In this document: positions 1-64,000 of the stretch, piece after piece | Position numbering within the stretch: position 1 is the first letter of the stretch | How the letters are laid out: each line of letters begins with the position of its first letter | Origin: Diplocarpon mali | Taxonomy: Eukaryota; Ascomycota; Leotiomycetes; Helotiales; Drepanopezizaceae | NCBI GenBank assembly: GCA_024741835.1 | Contig: JAENRP010000142.1 | Span: forward strand, 26,930 to 90,929 | Direction: 5' to 3' | Length of the DNA stretch: 64,000 nt | Position numbers and translations under genes: made by a program | The notes under the pieces: generated by a model | What the model saw: the letters and a program-made list of their open reading frames with translations, nothing else | Database searches by the model: none | What the model was told of the DNA's origin: nothing

Positions 1-16
1 TTATTTTTTTACTTTT

Positions 17-43
17 CACCTATAGACTGGGCCTAGAAGTCAG
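17..43. repeat. 28-bp near-palindrome, copy 1
   Basis: First copy in the window, one base shorter than the others. The core reads CTATAG-ACTGGGC-CTAGAAGTC. Differences from the family consensus are mostly C/T or G/A changes, as RIP would leave. Confidence 0.6.
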
Positions 44-440
44 AAAACGAAACTAGTAAAATAAACAAATAAGCTATAGAGTTATAAAAACAATTAAAAA
101 TAGTATTAACCTAGATATCAATTTTCCTTAGTTCTCTTTAGAGGTTAAGGAGAACTATTATTAAATAATACTCTCTTTGCTGAACGACCACTTCTTCTTA
201 TAGCATCGCTATTAGTATCCGATAAGACAGGTCTTAGTATAGCAAAAGCTTCTATATTCCTTGCGGATACTAGTATAGTATAATAGCTTCTGCCAATAAG
301 AAGAGAGACTTATATTATAATATTATTATTATTATTATCTTTATTATTATTATCATCTTTTAAAGAGTTACCTACTACTAAGGGAGATATAGCAGGGGAT
401 TCTATAGATATAAGTTCCTTATCCTTGCCCTTCTTTAGAT

Positions 441-467
441 TAAGTCGCAGGCCAGGCCTAAGAGTCA
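441..467. repeat. 28-bp near-palindrome, copy 2
   Basis: One of the best-preserved cores: GCAGGCC-A-GGCCT, symmetric around a single central base. The inner five bases on each side pair perfectly. Confidence 0.65.
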
Positions 468-1262
468 TTTCTAAGGTCTTTGCTTAAGGTTTCTTAATAC
501 TATATTTCTTAAGAAGAATGACTTCGTTAATTATATTATTAGCTTTAATACTATTATCTATGCCCTTAGTCTTAGCCTAAGACTTGTCTTTATATAGCTA
601 TAGCTCTAACTATTAAATCATTTTCCAAGTATTTATAAAATCTTTAAACAATTCTTACTTATATTTCTTTAAATAAGTTATCAATTGCGTAATATCCTTT
701 AAGAATAAGTCTTTTACTATTATTATAACTAATAGATTATTCTATAGTCTTCTTCCTATAAGCGCCTCTAATAATAGACTACCTTTTATTATTCTAAGTA
801 TTATATAAAACTTTGCAAATGATTCGCCTATAATACTCCATCTCGCAGTCTAAGGTCGCTTTATATTAATAGCTTTAATTAAAAAGTCCTCTAGGTCCAC
901 TCCATTCTTAAGGGCTTTATTCCTAACAACTTTGGTATAATTATTACTAACTATAAGGAAGCCGCCTTTACTAGGTTCCTATTCCGAATCTAGGTTAACG
1001 AATGTTCCTTATCTTATAAATACTAAGAATAGGATAGTCTTATTATAAATATATTCTTTTAAAAACGTCCTTTGTTTAGTATTCAATTCTTTTTATTAAG
1101 CAGCGCTTTATACTAAGTTTATTAAAATCCATTAAGCATTCTTAAGTCTAGTTAGTATAAGGATTAATAATTTATAAGACTTCTCTTATATAGCAAATTG
1201 GCCGGTCGACTGTTTAGCTACTAGAATGATATAGTAGTTAATAGTTCTATTATCAAAAGGAC

Positions 1263-1290
1263 TGACCCGCGAGCTGGGCCTAGGAGTCAA
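1263..1290. repeat. 28-bp near-palindrome, copy 3
   Basis: Core GCGAGCTGGGCCTAGGAG, flanked by TGAC on the left and GTCAA on the right. It keeps more CpG than most copies. Confidence 0.6.
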
Positions 1291-2492
1291 TCTTATAAAT
1301 CTTATATTAGTATCAATTCTAATTGCGACGATTTTTAAGTGGTAGTCAACCTTAATAAACTATATAGGCTTAGGGTATATCACTAGCTTATATAAAGAAT
1401 TATAATAAGTAAGCAGAACGCTTAGATATAATCTATAGTATATTCTTAGAGTCTATTGTATTAAACTGTGAGTTATATTATAAAGGAATGCAGATAGAAG
1501 AGCTGGCTTCTTATTAGAGACTTGGAAATGATATCTATATATTTCCAATTCTTCTTATACTAATATTAAAAATGAAGTCTTTGCGCAAGAACTATAACTA
1601 TATATACGTATAGCACTTAGGAAAGTATAATTAAATAGCTTAGGTATATTTAAAAAACCTTTGCTTTAGAATAATATCAATTTATTATTAATTAATATAG
1701 TATTATACTAAGCAGGAGTCTAGGCGATATTATGGAACAATTTAAGGGCCTTAGGTGCTACTTTAAACTTAGAGAAACCTAATAATATATCTTTTTTAAT
1801 TTAATTGGCCCTTCTATTGCTAATAGCCATAATTGTATAATTTCCTAAATGTAATAAAAATAAGGTTAGGTTAGGAGTGGTATAAAATTTATAGATATTA
1901 GACGATATATCTTTATTAGTAAGGCCTATTATTGCTAATCTATAGTACTGCGTATATTAGCATTTATAAAAAGTATAAAATTTTTCGAAACTGAAGTCTT
2001 CGAATATCCCTATTATAAATTTACTTAATTGTATCTTTATCTTTGGTATTACTATAATCTTGAATCTATTGCTATATTAAAGTATTATCTTAATATTAAA
2101 GGAAACTTTATAGCACTCTATAGAGATAATTATTATGCTATTTTCTGGCTTTTCTTTGAAGATATAGTAGGCGCCCTTCGATTTCTTATACTTAATAAAG
2201 AAATGTATAATATTATCTATAGAAAATTCGTCTTATTATAGCTTTATGATTTATTTAATAGCTCTTGCTATTACTTCTTATGCTAGCAAAACTTCTCCTT
2301 AACCTTCCTTTTTCAAACGCTTTATTATTGACTTATAGAATTTCAAAATAAATTTTTATAAGTCTTTGGAAAAGGTCTATATAATATTAGATATATCCTT
2401 TTTAGTATTATTAAAAATTTCTATTATATTAATAATAGGGTTATTCTCTTTATTTGTCAGATCATCTTCAAAGTCTATATTATTATATAAGA

Positions 2493-2520
2493 TAACCTAT
2501 AGGCTAGGCTTATAAGTCAA
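2493..2520. repeat. 28-bp near-palindrome, copy 4
   Basis: Lies inside the readable frame of remnant C without shifting it. On the minus strand it reads LTYKPSLQV. Confidence 0.65.
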
Positions 2521-2678
2521 CTTTTTTACTATTAGTATTCTAAGTATTCGGGGCATCTTTAAGAATAGTAAATCAAACTCATCTAAGTCTAATAATTAGT
2601 AATCGCAATAGTTAGCTATTTAAGTCCTAAGTATTACAGGTACCTTTGGTTTAAGGATATCCTCCTTATATAATACTT

Positions 2679-2706
2679 CTACCTATAGGCCGGGCCTATA
2701 AGTCAA
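2679..2706. repeat. 28-bp near-palindrome, copy 5
   Basis: Best palindrome of the set: CTATAGGCC-G-GGCCTATAAG, 10 of 13 arm positions complementary. It sits 186 bp from copy 4 in the same reading frame and reads LTYRPGLQV on the minus strand. Confidence 0.7.
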
Positions 2707-4325
2707 TTCAAGCTTACTTATCGATTCTGCCGCTATTAGTAGTAACTTTAAGATAGTAGGTATAATAAATTCCTATCTTTCTATTTTATTATCAAAGTAG
2801 TTTATAGTATACTTAGCTAGATATATTATTTTATCTTTTATAATAAGTAAACTATATTAAGACTATTGCAAGCTAAGGGTATTTAGAATAGTTTGATTTA
2901 AGAGTGCTAAATTATCGTACTATAATAGAATATCTTTTATTATCTAAATGGCCAAGTGCATAATAGTACTTAAGAAACCTATAAATTTTCTACCTTGCGC
3001 ACTATTTTCCTATAGCTTTTTTATACCCTCTTAAATAGTGAAATGATTTAATACCTATATGGCCTTTGCTACTAATTAGTATATCTTAAAAATTTTACCA
3101 AGCTCCTATAGGGTATTATTAGCAGTAATATCAGTTATAAAGTATATTTGAAAAAGTGTACTATAAGTACTACCTATAAATTATAATAATCTTTTCATAT
3201 ACTCATTTTTCTTATCTCGATTCTTTTAAAATAGATCAATTGAATTAGCATACCTTTAATATTCTTATAGAAATTTTTCATAATCGATTCCCTTTATCTT
3301 AAGCTTATTCTTAAGAAAATCATCAAAGCCTAAAAATCCTTCTTTAACTATAGAGATTCTATAATTTAATACTTCAATAGATGAGTTTAAGAATACCTAT
3401 TATTCTATTTTACCTAATGTTCTATAAGTACTTACTATATCTTCTAATAATCTTAATAACTTACCTTCTTATAAAAAGCCACCCTCTAATATTAGCTTAT
3501 TACTAATAGCATTTATTAACTTACTACCTAAGGCAATAACTAATATACTCTTCTTAAGTATAGCTTTCTTATTTGAGCTTAGTAGTGCTATAATGAATTA
3601 ATTAGCAAGGGGTAGCTTTAAATAAAGAGATGATTATTTAAAAAAGATTAATAATACAAAAGGCCTATACTAGAAAAGATTGACAATAGAAAGACAATAG
3701 TAGTTGGTACTAGTATTATAAGTCTAGTAGGGTTATAGAAAAAGTAAAAAAAAGTAAAATTGTAGTGCGAGGAGAGGCTTATTTATAGAGTTTGGAATTG
3801 CGCTAGTGTATAAAGGAAAAGTAGGTATAAAGAGGCTAGGAGTAGGAACAAAAGTAGGGTATAACTTATATAAGGACCTATAATTGGTAAATGATAATTG
3901 CCAAAGGTGAGGATGATATTTTAAAGGTAAGCGTTAGAAAGTTATATATAAAGGAAATAATTAAAGGATAGATTATATAAAGAATAAAGTAAAGTAAAGA
4001 ATATATATAGAATAGAATAATAAATAAAGAATAAAGAAGTGCTAGTATATAGAAAGTAGATAATCTTAAAAAAATTCAACTTCTAATTCGCAATCTCTTT
4101 AAATGGTTTTCAAAGGGGAGGTAGATTTAATTCTCTAGACTTAAGTCGACTCAATTGTTAATTCTATCGTTACTTCGAAGTTTCTTTTCTTATATTAGTT
4201 CTTATTTCTTAGCGATTTCTTAACTTTAAGGACTTCTCTTAAAGGATCTTCTATTAGTACCCCTAGATTTAATAATTAAGGTTTATTTAAACTATCTTAT
4301 AGGCTTAAGCCAGCTAAGTCCAACC

Positions 4326-4353
4326 TTACTTGCAGACTAGGCTTATAAGTCAG
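4326..4353. repeat. 28-bp near-palindrome, copy 6
   Basis: TTACTTGCAG-ACTAGGC-TTATAAGTC. The left arm keeps an unmutated CTTGCAG, useful for inferring the pre-RIP consensus ACTTGCAGGCC-N-GGCCTGCAAGT. Confidence 0.65.
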
Positions 4354-5210
4354 TCTTAGCGTTTTTAAGCTTAAGGGTAAAAATAAGAAATTAGTTCCTA
4401 AATCAGGGTCTAATACTATACTAGCGTCTTAGTTCGTCTCCTTTCCAAATCTTCTTATAATAATACCTTTATTAATTAGTGCATTAGGCTCTTAGATAGC
4501 ATTTACTTTATTATACTATCCTTAAGACTTAAGTTTATAAAGAAGCGACTTAGTATTTGTAATATTCGTTTAGGCCTTAATAAGGGCGTTAAAGAGCTTT
4601 TAATTATATTTTGCAAAGTGGATTTTCAATTTGTCTTTATTAAGAAGAAACAACTCTTATACTTCGATTATAACCGATGGATCTATCTAAGAGTATTAAT
4701 TAATAATAGCTTTAAAGAGGCTACCGCAGTTCTTAAGATAAAAAGCTGCCTTAAAAGGTATAGTAGTTTTATTTGCATTAATCTATTAAAGTATTAGAGG
4801 TTGCTTTAAAGTAAAGATTGAAAAGATAAAATTAGAGATTTAAATCTCATTTTCTAAGGTATTCTTATTATAGACGGTTATATAGTTATTATAAAAGGCT
4901 ATAAAACTACTAGTCTTATAAGAATTGTTCGAAAGCATTTTAAGAAGGTATCCCTATTTTATTATTACTATAATTAGATTACTATTATTAGTAATAGGTC
5001 GCAAGATCTCCTTTTACTTTGATTTCGCAGTTATTTAAGCTAGTTAAGATTTTGAACCAAGTGCTTAAGAAGTCTATCGACTTATCTTCTTTATAAATAG
5101 AGTAAGTTTTACATTTAATTAAGAGCCGACCTACCTATTAAGGCTTTTAGAAGCTGGCCCTTATTTAATCAGTAGGATCTAATAATCTAAGACTTGCTTT
5201 TTAATAAAAT

Positions 5211-5238
5211 TGACTTATAGGCCGAGACCGTAAGTGAA
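5211..5238. repeat. 28-bp near-palindrome, copy 7
   Basis: TGACTTATAGGCC is a well-preserved left arm. The right arm (GAGACCGTAAGTG) is the more degraded half. Confidence 0.6.
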
Positions 5239-6119
5239 AATCGGAATTTCTTTATTAATAGCACTTATATCCCTTTTTATTAAAACAACTTAATTATAAA
5301 GACTAAGGCCAATTAATTAAAGAGGTTTAAGGTAGGCCATAAGCTAATAGGCTCTTCTACTTTTCACTATTATAATTAAGAGGTAAAGTCTATAATGCAT
5401 CTAAAGGACTTATTAAGTAAGACTGAATATTATATTATAAAGAAAATAAAAAGGTATAAAGGTCGTATTATCTATAAGGCGGAAGTGATAAAGGTATATC
5501 TTTACTTCTTATCTTATAATAGAGAGGAATATACTTATAAAAGTACTATTATTAGTAGTAAAATTGTCAATTAGGAAGCGGCATCCGAAGGGTTTAGGCA
5601 TTACAATTGACCCTTCTTCCTCTATTTCCTCTTACTATTTATTACTTAATAATATCGAAAAGAAAGAATTATTCCATTCAATCGGCTCTAATGCCTTTAA
5701 GGCTTTAGGATTAGCCTTGAATTTTACTATACCTAAAGATGCCTCTATTATTAATAGGTTAGATTTGCGTATCTTTAAAGAGATAAAGAACTAATTATTA
5801 AAGTAGATTAGAAAAAGATCAATATCTTCTATTATATAAAGAAGTTTAAGGTATTTAATAGTTTTATTAATATTAAATCCTTTATAATTAAGACTATAGT
5901 AAACCGAAAGAGAGCGAATATAAAGGTTGTAAAGTCTTCTCCCTTCGATTCCTATACTAGGAAGATACTATTGAAAGCGAGTCTTTATTATAAAGGATAC
6001 TTAAATATCATATCATTCTCTAAGCTTAAGGTTGAGAATAACCGATTAAGGCATATTACTATAATTACAAATGTCTTAATTAATAGATTCCTCTTCGCGT
6101 TCTCTTTCTTATAAGATAA

Positions 6120-7446
6120 AATAGTCTTACTTAGTATTTAAAAGACTAGGTTCTTAACTTCTATAATTATTAAAGAATTAAACAATATCTATAGGAGCAA
6201 ACTCATTTAAGATAAGCTATTGAATCTATTTAATAGCTCTTTTAATTATCTTTAAAGCAATAGGAATAGGATCTTCTCCTATATTATTATTTTTAAAATA
6301 GTTATATATAGATATAAAGAAGTCAAGAACTAGCTCCTTTAAGTTATTAAGGAAGGAGTTTAAGTAAGCGCGCAATCCTTTAGTTTTAAATTGCAAATTA
6401 GCTAAGGTAGCTATCGAATAATCTATCCTTTTTAAAGGTTAAGCTAAAATAGGTCGTTTAGCTAAAGGAGAGTCCTTTAAAGATTCTGAAAATTCTAAAG
6501 AGGCTGTATTAAGCGTTCGGGCAATTTATTTAGTAGTAGTTTTTAAAATCATTTTAATAAAAGGTAGGTTAAGTCTAATTTTAAAATTCTCGTTTTTAAC
6601 TCTTAGTCTAGGACTATAAGTTAAATTATATAGTTTAGCACTTATTATATCTTTAAGTTAAGAAGCAAATTTTAAAGCAAGCTTAATTATAAATAACTAA
6701 TTCCCTTCTTTATTATTAAAGAAATCTTATTTAAACCTTAGTATAAGAGTCTAGTTCTCTTTTAAAATAAGTAAACTATAAGTAGAAGCGCAAAGCCTTA
6801 GTATATTAATAATAGTACTATTAGATAAGGTAATATCTATAGTTTAATTTAATCTTTTTATAGCCCTATTAGCTGCTATAAGTACTGTATTAGATAAGCT
6901 TATAAATTTGCGACTATAAATTCGATTACCTTAGAATTTTGCTACTCCTTTTTAAATAATAAAGAAATTAAGAATCTGAATAGCTTTAGCTATAAAAGTA
7001 TTTTCCTTAAGAATTTTTAATAACACTTGCCTTCTATTATTAGAATTAATATTTATTAGGAAGCGCGAACGAAATATGAGTCCTCTCTTATTAGTAGTTA
7101 AATTATCTAATCGTCGAATAGATTCTTCCCTTTTATCTTAATCTATTTTAAAAGTGTCGGCTAAGGTTATATATTAATTTGCGTCGGCTAAGAATTCCTC
7201 TTTAAAGATTCCCTTTAGTCTTAATTCTTTGGTTAGGAAGTCGTTAAATTAGAGAATTCCAAGGGCTACTTAGGTTAAAAGGTTATTAATAGCATTTGTA
7301 TAAGCTAAAAGGAGTTTTTATTACTTTATATCTCTTAAGGCTGCGTAGGTCGATTTGAAGCTCTTTAATAATATAATAGCTTTACTATCTTAAGAGAAGT
7401 TTATAATTAGTGCTTATTTATCCTCTATTATAGTAGATAAAACCAT
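6120..7446 (-). pseudogene. remnant B: second copy of the unidentified protein, RIP-inactivated
   Basis: The minus strand from a possible ATG at 7446 reads MVLSTIIEDK and continues for about 440 codons with stops mostly at expected Gln/Trp positions. It is clearly related to remnant C: FNDFLTKELRLKGI matches FDDFLKNKLKIKGI, DKREESIRRL matches DKKNEYMKRL, and IIKRAIK-I--LILNEFAPIDIV matches the C-terminal block of remnant C. The copies differ well beyond RIP-type changes, so they represent two element families or an old duplication. Palindrome copy 8 lies in frame. Function unknown; it starts about 350 bp downstream of the last readable part of the Gypsy pol remnant. Confidence 0.45.
6597..6624. 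repeat. 28-bp near-palindrome, copy 8
   Basis: In frame inside remnant B, where the minus strand reads NLTYSPRLRVKN. Confidence 0.6.
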
Positions 7447-7799
7447 TTGTGAGTTCTTTAAAGGTATATTGCTTATAAAAGATAAGAAGTATAAATAAGA
7501 GAGTTTAATAGGATATAAGAATTAAAAGGGCATATAAGCTATAATAGGTTTGCTATATATATATTAAGGAAATTGGACTTTTTATTTATTATTTAAGGAA
7601 AGTAATAGGAATGCTATAATTAAAAGCTAATATTAAGAATATAAAATAAGTTAAAGTAAGTAAGAATTTAAAGTGATTTTAAAAGATCTATATCTTAAAT
7701 AATAAAGGAGGCGACCTTACTAAAAATGTAAAAATAAGGATTAAAGGAAGGTAGGATAATTAATAGGCTAGGAAATCGTTTAGTATTCCTGTTTATATT

Positions 7800-8369
7800 C
7801 TTTAGATATTTTAGGAATAATAACTTAAGGTTACAATTAGTTAGGTATTTTAATATTCTTTACTTATAGGACTGGCTTATAAGTTAGGTTGGAAAAATCT
7901 TAGTCTTTATCTAAGGGTTTAAAATTGCTTATATTGCCGTTGGTTCCTATAGAAGATTCAAAGGTTATATCAATTTTTGATTCGTCTTTTAAAAGGAATA
8001 AGGTTTAGTTGTATTAATAAAAGCGCTTTAGTCGATTGGCTGCAAAGGTTCCTTTAATATCGACTCTATTAAGTTCTTAAAGAGAATAGTATCCCTTTTC
8101 TTTCTACTTAGATTTAACTTTAAATAGGCTAAGCTATTAATAGTTAAGTTTAGTATTTGCTAATATATTAATACTTCTTATAATATTATAAATTAAGATA
8201 AGATTATCTTTTCAAATAGGGTGTAATTTAAGTATTTTAAAAGCAGCTTATGCTTCCTTAGCTTTTTCCTAATATTGTTTCTTTTATAGAATGATTTCCT
8301 CTATATTTATATCTTAGAGCTTAAGTTATTAGTATCTTATCGCTAGTAAATTGGAATAGTTCTGAATTT
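7800..8369 (-). pseudogene. Gypsy remnant, pol C-terminal region
   Basis: Downstream of the integrase the minus strand reads a polyprotein C-terminus including GYYSL-ELNRVDIKGTFAANR and LKRFY. This matches the usual 'ELDGT..GTFAGNRLKRF' end of a large fungal Gypsy polyprotein family. Palindrome copy 9 lies just after it. Stops sit at Gln/Trp positions. No LTR could be delimited on this side. Confidence 0.5.
7860..7887. repeat. 28-bp near-palindrome, copy 9
   Basis: TTACTTATAGGACTGGCTTATAAG; near the end of the Gypsy pol remnant, reading NLTYKPVL-V on the minus strand. Confidence 0.6.
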
Positions 8370-9180
8370 GACTATAATCGAACAATCTTTAAATAGGCTA
8401 TTAGGATTCAAGAGGGAGCTATGCCTCTTTACTATAAATAAGGAAAAATGGTATAACTCCAATCGGTTTATAGATTATCGTTCGATAAGTAAAAAGTATT
8501 TTATAAAAGTATTTTATCTAATTCTTAAATCTTCTATAAGTAACTTTAGATAGCTTATTAAGAATATTGTAATATCCTTGCTTTACTACTCTATTAGCTT
8601 TCGAGTTATATATTAAGATTTGAACCTATTTAATATTATATTTTCACAAAAAAGCTTTAACTACTCCTTTATTTTTAAGGCCTTTATTAATAGTTAGTCT
8701 GCTAAAAAGTCTATAGTAATAGACTACGTCTTCTTAAAGGAACTTTGCAATAGATTTAAAGTTAGCAGATTTTAAAGGTCGTCCTTTAAACCATCTTAAT
8801 AGGTCTTCTTTTATTAGAATAAAATATATAATCTTATTTTTAATTATTAGTACTTATATAATATTAAGACTGACTTTATAGAAAAGGCCTAATAGCTAAA
8901 TTGGGAATAGGAGATTCTCTTTATAATTAGGTTTTCGTTTCTAATAGAGGATGCAACTTTTCATAAAGGCTTTGCAATCCTTAAAAGAACCCTTTTAAAA
9001 GAATTTCCTTAAGAGTTAGTAGTAGGTAGATTCAGCTCCTTAATAGCCAGTTTCTTTATAAATATCCTAGATAGCCTTAGCTTATAGTTTATTATTATTT
9101 AAATAAAGCTATATAAGAAATAAGTTATCGCTCCTTTTAAATAATTGCCGTTTTCGCATTAGATAAATCAAAGCTTTAGC
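8370..9180 (-). pseudogene. Gypsy remnant, integrase domain
   Basis: The minus strand gives a recognisable retroviral-type integrase. The segment with DIYKETGY precedes a zinc-binding part (SCILY-KRKP, a Cys lost to Tyr), then the core with RWFKGRPLKSANFKSIAKFL and SKANRVVKQGYY, equivalent to the 'SKANGVVERGH' block around the catalytic Glu. Stops and Cys-to-Tyr changes fit RIP. It follows RNase H directly, as in Metaviridae (order RT-RH-INT). Confidence 0.75.
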
Positions 9181-9294
9181 TTTAAACTTCTGAAAATCCT
9201 TAAGAGGAACTATTTTTAATTATCTAAGCGTAATTAAAAATTTCGCGATTTCTTTGGAGTTACTTAAGTAGTTAGGTGATAAAATTCTCTTATT

Positions 9295-9322
9295 TAACTC
9301 GTAGGCTGGGCTCGCAAGTCGA
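9295..9322. repeat. 28-bp near-palindrome, copy 10
   Basis: Between RNase H and integrase of the Gypsy remnant. Here the pol frame runs through it in a different register (reads RLASPAYEL), so the repeat is conserved as DNA rather than as one peptide. Confidence 0.65.
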
Positions 9323-9399
9323 GTCCCTTTAAGGCGATATATTAATAGATAATTAACTTCGTTCTCTACCTACTTATTAATATCTATTTTATCTTTTTT

Positions 9400-9960
9400 A
9401 ATTAAATTAAAGGGATAGGGACGAGTTCTTCTTAAAAGGCCGTCGGCGGTAGTATTTTTTATCTTTAGAATATATTTGACTTTAAAGTCTATTAGTCTTA
9501 TTTAAGCAATCTATTTTATTAGCAAGGCTTTTAATAGGTCGCTTATAGCTCTATTCAATTGTTCTACTAGCACTTTAGCATTAGTTTCAAAGATAAAATA
9601 AGTATTATAAAAGTCGCTTTTCATCTTTTTTATTACCTTTAAAGCGCCTTTGCATTCCTACTTAATAGTATTATACTTTATCTCTATTAGATTCTAAAGA
9701 CCGCTTTTAAAGTGAGTTAAATGTCTTTTCTATTAGCTATTAGCTTATTAAAGGACGGCACCCTATCTAATTAAGCTTATATTAACTATTAGTATAATTA
9801 GCCTAGCGTCGGCTCTATAGTTTATTTTAATTAGATATAGCGCTTTAAGTAACGCTTGCTTTAATTTTTTTATAGCCTTTATTTAAAGTTCCTCTTATTA
9901 AAACTTAGCCCCTTTTTAAAATAAGGTATAAATAGGTGCTGCCTTTTTAGCAAAATCCTT
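9400..9960 (-). pseudogene. Gypsy remnant, RNase H domain
   Basis: Readable blocks on the minus strand: IKDFAKKAAPIYTLF (linker after RT), KAIKKLKQAL, ECKGALKVIKKM, FETNAKVLVEQLNRA and NTTADGLLRR. These correspond to the 'ECKGVLKALKKVR ... ETDANTLVAQLNR ... TAADGLSRR' blocks of fungal Gypsy RNase H. Several catalytic-type Asp codons read Asn, consistent with G-to-A RIP. Confidence 0.75.
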
Positions 9961-10179
9961 AATTCAAATGCAATAGTATACTATAACGCTAATAAACGCG
10001 CAAGCTTCTACTATATTATTATACCTCTTCTATTTATCGATTTTAAGTACTTTAGCCCTTTAAGGACTTCGGCTATTAGAATTAGTAATAAAACTAATAA
10101 TTTCCATTAATAGAAGATAGTATTATAACTTTAGACTAACCGTTGCTCTTACCCTTTTAAATCGTATAAGTACCTAATC

Positions 10180-10700
10180 TAAGTTTTAAATATATTCTAT
10201 TATAAATCATTATATATTAAGAAGAACTTCTTTATAATTATAAAATGATCTTAATCCTTTTACTCTTATATCGTTTATATAAGGGAGCGTAATATTAGGT
10301 ATATAATCTATTAGTATCTTATAGATTACTTAAACAAATTAAGCAATCGAATTTATAGCCCTTTAAGGTAATCTTATTATCTAAAGTAGCTTAAAAGGGG
10401 TTTGAATTGCTATTATATCTCTCGATTTAACGTTAAGAATGAATTAGTTATATTTAGAGAAGAAGTTAATAAGAGAGCTATAGGTTAATCCTACGAATTC
10501 ATTTAAGAACTCATCTATATTCAGAGGAATATTAGTATCCTTAATAGTTACTTAGTTCATCTTTACTACTACTATTATTAGTCTATAAGTTCCCTTTTCT
10601 TTCTTAATAATTAGGAACTATTTATTCTTATAAAGGCTATTATAAAACTTAAGAATACCTTACTTTAGCTTATCCTTTAATATTTCAATTACCTTTTCTT
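10180..10700 (-). pseudogene. Gypsy remnant, reverse transcriptase domain
   Basis: The minus strand reads FLIIKKEKGTYRLI, then DTNIPLNIDEFLNEFVG, SLINFFSKYN and VKSRDIIAIQTPF. These equal the 'FLVKKKNGKYRLI ... NLPPNVDEFSEEFAG ... FSGYDQ ... SRDMTAFQTP' blocks of a widespread fungal Gypsy RT. The catalytic box, normally (F/Y)xDD, reads YINDI near 10268-10280: the first Asp has become Asn, a RIP-type G-to-A change that would kill the enzyme. Stops occur at expected Gln/Trp codons. Confidence 0.8.
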
Positions 10701-11261
10701 AAAGAGCTTTAAGGACTTCGAATGTTTTCTCTTATTAGGCTTTGTAAGGTATTATCTTAATTTTAATATAAGGCGTAACCTCTTTTCGAATCTGGCTAAG
10801 TTCCGTTTAATTAAAAGCTAAAGCGTCCTTTCGATTTATTAAGGTTTTATAAAGTAGTTCGCATTCTTACTTTATCAAATCTTCTTTAATTTTTAGCATA
10901 TTGAAATATTCTTTTATTAGCTAATATCTAATAGGTTTATTAGAAAATCTGCTTATAATAAACTTATCGAATTTGCTACCTAGCTTTAAAGGTCGAAGCT
11001 TTTTGTCTTATTCAAACTAATCATTTAATCCTTTAAGCTTTAAGCTATTAAAGATTCCCTAATCTACTGATTATACTTTATTAGCTTTACTTTTATATAT
11101 AATTCGAATATTAGCTAATATTATATTTCTCTACTTCTTTCCTTTTTTATTAAATCTTATAAAACGGTCCGAATTTTCCTTTTTAAAAATAAATAAAAGA
11201 TTTTTTAAGTCGTTAATTTAAAGTGTATAAATGGAAATATTATTAGTAATTTTATTATTTT

Positions 11262-11289
11262 TCATTTGTAGGTCCAGCTTATAAGTGAT
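11262..11289. repeat. 28-bp near-palindrome, copy 11
   Basis: In the spacer between the protease and RT regions of the Gypsy remnant. Reads ITYKLDLQMKN on the minus strand. Confidence 0.55.
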
Positions 11290-11423
11290 TTTTAGGTTTT
11301 TTAAAATGATTAGTAAATTATCGAAATTTATAAAACGAACTCTCTTTTTTGCCTTATTTTTCTTTTTTCTTAATTATTAATTTGATAAAACGCCGATTGC
11401 ACTATTTTTTAAAATTCCAGATT

Positions 11424-11451
11424 TGACTCCTAGTCTAAGATCGTAAGTTAA
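11424..11451. repeat. 28-bp near-palindrome, copy 12
   Basis: Only 162 bp from copy 11. The left arm TGACTCCTAG and right arm CGTAAGTTA are both diverged. Confidence 0.55.
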
Positions 11452-11819
11452 ATCGCTATTATTTAAAATTAGCAAACTTACCTTTCTTTTACTATAACTC
11501 CTTATTAAGTGCCTTCTTTTATTAGTATTAAGCCTAGCCCTTATGCTAGCTAATCGTTTCTTAAAACCTTGTTTTAGAATTCGGCTATATCTCTTACGAT
11601 AACTATTTATCCTTTTAAAGATTAATCTATATTTTAAAGACTAGCTTTTATAAAACTATCTTTAAGATAGTTAAATATTAGCTAAGATTTTAAAATAAAG
11701 GGTATTTTTAAAAGAATATTATTTAAAGAATTCTTTATTACTAAAAAGTTAATATAATTAACGATTCCTCTAACTCTAACCTTTACGTTTTTTACCTATC
11801 TATTAAAATTATATTTCGA

Positions 11820-11960
11820 TTTAAAGACAGTTGAATAAATAAGGAGTCAATTGCTAACAATTGTTAATTAAGCCATTTTTACTACTTTTCTAATTATTAT
11901 ATTAACTTTTAAACTATAATCGATTAGAGCCTTTACTTTAACTGATTCTTCTATAGAACA
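11820..11960 (-). pseudogene. Gypsy remnant, aspartic protease
   Basis: The minus strand reads ALIDYSLKVNIIIRKVV, matching the 'LVDSGAEVNVISRRVA' active-site block of fungal Gypsy proteases. The catalytic Asp is still present. The following Ser-Gly is altered. Confidence 0.6.
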
Positions 11961-12899
11961 AATAATAATAAGGCTTTTTATTACAATTGCTAAATAATTT
12001 TAATTAATATTCTAAGATATTAAAGCTATTACTATAATATTATAGTACCTTTAGGTTCTTTCGTCTTTTGTAATCTAAAGACATTTAATTAAGGCTAAGT
12101 GCTTCTTAAAGTTCTTTTATATTATAATTTCCATTTCCTTATTATTATTTAAATCTTTAAAAGCAATTAGGATATACTTTCTTAGCACTTTATTAAAGCG
12201 TTTAATTAAACTAAATAGGTCTTTAAACGTAAGGTTAATTTGCTAAGCTATAATATTCTCTATAGCTTTCTTTATTATAATTGAACTAGCGTATTTATTA
12301 ATGAATTTTTCCTATTTTAATATCTATCTCTTTTGCTTAAGGTTAAGGGTTTGTATAATAACTTCGACTTCTTAATCTTTAAGCTTAAAGCTGTCTTTGT
12401 CTATTATATCTCTAATCAATTCGTCTACTATATCGGCTTTATCCTTATCTACTATAGTTCTAGATTATTAAGTATCTTTCAGCGTTTAGACTTTATATTA
12501 AGATTCTTAAGTTATACTTATTAATTTCTAGACTTTAGCTGGTTTTATTAGTATTAAAGGAGTAGTAGATCTAGAAAGACGCTGAGTATTTTAAGGGTTT
12601 CTAAATACAGAAGTAGCATTAATATTAATAGATATATTATTATTAACCCACTTTAAAATAAAGATACCTCTAACTTTAGTAGTAGTTTGGTTTAAAGTTT
12701 AATTAGTAAGTACTCCCTTAGGTAGATTGCTAGCTAGACCTATATATATATAAGTTGGGACCTTAAAGTTGATTTCAACGATGCGCTTCTATTCGACCAA
12801 ATCCTTGTCCTATTTCGTACTATATATTATTATTCAAATAGTCTATAGCTATAAATAATTCTAGTATTTTTTAATAGGGATAGCGTTTAGCCTAGGATC

Positions 12900-13860
12900 T
12901 TTAATATAAAGCATCCTATACTTATTAATATGTATAACCCTAGTGTTAATAAAATAAAGGAAAAGAGGGCAATTGTTGTAGTACTTATATAAAGCGCAGT
13001 TAGGTTCTTTATTATTGCAAAAGTTGTAAGTTAATTGTTTTCTATTGCTGTTTCCTTAATATCCTATAGTATTAATATTAGTAGAGTGCTAATTAGGATC
13101 AATTCCTCCTTCTTTAGCCAGCTATTGCATTCTTATATTAGCTAGTTATTCCGAATAATAAGAAGTAAGAGTCTAGTAATAAGAACTACTAGATTAGCTT
13201 ATAGTAGCTGAGTTTTATCTATTATTAAACTAAGGAATATACTATTTTTCTTATAAGAGATTATTAATCCTAGTTTCTAAGCTTTAGATTCGGAGTTCTA
13301 TAAATTAAGTCTTAAGTTCCTTAATTCTAAGGTTAGATCTTACTCTTAGGTCGGGCTTGCAAGTGAAAGGTATAACTACTAGGTTCTTCTTTACCTCTTC
13401 TATAACTTCTAGAGCTTTTAAGTATTCTTGGACCAGGCTCTTAAGGTCTTTAGTATAAAAGGGAATAAGGGCTTTTTCCTACTTTATAATATTAATAGTT
13501 CTTTTACTAAGATTTGATTTTAAAGTAAAGGCTAAGAATTCCTTAAATAAGGCAAAGGTTATAAGGTCTTACTTATTAATCTTAAAATGCTTAATGATCT
13601 TATTTTAAAGGCTAATAGGTAATCTAAGTAAGAAAAGGCGGCCTCTTTCAACTTTATTAAGTATTTTCTAGTTAATTAAAGTATTTGATATATAAGTAAA
13701 AGTCCGATAGTAGTTCTTAAGTTCCTTAAGAGTTTAAGTGATTAGAACAAATTCCTTTAAGAAAGCCAAAGTATTGTAAATTTGCTATTTATTAAATTCT
13801 TAAAATTCAGACTTAAGAGCCTTAATAAGGAGTTTTTATAAACTATGCATTTTCCATTTA
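12900..13860 (-). pseudogene. Gypsy remnant, Gag with degenerate zinc knuckle
   Basis: Minus-strand Gag-like sequence: LKELKNYYRTFTYISNTLI, then KVERGRLFLLRLPISL and ALFKEFLAF, a typical retrotransposon Gag block arrangement. Near 13.0 kb follows a Cys-rich stretch (FCNNKEPNCALYKYYNNCP) and then INTRVIHINKY, matching the 'CxxC...CP ... NTGVIHLNE' end of fungal Gypsy Gag. Palindrome copy 13 lies in frame inside it. Stops are at Gln/Trp codons. Confidence 0.6.
13340..13367. repeat. 28-bp near-palindrome, copy 13
   Basis: In frame inside the Gag remnant, reading PFTCKPDLRVRS on the minus strand. It retains an unmutated Cys codon. Confidence 0.65.
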
Positions 13861-15299
13861 AGAAGGGACTTGATAATATCTTTACTTATATGATTATAAT
13901 AATAAGGAAGTCGAGAAATCATATCCTCTTATATAATACTAAAATCGTAATAAGTTTCCTTATACTACTTAAGAAAATCAGTAATATTAGTACCTATAAA
14001 GTAAGGAGCGCCAAAGGAACTAAGGAGGGGAAAGTGATTAGTAATAGCCTTAAATGTGGCCATTATTATTTTATACTAATCGTCTAGGTTAATAGAATCT
14101 ATAGGAGGTAAAGGGAAAGCTTTAATATTATAAGATTAATTACTAAAAGGAGTGCTTCGAAATTCAAAAGGGCTTAAAGAACGTTTAGAATCCAAGTCAA
14201 TCTTAGAGTAATTAAGATAAGTTTGAAAAGATTTAAATAAAGGGTTAATAAAAAGTTTAAAATTATTATTATTTTTAATATTTTCTAATATTAATATTAA
14301 AAAAGTAAGTAGCAGTCTTAAGTTGTTTAAGGACGCCTTTTTATCCTCCTACTTATAGGCTAGGCCTAAGAGTGGAATTCCGGATTCTATTAAAAGTTTA
14401 ATCTAAGTTTATTAAAAGATTCTAAGTAGGTATTAAACAGCTAATAGGAGCGTTGCAACTAATTATAATAAGATAAGGTTTACTTAATTAAAGACTAATT
14501 TCTAAAATAAGGTTTATATCTAAGATTCTTCTTAGCCTTTAAGCCAATTCCTATTAGTCCTTAGAATAAAGGGGTCTTTAAAAACGATTCTAAGGTAGTT
14601 TTTAAAGTTCTATTAAGCTAAGGCGGTTGAATTATTAGATTCGGATTTCTAAAGATTTTAAGGAAGCACTTTTAATTAGAGTTTGCGCTTAGTATTACTT
14701 AAGTATTTGAAACTATTGCTATTTGAGATTACTATTATAAGGTTCGCTAAACTTTTCATACTAGGAAGCCGAAAATTCCAAAAATCTCAAAGTTAAGGAA
14801 GAAAATAAGGGTTTTTAAAGCAGAGCTGAAAAGGGAAAATCTAAGGTTATTAATAGTTGTTAAATAAAAATCGACAGTTCTAAGTAACTAGGCGATTAAG
14901 GATAAGGTTTTTTTAGAGTTAATCAAAATGCTATAAGTATTTCAAAGATGTATTTTTTTTTTTTTTTTTTAAAAGGCCAGTCTCTTATCTGCAAACTAAG
15001 AGATCGATAAGGTCGTATAAGGACGGAAATCTTAAGAAATCGGTCCTTGCGTAAGTTACTAATATAAAACTAAGGGGAGATAATATAAGAATAGGCCTAA
15101 GGGAAGACCTAAAAACAAAAGGAGGAAGTACTATAAGCAGGCTCTCTTAGATAAGATATTAAGAACAAGTCCTAAGTATAGGGTATATTTAGTACTATAG
15201 TAATGCGCGCTATCTCTATATATAAAAGATGGCCCTTTTATCCTCCTACCGTCTTACGCCGATTATATGATATATGTCATAAGACCTACCTATCTTAGG
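13861..15299. other. AT-rich RIP-degraded DNA upstream of Gypsy gag
   Basis: Probably the leader or 5' LTR region of the minus-strand Gypsy remnant, but I could not define an LTR. It contains palindrome copy 14 and an 18-bp poly-T run at 14953-14970. No gene is supported. Confidence 0.4.
14349..14376. repeat. 28-bp near-palindrome, copy 14
   Basis: CTACTTATAGGC-TAGGCCTAAGAG; upstream of the readable Gag of the Gypsy remnant. Confidence 0.6.
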
Positions 15300-16528
15300 T
15301 CTCTATACTATAAGGCGCCGGTGTTAAGTAGCTAGTAGGTGGGGTTATTGGTTATGATAGCTAAGGGCCGTCGGATGGCGGCGTAGGCACTTACCTCCCC
15401 TATATAGGATCGCTTTCCGTTCTAGTTGAGGTTTTCCGCTAGCAAGGTATGTTTTAGCGGTAGGCTGTCCGTTAGGTCAATAGTTGCGCTAGCTATAGCG
15501 CAGGTAGTTTAGTAGTAAGCGGATAGTGCGATAACCTCTATACTGCTATTATTAGTATCGCTAGTAGATTTATTAGCGTTATTTGCCGACGTATTATTCG
15601 CCTTTTAGCATTTAGCGCTACGTCCCTTAAGCTTTAATGCAGATGATGATGCTGCTGGTATTCTTCTCTGCTATTGCTCCTTATGTTTTTAAAGCTTGTT
15701 GCAATTCGTATAGATATGTCCGACGATGGTAAGGTTATGCTTTCGGTACTATAAGCACTCTGCTATTCCTGGTAGTACTAGCGGTACTGCTCGGGATTGT
15801 TGTATATCGCGGGTAGCCGTCTGTCGCATAGCGTAGGCAGTAGTAAAAGTCTCGATAGTTAAGGAGTGTTTATCGGAGATGTCTAGTATTTTCGGTTCGA
15901 TATTAATAAACTTAGTGACGTCGCGACTACTTAAGTTATCGATAATATAGTCTATTGTATCTAGCAGAGTTGCTAGGAAGAACGAGCCTTTGACCTCGTC
16001 GGATTCAAATACAGGTCTTATCGCTTTAGCTACGGATTGCGTTAACGCTATATAGCGTTTAAACATCTATATCTAGCGTTGATAGAACTTATTAAAGTGG
16101 ATCCTTAGGTTATTACCGTCTGTATAGCAGAGGTTAGTAAGCAAGCGAAATAGTATAATTAATATATTACCTATATCTCGGTCGAAACGGCTGCTTAAGT
16201 ATTTCCACGCTTATAGCGAGGTATCGTACGACGCGACTGATATAATAAGATCATTATATACTAATGATAGCAGTATAACTATAGCCTTATTATCGTTTGC
16301 TTCTTATATATTGATAAGCGCTTTAGTTGCTAGTGCGCTATCGCTAGCAATAGTGGCAAGTCTGGGCTTTTTACTAGAGACAATAGGCCAGAGGCCTACG
16401 TATCGAAAAGCGACCGTCTAAGCTGATCGCCATTCTGTATAGTTATCTCTGCGGGCAGTGAGCTTCGGCAGCGAGTTAGGGTCGAGTTTAAATAAGAATA
16501 AGGAGGTGGTTATATTAGCAGTCGATAT
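15300..16528 (-). pseudogene. Copia remnant: gag and start of protease
   Basis: One minus-strand frame from 16528 down. The start codon position reads ATA (SerThrAlaAsn follows), an ATG lost by RIP. Blocks include DNYTEWR, YVGLWPIV, YDTSL-AWKYLSSRFDRD and an intact 105-codon stretch at 15749-16066 (MFKRYIALTQSVAKAI, KGSFFLATL, DIEPK-type motif). These match Gag of a well-known fungal Copia group. Next comes a zinc knuckle near 15.7 kb (ECL--, then GHIYTNC), and near 15.33 kb LLNTGA, the start of the protease active site (usually DSGA). The element is lost beyond about 15.3 kb, so it is truncated. It is less AT-rich than its neighbours. Confidence 0.75.
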
Positions 16529-16687
16529 CTAAAGCGTGCTTTAGGTAAGGGTGCACTTGCCGCTATATATAGGCAACGTTAGCTATACGCGGTAGTGACG
16601 CAGGGCGCGTTATACAATAGTAAGGGCGGTGCAATTAATTAAGTATTAGATAATAGATAATACTATATAAGATATAGCGTAGCGGTA

Positions 16688-16704
16688 GCTCAGGGCTTAT
16701 AACC
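16688..16704 (-). other. putative primer-binding site of Copia remnant
   Basis: The minus strand reads GGTTATAAGCCCTGAGC immediately inside the LTR. Copia-2 has GTTATAAGCCCTATAAGC at the same place after its 5' LTR (54004), which supports both as the tRNA-primer site. The tRNA is not identified. Confidence 0.5.
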
Positions 16705-16912
16705 TATTATAGTGGTAATGGAAAAAGTAGAATCAATTAGATAAAGAGAAAAAGCTGAGAAGCAGCTTTAGAGCTATTTATATAGGAATACGCTAAACCC
16801 AATTAGGATAGAATAGAACGCTACTCCTCTATATACTGGCGAAGTAGTAGCCGATGTGATATGGCTCCTTCCAATACTATATACATGGACTGGTCCTTAA
16901 GAATAGATACTA
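16705..16912 (-). repeat. 5' LTR of Copia remnant (boundaries approximate)
   Basis: Lies between the inferred primer-binding site and the 3' end of the dehydrogenase gene. The inner end is set by the primer-binding site. The outer end is a guess at the AT-rich to GC-rich transition near TATCTATTCTTAAGG on the minus strand. No partner LTR is present to confirm it. Confidence 0.4.
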
Positions 16913-16957
16913 CCGGAATCGAACCCGCTCGGGTCGGTCGCGGAGCGGGGAGCCCGC

Positions 16958-18400
16958 TCACGAGTGCCAGGCGTTGGCCTCCCACTTGACAAACGACGGG
17001 CCGATCTTCTTCAGGTCCCCGACGCCCAGGTTGGCGGCGTCGAAGGCGATCTCCTGCTTCAGCAGGTCGATGGCCCTCTTGACGCCGGCCTCGCCGTACA
17101 CGTTGGCGAACATGAAGGGGCGGCCGAGGCCGACGGCCCGGACGCCGAGCGCCAGCAGCTTCAGGACGTCGGTGCCGTAGCGGACGCCGCCGTCGGCGTA
17201 GATCTCCATCTGCCGGAACAGGGCCGGGTTGCGCTGGTAGATCTCGAGCGCGACCTCGAGCGAGGAGGGCGCGCCGTCGAGCTGGCGGCCGCCGTGGTTC
17301 GAGAGGATGATGGCCTTGGCGCCCCGCCGGGCCGCGAGCTCGGCGTCCTCGACGGTCATGATGCCCTTGGGGACGATGGGCAGGTCCGTCAGGGTCTGCA
17401 GCTCGTTGAACAGGTCCCAGGTCAGGTAGGTGTAGGCCGAGTTGGCGGAGCCGACGTTGAAGCGGGAGGCGCGGTGGCGGTTGCCGTCGGCGGGGGAGTC
17501 GACGGTGAGGATGATGGCCTTGGAGCCGGCGGCCTTTGCCCGGTCGAAGATGAGCTTCGAGGCCGTGTTGTTGCCGTCGAGGTAGACCTGCTGGAACGTC
17601 ACCTGCGCCGGGTTGGGCTTCGCCGCGGCGATCTGCTCGATGGTGAGGGTGGCGTAGAGCGAGGGCTGGCGGTCGTTAGCTCGGTGCTCCGCCGCGGCTC
17701 GGCTCCCAGCGCGGACGCCGTCGAGCCGGGGGACGGGACGGGACGGGACGCGGACGGGACGGGGATGGGGACGGGGACGGGGACGGGGACGGGGACGGGG
17801 ACGGGGACGGGGACGGGACGGGACGGGGACGGGGACGAGGACGAGGCCGCTCACCATGTACAGGATGTTGGCCGCGGCAGCCGCCCGCACCAGGCCGGCC
17901 TCCGCGTCGGGGTGGGCGTAGCCGGCTCGGGCGCACGGGCTGATGAAGAAGGGCGCCGCGAACTGGTGCCCCAGGATGGTGGTCGGCAGCGAGGACTCGA
18001 TGTCGACGATGTTGCGGACCACGCGCGGCCGCAGCCGGAAGCGCTGGAAGACCTCCAGGTTGTTGCGGTACGACCACTCGCCCGCGGCGCCGTTGCGGTA
18101 GTAGGCGTAGCCCGACGTGTTCATGTACCGGCGCGCGGCCCAGTCGAAATCGGGGAGGCCGACGATGCTGTCGAGGTCGGGGAGAGTCCCGACGGCCGTG
18201 CCGCCGAGGGCCTGCTCGATGCTGCCGTCCGGTTAGCCCGCTGCCTCCGCCGCGTCCCCCCCCGGGCGACGGTCGGCCCAGGCTTCTCCGTGCTCGGGCG
18301 GAGGAGAAGGGACGACGTACCCCGTGTCGGGCTCGTTGAGGAACGGCCTGGTAGCCAGGACCGTGGCCGCGAAGGGCAGCAGAGAGAAGAGGGAGTGCAT
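16958..18400 (-). CDS. secreted-type FMN-dependent alpha-hydroxy-acid (L-lactate-like) dehydrogenase
   Basis: Flavoenzyme of the glycolate oxidase/L-lactate dehydrogenase family, oxidising 2-hydroxy acids with FMN. My model has three exons: 18400-18321, 18221-17855 and 17665-16958, giving 384 aa. Intron 1 (99 nt) starts GTACGT, has branch site CTAAC and ends CAG, phase 2. Intron 2 (189 nt) starts GTGAGC, has CTAAC and ends CAG, phase 0. The N-terminus (MHSLFSLLPFAATVLA) looks like a signal peptide. Key sites: YYRNGAAGEW near residues 67-77, Lys249 in PIVPKG, and the signature LSNHGGRQLDG (catalytic His273, Arg276). DGGVRYGTDVL at about 308-318 and GLGRPF at 328-333 bind the FMN phosphate. All catalytic residues are intact. 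Very GC-rich. Substrate is not determined by sequence; the extracellular location is inferred from the signal peptide. Confidence 0.93.
17727..17846. repeat. minisatellite of GGGAC / GGGGAC units inside intron 2
   Basis: On the plus strand, pentamers GGGAC (17728-17760) pass into nine consecutive hexamers, one GGGGAT and eight GGGGAC (17761-17814), and then a degenerate tail. It lies wholly inside intron 2 of the dehydrogenase gene. The intron is 189 nt, divisible by three and without an in-frame stop, so unspliced RNA would stay in frame and add a 63-residue Pro/Arg/Val-rich insert. Confidence 0.9.
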
Positions 18401-18508
18401 CTTGGGCAAATCGGCGACTTCAGAGGGCGAACGAGAGGAGAGCGGTTGGGTACACGCGGCGTCCGGCCCTTCCTCTCCCCCCCCCTTTCTTCCGGGGAAT
18501 CGACGAAT

Positions 18509-18514
18509 TTTATA
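18509..18514 (-). promoter_or_regulatory. possible TATA box of the dehydrogenase gene
   Basis: TATAAA on the minus strand about 110 bp upstream of the start codon, an AT island in otherwise GC-rich DNA. A CT-rich tract follows before the ATG, common in fungal promoters. Confidence 0.4.
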
Positions 18515-18702
18515 TCGTCGTTCTCCCCCACACGCCATCCTCCGCCTGCCTCCGGCTGCCTCCGCCTGCCCCCGGAGCGGGCAGGCAGGTGGGTGAGAAG
18601 GAATCAGAAATCTCATCTCGCTCGCATCGCTTGGCGAGCGTCACGTTGCCGTGGCGGTGGGTAAACAACATCGCTTGGCGGGTCCGCTGCAGGACGGGGG
18701 GT

Positions 18703-18788
18703 GTGGGTGGAGTGAGTTGGCGTGGGTGGAGCGAGCGGAGTGGGTGGGGTGAGCGGAGTGAGTGGGGGTGAGCGGAGTAAAAGGAGCG
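18703..18788. repeat. purine-rich imperfect repeats
   Basis: Strongly purine-biased plus strand with reiterated GGAGTGAGTGGG and GGTGAGCGGAGT units. It could form triplex-type structure or reflect slippage. No function is shown. Confidence 0.5.
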
Positions 18789-19338
18789 TCGCCGTTCTGC
18801 CATTCCGCCATGTCATGCGAGGGAGGCGACCGCTGGGCCGAACCCCCCTGGTTCTAAGCGAACTCACAACAATGCGAGTGCCGACCAACCCACGCCTCCC
18901 CCCCCAAAGACAGGCGCGGGAAGCGATTGACGGGGAGATGGAGAGGGAGGTGCCCCTCCGCGACGGGCGGACTCTGCTGCGTCTCCGGCTGACGAAGCCT
19001 GGCCGAGCACCTCGTCTTGGTATCATGTCTGGGCATGTCGCTGTCGCGCGCAAAGCCGTCGCGGCCGTCCAGTATGCCGAGTCGGGCGCCTCCCGAGGGG
19101 AGGGCCCTTGGCTCGCCGGGGCAGAAGGCCAGCCAGGAGAGCTCCGCGCGTCAGGGGCCGCCGCGCGCCACAGATGGCCTGCCCGCTATCGCCCGGGTCC
19201 GGCGGGCTGGTCGGCCCCTGACGCGCTGCCGGCGAGAGTCGCGGTCGGGGCCCTCGTGGGGGAGCGGAGACCGGCGATGCTGCGCGTGGTGGCGGGACGA
19301 CCTGCGGGCACGTCTGGATGATGTGCGGCCTGGCGCCG

Positions 19339-19487
19339 GCATGTGTCGGGGAATGCATACAGGAGCATATATATGTATATATATCATACCGGCTCTGGAC
19401 TGAACCGCCAGCATGTGTCGGGGAATGCATGCAGGAGCATATATGTATATATTTATATATATCATACCGGCTCTGGACTGAACCGCC
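19339..19487 (+). repeat. direct repeat of about 75 bp, two copies
   Basis: Copy 1 is 19339-19410 and copy 2 is 19411-19487, directly adjacent. Both read GCATGTGTCGGGGAATGCAT, then AGGAGCATATAT, a TA-rich core and finally CATACCGGCTCTGGACTGAA. They differ by one base before the core and by length of the TATA tract. No coding content is evident. Confidence 0.85.
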
Positions 19488-19501
19488 GTTTCCAAACGGC
19501 G
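19484..19501. repeat. perfect inverted repeat at end of the direct repeat
   Basis: CGCCGTTT-CC-AAACGGCG, eight-base arms around two bases. It starts in the last bases of repeat copy 2. It could be a palindromic binding site or a hairpin. Confidence 0.6.
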
Positions 19502-20650
19502 CCAGCTCCGGGTCGGGGACGTCAGCGGCCATCCCGCATATCCGGGGAGAGCAGAGAGGCATCGGGCGATGCCCCCCCCCCCGCACGCGGCTCTAGCCCG
19601 AGCCGGGAGGCTGATTGTTGTTTGCACGTCCGAGACCCGTCTGGCTGCATTCCTGCGACGTGACCTCTCAGCTGGGGAATGCTTTCGCGCGGTCACATCG
19701 ACATTCCCGTGCTGAGCCCCGCGCAGGAGGTCCACGAGCGCGGGAAGCCCACCGGCCTCTGGCAGCGAGGGAGCCATGGCGAGCACGGGACAGCAGCCGT
19801 CCCGGCCCGGCACACGGCTACGCGGGTCCGGGACGGCGTCGGCGCCCGCATCCACGGCGACGGGTTCTCCCGCCGGTCCGCGCACGACCGCGGATCCATT
19901 CCAGCGCGCGGGCCTGGCTGCTCCCAGGGGATTTCGGGACGCGGTCCCGCGGGATGCGGGATGCGGATGGGGATCGGGTCGGATCCCGACCGGGCGGGAT
20001 CGCTACGCCGACTAGACGCCGCACGACGATGTATTCCTCGTTCCTTGGACTGTCAGTAGGCTCGTTCCTCAAGCGTGCCTCTGCCATGTGCTGCATCGCA
20101 GGCTGTGTGGAATCATGCCTTCGGCCGAGCCCGGATTACAGATTATACTTCTACCCCGCCCCCACGAGGGGGTTCCCGATCGCTCACAGCTCGACCCGCC
20201 AGCTGCGGTGGTGCGACGCGCTCCATGCGAACCTCCCTCTCTCGTGCCCCGGTCGCAGCGCGGTGCCTGCGCAGATGGTTTCCCTACGAGGTTTGTTTAC
20301 CGTTCGCTTAAGACCTCCCCCCTGCCCCCCCCCGTTCGCGCTCCCGCCGGCCAAACCCCGTCGCCGGCGCCCGGGCCGCCGCACACGCCCTCCACGAATC
20401 CGTCGGATCCAGCGCGTCCCTTGCGCGGGCTTGTGAGGGCTTCGCAGGAGGGGGAGCCGGTGCCCATCCAGATCCAGTCCCGCATGCTAGATAGCCCCGA
20501 TCGCGCTCCTGTCGGTGTTTCTCGCATCGCGGCGCGGCGGCTTCTTCCTGGCTGGCCGTGTCGCTCCGGTACTGCCCAAAAATAGACTGCAGATGGGGAT
20601 CACAACTGGAATTCCGAGAGATGAGTATGGGATCGGGAGACCGCTAGCAG

Positions 20651-23600
20651 ATATGGAGATAATGTGCCCTGGGGAAAAAGCTTGCCTTGTCTTTTTGGGG
20701 GGGGGTCTAAATTTAGAGTTAGCATAGGTCGACGAGGGGGGGGATTGGCTTTGGGGGTAGGGATGGACTGACGTACTCCTTACTTGGGCTACTCGTAGCT
20801 GGAGGCGCTTCTCGTCGCAGGCTCCGAAGAAGAGCCGGTGTTGATATGGATACTCGAATGGTACGAATGGCGCGCGCTCATGTAGGGGTGAGCGTTGTTT
20901 TTCCTCGAGTAGCCAGCCCATGCTCGTTTCTCTTGTCGATGCGCAGAGACGGATTTCGGCTTGGCCTCCGCAGGACCGTGGTAGAGTGGCTCGACGGGCT
21001 TAGGCTTTGGGCCCCTTGCAAATGTGCTGCATCACTCGCTTGATAGCCGAGCTTTGCTGGATGCATTGCTGTGTTGTATGAGTCGAGCTTCGTGAGAGGG
21101 AGGCTATACCTGACTTGAGAGTTACCAAGGTATAGTGGCTAAATCTATTGACTTTTCCTACGATTCCTCGTACACGTTGATTGCCTATCCTTTTCAACCA
21201 TGCGATGCGTTTGCCACGTGATCCCAACCCAGGGTATTGTTTACCAGTGCTGCTATATACAGCCGGGAGTATGATCCCCAGTCAACGCAGCATCAAGCGC
21301 TGTCCCTTGCAGATTACAACGACCGCAAAAACAAGATGTGACTTGTCGCGGGATAGACCGCTATCTCTAGATTGTTCATCTTCGTTTCAATCTCCAACGA
21401 GGATAAAGTGAACCATCTGATATTGCGAGTAGCCGGCTGCACTTTCGTCGTTCGGGATAACACTTACCCGCGGCGCTGCGAACGAAGATACTTGGGAAGA
21501 GTGAAAGTCCGCATCATTCTGGCCAAGAGAGCAAGCTGTGCTGCACGGTTGGAACCACGCTGCAAGGGTCGCTATGGTAGAGCACGAGAACCGTGTGCAA
21601 GATCCGAAACCCGTATTACAATCAAGACGGACCTCCTATCACGCCTCTGCCTACTGGCTAAGATAGCGAATAAGATGCGTGCTATACGACTTGACGATAT
21701 CTGTATAGCCATGATCACTAACGATTTGGCAACCTTTTCATTTACATATGCTCTTTTACTTTTCACAATCACAAGGAGAGCCATGGTGTCCAGAGCGTAG
21801 TTAGGAAAATTGAGCTGCCAGTTCTAACAGGAATCTGATTAACAATGTTGGCTGCTGTAGAGCCATAGATATAAGAGGTGCTCCTTGACAATGAGAGCAT
21901 TCTGCTTGAAAGCTCTAAACCTCTTGTAAATTTACCAGCCATAGACACAAGTGTTGCTGCTGTATAATCGGAGCATCTCTATCTAAAAGCTCTAAACCTC
22001 ATTTAAATTTGCCCTCAATATATGTGAAATTAGTTTTATTGCGCGACCCTTCCCCTTAACAAGTGCCAAGTCAGCTCAGACTCTGTTAAAACTGCGAGGA
22101 TGCACCATCAAGCTCAACGCTTGCAAATGGAGAGAACTACAAATCATATTGATGCACCCTGACTTTGCAAGACCTACGAGACTCGCGCGTTCAAGATGGC
22201 ATGATATCTCTATGACTCAAAAACCAGGCGAAGGACGATATAATTCATGAAAAAATCTTCTCAGCTTTGGTTGCAGTGTAGTAAGCCGCGGAGACGATAC
22301 GCTCAGTCGCTTCTGTGCTGAGAGCTAGAATGACTGGGTAAGAGGATTTGAAAAAGAGACGAGTTGTTACTTACGAATCTTGTACAAGAGAAGACTACAA
22401 GAAGGCCCTTTTGAGAAAGCGTAAAGTATCACCGAGCCTAGACATGAGGTGCGCGTGATACCCACCGTTCCAGGGGGATCTCCCTGGCTCACAGCAGGCA
22501 TCTTCTCTCCCTGGCCGTCCGGACGTCAAATCTCTTCCCATGCAAAGTCATTAGAATGCTAGAGAGAAAGCAACTACGCAGCTACGTTAAAGTCTCAGAA
22601 GAGTAGGGGAATTGCATACTTCAATGAGTTTCTCATCGGGATTGAAAGGATCACACTGTTTTACACTCAGTTGCTCAGAGCCCCTTTGCCGTCAAGGGAG
22701 AAAGATACCCGCTGCGAATGACAGATCCAGTACGGCATAAGGCCTGGCTCTCAGGAGTTGCACGACTCCCGAATAGCGCCGGACAGGCCAAGTGCTCTCT
22801 GCATCGGTTCCGCATAATACCCCGACACAAGTCTTATTTTGAAAAGAACCGGCCGTATCTCTGTGACCTGGCTCTTTTGTATCCTCATCGCTCATGCGCT
22901 GCAATGCGTCGAGACTCTCCGGCTGTGCCGAGAACATTCTGTTCCGACTATCGGGCGACGAAGTTGTTTCGGTACTGGGACTTGGAGCATGCGTCTCGTG
23001 GCGGGCGGTCGGATTGAGCGGCTCTCTGGGGCTGCTGTTTAACTCTCATCTGATCAATGAACCTCTTTACAATCAGCTCTACGGCACCGCTTCTAGACCG
23101 ATCCAATCGACATACCATAGGGATCAAATTAGACGAAGTTTGGCTTCGCAAGTGATTTCAATTGCGATTTACATGGCAAAGTCTCAAGATGACCAACATC
23201 GAATTCATATGTGCTCGTAAACTCGGATCGCAATAGGTTGTTTGATGACGAAGGCCTTACAGCCAACCAATTCGGTACTCTTTTAGCGACTTTTTCACAG
23301 AAGCATAACATACGAGTTTGACGTACGGCCTACCATGCTTTCCTCACTCTTTTTTGTCATAAGGCTGCAACTACGGGCTTTTGATTCCTAGCGGTAGGTG
23401 AGCTTCGGTCTGGGCTAAATCTAGGTGATGGATATACCATATATACAGCCCACTGAGAAAAGTGCGTGCGATGCTTTCCGCTTTCTCTAAGCACGACTGC
23501 TAATCTGTGAACTTTAGAGTTGGCGTATTTCATCGCCTAAGCAGAGACATGGCCTTCTTTCATCCTAAGTCCTGAGACGGACCTCTTGAAAACTCTGAAG

Positions 23601-26600
23601 ACCTCTTCATTACTTATATCATCAGTCATTCCGCTAGGACTGATTCCCGTGGGAAAATCCATCGCACTCGAGATTTTCTAGCAAATAATTACTCACTGAA
23701 GCAGGTGTAACTCCCAAGAATGCAGAAATATTTCTGACTGTTGGGATCAGAATCTATTTTACATCTCTCTTTTTTCTAGCTAGATCCTTGTTTTTCATCT
23801 GACTGTATTTCCAGCCGCGAATACGTCGAATAAGAGCAGATCTAGAAGTCTAATTTGAAAAACAAAAAGAGGACCAAGGGGAAAGGCAAAGGTCAACCCG
23901 CAGGAATGGCAGAGGGGGTTTTCTCAATCTCACACATTGCTAGATCTCAGTCATCCTACGTATGTAGCTCTTACACAGATGCCGGCCGCAGAGACTCTCC
24001 GCATGTCAATCTTCCCGCTTCTCGATTAGTAGATAAGTTTAAGATAAATATCTGATATAAAAGGGCGATCTTAAAGACATTTACTTGCGAGTTCGATTCG
24101 GATTGTATTTGGAGCTACTTAGAAAAGATCATCACTTGTTGGCTTCATCCAATCATCTTCATCGATCAGTTATGGCTTATCAACTCGGTCAATTTGGCTT
24201 TGCCCCGAGTCAAAAAGAAAACCAGCAATATTGCTCTGAAAAGTACTAGGAACTAGTATTACACAAACCATCGCCCTTACGCCTTCATCGAAGTAGGCTA
24301 CTACAAAGACTGATCTTTTGTCTTGAGAAGTAAATGAGTTGGTCAGTCATGCGCCATGTGATACATACACTTACAATTGTAGGCTACTATATGAGGGGGT
24401 AGTAAGCTGAGAATAGCTAGCTTTGTGAACTTATCTTTGAGCTTGCATTTAAAGAGCTGACTCTTCTTGGCGGACTTCGATGATACCAAAGCTGTCACCA
24501 TAGAGCCCTGGCTTAATACGTAATGATATAAATGGTGCGTATTGATCGAGACAAGATTATGCAGCCATTGACTACGGCTCGGATTGAAGGCCACCGAGAA
24601 AATTAGAGCTTGCTCATCTCAGTAGAAGTCCTCCTTTTTTCCTTCGAGGACTGATGCGGGATTATACGAAGTCAGGGGCAAGTGAGTTTGAGCATTTATC
24701 AATTGAGAATGGGAAGCCCGCGGAGCGAGCTTTTCAAGCGGGAATAGGTGGAATTGTATCAATCGCTATCGAGAAGCACACCATCTTTCATTTTCCGGAC
24801 TGAGTTCACCGCTTCCTCGAAGATTGGTGTCAAGATCCCGATTAGTTCAGTTAAGCAAAATACTCTAGCGCAAGGTGTTGGTTCGTTAGCAACTGAAAGG
24901 GTGAGGCATATAGTTTTTAAATCTCGGATAACTTTATATCTGACTATCCCGACGTAGAAGAATAATCACGCATGGAAAAGATGCTAATAGCTAAGTATAG
25001 CCATCGAATATCAAAAATGAAGAAGAATGGTTGGATCACTTGGGGCGTTGAGCCCTTGACCTTGGCGTTTGCGAAATATTATAGGAAACAATGTGTTAGG
25101 ACCATATTCTGACCGAATAAGGTGAGCCATCCTTGGTCATCTAACAAAGTATTCTCATAGATATTGTTAGACATCTAGGGACGACTTCTATTTCAGAAAA
25201 GGAGGAGAGAGAGCACCAAAGTGGGGGCAAAGCGCAGCAAAAAGGGTTAAGCAAGTGCTAGTGAGAAGCTCTAATACAAGGCAGGCATAAATTATCAGTA
25301 CAGGCACCTTAGGAACCATCTAGTACAGTTGATTCACCATTCAAGCCTCTGCTCTCTGCCAAACAGCGCGAGGTTGTCATTAAAATCACCCTGCCAACTC
25401 GCTTATGATAGCCGAGAATCAACGAAGCAACGCACGCGTAGCATTCATAGGTATTTCAACTCCAAGTATTCTTTCTTGGTTTGTTGTACTAACTGTCTGA
25501 AATTTTAATCAAGCCAGTGGTTCTGAGATACCATGTTCTTAGGACCAGGCCATACTCGCCTTCAAGCTAAAAAGAACGCGTGTTGTGGACTCTTGTTGCA
25601 TTCAGTAATCTTTACATTCTCAAAGTATGATTCAGGCGGGAACAGACGAACTCGCCGAGTCTAAATTAACATGATATTGCGGTTGGATATTTAGTACCGC
25701 TTTAGATAGGTCGTATTTAGAGCAGCAGGGTGGTCATATATCCAACTTAAGCTTCAAAATCACAAAAAATGGTATTATCCGGCAAGGCTCACAAACGTAA
25801 GGATCGTAGTTGCAGTATCTCTACCTGGCACTTAGTCCAGTTGTTCTCAAAGATGATTCCTACCAATATACATCGTACCATAGCATGAATATGAATATCT
25901 GCTCTTCCACCGCCTTTGGATCAGAATATAAAAAGAAATGAAGGGTGGAACCTTGACAGGTGTCCATCTCGTAAGTAGAATATCTCGTATTCTTCACAAC
26001 AAATCATTACCATCTGTCTAGTTGCATGTTAAAGTAGCTATTACTCCACAGTGTGATCTGGACAAACTACGCTTAGCAGACACATTTGGATTATGAGATG
26101 CGCCACCCTGGAAGATTTAACTAGAAGTAAGGAGAAGGCCTTTCCAATAATTTTACTGCAGAACTCTATGAAAAGCAATTTGTCTGGCATACCAAACTCG
26201 GTGGATGATAAGACGAGTTTGGACTGGTGCCAGATTGAAGCGCGGCGCTTCCTGCTGGGTCTCCCGAAAATTGAGCTGTTTGATGTTACATAGGGTCCTA
26301 CATTAGCTCTCTTGTCCATTATGGCGCGCAGGAAATCGAGTGCTGGATACGCCGCTTCGTCTCTGTAAGTTTGAGAAGGCTACATTTTTGCAGTGGAGAT
26401 ATACTTCAGCTTTGACGTGGCCGACTGCAGATTTTTCAGTGCATTCTCTTTTAAATGCTGAAAGTCTAAGCTGGACATATTTGGATGACCTTCTTCTGGC
26501 CAGTGGGATAAGATGCATGCTTTCTGACCTAGAAAAAACCTTGCAGGCCTGAGAAGCAGGAATTCTCGTGCGTCGCGACTCTGCGAAATCTTCAAACTCA

Positions 26601-27761
26601 GACTACGGTGAGACGTCAATCAGCGTGACTCATGTGGTTAGACTGTAGGAGAGTTATAACAAGATTGCCTCGGTCGTCACTGGACATTCCCGGAGATCTT
26701 GTCACTGGTCTGAGATGTAATAATCCCAGCTATCGACGTCGGAGCTTAGACTTGGACCTACCTTCCGCCCAATATGTTTGCTTAAACACCAAATTCAACG
26801 CAAGATGATGTTGTTCCAAGATATTTACGATGCTTCTTGATTCTTATATAAGTTCGACACGAGGACTTAGGGTTAGCCCGAAACTGGTGCTTGATGCCTA
26901 TGTCAATAGCCCTCAGCCACTCGTCGGACTTTCAAATGTCCCTGGTAAAGACGAAATGATGCTCTAAGTCGATAAAGGTATTATTGAGACATAGGGGCGT
27001 CAGTTCAATGCGGCTGACTGCCACCACCAGGATACTAGGGAGTCCCTCGCCTGATATTGGCCGTTCTCGACAACCACAAATGCATCGAGGGATTCTGAGG
27101 CTTAGGCCACACTGGTGAATCTCGTTCTTGTCTACAACGAGCAGCTTCTCTCAGGTTCCTTGCCGAAAGAAGAGAAAGGAACAAAAAATTGTAGATTTTG
27201 GACATGCAGATAACCCGACGCGCTCGCCGGGGTGGAAAGTACTGAACGACTGAGAGCGAAAAGAACAGCACCAAGCTCTACTGAGAAAGCTTAGCTCTTC
27301 CCAAGAGCCCGGTGCCATGCTGTTGAGAATGTAGGATCAGAGGAAGCAAGCACAAGCCAGAGATGGGAGCATCTTACAGAGATGAGGTGCTGGCAGAGGT
27401 TCCTGGATACTACAGGATGACGGATTGCAAATCCTCATGCGGGGGGTAATCCGGCTCGGTTGATTATGGATTGGGAGCGACAGTACTTGACGACTCGACT
27501 AAACTTGTAGGCAAAGATCTTAAGAAAATACAGTTACTCACCTACTAACCATCGTATCACCGAGTGATGGGTGTTCTACCGGGCAACGTTCAAAAGTCGA
27601 GTCAGAGAAGGCCAAGACTTTTGGAAAAGTTCGATAACGGTTTATAATCTACCATTATACGTGGAAATACGCGTCTATGTATTGACGAAGAAAATTGTCT
27701 CGCTCATTGGAGCGATATCTGCACAACCCTAACACTGACCCTTGACCGGTCACTTCACCCC
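20651..27761. other. about 7 kb of balanced-composition DNA without a recognisable gene
   Basis: GC content drops abruptly near 20.6-20.75 kb to roughly 45%. Open frames are short (up to 142 aa at 21372-21800 plus strand, 108 aa at 22894-23220 plus strand, 92 aa at 26041-26319 minus strand) and none has a domain I know. Isolated splice-like signals occur (for example GTAAGT on the minus strand near 22.37 kb) but do not join into a convincing gene. It may hold decayed genes or non-coding RNA. Confidence 0.4.
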
Positions 27762-28623
27762 TTAAACGCAAGCTCCGGGGACGGTATCAGTAGCGTTCTT
27801 GATGAACGGTGCCAGGACGTTGTTAGAACAGAGGACGGCCTTGACGAAAAGACCCGCGATGAGGGTTGAACCCTCGGGGTTGGGGTGGGTGTAGTCGACG
27901 GGGTAGAAAGTGTCGACCTTCGCCTTTCCAAGCTTCAAGTACTCGTTGGCGACGTAGAGACCGTGGTCGACGAAGGACGCCTTGGGACCAGTGTTCGCCA
28001 CGACCTTCTGAGAGTACTCGACCCAGCGAGGCGGGGTGTAGCTACAAGTGCCAGAATCGCAGATGTTCTTGGGGGTCGGCGAGGAGACGATGACCGTCGC
28101 ACCCTTTGCAACCATTTCCTTAGCAGCATTGGTGAGGTATGTGACATAGGTTTGCACGATCTTGCCTTCAGGAGTGGTGCAGATCTCGCTGCCTGAGCCA
28201 GCACAAGCAGAGCGTCCGTTTTCTGTTTTGGACAGCCCTCCTCCATCGTTGTGCCCGAACGACATCACAACGTAGTCGCCAGGAAGTAATTTTTCGATCA
28301 GGGTTTTGAATCTGCCCTCTTCGGTGTACGAGCGAGCGGATCGGCCGCCAATGGCGAGGTTGACAACGCTGATGTCCTTCATAGAGTATGGGAGGAAGGG
28401 ACCCCAGCCTGAGCAAGATCTTAGTATGATAGTCCCAGATGCAGAATCGTTGAGTCGTACCTGTAGTTGGGCTTCCATCGCGAGCCTTGGCCATCGTGGA
28501 ATCACCAGCCAGGTACAGAGTTGGAGCCGCAATCGTCTCCCGCCCCTCTATAACATCAGCTGGAGCAGCGATGGCGACAGTGGCCGCCAGGGCCGATAGC
28601 AAGACGTAGCAGAAGGACTTCAT
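27762..28623 (-). CDS. rhamnogalacturonan acetylesterase, SGNH hydrolase, family CE12
   Basis: Removes acetyl groups from rhamnogalacturonan I in pectin, outside the cell. Two exons, 28623-28461 and 28408-27762, give 269 aa. The 52-nt intron begins GTACGA, has branch site TACTAAG and ends CAG, phase 1. Residues 1-20 (MKSFCYVLLSALAATVAIAA) form a clear signal peptide. SGNH blocks: LAGDSTM with nucleophile Ser42; AIGGRSAR with oxyanion Gly75; FGHND with Asn108; and VDYTHPNPEG with Asp226 and His229. Cys123/131 and Cys248/268 are likely disulfides. Length and block order match the family. The gene is isolated, with no neighbouring pectinase. The downstream sequence of the plus-strand shadow frames carries no separate gene. 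Confidence 0.95.
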
Positions 28624-28740
28624 GGCGAGGAATTCAAGTGTTGAGATAGAAACGAAAAATTTAAAGAGTGTATGTGGTAGGAACCTTTGAAGTGGTAGTG
28701 GGCGAACGACCTAGTGAGCACGCTTCATGCGATCAGGTCC

Positions 28741-28750
28741 GATATATAAG
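28741..28750 (-). promoter_or_regulatory. possible TATA box of the acetylesterase gene
   Basis: CTTATATATC on the minus strand about 120 bp upstream of the start codon. Position and sequence fit a core promoter element. No other motif is supported. Confidence 0.35.
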
Positions 28751-31002
28751 TTGCTGGAATCAACAAGATACTTCACATGCCGAGGAGCCGGATTCGAAGG
28801 AATCCGGACGAGGGATCGAAAGTGCTTATCTCAAGAATTCATTTCAAGGTATTGCTTTGACTTCACATCCTACCGATGATGAGCGTTAGCCACTTTGAAC
28901 AGCCTGGGCAGGACTGGGTGTGAAACAAGAAGACAATATAACGGATACTTTGTCTCCGCGATGGGCATATGAGTATATCCAGGTGTCCAGTAAATATCAT
29001 CGCTTAATTTCTCGGCTCTCACTACCCCAGCCCCGGGGAGTGTTCTTTGTCAAAACTCAAGAGAAGCGAAGCCAGAGTGGCATTGAATTGGGACACGTGC
29101 ACTTGAGAGTAGTGATGGGTGGTATGGGGTTAGTAATTCTAGACTGTCTTACTCTCTAGAGTTTTCTAATCTTCATGAGCAGGACTGCGGGCACGGTTAC
29201 TTCAGGTAGACCAATTTATGATCTGTGTCTTATAGCTAGCAAGGGCTGCCAGTAATTGCAGGCTGGATCTTTCTAATGCCTCAAAATAAGCGGAGTTGCT
29301 CTTACATGCCACAACTGGTTAAAGGCGACCGCCGCTCTATGCAACGAAGTCCTTTATGTTACTCGGTCCGGCGCATAACCAACATTCTACTAGTGATGGT
29401 ACTCTTCTGTAAAATGAACACTGCGGAATGGCACTTACCTTTCTTCTCTTCAATCAAGATTTTTTTTCTACATCTATAAATAAGAATGCATGCAACACTT
29501 TGAGTGTTTCTTCGCAATTGTCTCAAGAGCTTCTTTTCAGACGCCGCGAGCATCACAGGCCTCCTCCTTACCCTCGGAGGAAAAATTATGTGAGTCCTCG
29601 AATTGCCCGGAAGAGCGGCCCGTACTATAGTCCATGATATACTTCGTAGCGGGGTGGCGGGGGCATTGATGTGGCTGGGGCATACAAAAACAGTTCTACT
29701 ACTCGTATATTCGAGACAACGGAAATATTCGACCGCCAGTAGGGTCAGCCGGGCCATGGGTCTATGGGTAGTACAGCCTGTAGCCCATGTATTTTGTAAG
29801 AAGCCTCCAGAGCCTCCAGACCAGTTCCACTTCTGCTCCATTTTTCGCGCTTCGTACGTCTTGACATTCATTTCCTATATTCGATCACCCTAAAGAGACA
29901 CCGTACCACGTACTCCGGATTTTCTTCATCTTCGGTACGGTGGATCATGACCAGGGCAGGGGTCCAACAAGAAGTTTGAACTCTTCTAACAGGAAGATAG
30001 TTCGTAAAACGAGGTGTGCCAAACGCTTTCAGACTGTAAAAAATGCTTTGAATTCTAATGACACATTTACAGTAGATTGTATTATACTTTCCCCCCAGTA
30101 CAGTAATTCACGCATCAGACAGATCTCTAGCTATTAGGCTTTTACCATCTGATTTTAAAAAGTAAATTCTTTTTTCCCTAGTAGTGGAAAACCACTCGAT
30201 GGTTTCTATGATCTACTATACGTGGGGGGATAAGATGGCGTACGAGTATCTGTCTGTTTGACGAGCTTTGTACTATTTTAGTTCCCCCATAACAGAGTCC
30301 TCCGTCCCGGTTAGAGTCAAGAGTATGATAGTTCCCTGGGAACATGACCCGCAGCGTATGCACTTTTTTCTCTTCTCTTCGCAGATAGCGGATCGAAAAA
30401 GCCACCTACCTCGTATCACTTCGTAGTATTCCACGGACTTTACGAGCGAATCGTAGTACAATTGCTCAAAGCCGACTGGCTAGCCTTCAATTACACTTTG
30501 CGCGGGCAGAATGGAGTAGAGTTTATGTATGAGATTATTTGAGTTTTCATGAGGCACACCGATGAAGTCGAGCAGCGAAACCTGTTATTTATAGTATGAA
30601 GGTGCTTTTCTTGCAACTAGCCACAATAAAATGAAGAAAGGACAATAAGAATACAGAAACTTCATTTAGTGCTGGATCAGGGTGAGAATGCGCAGCGTGA
30701 TGCTCCTACACGCGACTGATTTTTGCTCGTCTGCTATAGACAGCGTATGGTTTCTTAACCGGGCCAAGTTGTTACAGAAGCCAGAGAGCAGGATCTCAAG
30801 ATTGCCTTGGGCATTCTAGCTGAGGCGGCTGCTGGTGGCTTAGAACACCGCAACCCCATATGTTCTGGTAAAACAATCATGTTTATGGTAAACTATAATT
30901 TGTATGCAATCAAGGACTATATTTTTCGGGAGATGCTACAACAATTGGGCCAACTGTATAATAAAGCTTCCGATTCGAAAACACACGTACCGTATTTCCT
31001 TG

Positions 31003-31034
31003 CCTCTATTTTAAGGAGCCTCTATTTTAAGGAG
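31003..31034. repeat. 16-bp perfect tandem duplication
   Basis: CCTCTATTTTAAGGAG occurs twice, back to back. It lies within the 122-codon open frame at 30807-31175 and shifts its reading by one base, a hint that this frame is not under selection. Confidence 0.85.
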
Positions 31035-31081
31035 CGGGCCGATACACCTGCGGGTTCGTCGTCCTGTGTGTTACATAGGCG

Positions 31082-31172
31082 CCAAGATGCTCTCAAGCCG
31101 CCACAGGAGTGGAAGCTAAGCTGTTTTTCCAGTCGTTCATTAATTTATCTCCTACGCTCGGAGCATCAACCC
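31082..31172 (+). repeat. 91-bp dispersed direct repeat, copy 1
   Basis: Aligns without gaps to 31469-31559 with about 19 differences in 91 bases, most of them transitions. Begins CCAAGATGCTCTCAAGCC and ends GCATCAACCC. Family unknown. Confidence 0.75.
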
Positions 31173-31468
31173 TAATATGCAGAGTCGTTAATGTACGGAG
31201 ACTTCTCATTATTGCAAGTAAACTTATTCTCTGTAGACTTTGTAAGGTTGCGATTATTTTTGACTTCGCTAGAAGCCTATAGCATTTTCCATTGGGAAAT
31301 TAGTTTCAAAGCATAACATAGTTGCATTGGTTGTTATATGATGGGTAGTGCGCTAATAGTGAAGTGATATATAACAATTTAATAGATATCAGGGGTATAA
31401 TGAGAATAAGAACTTAGCAGAGGCAATCTACATATAATTTATTTATACTCACTTAGGCTAAGTAAGTC

Positions 31469-31559
31469 CCAAGATACTCTTAAGCCACTACATGAGTAGA
31501 AACTAGCCTGTTTCTTAAGTCATTCATTAATTTACCTCTTGCGTTCGGGGGATCAACCC
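31469..31559 (+). repeat. 91-bp dispersed direct repeat, copy 2
   Basis: The more AT-rich copy: many G or C bases of copy 1 read A or T here, suggesting one round of RIP on this copy. Confidence 0.75.
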
Positions 31560-32403
31560 CGACAGGAATTTTTCATTCTATGCTATATGAGGAGGATTGC
31601 TTAACATGACAACTTACTTCATACAGGACATACCAGTCTCATCTTTCTAGCCCGTGCGTGCTGCTCAGCAACCGTGCTTCTCTTGATCTTCTTGGTATTT
31701 TGTATAGCCTGCTTCTTCCATGATAACTATTTAATATCCGTGTAGCACTTAATTAACGAGTTTTAGTATGAGAGTAGAGGATTCCAGATATTAGTTCAAG
31801 ATCACGAGTTACTGACTTCAGTAAAAGTTTTTAACGTATGCGTGCACCAGTTGGAGCACTAAAAGATCGGCGTATGCAGCTGCTTCTAGTGCACTACGGT
31901 ATTACGGTCAAAAATCAACAGTGAAATTAATATCCATGTGAAATGACGTGCATACTGTCCTAACAATTCATATTACTCAAATGAAATAGAGATTAGATTT
32001 TATGCCACATGGCATTTACTCACAAAATATAATTAGAAGAGTTTTATCATAGCATAATCTATTTCACAATACGACTCTTTTTAAATTTAAATAATCAAAA
32101 ACCTACGTTTGTACTGACCATGTTTCAACTATGGTCTTGTGCCAAAGGCCAGTGAGTCCTATTGATTTAAATACTGTTCTATAATAATAAGTCAGATTAG
32201 TAGTTATTGCAATGCAAATCAAATTCTAAAATTCTCAAGTTTTCGAAATCATTCTTGCGTAGCGATACTTAATAAATATTCATGATTCTGATGTGTTTAC
32301 GCTTGCATTATAATAACCATTGATTTTCTAAATATGAATGAATTTATTTTAAATGAAAACTCATTGAGTAAAAAAGTTAAACTTTTTCCAGATCTTGAGG
32401 TTT

Positions 32404-32704
32404 TATAGGTTCCATACCGGTGTTGATATTTCGCTGATAAATGAAGTAGAATGAGACAGTCGAAAGAAATGTATTTGCAAAATTCTGACCTCCTATACAG
32501 GGCCGTTATAATACCTTTATACCTCTGAATCACCTCCCCTTCTGTATTCCTCCAAGCCTGTGATTGCTATACCCGCCGAGGGCCTCGGTTGTGAAACCCT
32601 CCAAGGCCTCTTTGAAACTTGCCCGGCTCGATATGATGTACAAAGACAGGATGATCCTAGGAAGAAGGGGAACGAGCGTCCTAAGAGGAATCTGCGTACT
32701 AATA
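32404..32704 (-). mobile_element. solo LTR related to Copia-1
   Basis: 301 bp, colinear with the 299-bp LTRs of Copia-1. It begins TATAGGTTCCATACCGG, has TACCTTTATACCTC-type and GATGATCCTAGGAA-type internal blocks, and ends AGGAATCTGCGTACTAATA. No internal element sequence adjoins it. Flanks are GGTTT and GGTTA, a near-match for a 5-bp target duplication. It is much less RIP-mutated than the Copia-1 LTRs and so represents a different copy or subfamily. It marks the right edge of the gene-bearing island. Confidence 0.75.
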
Positions 32705-33058
32705 GGTTAAGAAGCTATTATTTTAGGCTTTGAACCTACAGAAATCACAAATCAAAGATAAGATCCCGTTTAATATAATTGTAATGATCCAGAACCACCG
32801 CAGTTGCGGAATCAAGGATGGTAGCAAGAGTAGGTGCAAAGGCGTATTCTATAGGTCTAGTACGAGAAAGCGAGGAAGTTGGAGAGTTCTTATAGTACTG
32901 AGCAAGCATATACCTAGTAAACCTGGTTTAATAGAATCTAGGGTAACCTCGCTTTATATATGTCTAAAAATCGTAATTTTATAACCCTGTAAGACTATTC
33001 TTATAATAACAGATAATTAATATAATCAGAAAGACGACGGCTTAGCACTTATACAGGG
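32705..33058. other. sequence between solo LTR and Gypsy block
   Basis: An 84-codon plus-strand open frame (32730-32984, begins MNLQKSQIKDK) lies here without a recognisable domain. Otherwise I see nothing. Confidence 0.35.
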
Positions 33059-33063
33059 CAAGT
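33059..33063. other. target-site duplication CAAGT, left
   Basis: Identical to 63816-63820 directly after the last LTR, so the whole 33064-63815 block behaves as a single insertion. Confidence 0.85.
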
Positions 33064-33370
33064 TGTAACGGTTGCACCTCCACTTGGTGCAATTACCTAA
33101 GAGTATAGCGTTTTAAGGTTTTGCAATCTCGATTTGATATAGGGTTATCTTAAATCGACCCCGAAGGTGCAAAAGGATATTCTTATATAATATTATATAA
33201 ACGGATAAAGAGCCTTAAGCTACTTATATATATAAGGAAGAAGGGCTCTCCTTTAAGGAGGGCTCTTTAACTTCTTCGTTTCCTTTATATTAGACCTATA
33301 GAATACGCCTTTTATACTACTTCTTGCTCTTATACTTGATCTTGCATTTCGGTAGTTCTATATTATTATA
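33064..33370 (+). repeat. Gypsy LTR 1
   Basis: Begins TGTAACGGTTGCACCTCC and ends TCTATATTATTATA. The unmutated TG start is kept. Confidence 0.9.
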
Positions 33371-34125
33371 TTAAACGAAGAAGTTCTTCTTTACTAGGGA
33401 CGGCTTTTAATAATATCCTACCTCCTTTAAAAATCGATTCGCAGTTATTTCGACTTTCGATAGAGTTAGGATCCTAGAGATCTTTTAAATAAATTAAGAG
33501 CTTAAGTATAGCTTATTAATTAGTATAATTAAGGAACGCTTTTATTAGCCGGATTTTCTTAACTACTCCTTTTATAAAAGTGCTATAAGCAGAAGTTAGA
33601 AGAGCACTATACTACTAGAACCCTTTTTCTATAGAACCCCTTTTTAACCGAATCCCTATTGAAACTAAAATTGGTAAAATGAATTCCCTATTAGCCGGAA
33701 GTCAGTAGATACAAAATATACCCGGTTCATTTAAGGAACCAGCTTCTATAGGAAGTACCCTTACCTTAGCCTTTAGGGCTAGACCTTCCTCTACTACTAA
33801 GGGTAAGAGATAATAATACTATAGCTAAGCCAATTAAGATAAATAAGACTTTTCAAACCCGAATGTCTTATAAGGAATAGTCTTAGGTTTAAAGGAATCC
33901 TTATAATATTAAGATCAATCTAATTAATAGCTATAAAGTAAGATTAGTAGGATTACCTAGGCTATCTTTAGCCTAAAGACCCTAGCTTATTAAAGCTAAG
34001 AGATAGCTTAGCGCATATATTAGACTATTAAGCGAGAATCCACCTACCTTTAATAAAGTAAGACCTAGCCTCCTTTAGAAGTCGATATAAAAGTGAAATA
34101 GACGAAAATTCAGCTAATTGAAAAG
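33371..34125 (+). repeat. Gypsy leader, first copy
   Basis: 755 bp after LTR 1, without a readable frame. It is repeated at 34433-35187. It ends ...AATTGAAAAG directly against LTR 2, with no polypurine tract, so a body that once followed has been deleted or never existed. Confidence 0.85.
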
Positions 34126-34432
34126 TGTAATGGCTGCACCTCCACTTAGTGCAATTACCTAAGAGTACGGCGTTTTAAGGTTTTGCAATCTCGATTCAAT
34201 GCAAGGTTTTCTCGAATCGACCCTAAAGGTGCAAAAGGATATTCTTACATAATATTACGTAAACGGATAAAGAGCCTTAAGCTGCTTATATATATAAGGA
34301 AGAAGGGCTCTCCCTTAAGGAGGGCTCTCTAACTTCTTCATTTCCTTTGTATTAGACCTATAGGATACGCCTTTTGCACTACTTCTTACTCCTATACTTG
34401 ATCTTGTACTTCGGCAGTTCTATGTTATTATA
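34126..34432 (+). repeat. Gypsy LTR 2
   Basis: 307 bp, begins TGTAATGGCTGCACCTCC. It keeps more C and G than LTR 1. Confidence 0.9.
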
Positions 34433-35187
34433 TTAAATAAAGAAGTTCTTCTCCGCTAAGGACAGCTTTTAATAATATCCTACCCTTTCCGAAAATCGAT
34501 TCGCAGTTGTTTCGACTTTCGATAGAGTCAGGATTCTAAAGATCTTTTAAACAAACTAAGAGCTTAAGTATAGCTTATTAATTAGTATAATTGAGGAACG
34601 CTTTCATTAGCTGGATTTTCTTAACTACTCCTTTTATAAAAGTACTATAGGCAGAAGTTAGGAGAGCACTATGCTACTAGAACCCTTTTTCTATAGAACC
34701 CCTTTTTAATCGAATTACTATCGAAACTAAAATTGGTAAAATGAATTCCCTATTAGCTAGAAGTCAATAAATATAGAATATGCCTAGCTCATTTAAGGAA
34801 CCAGCTTCCATAGGGAGTACCCCTACCCTAGCCCTTAGGGCCGGACCTTCTTCTGCTGCTAAAGGCAAGAGACTATAATGCTATAGTTAAGCCAATTGAG
34901 ATAAATAAGACTTTTTAAACCTGAACGTCTTATAAGGAATAGTCTTAGGTTTAAAGGAATCCTTATAACGCTAAGATTAATCTAATTAATAACTGCAAAG
35001 TAAGATTAGTAGGATTACTTAGGCTATCTTTAGCCTAAAGATCCTAGCTTATTAAAGCTAAGAGATGGCTTAGCGCGTATATTAGACTATTGAGCGAGAA
35101 TCTACCTACCCTTATTAAAGCGAGACTTAGCCTTCTTTAAAAGTCAATATAGATATAAAACGGCTAAAAATTCAGCTAATTGAAAAG
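34433..35187 (+). repeat. Gypsy leader, second copy
   Basis: Colinear with 33371-34125, exactly the same length, making a 1062-bp tandem LTR-plus-leader duplication (33064-34125 and 34126-35187). The leader is absent after LTR 3 in copy B. Confidence 0.9.
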
Positions 35188-36170
35188 ATCACCTCCTTTA
35201 ATAATAGGATCTCCTTAATATATAAGTAGTAGTTAGCTTTAGTCTAAGACCGATTGTAAGTCAATGCTGACTTATATCCGAATAAGCGAGCTCGCTAAGC
35301 CCTTATTTGAGGATCTACTATAGGATAAGCTTAAACGTACCTTAAACCCTAGTACCTTTTGAAGACTAACCCCTTTTGAAACTATTAAGAAATAGTAGAA
35401 TTGCTAAGCAATTACTTTTTAATTAGCTAAGAGGTGGACCTATTTTAATCCACTTTCTATTACCTCTATATAAGAGAAGCCGGTTATTCTAAAGAAACTT
35501 TCCCTTAGTTTCGGGCCCGATTCTAATCTATTGCGATCTAAGGAAAGGTCTTAAGATCTAAGTAGTTCTTCTTTATATAGAATAAGATTACCCCCTAGCT
35601 TAAAACTGCCTACGCTTTAGCTAAGGCCTCCTAAAGGAAGGACTATACTATTATAATTAACTAATTAAACGCCCTTAATGCTAAACGCTAAAGTAACCAA
35701 CTTCTTAACCCTTTAACTAGAAGTAAGGCGACCTTAATATTATACTAGAAGATATCCGGTTCGCTTCTTAATAAGGCTGCTTGCGGTCTAAGCGCTAGAA
35801 ATACCACCTGAGTTTCTAGGCCACTAGCCTTAAAGCCTACTACCCCTTTTTGCCAAAATACGCCAGCTAAGGCTAGTTCTCCTACTTTATCCCTTAAGCA
35901 AGCCACCTGCTAGACCTATAGCAAAACTGGTTATTATAAGACCGAGTGCCCTTCTACAAGTAAGATTAATGCTTTAGAAGATGCAAAGGAAGATAATCTA
36001 ACTTTAGACTTAATTAAAAATAGGATTAAAATAGAGGAAGATTAGGAAAACGAAGAGGCTTAAGAAAAGACTCCTACTTAAGCCTGCGAAAGTGCGACTT
36101 ATTAAAGCTAGACCTTAACTCTTTAATAAAAGGAAAGCAATTCCTAACCTCTTATACTATTAGTATAAAT
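35188..36170 (+). pseudogene. Gypsy A gag with zinc knuckle
   Basis: Degenerate Gag frame. At 35908-35949 the 14 codons have exact CX2CX4HX4C spacing (C-stop-T-Y-S-K-T-G-Y-Y-K-T-E-C). The second Cys and the His both read Tyr, as expected from TGT-to-TAT and CAT-to-TAT RIP changes. The first readable residues begin near ATCACCTCC at 35188. Confidence 0.75.
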
Positions 36171-36520
36171 AGACTTAAAGTATTATTATCAGCTTTAGTA
36201 GATACTAAAGCCCTTAGTTACCTATTTTTAAATCGTTCCCTTTCTATACGTCTTTCGAAAGCGACTGGCTTTAAAATTCTTCCTCTTCCAGCCCTTATTC
36301 CTATCTATGGATTTTAGAATACCATTTGCGCATAAGCTACGCATTATATGCGCTTTTACTTAATAATTGATAAAAGGCGTATTTACAATTGCCCTTAGGT
36401 TATTCTCAACTTAGGCTAGCGTAATGCTATTATTAGAGTTAAATGGATGCGCCGATTCCGACTTAAACTTGATCTAAAGGAAAACCGATTTATATAGCCT
36501 TTGTATTACCCCCTATCTCC
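36171..36520 (+). pseudogene. Gypsy A aspartic protease
   Basis: Reads LLSALVDTKALSYLFLNRS, matching a retropepsin-type 'VDTGA' active site with Gly changed to Lys. It is followed by VILNLG and MRRFRLKLDL, family-typical blocks before RT. Confidence 0.65.
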
Positions 36521-36989
36521 CTAATTTATAAAGGAAATCGTCATTTATCTTCCCCCTTTTAAAGGACTTCGGATCCGATCTAATTATTAAGCTGATGTCA
36601 ATTGCAGAAAATAAGAAATAGCTATAGACGAAGCTTAACAAATTAATAGAAGATAGTCCTATATCAATTTAGTAGTCCTAGTTAAGCGCGAGATCCCTAT
36701 TACTATTACTAGGCCAGCGCCCTTGCCTCTAACTAAGCCAGATCTAGGAATACCGCCTAATACAAATCGATTATATTCTAACCCTATTTGCAAATGCCTT
36801 AAAGCCGCAGTTCTTATTTGCGAAATTAGTACTAACGCCTTTTATTATAATATAAAGCGTAAGGAGACTAAGTTCTTTTAAACCAGTATTTATAAAGTAG
36901 ATAGGATTCTAAAGGAAAGATATAAGCTTAAGAATCCTAATATTAAAAAGCTAATTAACAATCGACTCCTAAAATAGTACTAATCTTTA

Positions 36990-37790
36990 AGATAAGCCTT
37001 TTTAAAAAGGGATGCAGATACCCTCCCTCCCTATTAGTACTACAATTATAAGATATAGTTAGAAGGGCCCTTGCCTAACGCCTATTCGCCCCTCTACTGC
37101 CAATCTACTAAAGAGCTTAAGGTTATAAAGGAGTACTTACTCAAGAATTTAGATAAAGGCTTTATTAAGACAAGTACTAGCCCCTTTACTTCGCTAGTAC
37201 TATTTATAAAGAAGGCCGACGGTAGCCTCCGATTTTGCATAGACTATCGGAAGCTAAACGTACTAACTCAGAAGGACGCTTACCCGATTCTAAGGATAGA
37301 TAAGCTTTTAAAGCGAGTATCCAAAGCTAAGATTTTCATAAAGTTGGATATTTAAGCCGCTTTCAATCGAATATAAATAGACCCTAAATCAGAGGAATAT
37401 ACTACCTTTCAAATAAGGTACGGATCTTACAAATATAAGGTTCTCCTATTTAGCCTTTATAATAGACCTAGTACTTACTAGTAGTATATAAATAACGTTC
37501 TTTTAAATTACTTAAATGATTTTTATATAGCGTATTTAAATGATATTTTAATTTACTTTAAGAACGTTAAGAAGCACTAAGGCTATATTAAAAGGGTGCT
37601 GAAATGACTCTTAAAGGCTGGCCTTTAAGCAAATATTAAAAAGTGCGAGTTCTATATTACTTGAACTTAATATCTTAAATACGTTTTAATAATAACCGGG
37701 ATCGAATTAGACCTTAAAAAGGTCGAACTATTATGCAATTAAAAGTACTTAAAAACTATCACTAGAGTAAAGTCCTACTTAGGATTTTAT
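36990..37790 (+). pseudogene. Gypsy A reverse transcriptase
   Basis: The longest intact piece (37071-37355) reads YSPLYCQSTKELKVIKEYL, then GFIKTSTSPFTSLVLFIKK and DGSLRFCIDYRKLN, classic Metaviridae RT. The catalytic box at 37533-37544 reads YLND instead of YLDD, an inactivating Asp-to-Asn change. Stops elsewhere fit Gln/Trp codons. Confidence 0.9.
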
Positions 37791-37879
37791 AAGTTCTATT
37801 AATAATTCATTTGCAACTTTAGGCTAATCGCTAAACCCCTTTCTATTCTAACCCAATCGATAGTACCTTAGAATTAGAT

Positions 37880-38340
37880 AAAAGAGTACCGAATCGCTTT
37901 TAAAGAGCTTCGTAAGCAGCTGCTTTTGATTCAGCGGATTTACTATTTTAACCCTAACTTACTTATAAAGCTGGAAACTAATACCTTAAATAATATCATT
38001 GCCAAAGTACTTTCTTAGTAATACTCTAATAAGCAATAGTACCCAATCGGCTTCTATTCGCATATACTCTCTAGCTATAAACCTAATTAGGAAATATATA
38101 ATAAAGAACTCTTTGCTATTATTAAATCCTATTATAAATAGAGACCTAAGCTTATATCACTTAAGGAGCAAGTTAATATTTACTCAGATCATTGCTCCCT
38201 TAAGTACTTTATAATTACTAAGGTTCTAACTGCGAAATAATACTAATAGATAGAATTCCTATCTGACTTCAATTTTCGAATTATATATACTCTTAGTAAA
38301 GATAACCAGAAGGCTAATATTCTTAGCTGCTAAGAGTAGG
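37880..38340 (+). pseudogene. Gypsy A RNase H
   Basis: Reads LLIKLETNT, PIGFYSHILSSYKPN, YNKELFAIIKSYYK, IYSDHCSLKYF and FRIIYTLSKDNQKANILS, the standard blocks of Gypsy RNase H. ETNT in place of ETDAS has lost a catalytic Asp. Confidence 0.85.
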
Positions 38341-38549
38341 ATATGCCGGTTTATAAATAAGCGAAGCTAGATAGCCGATCCTAGGTTCTGATTTCCTTAG
38401 CCTAGTTGGACCTTTGAATTAATACCGAACTAGTTGAAAAATTTCTCGCTAAATCTGCCGAAGGTACCTTTGCCCTAATATCAACCGATACTTCCGATTC
38501 GACTCTAAATCGACCTAAGGATTCCTTTAATTTAATTAAGAAGCTTTAT

Positions 38550-39700
38550 TAAAACAATTGTAAATCCTTTTAAAAGATTCGCGCCGACCTTTCTAAGAAC
38601 TACTTTTTAAAAGACGAATTACTTTACTTTAAAGAGCGTCTCTACATATATCGCAATACTCCCTTATATACTTATCTAATTTAGAAAGCTTATAACCAAC
38701 CTTTAAGCGCGCACCTTAGTAGCTTAAAGACCTACTAGCTACTCGCTTTTAAGTACTATTAGGTTAGGATAAGTTCGGACTGCAAAAGATTTATTACAAA
38801 CTATAAACCTTATCAATTCTCATATTCGAAGACAACTAAATAATAAGGCCTCTTATAGCCTCTCCCTATTCCTAACTATCTTATACAGCACTTATATATA
38901 GATTTTAAGGATTTCCCTCCTAATAAGCACAGTTTTGATCGAATCCTGGTTTTTATAGACCGACTTAGTAAGAGCGCTATTACAATCCCTTATTATAAAG
39001 ATATTAACGCTTAAGGAACTGCCTGATTATTCATTTAGTAGATATATCGATTCGGCCATACTCTAGAGATAATTACCTCCGACTGAGGCCCCTAATTCGT
39101 CTCCTCATTTTAGAGAAAGTTCTACCATATTATCAGTATTAAGATTAAACTCTTTATAGCGTACTATAAGGAGACTAACAGCTAAATAGAGATTATAAAT
39201 AAGTATATTAATTTAAGGCTATAGCCTTTTATTAATTACTATTAAGATAATTAGAGTGAACTGATTCTATTAATAGATTATACGCAATCGACTCTCTCTT
39301 ATGCTTCAATCGGTATAACCCTATATCAGCTTAAGTATAGAGTTGCGCCTTAGATAAGTTAGGACTAGATCTCGCCGAAAACGTCTAGCCTATAGGAGAA
39401 ATTGAACTAAGCAGAGGCTAGGCTTATAGTAGAAAGGATGCACGCAGCTTAGGAAGTAGCGAAAGGCAATATAGAATGCGCTTAAGAGAAAATGCGTAAG
39501 TCTATAAATCAATACTAAAAGGAGATTGATTAGAAACCTAGAGATATAGTCTATCTTTTAATAAAAAATCTTAAGAACTACCGTCCTAATAGGAAACTGG
39601 CCAATTAATAGGATAGCCCTTTTAAGGTTCTTAAGAAGGTAGGCAATTTATATTAGATTAAGCTGCCTATAGGTTCTATAATATATAATATCTTTGCGCT
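38550..39700 (+). pseudogene. Gypsy A integrase
   Basis: N-terminal part with AHLSSLKTY and later RISSDCKRF. The core has LYIDFKDFPPNKHSFDRILV, FIDRLSKSA and ITSD-GPQFVSSF--KFYHI (catalytic Asp blocks), then the family GPY/F-type region (PRDIVYLLIKNLKNYRPN, KVLKKVGNLY). RIP stops throughout. Confidence 0.85.
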
Positions 39701-39774
39701 AGAGCTACTATTTAAAGATCCGCAAAACCCTTTGCTAAGTTAGGAACAACCCTAGCCTACTATAGAAAAGATCG

Positions 39775-39970
39775 CTAGGCAAGAAGAATATAAAGTATCT
39801 AAGATACTAAGTATACGCCTATCTTAAGGGAAACTAGAATACTAGGTCAAATGGACTAGTTATAACCCTAATTTAAGTTAGTATCGCACCTCAAATTTTG
39901 CAAGGTTATTGCATAAGATTCGCGACTTTCATTAGGCCAACCCTACAAAGCTAGGACCACTTCGAAACTT
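39775..39970 (+). pseudogene. Gypsy A chromodomain
   Basis: EEYKVSKILSIRLS-GKLEY, then VKWTSYNP and DFH-ANPTKLGPLRNL: the 'WEVEEILDSR...LEYLVKWKGY...FHRRNPTKPGPP' pattern of fungal chromoviruses. This places the element in the Chromoviridae branch of Ty3/Gypsy. Confidence 0.8.
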
Positions 39971-40074
39971 ATAAGCTTAGCTAAAAGCTTAAGAAAGCGG
40001 TATAAAAGATTATAATCACTTAAAAGATAATAGATCAGATATAAAATAGGTTAATAAATAAATCTAAAAATATA

Positions 40075-40160
40075 NNNNNNNNNNNNNNNNNNNNNNNNNN
40101 NNNNNNNNNNNNNNNNNNNNNNNNNNNNNNNNNNNNNNNNNNNNNNNNNNNNNNNNNNNN
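40075..40160. other. assembly gap, 86 N
   Basis: Run of N between the chromodomain region and the antisense coding stretch of Gypsy A. A similar gap sits at the same relative place in copy B. Confidence 0.99.
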
Positions 40161-41075
40161 TTATAACTCCTCTAACCCTTCCTCCTCTGCGCTTAAGGAG
40201 ACAAGCTCTAACTCTATTCTAGAGCTGGAACTCGCCTTTTAAATACGCCCTTGCCTAGAACGACCCCGACCTCCTTTTGCCGCCGCTGGCGCTGCCCTAC
40301 TAGCCGCTGCGCCTAATGCTACCCTTGCTATTGCAAGCCCTCCTCCCCTTATAAAAGACTCTGCTGCTATAGCGGTCCGCTCTACTAACGTAGCAATAGA
40401 CCTTAGGAGGCTTAGCATAGTTCGGCTAGATTACTCTAACCTTGCTAGCTGAGACTCGATAAGGTCGCTGCGCTCCTATTAGAAAGTTAGCGATCGATTC
40501 GATACTAATTCGGGTTTAACTTATAGTAACTATCGCCTAGACTCCCTTTAGCTAACTTACTATAGCCTTAGCTATAGAGCAGAGCTCCGTAAGGCTAGTA
40601 CGCTCGATTTGGAAGCGGCTAATCAGAGCCTCTGCGCTAGCTATTAATAAGAGGTTAATAAGGACCTAGGCGCGCTAGACCGCCTCCTGACGGAGCATCT
40701 TGCAGTTCCCTACTGAAACCGCTTGCGCATTATTATTATTGCTACTATTGTCCTCCTCTTGCTGCTAAGCAGCCTCCTCCTACTATTTCTCAAGGGCCGC
40801 GGATAGCGCTGCAAACTCCTTTCTAATATAGGAGGGAAGCTATAAGGTATTAGAATAAATAGAACTCTAGAGTCGATTCGAAGTACTTATAAGGATGCAC
40901 TCCGCCTTCTGCTCTTAGCACTAGTAGTACTTCTTACTACGCTCCGACTCAAATTCGCACTTATGCGCAATATCGCGCATAAGGCGCCGTATGCACTAGC
41001 AATAATAAACGCAGTAGGCCACCGCAAGGGCGCCTGACGGCAAGGGAATTGGCACTACGCGTATTAGACGCAATT
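40161..41075 (-). pseudogene. Gypsy A antisense six-cysteine protein (candidate new accessory gene)
   Basis: Minus-strand coding-like region, opposite to pol, between chromodomain and 3' LTR. The first frame reads VVPIPLPSGALAVAYCV, then a cluster at 40897-41013 with spacing C-x2-C-x11-C-x9-C-x2-C-x6-C (some Cys read Tyr from RIP), then IRKEFAALSAALEK and a Gln/Glu/Asn-rich stretch. From about 40.73 kb a second frame reads ERSDLIESQLARLE, LVERTAIAAESFIRGGGLAI, an Ala/Arg-rich basic part and a Ser/Glu-rich tail running into the gap. Stops sit at Gln/Trp codons. The cluster resembles Zn2Cys6 zinc domains with a longer first loop, so nucleic-acid binding is possible. The frame change may be an intron, an indel or RIP damage. 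Confidence 0.6.
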
Positions 41076-41368
41076 CGACCTTAGACTAGGGCAAACTTAC
41101 TTATAGTAGTTAGTAGTAGTAGTAGTAATTGTTTCTACTACTATGTATTAGCCTTATACTATAGTAGTAGGAGTAAGGGACCTATGCGATTATATATGGT
41201 TATTATATTAAGGAAGGAAGATCCTATAGGAGGAAAAACAAATTTAAGTATATAATGCGACTTACGCTAAACTAAATATAGAATAGTACCGTTTGCATAA
41301 TAATACGCTAAGTATACTACTATATAAAAATCATTATAACCTACTAACACTTATAGGCAAGCGTTCTT

Positions 41369-41383
41369 AAAGGGGGGAGGTAG
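41369..41383 (+). other. polypurine tract of Gypsy A
   Basis: AAAGGGGGGAGGTAG directly before LTR 3, the expected plus-strand primer site. Confidence 0.7.
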
Positions 41384-41690
41384 TATAACGGCTATACCTC
41401 CACTTAATGCAATTACCTAAGAGTATAGCGTTTTAAGGTTTTACAATCTCGATTCGATATAGGGTTTTCTTAAATCGACCCTAAAGGTGCAAAAGGATAT
41501 TCTTATATAATATTATATAAACGGACAAAGAGCCTTAAGCTGCTTATATATATAAGGAAGAAGGGCTCTCCCCTAAGGAGGGCTCTCTAACTTCTTCGTT
41601 TCCTTCGTATTAGACCTATAGGATACGCCTTTTGCACCACTTCTTGCTCCCATACTTGATCTCGCACTTCGGCGGTTCTATGTTGTTATA
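41384..41690 (+). repeat. Gypsy LTR 3, shared by copies A and B
   Basis: 307 bp, TATAACGG...GTTGTTATA. It serves as 3' LTR of A and 5' LTR of B. The sequence continues at once with AAAAGATCACC, which in copy A appears only after the 755-bp leader. Confidence 0.9.
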
Positions 41691-42523
41691 AAAAGATCAC
41701 CCCCTTTAATAATAAGACCTCCTTAATATATAAGTAGTAATTAGCTTTAGTCTAAGACCGATTGCAAGTTAATACCAACTTATATCCGAATAAGCAAGCT
41801 CGCTAAACCCTTATTTAAGGATCTATTATAAGATAAGCCCGAATATACCTCGAACCCTAGTACCTTTTAAAAACTAACCCCTTTCGAAACTATTAAAAAA
41901 TAGTAGAACTATTAAGCAGTTACTTTTTAACTAGCTAAGAGGTAGACCTATTTCGATCTACTTTTTATCACTTTTATATAAGAGAAGCCGGTTATTCTAA
42001 AGAAACTTTCCCTTAGTTTTAAGCCCAATTCTAATCCGCCGCGATCTAAGGAAAAGTCTTAAGATCTAAGTAGTTCTTCTTTATATAGAATAAGATTACC
42101 CCTTAGCTTAAAGCTACTTACGCCTTAGCTAAGGCCTTTTAAAGGAAAGACTATATTATTATAATTAACTAATTAAATGCCTTTAATATTAAACGCCGAA
42201 GCAATTAACTTCTTAACCCTTCGATTAAAAGTAAGGCAACCTTAGTATTATATTAAAAGATATCCGGTTCGCTCTTTAATAAGACTGCTCGCAGTCTAAG
42301 CGCTAAAAGTACTACCTGAGTTTTTAAGTCACTAGCCCTAAAGCCGACTACCCCTTTTCACTAAGATATACCAGCTAAGGCTAATTCTCCTGCTTTGCCC
42401 CTTAAGTAAGCTACCTACTAGACCTATAGTAAAATAGGCTATTATAAGACCAAGTGTCCTTCTATAGGTAAGATTAATACCTTAAAAGATATAAAGGAAG
42501 CTAATCCGACTTTAGACTTAATT
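41691..42523 (+). pseudogene. Gypsy B gag, 5' segment
   Basis: Colinear with 35183 onward in copy A. The zinc knuckle near 42406-42447 is more degraded (first Cys and His read Tyr). Interrupted by Copia-1 at TAATT. Confidence 0.75.
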
Positions 42524-42822
42524 TATAAGTTCTATACCGGTAATTGATATTCATGTGAATATAATTAAGTACTTATTATTAAAAAGAATCTATTATAATG
42601 TCTGTCTATTTTTATATAATTGAGATAGTACCTTTATACCTATGAATATCCTCCCTCTTATAGTCCCTCTTAGCTGTATATAGATATCCTTCTAAGGTCC
42701 TCTGGCTGAATAGCCGTCTTAAATATATACGAAACCCCTTATATCGCATATGGTATAGCTGTATAGGATGACCCTAGGAATAAGGGCAGCTTGCCTCTTA
42801 TATAGGAATCTATATACTAATA
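42524..42822 (-). repeat. Copia-1 3' LTR
   Basis: 299 bp. Plus strand begins TATAAGTTCTATACCGG and ends TATATACTAATA. Confidence 0.9.
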
Positions 42823-43387
42823 CCGGCAGTATTCTCTTTTGAAAAGACCTTTTCAACTCGTATAAGGAAGTATGTAAAACAGGTGTATAAAGGAGGTAGA
42901 TCGGTAGTAAATAATCAAACGGTAATAAAGAATAAAATAGTAAAGATAAATAGCTTAATAGCAAAGGCAGGTATAATAGGTAGTAAGGATAGTATATAGG
43001 AAATAGAATAGCAAAGATAAAGGCAAATAGCAAAGAGGGAAAGGAAAGGTATTTAAGTGATAGAAGCAATCTAAAGTCTTTGTTTAAGCCTTATAGTAGT
43101 ACGATTATAGTCCGGTTGCGTTCTAGTAGGTTTGAGACTCTTTATTAAAGAGTCATTTGGAGTTGTAATCCACTATGGCTATAAATTATAATGATTTGTA
43201 GAAGGGAAAAGAGGGGCCTTTAAGAAGGTATATATATTAAGCTTCCCTCCTCCTTTGATCTCTTAACTTTAACTCCTACTTCTTATAAGTAGGTCGATTC
43301 CCCCTTTTATTTTTAAGTTGATTAACCCTATAGTAGATCTTATCTTATATTATCCTATTAATACTATTATTATTATTAGTAAGTGCT

Positions 43388-44380
43388 TTGATTATTGGCC
43401 GACCTCCTTTAATATATATATTACTAACTTGGATAGTGCTTGAATGCAATTCGAAAGACCTGCCTAAGGCGTTTCAAGTGCTTTGCGTATATTATACGCG
43501 AGTGATATTAAGAAAGGAGGCTAGTAAGAATAATACCGGCTATATATACGCATTTAATACTTTTACTTTTAAGAAGTATGACTACTATATTGCGTAGTAG
43601 GTAAAGTGCATTTTAATAAGTACCCTTTAATATCCTCTTACTTTAATAACCTCTAATAGATATCCGTTTTAGATACTTATTTAAGCTTAGGATAAGTATA
43701 TTATCCTTTGAGATACTTGTATTAGCGGTAATATTAAAGCGATCTAAGAGGCGGCCTAAATCCTATCTAAGGAGACTTAGATATAAATCTCTATAGTCCT
43801 AAAGACTTAAGATGCCCTTTAGCTAGCTTAGCTAAATGAAGCTTATGCCCTCTGCTATAGTATCGACCTTGCGAACACCTAGTAGGCTATAAGTGCCTTT
43901 GAATCCATCTAATATTAATAACTAACTATTTGCAAGATCTATTGCGCGCTATTTAAGGCGGTAATACTACCCTTAGGCGTCTTAAGACTTAAGGCACTAA
44001 GGTGCTTAGCACCCTTTAATATATAAAGGGGTTATCTAGCTTAATTAAGGGCTATTCTCAAGCTCCTTTTAATAATATCTGCTGCTAAAAAGGCAAAGGT
44101 AGATAGGTGCCTTTTAAGGGCTTTCTAAAGGGTAAGGATCTGGATCTTAGTAATTTAGATAAGCCGAATCTAAAGGAGATTGCAGCTGCTCTTACTTAAG
44201 TATAAGCTTAAGAGGAGCAGGCCAACTTAGCTGCTACTTTAGGTAGTAAGGCTTCTAAGCCTTAAGGGTTTAGGGATCTACGCCTTAGAAATCCTAGTAC
44301 TTAAGATAAGTGCTTATTAAGGGTAGAATTGTTAGTAGATTATTATCTTTAGCAATATAATTATTGCTACTTTGCCATAA
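43388..44380 (+). pseudogene. Copia-1 antisense six-cysteine protein
   Basis: Opposite to Copia-1 pol and located between RNase H and the 3' LTR. The open part (43388-43597) begins MIIGRPPLIYILLTW. The cluster at 43484-43609 has spacing C-x2-C-x15-C-x11-C-x2-C-x6-C. The first and last positions are still Cys and the others read Tyr, one G-to-A step from Cys. The second half (KK-C-D-Y-C then V-K-C-I) has the same spacing and flanking Lys-Lys as in the Gypsy copies. Further on, another frame reads FLKGKDLDLSNLDKPNLKEI and EEQANLAATLGSKASKP, a helical, charged C-terminal region. As in Gypsy, a frame change separates the two parts. Confidence 0.55.
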
Positions 44381-44790
44381 CCTCCTTCTTTAATACTACT
44401 TAAGTAATAAAAAAAATGCAAGTATATACAAGTAAGTAAGAAAAGATAAAAAGAAGGTATTAATAGTAAGTGTAAGAATATAGTAAAAAAGATAAAAAAA
44501 GAAGGTAGTAATAGTAAGTATAGGAATATATCTTGTAGTAAAATAAAAAAAATAAAAAAATTACTAATAGCTTATAATTAAAAATATTGGATATTGTTAA
44601 TCTAAGACCTTTTTAAGTCTAGTTATGCCCTAATAGGCCTTTGTACCTATCCCTCCTTCCTAATAGTTATCGAATTAGTATCTACCAGTTACTAAAGGGC
44701 CTAATTTAGATTAGCTTTTATTATAGCATCGGCGGGGTTACTAGCGCTATCGATCTAATATATCTTTATAAGCTTCCTATTCTTGTACGA

Positions 44791-45180
44791 TTATCGAATA
44801 GCTATTATATCGATTATTAATCGCTTCTCCTTTATAGTGCCCAATTTGATAATATACTTATATAAGGAGAGGGAATCTGTATATACAATAGTAGGGAGGC
44901 GGGGTAGACTTAGCTTAGCTATTACTATATCGATCGTTGTAGCTATAGAAACTAGCATATTAATACCCGCTACTATAGCATATAGTTTGAAGGCTAGTAT
45001 AGCTCTTGTCACTCTCTTATACTTCATTAAGCTATAGTATAGAATATTGCCTTTTAAAGTAAACTGCGATTCTCCTTCCTCTTTAGTAGCTAGTATAATA
45101 ATATAGCCGATCTGCGAGCTTAAATCCTTATTATTAGTAAAAGATCTATCGATAAATGCAAATAGTTTAGCGTTTTGCAA
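44791..45180 (-). pseudogene. Copia-1 RNase H
   Basis: Longest surviving open frame of the element (129 aa). Blocks KLFAFIDRSFTNNKDLSSQ, IGYIIIL, KRVTRAILAFKLYA, TIVYTDSLSLYKYI and KEKRLIIDI are characteristic of fungal Copia RNase H ('FTDSSFANNKDLSSQIGY ... CTDSKSLYD'). It continues after a stop into DSASNPADAI. Confidence 0.9.
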
Positions 45181-45199
45181 ATTAATAGCAAGGTAGGTC

Positions 45200-46260
45200 A
45201 GGCCTCTTTTAAGGTTATTTTAGATCTACTTAAGTCGCTTATTTAGATTCTCTATATCTTAAACTATCGGATCCTAATGTTAGGCTATAGCTGATAAATC
45301 GAAGGAAGCTTCTAGCTGGCAGATTATAGCTAAATAAGCTCCTCTTACTCTCTACTCTAAGTATTATTGCTTATAGCCCTTTTGAGAAGTATCGACTAGT
45401 TTTAGCCTTTAGCCTTAGCCCTTTTATTATATATATATTATATTCCTTTCTTAGGAAATAATACACCTATTGAAAGCTAGTAATTCGGTGCTCGATAGGT
45501 ATTATATTAGCTTTATAAGGAATCCTACCCTTTTGATCTTATCCTCTTCCTTTTTTAAGAAGTCTGCTTCTCTAAGTATTAAAGTATTGTCTATTTATAT
45601 TCTTATTATATTAAAAAAGGGAGAAGTGCTTAAGGTTAATAATAGATAAGAGTTATAAGTTGAGTTGGTTATACTAAGATTGCTATAATAGTACTTATAG
45701 TAGGTGCTAAACTAGTGATTTCCTAATTTAGGAATGCTATAAAGCAGTAGTACTACTTTAAAGACTATACCTATAGGGAATAGCTTAGCGATATCTTATA
45801 AGGGAAATATAAATATATCGCATAGTAGCTTTAAAGCTACTTAGGTATACGCTTATATAATATCCTATAGGCTGAGAATGCCCTTTTTACCCTATTCTTT
45901 AAAGTATTCCTAGACTAATGCTAAAAGGCATACTAAAAGGCGTTAGCTTGCTTATTAGATCGTTGGAGATTGGGTAATTATACCTTCCTCCTTCTTACTA
46001 GTATTATTCTAAGCTTATACAACTAGGCGTAATTTCTTAAATAGGTGATCTATCTCCTTCCCCTTTATCTTATTAACTATTTTCAATTTGAAGATCCTTT
46101 TGCCTTTTATAGTAGGGTCATTTTTATTTATTAGTATAAATACCCTTCTGTTTATTAGCCCTTAGTACTCCTTTAGGCGAGATTGCTAGAAAGGGTGCCT
46201 AAAAGTGGTAATCTTGCCTTCTGCCTATAGCTTCTGTAACAGTTCCTAATTCCTATTCTC
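45200..46260 (-). pseudogene. Copia-1 reverse transcriptase
   Basis: The minus strand reads FKLKIVNKIKGKEIDHLFKK, then ITQSPTI--ASVQAF and DIIQAYT-VALKL, matching the 'SRLV.EIKG...KSRLV.QGYND ... TQSPTIQRASQR ... DITQAYTQS' blocks of a known fungal Copia clade. RIP stops throughout. Confidence 0.8.
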
Positions 46261-46499
46261 CTTCTCTATTAGAAATACCTCCGATTTAACTACGTATAGC
46301 TTATTATCTGCTCTAAAGGATATCTATATCTTAGCATTATAGTTGTTATCAATTATAGGAAGACTGGAAATAGGCTTAATAAAGGGAACCTCTACTCTTA
46401 GCGATTGCTTGCAGCTATTAAGTTGCGGCTTAACTAAGCGAGAGGGCTCTACTTCTTTATCGACATTGGTTGCGTTCTACTCTCTTTTAATAGTCGTTC

Positions 46500-47900
46500 G
46501 ATCCTTAGGTTTAATTCCTCTAGTTTCCTTTAGGCAGTTTTCTTTATTATCGATTTTAAATAGATATACGCTTATTAATCTAAAGTGCTTTATTCTACTG
46601 CCGATATTGACTATATAGGTTTCGTTCTCTAAGCCTAGGAACTCGAATAGGCCTATTTATCCTCCCTTCTTCTAATATACTAATACTAGGTCTTTTAGCC
46701 TTAAATTGTAGATATAAGTGGTTCTAGGGCCATTCCTTATACTTAAAGCATTATTAACCTTGCGAGTAGTATAGATCTTCCTAACTTCCTTTATAGCCTT
46801 TTTGATTATTACTACCCTTTATTCTATTAATGGATTTAGTAAATCTAATTCAATCAGCCTTAGATATGCCTTAAAAATAAGCAAAGTGGGAATCATCCTA
46901 TTAGGTCCTATTATATTATTAACTGCTTTAACAGCTATTTGCAGCCTTTTATCGTCGCTTAATTAGGGGTATTTAGCTATTATTATCTTAAAGGCATATC
47001 TTAAAGGGTAATAATACCATTCGACCTTGCCGATAGAGTAGTACGCCTCTATAGGAACCAGTTTAGGGATTATTCCTATAGATCTTAAAGAGCTTTTAAA
47101 CTCTACTAAGTTGAAGTTAGTACCGTAGTTATATACTATAAAATCAGAAGGTCTAATATACGTATCTAGCTAAGCTAATTTAAGGGCTCGAAATACTGCG
47201 TCGGCCGAATGTGCTCCTATTCCCTTTTGTAAGAACCTTGCGGCTCTAAATCCTATTGCTTTATCAACTATATAAAGGGCGTTCCTTCTACCGAACTAAG
47301 CAATATCAATATATATAGTATAATTAAAGTCGATATTATCTTATAGCTTAAATTGGAATCTATAAAGAGCGTTAGCGTAGAGTTAATAATATTAGTATAT
47401 TTCCCTTACTCTTGCTATAATACTAAAGTCGATATTATAACCGGCCTAGTTTAAGAGGTATTTAAAGCGTTTTACCAAAGGATATCTAAATCTTTTATAT
47501 AGCCTTCGGATCTCTATTTCTATTAAGTGGCATATATTGATTATACCCTTTGAAGTTATTAGAAGTTGCTCTATTATATTAAGTAAGAGCTATAGGTGCC
47601 TATATTTTCTAATAATTAAGTGTTTCTCCTTATTAATAATAAGCAAATTGCGCAGATTGTCGTATTTAGCTCCTATTTTATTAAGTTGTTATAAGCAGAC
47701 TAAAAATAGTATATCTGCCTTTATAATTAAGAACTCTATAGGGCCTGCTAGTATTCGAATAGTTGTCTTGCCGATTGCATTTTATAAACCTGCCTTAAAG
47801 GTAATTTTATGCTTTTCAGCGCTAAGTGGAGCTAGAACTGCGTCTTATATATTTTGCAGGGCTTTAAATTAGTTGATTCCTCTTATATTTTTATTTAAAG
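46500..47900 (-). pseudogene. Copia-1 integrase
   Basis: Core near 46.95-47.35 kb: NYTIYIDIA, VDKAIGFRAARFL, LDTYIRPSDFIVYNYGTNF and VPIEAYYSIGKVE, equal to the D-D-E core of fungal Copia integrase. The second catalytic Asp reads Asn. Confidence 0.8.
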
Positions 47901-47949
47901 CGCCTATATCGATTAGGAATCCTTAAAAGAATTGATCTATCTACTATAT

Positions 47950-50270
47950 TATAAATACCTTAGGGTCCGTTTGTATCGGTTTATTAACCCTTATTATTAA
48001 GAGGTATTTAGCCTTTTGCTTTTTAAGCTAGTTAAGTATAGTTCTTAAGTTATATTCCTAGTTAGAAGCTAGGAATATTATAGTAAAGTTAATATCACTA
48101 TCCTTAGGGTCGCTAATCGCTTAGTCCTCCTCTTTCAAAGACATTTCCTACTTATCCTTATTAGTCCTATTACCTTCCGAATATACTCTATTATCTTCTT
48201 AAGCTAGGTATACCTTATATATTTTATCTATTAGCTTATACCCTTCGGCTTATTAGCTTGCTATATAGCGAGACTTTTAAGCGGCTCTTTCTTCTTTTAA
48301 GTGCTTGCTACTATAGCAGTCCTTTTTCTGGCATATAATACACCTTATATAGCCTGGTTTCGATTAGAAGGTTATTCCTTTCTTATTACCCTAGGCAAAC
48401 TTCATCTTTCTATTCGAAAAGTGCGCTATAGATTGCCCTTGCTCCTCGGCTAAATAATATTAGGGTCTATTAGTAGCTGAACTAGGGTGCTAGGGTTTAG
48501 ATGGTCTGTCCTAAGCAACTACTCTTGCGCAAGCCCGTAGGCTATCTAATAGGATTAGGAACGTCGCTAGTGGCTTAAAAAGTGCTATTTAAAATAGCTG
48601 ATTCTTAGAAATACCTTATATAAGCCTATCTCTAATTGATCGATCGTTCCTTATACTAGCATATAAGCCTAATTGTAGGTTTTATAGCTCCTTAGTATAG
48701 TTTTTAAGTTAGGTTAGGATCGGTTTCTTCCTCTAATAGTCTTCTTATCGGAATAGGTCAAATATCAGCCGAAACCACCTCCTTAGGAATCTGCTACTTC
48801 TCTCTTCGGTCTTATAATTGGCCCGAATGGCCTCTACTAGCTTAGCAAACTTAAAGTTCTTATTTTATAAGTACCGATAGTAGTACGTCAAGGCCGAGTC
48901 TTATAGTATAGATGGAAAGGCTCTATATTATATGCTTTAATCTACTAAGGCTCTTTAGCATAAATCAGCAAATATATAAAGCTTCTTATTAAGGTAATCT
49001 TTCCCGCTTAAGTACTAAGTCTCTTTAGTATATATCTTACTTAAATTTATAAAGGTTTTAGCCTGATCTAAAGTCAAAGGTTTTATAATATACTAGGATA
49101 GTTAAGCGTTACTCTAATTAAGGTTTAGAAGCGCTCTTAAACCCCTCTTTATAGCAAAGGGTAGTAACGATCCGTCTCTTAATTGGATCGGCGGTATTAG
49201 TATCAGATTTAGGATCTTTAAGTATTGCAAAATTAAGGTCCGTCCTAATCAGGGTTAATAAGGTGTTCTTTTAAGGTTATACCATTCGGTTGTTTATCTT
49301 AGAGTATCTGCTTTATATAGGTTATCTTATAAAGTGTTATTATTATATCTAAGGTATCTTTGCTAAAGCGAGTCTTAGTATAGTATCTTCTGTTTAGCTA
49401 TAGTAACCCTTTGAGCAGGTGGCTTACTTATTCGCATAGACTTGGCAAATTCTGAAGTAGACCTTATTCTATATCTCGGAGATTGTACTATAACTGAGTT
49501 TAGTACTTCTTAGGTCTATAACTCTAGCTGGTCTTTTGACTACTTATTTCCTTCTTAGTGTACTATATCGAAAAGTGCCTAGCTGATTAAAACGCCCTTC
49601 TTATACTAAATATATATTCTATAGTACTAAAGGTTATCCCTTAAGCGTCGTCAAATGTCCTTATCTAGCGATTTAAAGTCGCTAACTATCTAATCTTAGA
49701 ATTCCTCTTAAAAGTCCTTAGTAAGGTATAGCCCTCTCCTTTTACTATCTTATAATATCTTTTAGAAGTTCTTTATATATTAATCCTTTAGTCTAAGGGC
49801 CTCTTCGCTAAGTTAATCCTCTTAAGGTCTTATATCCCTTTCAAGGTCCCTTAGTGTCTAGGGTTACTTTAGATTAAGCAGTATTAATAGTCTCCCCTCG
49901 ATCATTTCCTAATATTATCCGGATATTGCTCTACGCCTTAATAAGGTCCGAAAGAAGTCCGATATAGTCGTATTTTACGTATCGTTACGCTATTATCTAA
50001 TTATAGTTAAGATACCGATTGCACTCCGGTTTTGCCCTAATTATAATATATAATAGAACGTAGGTAGAAGAGGATAGTATCTACCTTTAAAGTAACAACT
50101 CTAGCTAAATTCGCATACCTTTCGCCTTTTCCCCTCTAATAGTAACTAATATTACTTTATACGTTTAAGTTGATATTTAAAGTAAGTCGGAAATACAATC
50201 AAGTACTTTTTAAAATCAAGAAAGAATTCTTTAGTTTAATAACCTTGCTATCTATAGTAAAGGTGCTACT
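47950..50270 (-). pseudogene. Copia-1 gag and protease region
   Basis: The zinc knuckle near 48.29-48.36 kb reads RCIICQKKDCYSSKHLKEER, equal to the 'CFVCKKEGCWSTNHTKEER' knuckle of this Copia clade. The remainder toward the LTR is Gag-like with many stops. The protease could not be delimited. Confidence 0.65.
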
Positions 50271-50279
50271 ACTAATTAG

Positions 50280-50578
50280 TATAGGTTCTATACTAGTAAT
50301 CGATATTTATATAAATATAATTAAATACTTATTATTAAAAAGAATCTATTATAATATCTATCTATCTCTATATAATTAAGATAGTACCTTTATACTTATA
50401 AATATCCTCCCTCCTATAGTCCCTTCTAGCTGCATATGAATATCCTTTTAAGGTCCTCCGGCTGAATAGCCGTCCTAAATACATACGAAACCCCTTATAT
50501 CGCATATGGTACAGCTGTGTAGGATGACCCTAGGAATAAGGGCAGCTTGCCTCCTGCATAGGAATCTGCGTACTAACA
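50280..50578 (-). repeat. Copia-1 5' LTR
   Basis: 299 bp. On the minus strand it starts TGTTAGTACGCAGATTCC, retaining the canonical TG end. Confidence 0.9.
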
Positions 50579-50583
50579 TAATT

Positions 50584-53500
50584 AAAAATAGGATTAAAAT
50601 AGAAGAAGATTAGAAAAACGAAAAGGCCTAAGAAAAGACTTTTACTTAAGCCTGCGAAAGTGCAACTTATTAAAGCTAGATCTTAACTCTTTAATAAAAG
50701 AGAAGCAATTCCTAACCTCTTATACTATTAGTATAAATGGACTTAAAGTATTATTATTAGCTTTAGCAGATACTAAAGCCCTTAGTTACCTGTTTTTAAA
50801 TCGTTCCCTTTCTATATATCTTTTAAAAGCGACTGGCTTTAAAATTCTTCCTCTTCCAGCCCCTATTCCTATCTATAGATTTTAAAATACCATTTGCGCA
50901 TAAGCTATATACTATATACGCTTTTATTTAATAATTAATAGAAGGCGTATCTACAACTACCCTTAGGTTATTCTGAACCTTAGCTAGTATAATGCTATTA
51001 TTAAAGTTAAATAGATACGCCGATTTTAATTTAAACTTAATCTAAAGGAAAACCAATTCATATAGCCTTTGTATTATCCCCTATCGCCCCATTTTATAAA
51101 GGAAATCCTCATTCGTCTTCTCCCTTCTAAAGGACTTCGAATCCGATCCGATTATTAAGCTAATATTAATTATAAGGAATAGGAAATAGCTATAAACAAA
51201 GCTCAATAGATCAATAGAAGACAGTCTTACGTTAATTTAATAGTCCTAGCTAAGCGCAAGATCCCTATTACTATTACTAGGCTAGTGCCCCTACTTATAA
51301 TTAAGCTAGATCTAAGAAAACATTCTAATACAAATCGACTATATTCTAACCCTATTCGCAAATGCCCTAAAGCTGCAGTTCCTATTTGCGAAATTAGCGC
51401 TAATACCTTTTATTATAATATAAAGTATAAGAAGACTAAGTTCTTTTAAACTAGTATTTATAAAGTAGATAAGATTCTAAAGGAAAGATATAAGCCTAAG
51501 AATCCTAATATTAAAAAGCTAATTAACAATCGACTCTTAAAATAGTACCGATCTTTAAAATAAGCCTTTTTAAAAAGAGATGCAGATACCCTCCCTTCCT
51601 ATTAGTACTACAATTATAAGATATAATTGAAAGGGCCTTTGCCTAACGCCTATTTGCCCTTCTATTATCAATCTACTAAAGAGCTTAAGGTTATAAAGGA
51701 GTACTTACTTAAGAATTTAGATAAAGGCTTTATTAAGATAAGTACTAGCCCCTTTGCTTTACTAGTACTATTTATAAAGAAGGCCGATAGTAGCCTCCGA
51801 TTTTGCATAGACTATCAGAAGTTAAATGCACTAACTTAAAAGGACGCTTACTTAATTCTAAGGATAAACGAGCTTTTAAGGCAAGTATCTAAAGCTAAGA
51901 TTTTTATAAAACTGGATATTCGAGCTACTTTCAATCGAATACAAATAGACCCCGAATTAGAGGAATATACCACCTTTCGAATAAGGTATAGATCTTATAA
52001 ATACAAGGTTCTTCTATTCGGCCTCTATAATAGACCTAGTACTTACTAGCAGTATATAAATAATATTCTTTTAAATTACTTAAATGATTTTTATATAGTA
52101 TATTTAAATAATATTTTAATTTACTTTAAAAATGTTAAAGAGCACTAGGGTTATATTAAAAAGGTGCTAAAATAACTCTTAAAGGCTGGCCTTTAAGCGG
52201 ATATTAAAAAGTGCGAATTCTATATTATTTATACTTAATATCTCAGATATATTCTAATAATATCTAAGATCGAACTAGACCTTAAAAAGGTCGAACTACT
52301 ATATAATTAAAAGTATTTAAAAACTATTATTAAAGTAAAGTCCTACTTAGGATTTTATAAGTTCTACTAATAATTTATTTGCAACTTTAAGCTAATTGCT
52401 AAACCCTTTTCTATTCTAACCTAATTAATAGTACCTTAGGATTAGATAGAAGAGTACCGAATCGCTTTTAAAGAGCTTTGCAAGCAGTTGCTCTCAATTT
52501 AGCAGATTTATTATTTTAACCCTAACTTGCTTATAAAGCTGGAAACTAATGCTTCTAATAGCATTATTACTAAAGTACTTTCTTAGTAATACTTCGATAA
52601 GCAATAGTACTTAATCGGCTTTTATTTGCATATACTCTTTAGCTATAAATTTAATTAAGAAATATATAATAAAGAACTCTTTACTATTATTAAATCTTAC
52701 TATAAATAGAGACCTAAGCTTATATCACTTAAAGAGTGAGTTAATATTTACTTAGATCACCGCTCCCTTAAGTACTTTATAACTATTAAGGTTCTAATTG
52801 TAAAATAGTACTAATAGATAGAATTTCTATCTAACTTCAATTTTCGAATCGTATATACTCTTAGTAAAGACAATCGGAAGGCTAATATTCTTAGCTACTA
52901 AGAGCAGGATATGCCGGTTTATAAATAAGCGAAGCTAGATAGCCGATCCTAAGTTTTGCTTTCCCTTGCTTAGTTAGACCTTTGAATCAATACCAAACTA
53001 GCTAACAAATTTCTTATCGAATCTACTAAAGGCACCTTTGCCTTAATATTAATTAATATTCCTAATTCAACCCTAAATCGACCTAAGGATTCCTTTAATT
53101 TAATTAAGAAACTTTATTAAAATAATTGTAAATCCTTTTAAGAGATTCGCGCCGACCTCCTTAAAAACTACTCTTTAAAAGACAGATTGCTTTACTTTAA
53201 AGAGCGTCTTTATATATACTATAATACTCCCTTATACACTCGTCTAATTTAAGAAGCTTATAATCAACCTTTAAGCGCGCACCTTAATAGCTTAAAGACC
53301 TATTAGCTACTTGCTCTTAAGTATTATTAAGTTAGAATAGGTTCAAACTATAAAAGATTTATTACAAACTATAGACCTTATCAATTCTTGCATTCGAAGA
53401 CAATTAAATAATAAAGCCTCTTATAGCCTCTCCCTATTCCTAACTATCCTATGCAGCACTTATATATAGATTTTAAGGATTTCCCTCTTAATAAGTACAG

Positions 53501-53806
53501 TTTTGATTAAATTCTGGTTTTTATAAACCGACTTAATAAGAGTGCTATTATAATCCCTTATTAAAAAGATATTGACACTTAAGGAACTGCCTGATTATTC
53601 ATTTAATAAATATATTAATTCAGCTATACTCTAAAGACAATTACCTTAGACCAAGGCCTTTAATTCGTCTCCTTATTTTAGAAAGAGTTCTACTATATTA
53701 TTAGTATTAAGATTAAACTCTCTATAGCATACTATAAGGAGACTAATGGCTAAATGGAGATTATAAACAAGTATATTGATTTAAAGCTATAGCCTTTTAT
53801 TAATTA
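50584..53806 (+). pseudogene. Gypsy B gag end, protease, RT, RNase H and start of integrase
   Basis: Colinear with copy A from 35.96 to 39.24 kb. The open piece 51627-51839 carries the RT blocks (TKELKVIKEYLLKNLDKGF, FCIDYQKLN). The RT box region reads YLNN, losing both Asp residues, so B is mutated further than A. Interrupted by Copia-2 inside integrase at AATTA. Confidence 0.85.
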
Positions 53807-54003
53807 TGTCGTGCAGAATAGGCGGAATCTCCACTTATTCTAAAGACTCTCCACGTGACTCTACTAAGTCATAGACTCTCCCTTTTCTTTCCGAAGTCTC
53901 CTTATCATATATACATTAGATAATAATACAATTAATCATCTTCTCCTACTTCTGCAAGCCTCTTAAGCGACCTAATAAAGGCCTTCTAGCCGACCGTACT
54001 ACA
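53807..54003 (+). repeat. Copia-2 5' LTR
   Basis: TGTCGTGCAGAATAGG...CGTACTACA. Little mutated: canonical TG and CA ends remain. Confidence 0.92.
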
Positions 54004-54029
54004 GTTATAAGCCCTATAAGCACTTTAAT

Positions 54030-55560
54030 ATGCTTTCTCTTTATATGCAACCGGCTAAAGGGCCCTTTAAGCTCTTGACCGACTTTCCGAGTATTTATAA
54101 TAACTCGAAGGACCTTTATTTTCAATTAATAAATCTCCATTTTCTAATCGAACCTTATTTGCAAACTCCATTTATATACCTAACCTTTTTCACTAGACTC
54201 TATTTAATATATCTAACGCTTTAAGCATCTTTAAGCCTTGCCTTAATACCTCTGCCTTTTAAGTGAAGTGATTTAGTAAATATATATTCTTTACTAAGCT
54301 CTATAATATTACTATTTTTACCGATCTAAGACTCCTATTTAAGTTAATCATAAAGACCGAGCCTTAAGCTCCCTTTATATAAGAGCTTAAGGAATTGGAA
54401 ACGGCTAACCTTTATATAGTATACGCAAGGTTATATAAAGAGTATATAGCGACTTTATCCGAATAGATTTATACCCGCTTTCCCCTAGGAGATCTATTAA
54501 AAGCTCCTCTTCTATAGGCTTCTTATAAAGATATTAAAGATAAATATAAAATCCTAATAAAGGAGCACCTTATGCATAAGGAGACTTAAAAGACCTAATA
54601 CAAATACTATAAACTACTATTAGAATAGGTCTTTAAGACTGTCGATAAAACGCTTCTAGCTTTTATAATAGCTTAAGTATAAATCCAAGCTAAGAAGCTC
54701 TCCTCTTTAATACCTAATAGAGATACTCCTATAAATAGAACTACTACTAATAACCTATATACTAATTTGGTAAACTAGTAACTCTTATTCTAAGGCCTAG
54801 TATCTATTTTAAAGCGTGATATTGCGCCTTCTGATAAGGCTATTTAGTCTCAAATAAGGCTTTAGTACTGCGATATACTACGCTAAGGCAAGACTAAGAG
54901 AACTAACACTTAGTAATAGATCTAGGAGTAGTAGGAGGCGTACTACCTAATAGAGCAATACAGTTTTCCTAAGATCAAAGGGAGACTAAGAGTAATTGAC
55001 TTTTTAGACTTAATTATAGTAAAGATTAATCTAAGTTAGGCGACTTACTTAAAGGAGGAAATAATTACTAATAAGCAAATAGGAACCTTATATAAGTATA
55101 ACCTAATACAGCTAAGCTGCGCCTTAATAGGTATTGAATCTAATAAAGCGATTGATAATAAAGGATTAGCAGTTTTTACTACTTAAGAGTCTCTCTTAGA
55201 TGCTGAAACCCCTTTGCAAGCTCTAGCGAGCAGCTCCTGAAATCGCTTCATAAGCTCTAAAAGGGAGATTAGGCTTAAGTGCCCTTGTAAAGGCTCTACT
55301 AACTACTATTAGAAGCCCTAGGACTATCGGAAACTATTATATGCTATAGATAGGCGTAAGGAAAATATAAAGGCTCTCCCTTTATAAGAGAAGGTCCTAC
55401 GAATATAAAAGGCGTTAAATGCAGGAGACTAGTTTAAGGGTCTCTAAGTATAGTTTAAGGAGAATGATATTATAGTAATAGCAATTGATAAATTTAAAGG
55501 AAAGGCTTTAGCCTTTAAGAAGGATGGTTTAAGCAAAAGGGAGAACTTACTAGTCTTTAT
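54030..55560 (+). pseudogene. Copia-2 gag
   Basis: Starts with an open 64-codon piece (MLSLYMQPAKGPFKLL). Near 55.28 kb a degenerate zinc knuckle reads CPCKGSTNYY-KP-DY, where His and the last Cys read Tyr or Asn. Stops fit Gln/Trp. Confidence 0.6.
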
Positions 55561-55639
55561 AGTAATAGATCCCTTTGCCTTTAATGCATTTAAAGAATCG
55601 TTTAATATCTACTACCTCTTTAAGCTAGAATGCCACCTA

Positions 55640-57100
55640 CTCTCCTTAAGTACGCTCCTTAATAGTTGCGCAGCTACTTATATCGTTAATTCAAAGGATT
55701 TACTTATCGCAGGCACCTTTAAGCCTTCTGGCGACTTATAGTAATATATTAAAGTAGGTACCTTAAGACTCCTAATTATTAGGAAAGGTAATAGATATAT
55801 AGCAGACTCTCTTCTATAGCATAATAGCTCTCCTATAGAGATAACGCTTTATAATATTGCTATTATAAAGGAGTTTACTATTAATATCATCTTAAAGAGG
55901 CTCCTTGCGGATAAGGGTTTTTAGTACTTTAAGGTAGACCTTACTTTGCGCTTTAAGAGTATTGCAGATTCTATAAAGCAAGCTTAGTTAAAGCGTTGCT
56001 ATAATCTTATTTTCTTTAAATATAAGCCTATCAACTATTTAGATCTCCTAAATATACTTTAATATAACTTCTCTGCTTTAATAGCATTCCTTATAGCTGA
56101 GACGACGCTTTATAATAGGTTTTAGTCTAGCTATACGCCTACTAGGGTGCGGGATGATAATATATATATATAGTACCTTTGCGCTGGCTACCTAGGCGTA
56201 AAGGCTCTTTAAGTGCTAGTCAAGTGCGCTAAGGGAGTAAAGATCAAGGGAATATAGAAGCTAAAGTGCCCTATATATATAGTAGCGTCTGCTAAGCAAG
56301 TTATTTCTTATACTACCTTTAAGAACCGATCTCTAAGGCCCTTTTTTAAGATCTTTTAGGATCTCTTTAACTTTCTAAACAACTTATATAATAGCTGCTT
56401 ATAGGTTCTTTTAATTAAGGACAAGTATAGTAGTATACTTTAGATATTCCTACTAAGATCGAAGGGCAGAAATGTGGTTATAGAGGTCCTTTAGGCCTTT
56501 AAAGCATAAGTGAAATGCTAATATAGGCTTTCTATTTGCAAAATTAGGTAAGATAATAATACTTTAATAATCTCCTTAAGGGAAGACTCTCTTATAGAGT
56601 ACTAGAGATAGGTAAAAGAGGAGGGAATCGATTTAGAACTTACTCCTGCCTATATATATTAACTTAATAGAGGCATAGAGCGAGTATAAGGGAGTTGATT
56701 AAACGCTTTATTAAGATGAGAATCCACGCTAGGCTTTTAGTAAGCCTTTGGCTAAAGGTTATAAAGGCTGCTATATACCTTTATAATATCTCCTTACTTG
56801 CTAGGAAGAAGATGATCTTATTAAGCGAGGCTCTTTATAATTGGTTTAAGTAGTATTTTCGATTCTATAAGCTGCTACTTATTAAGTAGATAACAGCAAG
56901 CTTAAAGCCTAACTAGAGTCGCATTTATATATATAGTGCTTGCGCATACCCTTTAATTAAGGAGAAGAAGGCAAAGAGGGACTGTCGAACCTTTAAAATT
57001 AAACTATAAGGGTACTTAAGTTACTTAATTAGATATATTACCTTTAATATTTATAGAATCTAAGTTCCTATACTCTAATAAGTAATAACAACTTATAATA
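55640..57100 (+). pseudogene. Copia-2 protease and integrase
   Basis: Near 55.66-55.75 kb: NSCAATYIVNSKDLL, matching the 'DSGATTHIVND' protease site. Integrase-like sequence follows to about 57.1 kb, including RNLYNSC-type linker and IKEKKAKRD blocks, too degraded to place each catalytic residue. Confidence 0.6.
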
Positions 57101-58079
57101 TCGAATTTGATAAGTCTTTCTTTTATAATTTAAAAGCTAAGCGCGCAAACCCTATATTATACTAAGAACTTAAGATAACCCTTTAATTGATTAAAGAGAG
57201 AGAGGGAGCTTAGGACACTAAGTTCAAAGGCATTTTTAAAGAATCGGAGCTTATCGCAGGGCCGAATGCAATCGCTATAGAAGAAGCCGCTATATAAGAA
57301 GAGCCTATATTATAGACTGATGCTACTTTATAGCCTTTAACTAATAATATAAAAGGCCTTAACTTAAATCCAAATTTTTTAAAAGACCTGCTTAAAAACT
57401 CAAGGGTAAAAGCAAGTGAACTAGAAGCCACTTCGCTAGTCTTTAAGAAGGCAAATAGCAACTAAAGCTTAAGGGTAATAATTCCTTATAAAGGCCCTAT
57501 TGAAGAAGGAACTATAGACGACTTTAAGGGAGTCTTTAAAGACGAGTTCTATAAAGCGATCGGCAGATCTTTAGCCGCTATTCTATATAAGAATAGAGAT
57601 AGCTTAAGGGCTTTAAGATAAAGTCTTTAATTATAAAGGTAGGCCTTAGTAAATTCTAATAAAAGGCTAAAGGCACTACTACTAAGATCTAAGAGGAGCT
57701 TTAATAGTCTTATAAAAAGTAACTTAGTAAGAGGAGCGGGCCTTAATAATATAATACCTTAAGTTATAATACTAGCTTAAAGACTATAGGCTTAGGAGAT
57801 AGAGCTACCTAGACTCTTAAAGGAACCTCTAATAATAATAAAAATAAAGGAGGAGACTTATAGAGAAAAGCGCAAAAAGGAACTCCCTTTTCCTAGGTAA
57901 AAGAGGATAAGACGCTTAAGCATTAAGTAATAAGAGACTTTAAAAGTATATACTACTGCTTTAAAGTATATACTCTTTTAAAGTAATATTAATTTACCTT
58001 ACTCCTTATATATATAAGAGTTTATATCGACCTTTTAAGCAAACGAATAGATAAAGGAGAATAAGAAGGACTATCTAAT

Positions 58080-59080
58080 AGTTTATACAATTATTAAAGC
58101 TGCAGTTAATAATTGGGCAAAGGATAGAGCGTAGTCTCTTAACCGCCTATAGTACTAAGGCTCTCTACTAAAGCCTTTAAAAAGATGGCTAGACCTAGAG
58201 AAGTACCCTTTTAGCAAATAATTTAAAGAAGGAGGGCGCTAGGAGATTAAGAATCTAGAATCTCAAAGTTGTTAAAGAATTATGCGAAAGGACTACTCAA
58301 AGCCCCTACTAATACTATTAAAATGGGTTTTTACCTATAAGGTTAATAGCTCTAGCGAGCTTCTAAAGTGCCGATTATAGCTAATTATATAAGGAGATCT
58401 CTAAGATAAAGCTTTAATTTTCTCAACCTACGCAGCCACTCTTATAGCAAGGTCTTTTAAAGTACTAATAGCACTTATTATATATTTCGATATAAAAGTA
58501 AAGCAGTTCGACGTTATTAACGCATTTGTCAATACTCTTAAAGACCTAAGGAGTACTCTAGTCATATACTTCCTACCAGATGGCTTTAAGCGCCTTAATA
58601 TAGTAGTAGAACTGGACTGCGCGCTCTATAGGCTAAAAGACTCTCTGGCGCTATAGTATAAGAACTTCGCAGGAACGCTTAAGGGCCTTTAACTTAAGCT
58701 ACTAAGCGAGAAGCCTTATATTTTTATAATAAAAGATTATATAATCTTTATAGCGTTTTATATTAATAATATTCAAGTATTATATAAGGCCTTTAACCTA
58801 GATCGGGCGACTCGTCTAATTAAAGACCTAAAGAGGGCATACGAGCTTACTATTATAAGAAATATCTTCTAATTCCTTAAAGTAAGGATTATTTAAGATA
58901 AGAAGGTAAAGAGGATCTCTTTAGTTTATAATACCTATATTAAGAAGATCGCTTAAAAGTTCGGAGCTAATATAGGGAAAGTGCCTAGTACTCTACTATT
59001 AAAAAAGGAGTTTATTAAAAACTTAAGGCAAGCTTCCTTAAAAAAGGTAAAGGAGTATTAAAAGAAAATAAGCTCTATTC
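58080..59080 (+). pseudogene. Copia-2 reverse transcriptase
   Basis: Clear blocks: IKVKQFDVINAFVNTLKD, VIYFLPDGFKR and ELDCALYRLKDSL-L-YKNF, equal to 'QYDVVNAFVNA ... MPDGYK ... L.RALYGLKQSPLLWY'. Confidence 0.85.
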
Positions 59081-59199
59081 TCTATATAGTAATTATAATA
59101 TACCTAGATATTGCGTTTATAGTCTCCTAACTATCTTTCTTCTTAACTAATCTAAGCTTTAAGCACCTCTTAGCTATAGACTAGACGCTTTAATACCTA

Positions 59200-59680
59200 T
59201 ATAATATACGCTTCTTAAGAATTGCCTATAGCTTTAAGGCTAAGGAATACCAACTAATTGCGTCTTTAGATGCTTCTTTTAAAGATGATTAAAAGACCTG
59301 TAGATCCTCTTAAGGATACGTCTTCTTCCTATTTAAAGGACCGATTATTTAAAAAGCGAATCGCTAAGCGACTATTATACTCTCCTTTACTAAAGTAGAA
59401 CTCTATAGCATAGTTTCTACTGCAAAGGGGATAATAGCTATAAAACGCCTCTTTAAGGAGATTCGCATAGACTTCCTCTTTAAATAAAATATATATTATA
59501 ATAACTAATAGATAATTCAGCTAATTATTATAAAGAATAAGAAGATTAAGACAAGCCTTTAATATATCGAAATCAGCAATATATAGATCTGCTAAGAGTA
59601 CTAGAGAGGAAGCTTTTAAATAATCTACCTCCCTATTAAAGAGATATACGCAGATAGGCTTACTAAGAACCTAAACTGCT
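59200..59680 (+). pseudogene. Copia-2 RNase H
   Basis: LIASLDASFKDD--TCRSS-GYVFFLF and FTKVELYS, the 'FSDASFADD..TRRSSQGY ... TEAELLAL' pattern. The catalytic Asp in LDASF is kept. Confidence 0.8.
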
Positions 59681-59879
59681 AAAAGTTTAAGAGCTTTATT
59701 TATTTATTAAACCTTTAGAGCTTTTAAATAATCGTTTAGCAACTCGCACTTGCTAGCGAGTAGTCACTTATTACTAGGAGACTCGTACTTATAAGCTCCT
59801 ACTCTCTTATAATTATATTTATTTATTTTCTCTTATAAAGTATACTGCAAAAGCTCTCCTTTTTTAAAAATACAAAATA

Positions 59880-60745
59880 GGTAATATTCCTAAGCTGCTA
59901 TTATAAGGTGCGACCCTTTCTCAGATCCTCCTAGCTAGGGTTAGGAGCTGCGAAGCTATAGCCATAAGCTCCGCACGGATCTCCTCCTAAGAGAGGCCTA
60001 GAGGCACTCCCTCGGCTAGAGGCCTACTAGCGAATATACTAGCAACAGCAAGGGCGAAGGCAGAGGGTGCGGCAGCGGCAAAGGCAGGAGCGGCGATGAT
60101 AGGGGCAAGGGAGACGAACGGAGATATAAACGGGTCGGCGTTAGCGGCAGCGGTAGGGATAGGAGCGGCGGTAGCAAGTAGGGGGAATAGGGCAGTAGAG
60201 GATAGGCCGGCGGCGAACGCAAATAGTATGCTAGGAGTAGGGGAGGCAGTAGCATTACTACTTATAAGAGTAGCAGGTCCTCTTAGCATTAGGGTCCGAT
60301 CGCTCCTATCTTTTAAAAATCAGCTTAAAACTTAATAAGACTTAATAAAACATACTATAGAAGCTCTAAAGCGCACCCTTTACTATATTAAGCAGTAGCG
60401 CTACCTCCTCCTTAAAGGCGCTGTAGGCGTAGGCCGATACGACAGCCTCTTAAGAGGCAAGGAGAGGTCCGCTAGCCTGCTAGCAGCTATTGCTTAATAC
60501 TATATAATAAACGCAATATGCACTAAAGGTGCTATTAAAGTATTAATAATCGAGATTGCTAATACTCTTGCGTGCGATATAATACACGTATGCATTATCG
60601 CGCTCTATCGTAGGCTTAGGCATATAGCGCGCAGTAGGGGCGGGGCTCTTAGGTGGCGGCGGCGGCAGGGGCGGCGGCGGCGGCAAGGGCGATAGCGGCG
60701 GCGGCTTATTGCCTAGCAAGCGCTAGGAGGACCGCGCTAAGGTTG
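59880..60745 (-). pseudogene. Copia-2 antisense six-cysteine protein
   Basis: Opposite to Copia-2 pol, between RNase H and the 3' LTR. The minus strand reads a proline-rich start (60640-60715; PPPLSPLPPPPPLPPPP), then PKSPAPTARYMPKPTIERD. The cluster at 60483-60590 has spacing C-x2-C-x10-C-x10-C-x2-C-x6-C (two positions still Cys, the rest Tyr by G-to-A change). After it come ASGPLLAS-EAVVSAYAYSAF and KEEVALLLNIVKGAL. A second frame holds an open Ala/Pro-rich stretch (59987-60289) and then EEIRAELMAIASQLLTLARR. The order (Pro-rich, Cys cluster, helices, Ala/Pro linker, helix) supports a real protein, and its GC-rich Pro codons explain the local GC peak. Confidence 0.6.
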
Positions 60746-61168
60746 CAGCTTCTAAAGGAGCGCTAGCAACCTAGCGCAAAGTCAGTATAACGCAGGGTAT
60801 AAGGACTCTAAGGGTCTTACTTTGCAAGGGCGGCTAAGGCTATAATAAGCAGGAGTTCCTTCTATATTTAAAAATTATTAGTATAAAGATGATATTTTAA
60901 ATAATAAAGGAGGGTTATTTTTAAAAGAAGGGAAGGAGAACCTTTACGATAGAAATACTCTATAAGAAGCCTAATAAAGCACTAGCGTAGAATCGCAAAG
61001 ATTCCTAAGAACGCTTATTACTTATAGCAACCCTTTTCATTTTAAAAGGAACGACCTTTAAAGGGGTAGTATATAAGATAAAGCCTCTTTTCTTTATAAC
61101 TACTATTCTTTCTTTTATTTTATCTATATAACTAAGCGATTCTAAGAGCATCGCCTAACTAAGGGATA

Positions 61169-61365
61169 TATTATATAAAATAGGCAGAGTCTCTACTTAT
61201 TCTAAAGACTCTCTATATAACTCTACTAAGTTATAGACTCTCCCTTTTCTTTCCGAAGTCTCCTTACTATATATATATTAGATAATAATACAATTAATCA
61301 TCTTCTCCTACTTTTGCAAGCCTCTTAAGCGACCTAATGAAGGCCCTCCAGCCGACCGCACTACA
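61169..61365 (+). repeat. Copia-2 3' LTR
   Basis: 197 bp. Much more RIP-mutated than its partner at its 5' end (TATTATATAAAATAGG against TGTCGTGCAGAATAGG), but the CTACA end is intact. Confidence 0.92.
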
Positions 61366-61370
61366 AATTA

Positions 61371-62209
61371 CTATTAAGATAATTAAAGTGAACTAATTCT
61401 ATTAATAAATCATATACAATCGACTCTCCCTTATGCTTCGATTAGTATAACCTTATATTAGCTTAAGTATAGAGTTGCACCTTAGATAAGTTAGGACTAG
61501 ATCTTTTTAAAACTGTCTAACCTATAGGAGAGATTAAACTAAGTAGAGGCTAAGCTAATAGTAAAGAGGATGCACTCAGCCTAGGAAGTAGCAAAAGGTA
61601 ATATAGAATATACCTAAGAGAAGATGCAAAAGTCTATAAATCAATACTAAAAGGAGATTGATTAGAAACCTAAAGATATAGTCTACCTTTTGATAAAAAA
61701 TCTTAAGAACTACTACCTTAATAGGAAACTGGCCAATTAATAGGATAGTCCTTTCGAGGTTCTTAAGAAGGTAGGCAATTTATATTAGATTAAGCTACCT
61801 ATAGGTTTTATAATATATAATATCTTTATACTAAAGCTACTATTTAAAGATCTATAAAACCCTTTACTAGGTTAGGAATAACCTTAGCCTACTATAGAAA
61901 AAATCATTAAGTAAGAAGAGTATAAAGTATTTAAGATATTAAGTATACGCTTATCTTAAAGGAAACTAAAGTACTAGGTCAAATGGACTAATTATAACTC
62001 TAATTTAAATTAGTATTACGCTTTAAATTTTATAAAATCCTTATATAAGATTTGCGACTTTTATTAAGCTAATCCTATAAAGCTAGGACTACCTTAGAAC
62101 TTATAAGCTTGGCTAAAGGCTTAGGAAAGTGGTATAGATAATTACAATCACTTAAAAGATAATAAGCTAGATGTAAAATAGGTTAATAAATAAATCTAAA
62201 AATATAAAA
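61371..62209 (+). pseudogene. Gypsy B integrase end and chromodomain
   Basis: Colinear with copy A 39.24-40.07 kb: integrase C-terminal part, then the chromodomain (EYKVFKILSIRLS-, VKWTNYN) with the terminal NPIKLGLP-type stretch. Confidence 0.8.
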
Positions 62210-62279
62210 NNNNNNNNNNNNNNNNNNNNNNNNNNNNNNNNNNNNNNNNNNNNNNNNNNNNNNNNNNNNNNNNNNNNNN
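62210..62279. other. assembly gap, 70 N
   Basis: Same relative position as the 86-N gap of copy A. Confidence 0.99.
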
Positions 62280-63215
62280 CCTCCCTTTATAATTCCTCTG
62301 ACCCCTCTTCCTTTGCGCTTAAAAAGATAAGCTCTAACTCCGTTCTAAAGCTAAAGCTTAGCTCCTATCTACGCCCTCGCTTGAAACGACCCCAACCTCC
62401 TCTTACTACTACTAGCGCCGCCCTATTAGCCGCTGCGCCTGACGCTACCCTTATTACTACAAGCCCTCCTCCTTTTATAAAAGACTCTACTACTATAGTA
62501 GTCCGCTCTACTAATGTAGTAATAGACCTTAAGAGGCCTAGTATAATTCGGCTAGATTGCTTTAATCTTATTAGCTAAGACTTAATAAAGTTGCTATGCT
62601 CTTATTAAAAAGTTAGCGATCAATTTAATACTAATTTAAGTTTAACTTATAGTAACTATCGCCTAGATCTCCTCTAGCTAGCTTGCTATAGCCTTAGCTA
62701 TAAAGCAGAGCTCTATAAGGCTAGTATACTTAAGTTAAGAGCAGCTAATCGGAGCCTTTATACTAGCTATTAGCAAAAGGTTGATAAGGACCTAGGCGCG
62801 CCAGACCGCCTTTTAATAGAGCATCTTACAGTTCCTTGCCAAAACCGCTTATATATTATTATTATTACTACTATCGTCCTCCTCTTACTATTAGGCAGCC
62901 TCTTCCTACTACTCCTTAAGGGCCGCGGATAGCGCTATAAACTCCTTCTTAATATAAGAAGGAAGCTATAAATAAGTATTAGCGCAAATAGAACTCCAAA
63001 GTCGATTTAAGGTACTTATAAAGATATACTCCGCCTTTTACTCCTAGTACTAGTAGCACTTCTTACTACACTCCAACTCGAATTCGCACTTATGCGCAAT
63101 ATTGCGCATAAGGCGCCGCACGCACTAGCAATAACAAACGCAATAGGCTACTATAAAGGCGCCTGATAGCAAAGGGATCGGCACTATATATATTAGATGC
63201 GATTCGACCCTAGAC
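62280..63215 (-). pseudogene. Gypsy B antisense six-cysteine protein
   Basis: Second copy of the Gypsy antisense gene. The cluster at 63026-63142 retains Cys at several places where copy A has Tyr (for example KKC), and vice versa, so the two copies together define all six positions. The Gln-rich stretch shows TAA/TAG here where copy A still has CAG/CAA, direct evidence that the minus frame was coding before RIP. The first frame reads LLSGAFIVAYCVCYC at its start. Confidence 0.6.
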
Positions 63216-63493
63216 TAAGGTAAACTTACTTATAGTAGTAGTAATAGTAGTAATTATTTCTACTATTATACATTAGCCTTATGCTATAGTAGTAGGAGTA
63301 AGGGACCTATACGATTATATATAGTTATTATATTAAAGAAGGAAGATCCTATAAAGGGAAAAATAAATTTGAGTATATAATACGACTTGCGCTAAACTAA
63401 ATATAGAATAGTACTATTTGCATAATAATACGCTAAGTACATTACTATACGAAAATCATTATAACCTACTAACGCTTATAGGCAAGCGTTCTC

Positions 63494-63508
63494 AAAGGGG
63501 AAGGGTAG
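63494..63508 (+). other. polypurine tract of Gypsy B
   Basis: AAAGGGGAAGGGTAG directly before LTR 4. Confidence 0.7.
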
Positions 63509-63815
63509 TATAACAGTTATACCTCCACTTAGTGTAATAACTTAAGAGTATAGCGTTTTAAGGTTTTGCAATCTCGATTTAATATAGGGTTATCTTAAAT
63601 CGACCCTAAAGGTGCAAAAGGATATTCTTATATAATATTATATAAATAAATAAAGAGCCTTAAGCTACTTATATATATAAGGAAAAAGGGCTCTCCCTTA
63701 AGGAAGGCTCTCTAACTTCTTTATTTCCTTTGTATTAGACCTATAGAATACGCCTTTTACACTACTTCTTGCTCCTATACTTGATCTCGCATTTTGGTGG
63801 TTCTGTGTCGTTATA
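63509..63815 (+). repeat. Gypsy LTR 4
   Basis: 307 bp, TATAACAGTTATACCTCC...GTGTCGTTATA, followed at once by the CAAGT duplication. Confidence 0.9.
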
Positions 63816-63820
63816 CAAGT
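63816..63820. other. target-site duplication CAAGT, right
   Basis: Matches 33059-33063 exactly. Confidence 0.85.
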
Positions 63821-64000
63821 CCTACAAACCTATAGGTTCTGCAAGTTCTTTTTAAAAAGTCTTCGAAGCTAAGACTAATTCTCTTCGAATGCGAACTAAT
63901 CAAATCTCAAGGGAGACGACGACTCAAGACCCGTACGTAGTATCACCTAAGAATCTGTACATTCGTTAGAGTTCTTGTAAAGAATCTATAAAGCCAAGAT
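63821..64000. other. sequence right of the Gypsy block
   Basis: Balanced-composition DNA that retains CpA and TpG, so probably outside the RIP-mutated block. No gene is visible in 180 bp. Confidence 0.5.

What the first reader, a model, noticed from the sequence alone, without database searches (positions are those of the whole stretch)
40161..60745. Antisense six-cysteine gene conserved in three unrelated LTR retrotransposons
Seen in sequence: one Gypsy family (two copies) and two Copia families each carry, between pol and the 3' LTR, a coding-like stretch on the strand opposite to pol. Each has the cluster C-x2-C-x10-15-C-x9-11-C-x2-C-x6-C, with an invariant second half (C-x2-C-x6-C), at 40897-41013, 63026-63142, 43484-43609 and 60483-60590. 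Established knowledge: Zn2Cys6 factors use C-x2-C-x6-C-x5-12-C-x2-C-x6-8-C, and one retrovirus group is known to encode an antisense regulatory protein. Inference: fungal LTR elements may share a captured or ancestral antisense zinc protein that regulates transcription, integration or silencing.
Basis: partly seen in the sequence, partly recalled or inferred. Interest (0 to 1): 0.87.

Follow-up and report, generated by a model that had tools for sequence, protein, structure and literature searches.

The report
Spliced antisense genes in fungal retrotransposons
Three families of jumping genes in a fungus each carry an extra gene on the opposite strand, and for two of them, one Gypsy and one Copia, that gene appears to be the same cysteine-rich kind, which suggests a shared helper protein of unknown role.

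Summary
The observation largely holds. In this RIP-mutated fungal window, one Gypsy family (two copies) and two Copia families each have a coding stretch between pol and the 3' LTR on the strand opposite to pol. The best evidence is annotated proteins of Diplocarpon coronariae. P0003 (270 aa, E 1.6e-44) matches the antisense frame of the Copia at 43 kb; it has six cysteines, C-x2-C-x17-C-x9-C-x2-C-x6-C, and fits an antisense intron at 43379-43436 that was noted beforehand. P0001/P0002 match the antisense frame at 60 kb but start after its cluster. Of 74 listed P0003-like last exons in the genome, 66 have a pol piece on the opposite strand at the expected side; none contradict, 8 have none. The Gypsy and 43-kb Copia peptides are homologous by profile and by alignment to P0003. 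The 60-kb Copia peptide shares only cysteine spacing. No Pfam family fits, neither Zn2Cys6 nor DUF3716. Antisense extra genes at this place are a known kind (plant Grande, Botrytis brtn), so this is a new variant: a cysteine cluster plus predicted coiled coil, apparently shared across the Gypsy/Copia divide. Zinc binding, transcription and regulation are inferred, not tested.

The parts
42524..42820 (-). 3' LTR of the 43-kb Copia element (pol on the minus strand)
   Evidence: direct repeat with 50280-50576, 89%
50280..50576 (-). 5' LTR of the 43-kb Copia element
   Evidence: direct repeat with 42524-42820
44794..45219 (-). open RNase-H-like pol piece of the 43-kb Copia element (name by recalled motifs; no Pfam hit)
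   Evidence: 142-aa open frame; 150 listed genome matches, 138 of them used; no Pfam match
43330..43378 (+). antisense gene of the 43-kb Copia, exon 1
   Evidence: 43330-43377 aligns with residues 1-16 of P0003, 81% identity; wobble test not met here, 0 of 4
43379..43436 (+). antisense-strand intron: GTAAGT donor, CTRAC branch-like site, TAG acceptor
   Evidence: of 28 rows shown (37 aligned): donor 25, branch-like site 22, acceptor 25; junction fits P0003
43437..43628 (+). antisense gene of the 43-kb Copia, exon 2, holding the six-Cys cluster 43484-43609 (3' limit approximate)
   Evidence: tblastn with P0003; 7 of 8 informative transversions at codon position 3
43686..43880 (+). antisense gene of the 43-kb Copia, exon 3 (limits approximate)
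   Evidence: tblastn with P0003, same frame as exon 2 after a 19-residue gap
43936..44298 (+). antisense gene of the 43-kb Copia, last exon
   Evidence: tblastn with P0003 residues 149-269, 60% identity
53817..54003 (+). 5' LTR part of the 60-kb Copia element
   Evidence: direct repeat with 61179-61365, 91%
58405..58653 (+). reverse transcriptase piece of the 60-kb Copia
   Evidence: RVT_2, E 0.014, below the curated cut-off
59924..60313 (-). last exon of the 60-kb Copia antisense gene (Ala/Pro-rich)
   Evidence: tblastn with P0001 residues 45-167, 65% identity, E 7e-49
60360..60590 (-). exon of the 60-kb Copia antisense gene with the Cys cluster (60483-60590); 5' limit of the exon unknown
   Evidence: P0001 residues 5-44 match 60360-60479 only; cluster read in copies and in the little-mutated copy L117
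61179..61365 (+). 3' LTR part of the 60-kb Copia element
   Evidence: direct repeat with 53817-54003
37059..37352 (+). reverse transcriptase piece of Gypsy copy 1
   Evidence: RVT_1, E 0.00039, below the curated cut-off
40897..41013 (-). six-Cys cluster of the antisense gene, Gypsy copy 1
   Evidence: P0003 residues 52-82 align here in the antisense frame, E 1.6e-4
41055..41100 (-). intron-like stretch upstream of the cluster, Gypsy copy 1
41384..41683 (+). 3' LTR of Gypsy copy 1
   Evidence: repeat family D1
63026..63142 (-). six-Cys cluster of the antisense gene, Gypsy copy 2
   Evidence: P0003 residues 49-64 align here, E 0.002
63184..63229 (-). intron-like stretch (46 nt) upstream of the cluster, Gypsy copy 2
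   Evidence: donor GTAAGT in 31 of 31 rows, TAG acceptor in 25 of 31; no CTRAC branch site, only a CTAAT or TTTAAT site
63509..63808 (+). 3' LTR of Gypsy copy 2
   Evidence: repeat family D1

Best explanation
Each of the three LTR-retrotransposon families carries a spliced accessory gene on the strand opposite to gag-pol, between pol and the 3' LTR. In the Gypsy and the 43-kb Copia family it is the same gene by descent: a short first exon on the 3'-LTR side, a phase-1 intron, then an exon with a six-cysteine cluster (C-x2-C-x17-C-x9-C-x2-C-x6-C in the intact relative) followed, in the Copia version, by a long predicted coiled coil. Shown: coding antisense frames, with intact annotated relatives, for both Copia families; position and orientation. 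Shown by protein fit only, not by RNA: the introns of the Copia families. Inferred: the Gypsy intron; transcription from a promoter at or near the 3' LTR; zinc binding by the cysteines; dimers through the coiled coil; and action in trans on the element's own nucleic acid (transcription, RNA or integration) as an accessory regulator. The 60-kb Copia has an antisense gene at the same place whose common origin with the others is not shown.
For: Annotated relatives: P0003, 270 aa, E 1.6e-44, 53% identity; P0001 E 4.8e-13 and P0002 E 1.7e-7. P0003 maps to 43330-44298 on the antisense strand. Intron-like stretch in both Gypsy and 43-kb Copia, phase 1, 14 and 16 codons before the first Cys (my arithmetic); the Copia one was written down before P0003 was found. 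Orientation: 66 of 74 listed P0003-like last-exon hits have the RNase-H-like piece within 2.5 kb on the opposite strand, on the pol side, 0 contrary, 8 with none. For the 60-kb Copia, of 8 pairs of P0001 hit and RVT_2 hit within about 3 kb picked by eye, 4 are opposite and on the pol side, 4 lie on the other side. RIP-robust wobble test: 30 of 41 informative transversion columns within 60 codons of the clusters at antisense codon position 3, p 2e-7; LTR control 7/6/6. Gypsy-Copia homology: hhalign score 33.5 and 33.05, 0 of 120 null windows reach it; P0003 against four of 31 Gypsy copies: 0, 0, 3 and 5 of 2000 shuffles. Coiled coil: helix 123-180, block means up to 91 pLDDT.
Against: The 60-codon window of the wobble test was set after seeing the columns; over the whole aligned regions, in the cluster frame, it is 35 of 65 (Gypsy 7/15, 60-kb Copia 14/29, 43-kb Copia 14/21; p 5e-4, Gypsy alone not significant). 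With the exon model from P0003 the 43-kb Copia gives 9 of 17 (p 0.08), good only in exon 2. A sense frame that shares the wobble position would show the same bias. By columns with a stop in all copies, the most open frame of the 60-kb Copia region is a sense frame (1 of 340 columns; the antisense cluster frame has 3). P0001 and P0002 as annotated do not include the cysteine cluster. Permissive intron motifs are no more frequent than chance in the window (8 donors against 6.55). No intact Gypsy relative was found (one query, a search that needs shared exact words). No in-frame ATG upstream of the Gypsy cluster in 29 rows. The cysteine part of the structure model is below pLDDT 50. No RNA or biochemical data.
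Confidence: 0.55

Rival explanations
1. Real antisense genes, but not zinc regulators: the protein is a structural or replication accessory (nucleic-acid chaperone or Gag-like factor) that merely happens to sit on the other strand.
For: No Pfam family fits; the cysteine part has no confident fold; a coiled coil fits structural roles too.
Against: Antisense expression would need its own promoter, which is more usual for a regulator (inference); no capsid-like Pfam match.
Confidence: 0.25
2. The antisense stretch works mainly as RNA: an antisense transcript makes double-stranded RNA with gag-pol RNA and controls the element; the open frame is secondary.
For: A review names both options for antisense ORFs of LTR elements (PMC7264820, passages read); antisense introns imply a transcript.
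Against: Frame open over 270 aa in P0003; protein-level similarity across Gypsy and Copia; third-position bias near the clusters.
Confidence: 0.12
3. The Cys pattern in the 60-kb Copia is coincidence: its antisense gene is real but unrelated, and only Gypsy and the 43-kb Copia share a gene.
For: Profile scores 14-15, reached by 5 of 240 null windows; peptide of the little-mutated copy L117 against P0003: 330 of 2000 shuffles reach the score; against four Gypsy copies 564 to 881 of 2000; annotated P0001/P0002 skip the cluster.
Against: Cys columns attested in copies; CVRC and a C-x(0,1)-F-N motif are shared by eye; same place and strand.
Confidence: 0.5
4. Artefact of RIP: Tyr-rich mutated sequence gives false cysteine patterns on any strand.
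Against: Pattern null 0.275 against 8 overlapping hits; Cys present at most of the columns in some copies; intact relatives.
Confidence: 0.02

Closest known systems
brtn, additional antisense gene of Boty-like Gypsy elements of Botrytis cinerea (Zhao et al. 2011, not held; cited in PMC8365987, PMC7264820, PMC4227169; passages read)
   Same: fungal LTR element; antisense to gag-pol, between pol and 3' LTR
[quoted passage not shown] review PMC7264820, passages read)
   Same: place and strand; function unknown; some are nuclear
   Different: no cysteine cluster and no sharing between Gypsy and Copia mentioned in the passages I read
HTLV antisense gene HBZ (recalled; the PMC7264820 passage mentions only an HTLV antisense promoter in the 3' LTR)
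   Same: antisense, spliced, expressed from the 3' side (recalled)
   Different: bZIP protein without such a cysteine cluster (recalled); no homology claimed or tested
Zn2Cys6 fungal transcription factors (PF00172)
   Same: six cysteines, ending C-x2-C-x6-C; a coiled coil after the cluster (the family feature is recalled)
   Different: 17 residues between second and third Cys, not 6; no Pfam match
DUF3716 (PF12511), six host genes in this genome
   Same: six-Cys fungal domain of similar layout
   Different: no Pfam match of the antisense proteins; shuffles give no clear support for homology

Membership tests
antisense accessory ORF between pol and 3' LTR (aORF-3R kind, including brtn) | on the strand opposite to gag-pol | tested here: met
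   43-kb Copia: 66 of 74 listed P0003-like exons opposite to the pol piece, 0 same strand, 8 none; Gypsy and 60-kb Copia: weak RVT_1 and RVT_2 hits on the other strand in the window
antisense accessory ORF between pol and 3' LTR (aORF-3R kind, including brtn) | between pol and the 3' LTR | tested here: met
   window coordinates of LTRs and pol pieces
antisense accessory ORF between pol and 3' LTR (aORF-3R kind, including brtn) | kept in most copies of the family | tested here: inconclusive
   40 copies listed per family, the listing limit, but found with the antisense region itself as query, so copies without it were not sought; pol lies beside it in 22 of 29 Gypsy and 27 of 29 60-kb Copia loci
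brtn gene family | sequence homology to brtn | not testable with these tools
   brtn sequence not at hand; its paper came up in no search of the library
Zn2Cys6 (PF00172) | C-x2-C-x6-C-x5-12-C-x2-C-x6-8-C | tested here: not met
   P0003: 17 residues between second and third Cys; no PF00172 match
DUF3716 (PF12511) | match to the Pfam profile | tested here: not met
   no PF12511 match at E up to 10 for P0001-P0003, L117, 9 copy peptides or the 5 rows of A2; best shuffle results 16 and 20 of 1000 among 12 pairs, true DUF3716 pairs 0 of 1000
zinc-binding protein | binds zinc | not testable with these tools
   needs protein

The most novel reading that the evidence does not exclude
One antisense, spliced, six-cysteine coiled-coil gene has moved between the Ty3/Gypsy and Ty1/Copia superfamilies of a fungus (and, in diverged form, into a third family), with an ATG made by splicing, and serves as a common trans-acting regulator of unrelated retrotransposons.
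Probability: 0.25. Interest if true: 0.82.

Novelty: new variant of a known kind. Interest (0 to 1): 0.62.

Why it matters
Antisense extra genes of LTR elements are known in plants and in Botrytis, and the review I read passages of gives none a known function. A version with a defined cysteine cluster and a predicted coiled coil, present in intact form, and apparently shared by a Gypsy and a Copia family, gives a concrete protein to test and implies gene exchange between retrotransposon superfamilies.

Tried and rejected
Pfam on single RIP-mutated peptides (6 peptides, one weak TetR_C_2 hit at E 0.13, 9 of 78 copy peptides, nothing). Protein search with one of 31 Gypsy peptides: no candidate shares enough words. 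DUF3716 was my first guess from Cys spacing; rejected. Weak Pfam hits below the cut-off were set aside: DUF6610 E 0.054 and DUF2726 E 0.052 for P0003 or its piece, DUF6109 E 3.2 for P0001, two low-complexity hits for L117. PDB by sequence: nothing credible. NCBIfam: one weak unrelated hit. Ungapped nucleotide comparison of Gypsy and 43-kb Copia at a wrong offset, then at the right one: purine/pyrimidine match 0.69-0.74 over 43 codons, nearly equal at all codon positions, so it does not separate coding from plain DNA similarity; in the scan the best window was 0.735 against 0.692 on the opposite sense, weak alone. Permissive intron motif scan: not above chance; a strict motif has two donors in 31 kb, 43379 (+) and 40560 (-), without a null. 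RVT_2 genome search to orient the 43-kb Copia: only 150 of 1082 candidates were scored and I found no fitting neighbour there, so the RNase-H-like piece was used. BLASTP between pol frames of the elements: no hits. The first alignments, with unoriented loci, were discarded. The structure model is from one sequence, mean pLDDT 52, so no fold search was made.

Parts given and rows dropped: A2 holds 5 of 30 60-kb Copia peptides, chosen for few stops and many Cys; one search used 1 of 37 43-kb Copia rows; one search used 4 of 31 Gypsy rows. L067 was left out only. Loci whose pol or LTR did not align: 7 of 29 (pol) and 4 of 29 (LTR) Gypsy, 2 of 29 60-kb Copia. One search left out heavily gapped rows. 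One search printed 28 of 37 43-kb Copia rows. In one search, 12 of the 150 hits (distant or short) were left out; none lies near a P0003 hit. One search lists only part of its 205 matches. In the alignment the codon next to the donor is misaligned in most rows, so its upstream counts are approximate.
Full report
What the window is. The 64-kb window is part of contig 142 of a 49.4-Mb fungal assembly of 676 contigs. From 33 kb on it shows RIP-like mutation: TA/AT is 1.56, and 96% of the differences among the aligned Gypsy copies are transitions. The best own-genome matches reach 95-96% identity to an annotated Diplocarpon coronariae protein, and the size is near that of the Marssonina coronaria NL1 draft (50.3 Mb, 589 scaffolds; PMC7864672, passages read). 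I infer a Diplocarpon genome (Leotiomycetes, Helotiales). Three elements matter: a Gypsy element present twice (3' LTRs at 41384 and 63509), a Copia with LTRs 42524-42820 and 50280-50576 and pol on the minus strand, and a Copia with LTR parts 53817-54003 and 61179-61365 and pol on the plus strand. Weak RVT_1 and RVT_2 hits, below the cut-offs, support the other two.

The observation. Allowing Tyr for Cys, the pattern occurs in the 31 kb only at these places, 8 overlapping hits against a mean of 0.275 per Markov run; the pattern was fitted to them. In genome copies most claimed columns show Cys in some copies, but not the second one in Gypsy (0 of 31) and not the second and third in the 43-kb Copia (0 of 17 each). 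The intact relative P0003 settles the Copia case: second Cys real, third Cys at 43547 with spacing x17.

Is it coding? Three lines. First, annotated relatives. A 220-residue peptide from one 43-kb Copia copy, X at stops, finds one protein at E up to 10 among 87 candidates: P0003, D. coronariae PZA11_002365, E 1.6e-44. Five copies of the 60-kb Copia peptide find two proteins among 78 candidates, both D. coronariae. P0003 maps to the window as 43330-43377, about 43437-43879 (with a 19-residue gap, an intron or an insertion) and 43936-44298 on the antisense strand; P0001 as 60479-60360 and 60313-59924. P0001 and P0002 begin beyond the Cys cluster, with first residues that L117 shows in another frame, so for the 60-kb Copia the cluster itself has no annotated intact protein; the little-mutated copy L117 is open over it for 95 codons, with Tyr at one of the six places.

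Second, introns. On the antisense strand, just before the cluster, the 43-kb Copia has a 58-nt stretch with GTAAGT (25 of 28 rows shown), a CTRAC site (22 of 28) and TAG (25 of 28); the Gypsy has a 46-nt stretch with GTAAGT (31 of 31) and TAG (25 of 31) but only a CTAAT or TTTAAT site. The first was noted before P0003 was found, and P0003 fits that junction (residues 16-18). Both are phase 1 and both following exons begin TG, so splicing would make an ATG in both. In the first-exon frame upstream no copy examined shows an ATG (13 rows of the 43-kb Copia; 29 rows of the Gypsy), whereas P0003 has its annotated start in exon 1. The donor has no RIP target in it, so its conservation says little, and a permissive motif is no more frequent than chance (8 donors against 6.55).

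Third, a RIP-proof wobble test. RIP makes transitions only, so I counted columns with a transversion in at least two copies. Within 60 codons of the cluster (a window set after seeing the columns), codon position 3 holds 6 of 8 (Gypsy), 13 of 17 (60-kb Copia) and 11 of 16 (43-kb Copia), 30 of 41 in all, p 2e-7. Over the whole aligned regions, in the cluster frame, it is 7 of 15, 14 of 29 and 14 of 21, together 35 of 65, p 5e-4, with Gypsy alone at p 0.20. By the P0003 exon model the 43-kb Copia gives 9 of 17 (exon 1 0 of 4, exon 2 7 of 8, exon 3 1 of 1, exon 4 1 of 4; p 0.08); by P0001 frames the 60-kb Copia gives 20 of 29, p 9e-5. Controls: the Gypsy LTR shows 7, 6, 6; of the 67 Gypsy pol columns 29, 23, 15 fall in the three phases, and the 8 columns with at least five minor copies, a cut chosen afterwards, fall in one phase. 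A sense frame shares the same wobble position by my arithmetic. Stop columns favour the antisense frame over that one: 5 against 13 (Gypsy), 3 against 5 (60-kb Copia), 9 against 11 (43-kb Copia). But in the 60-kb Copia another sense frame has fewest, 1 of 340, so there the case rests on P0001.

Orientation in the genome. Of 74 P0003-like last-exon hits listed, 66 have the RNase-H-like piece within 2.5 kb on the opposite strand and on the pol side (median gap 480 nt), none on the same strand or the other side, 8 have none. For the 60-kb Copia, among 8 pairs within about 3 kb picked by eye fit and 4 lie on the other side, perhaps other elements. For the Gypsy, pol aligns beside the antisense region in 22 of 29 loci and the LTR in 25 of 29.

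Are the three related? Gypsy and the 43-kb Copia: the best of 36 frame pairs is antisense by antisense at the cluster, E 2.4e-4; cluster alone, scores 33.5 and 33.05 in the two directions, 0 of 120 null windows; P0003 against four Gypsy copies: L009 3, L012 5, W1 0 and L011 0 of 2000 shuffles reach the score; tblastn of P0003(1-90) to the two window copies E 1.6e-4 and 0.002 in the antisense frame. The 60-kb Copia: profile scores of 14-15 that 5 of 240 null windows reach, and 330 of 2000 shuffles against P0003. So two families share the gene; the third is undecided.

What it may do. P0003 has the cluster at residues 33-74 and a predicted helix at 123-180 (block means to 91 pLDDT), while the cluster itself is not predicted with confidence. 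No Pfam family passes its cut-off. A cysteine cluster followed by a coiled coil suggests a dimeric nucleic-acid-binding protein; that is inference. Zn2Cys6 fails by spacing and profile, DUF3716 by profile, with no clear support from shuffles.

Known kind. [quoted passage not shown] Boty's brtn is also mentioned in PMC8365987 and PMC4227169 (passages), and a Monilinia transcript resembles BRTN (PMC5987419, passage). In the ten paper searches answered (listings only, apart from the passages named) I saw no report of an antisense cysteine gene shared by Gypsy and Copia; the library lacks most subscription journals.

Noticed in passing
58400-60920: In the 60-kb Copia, pol (1500 nt, 28 rows) has 1 informative transversion column, the antisense end (1021 nt, 30 copies) has 29: the antisense end is far more diverged than pol.
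   Followed up: partly
59900-60920: One sense frame of the 60-kb Copia region has a stop in all copies at only 1 of 340 columns, fewer than any other frame; unexplained, perhaps because the stretch is GC-rich.
   Followed up: no
17001-21000: GC rises to 0.62-0.72 between poorer blocks.
   Followed up: no
1-15000: AT-rich block, GC 0.22-0.29, TA/AT 1.41, another RIP-like stretch.
   Followed up: no
40075-40160 and 62210-62279: Runs of N at the same place in both Gypsy copies, just after pol; cause unknown, left alone.
   Followed up: no
L003-L008: Six host DUF3716 genes over the Pfam cut-off in this genome, none in 14 control genomes.
   Followed up: partly
44794-45219: The RNase-H-like pol piece is free of stops or has one in most listed copies of the family, although other parts of pol in the window have many.
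   Followed up: no
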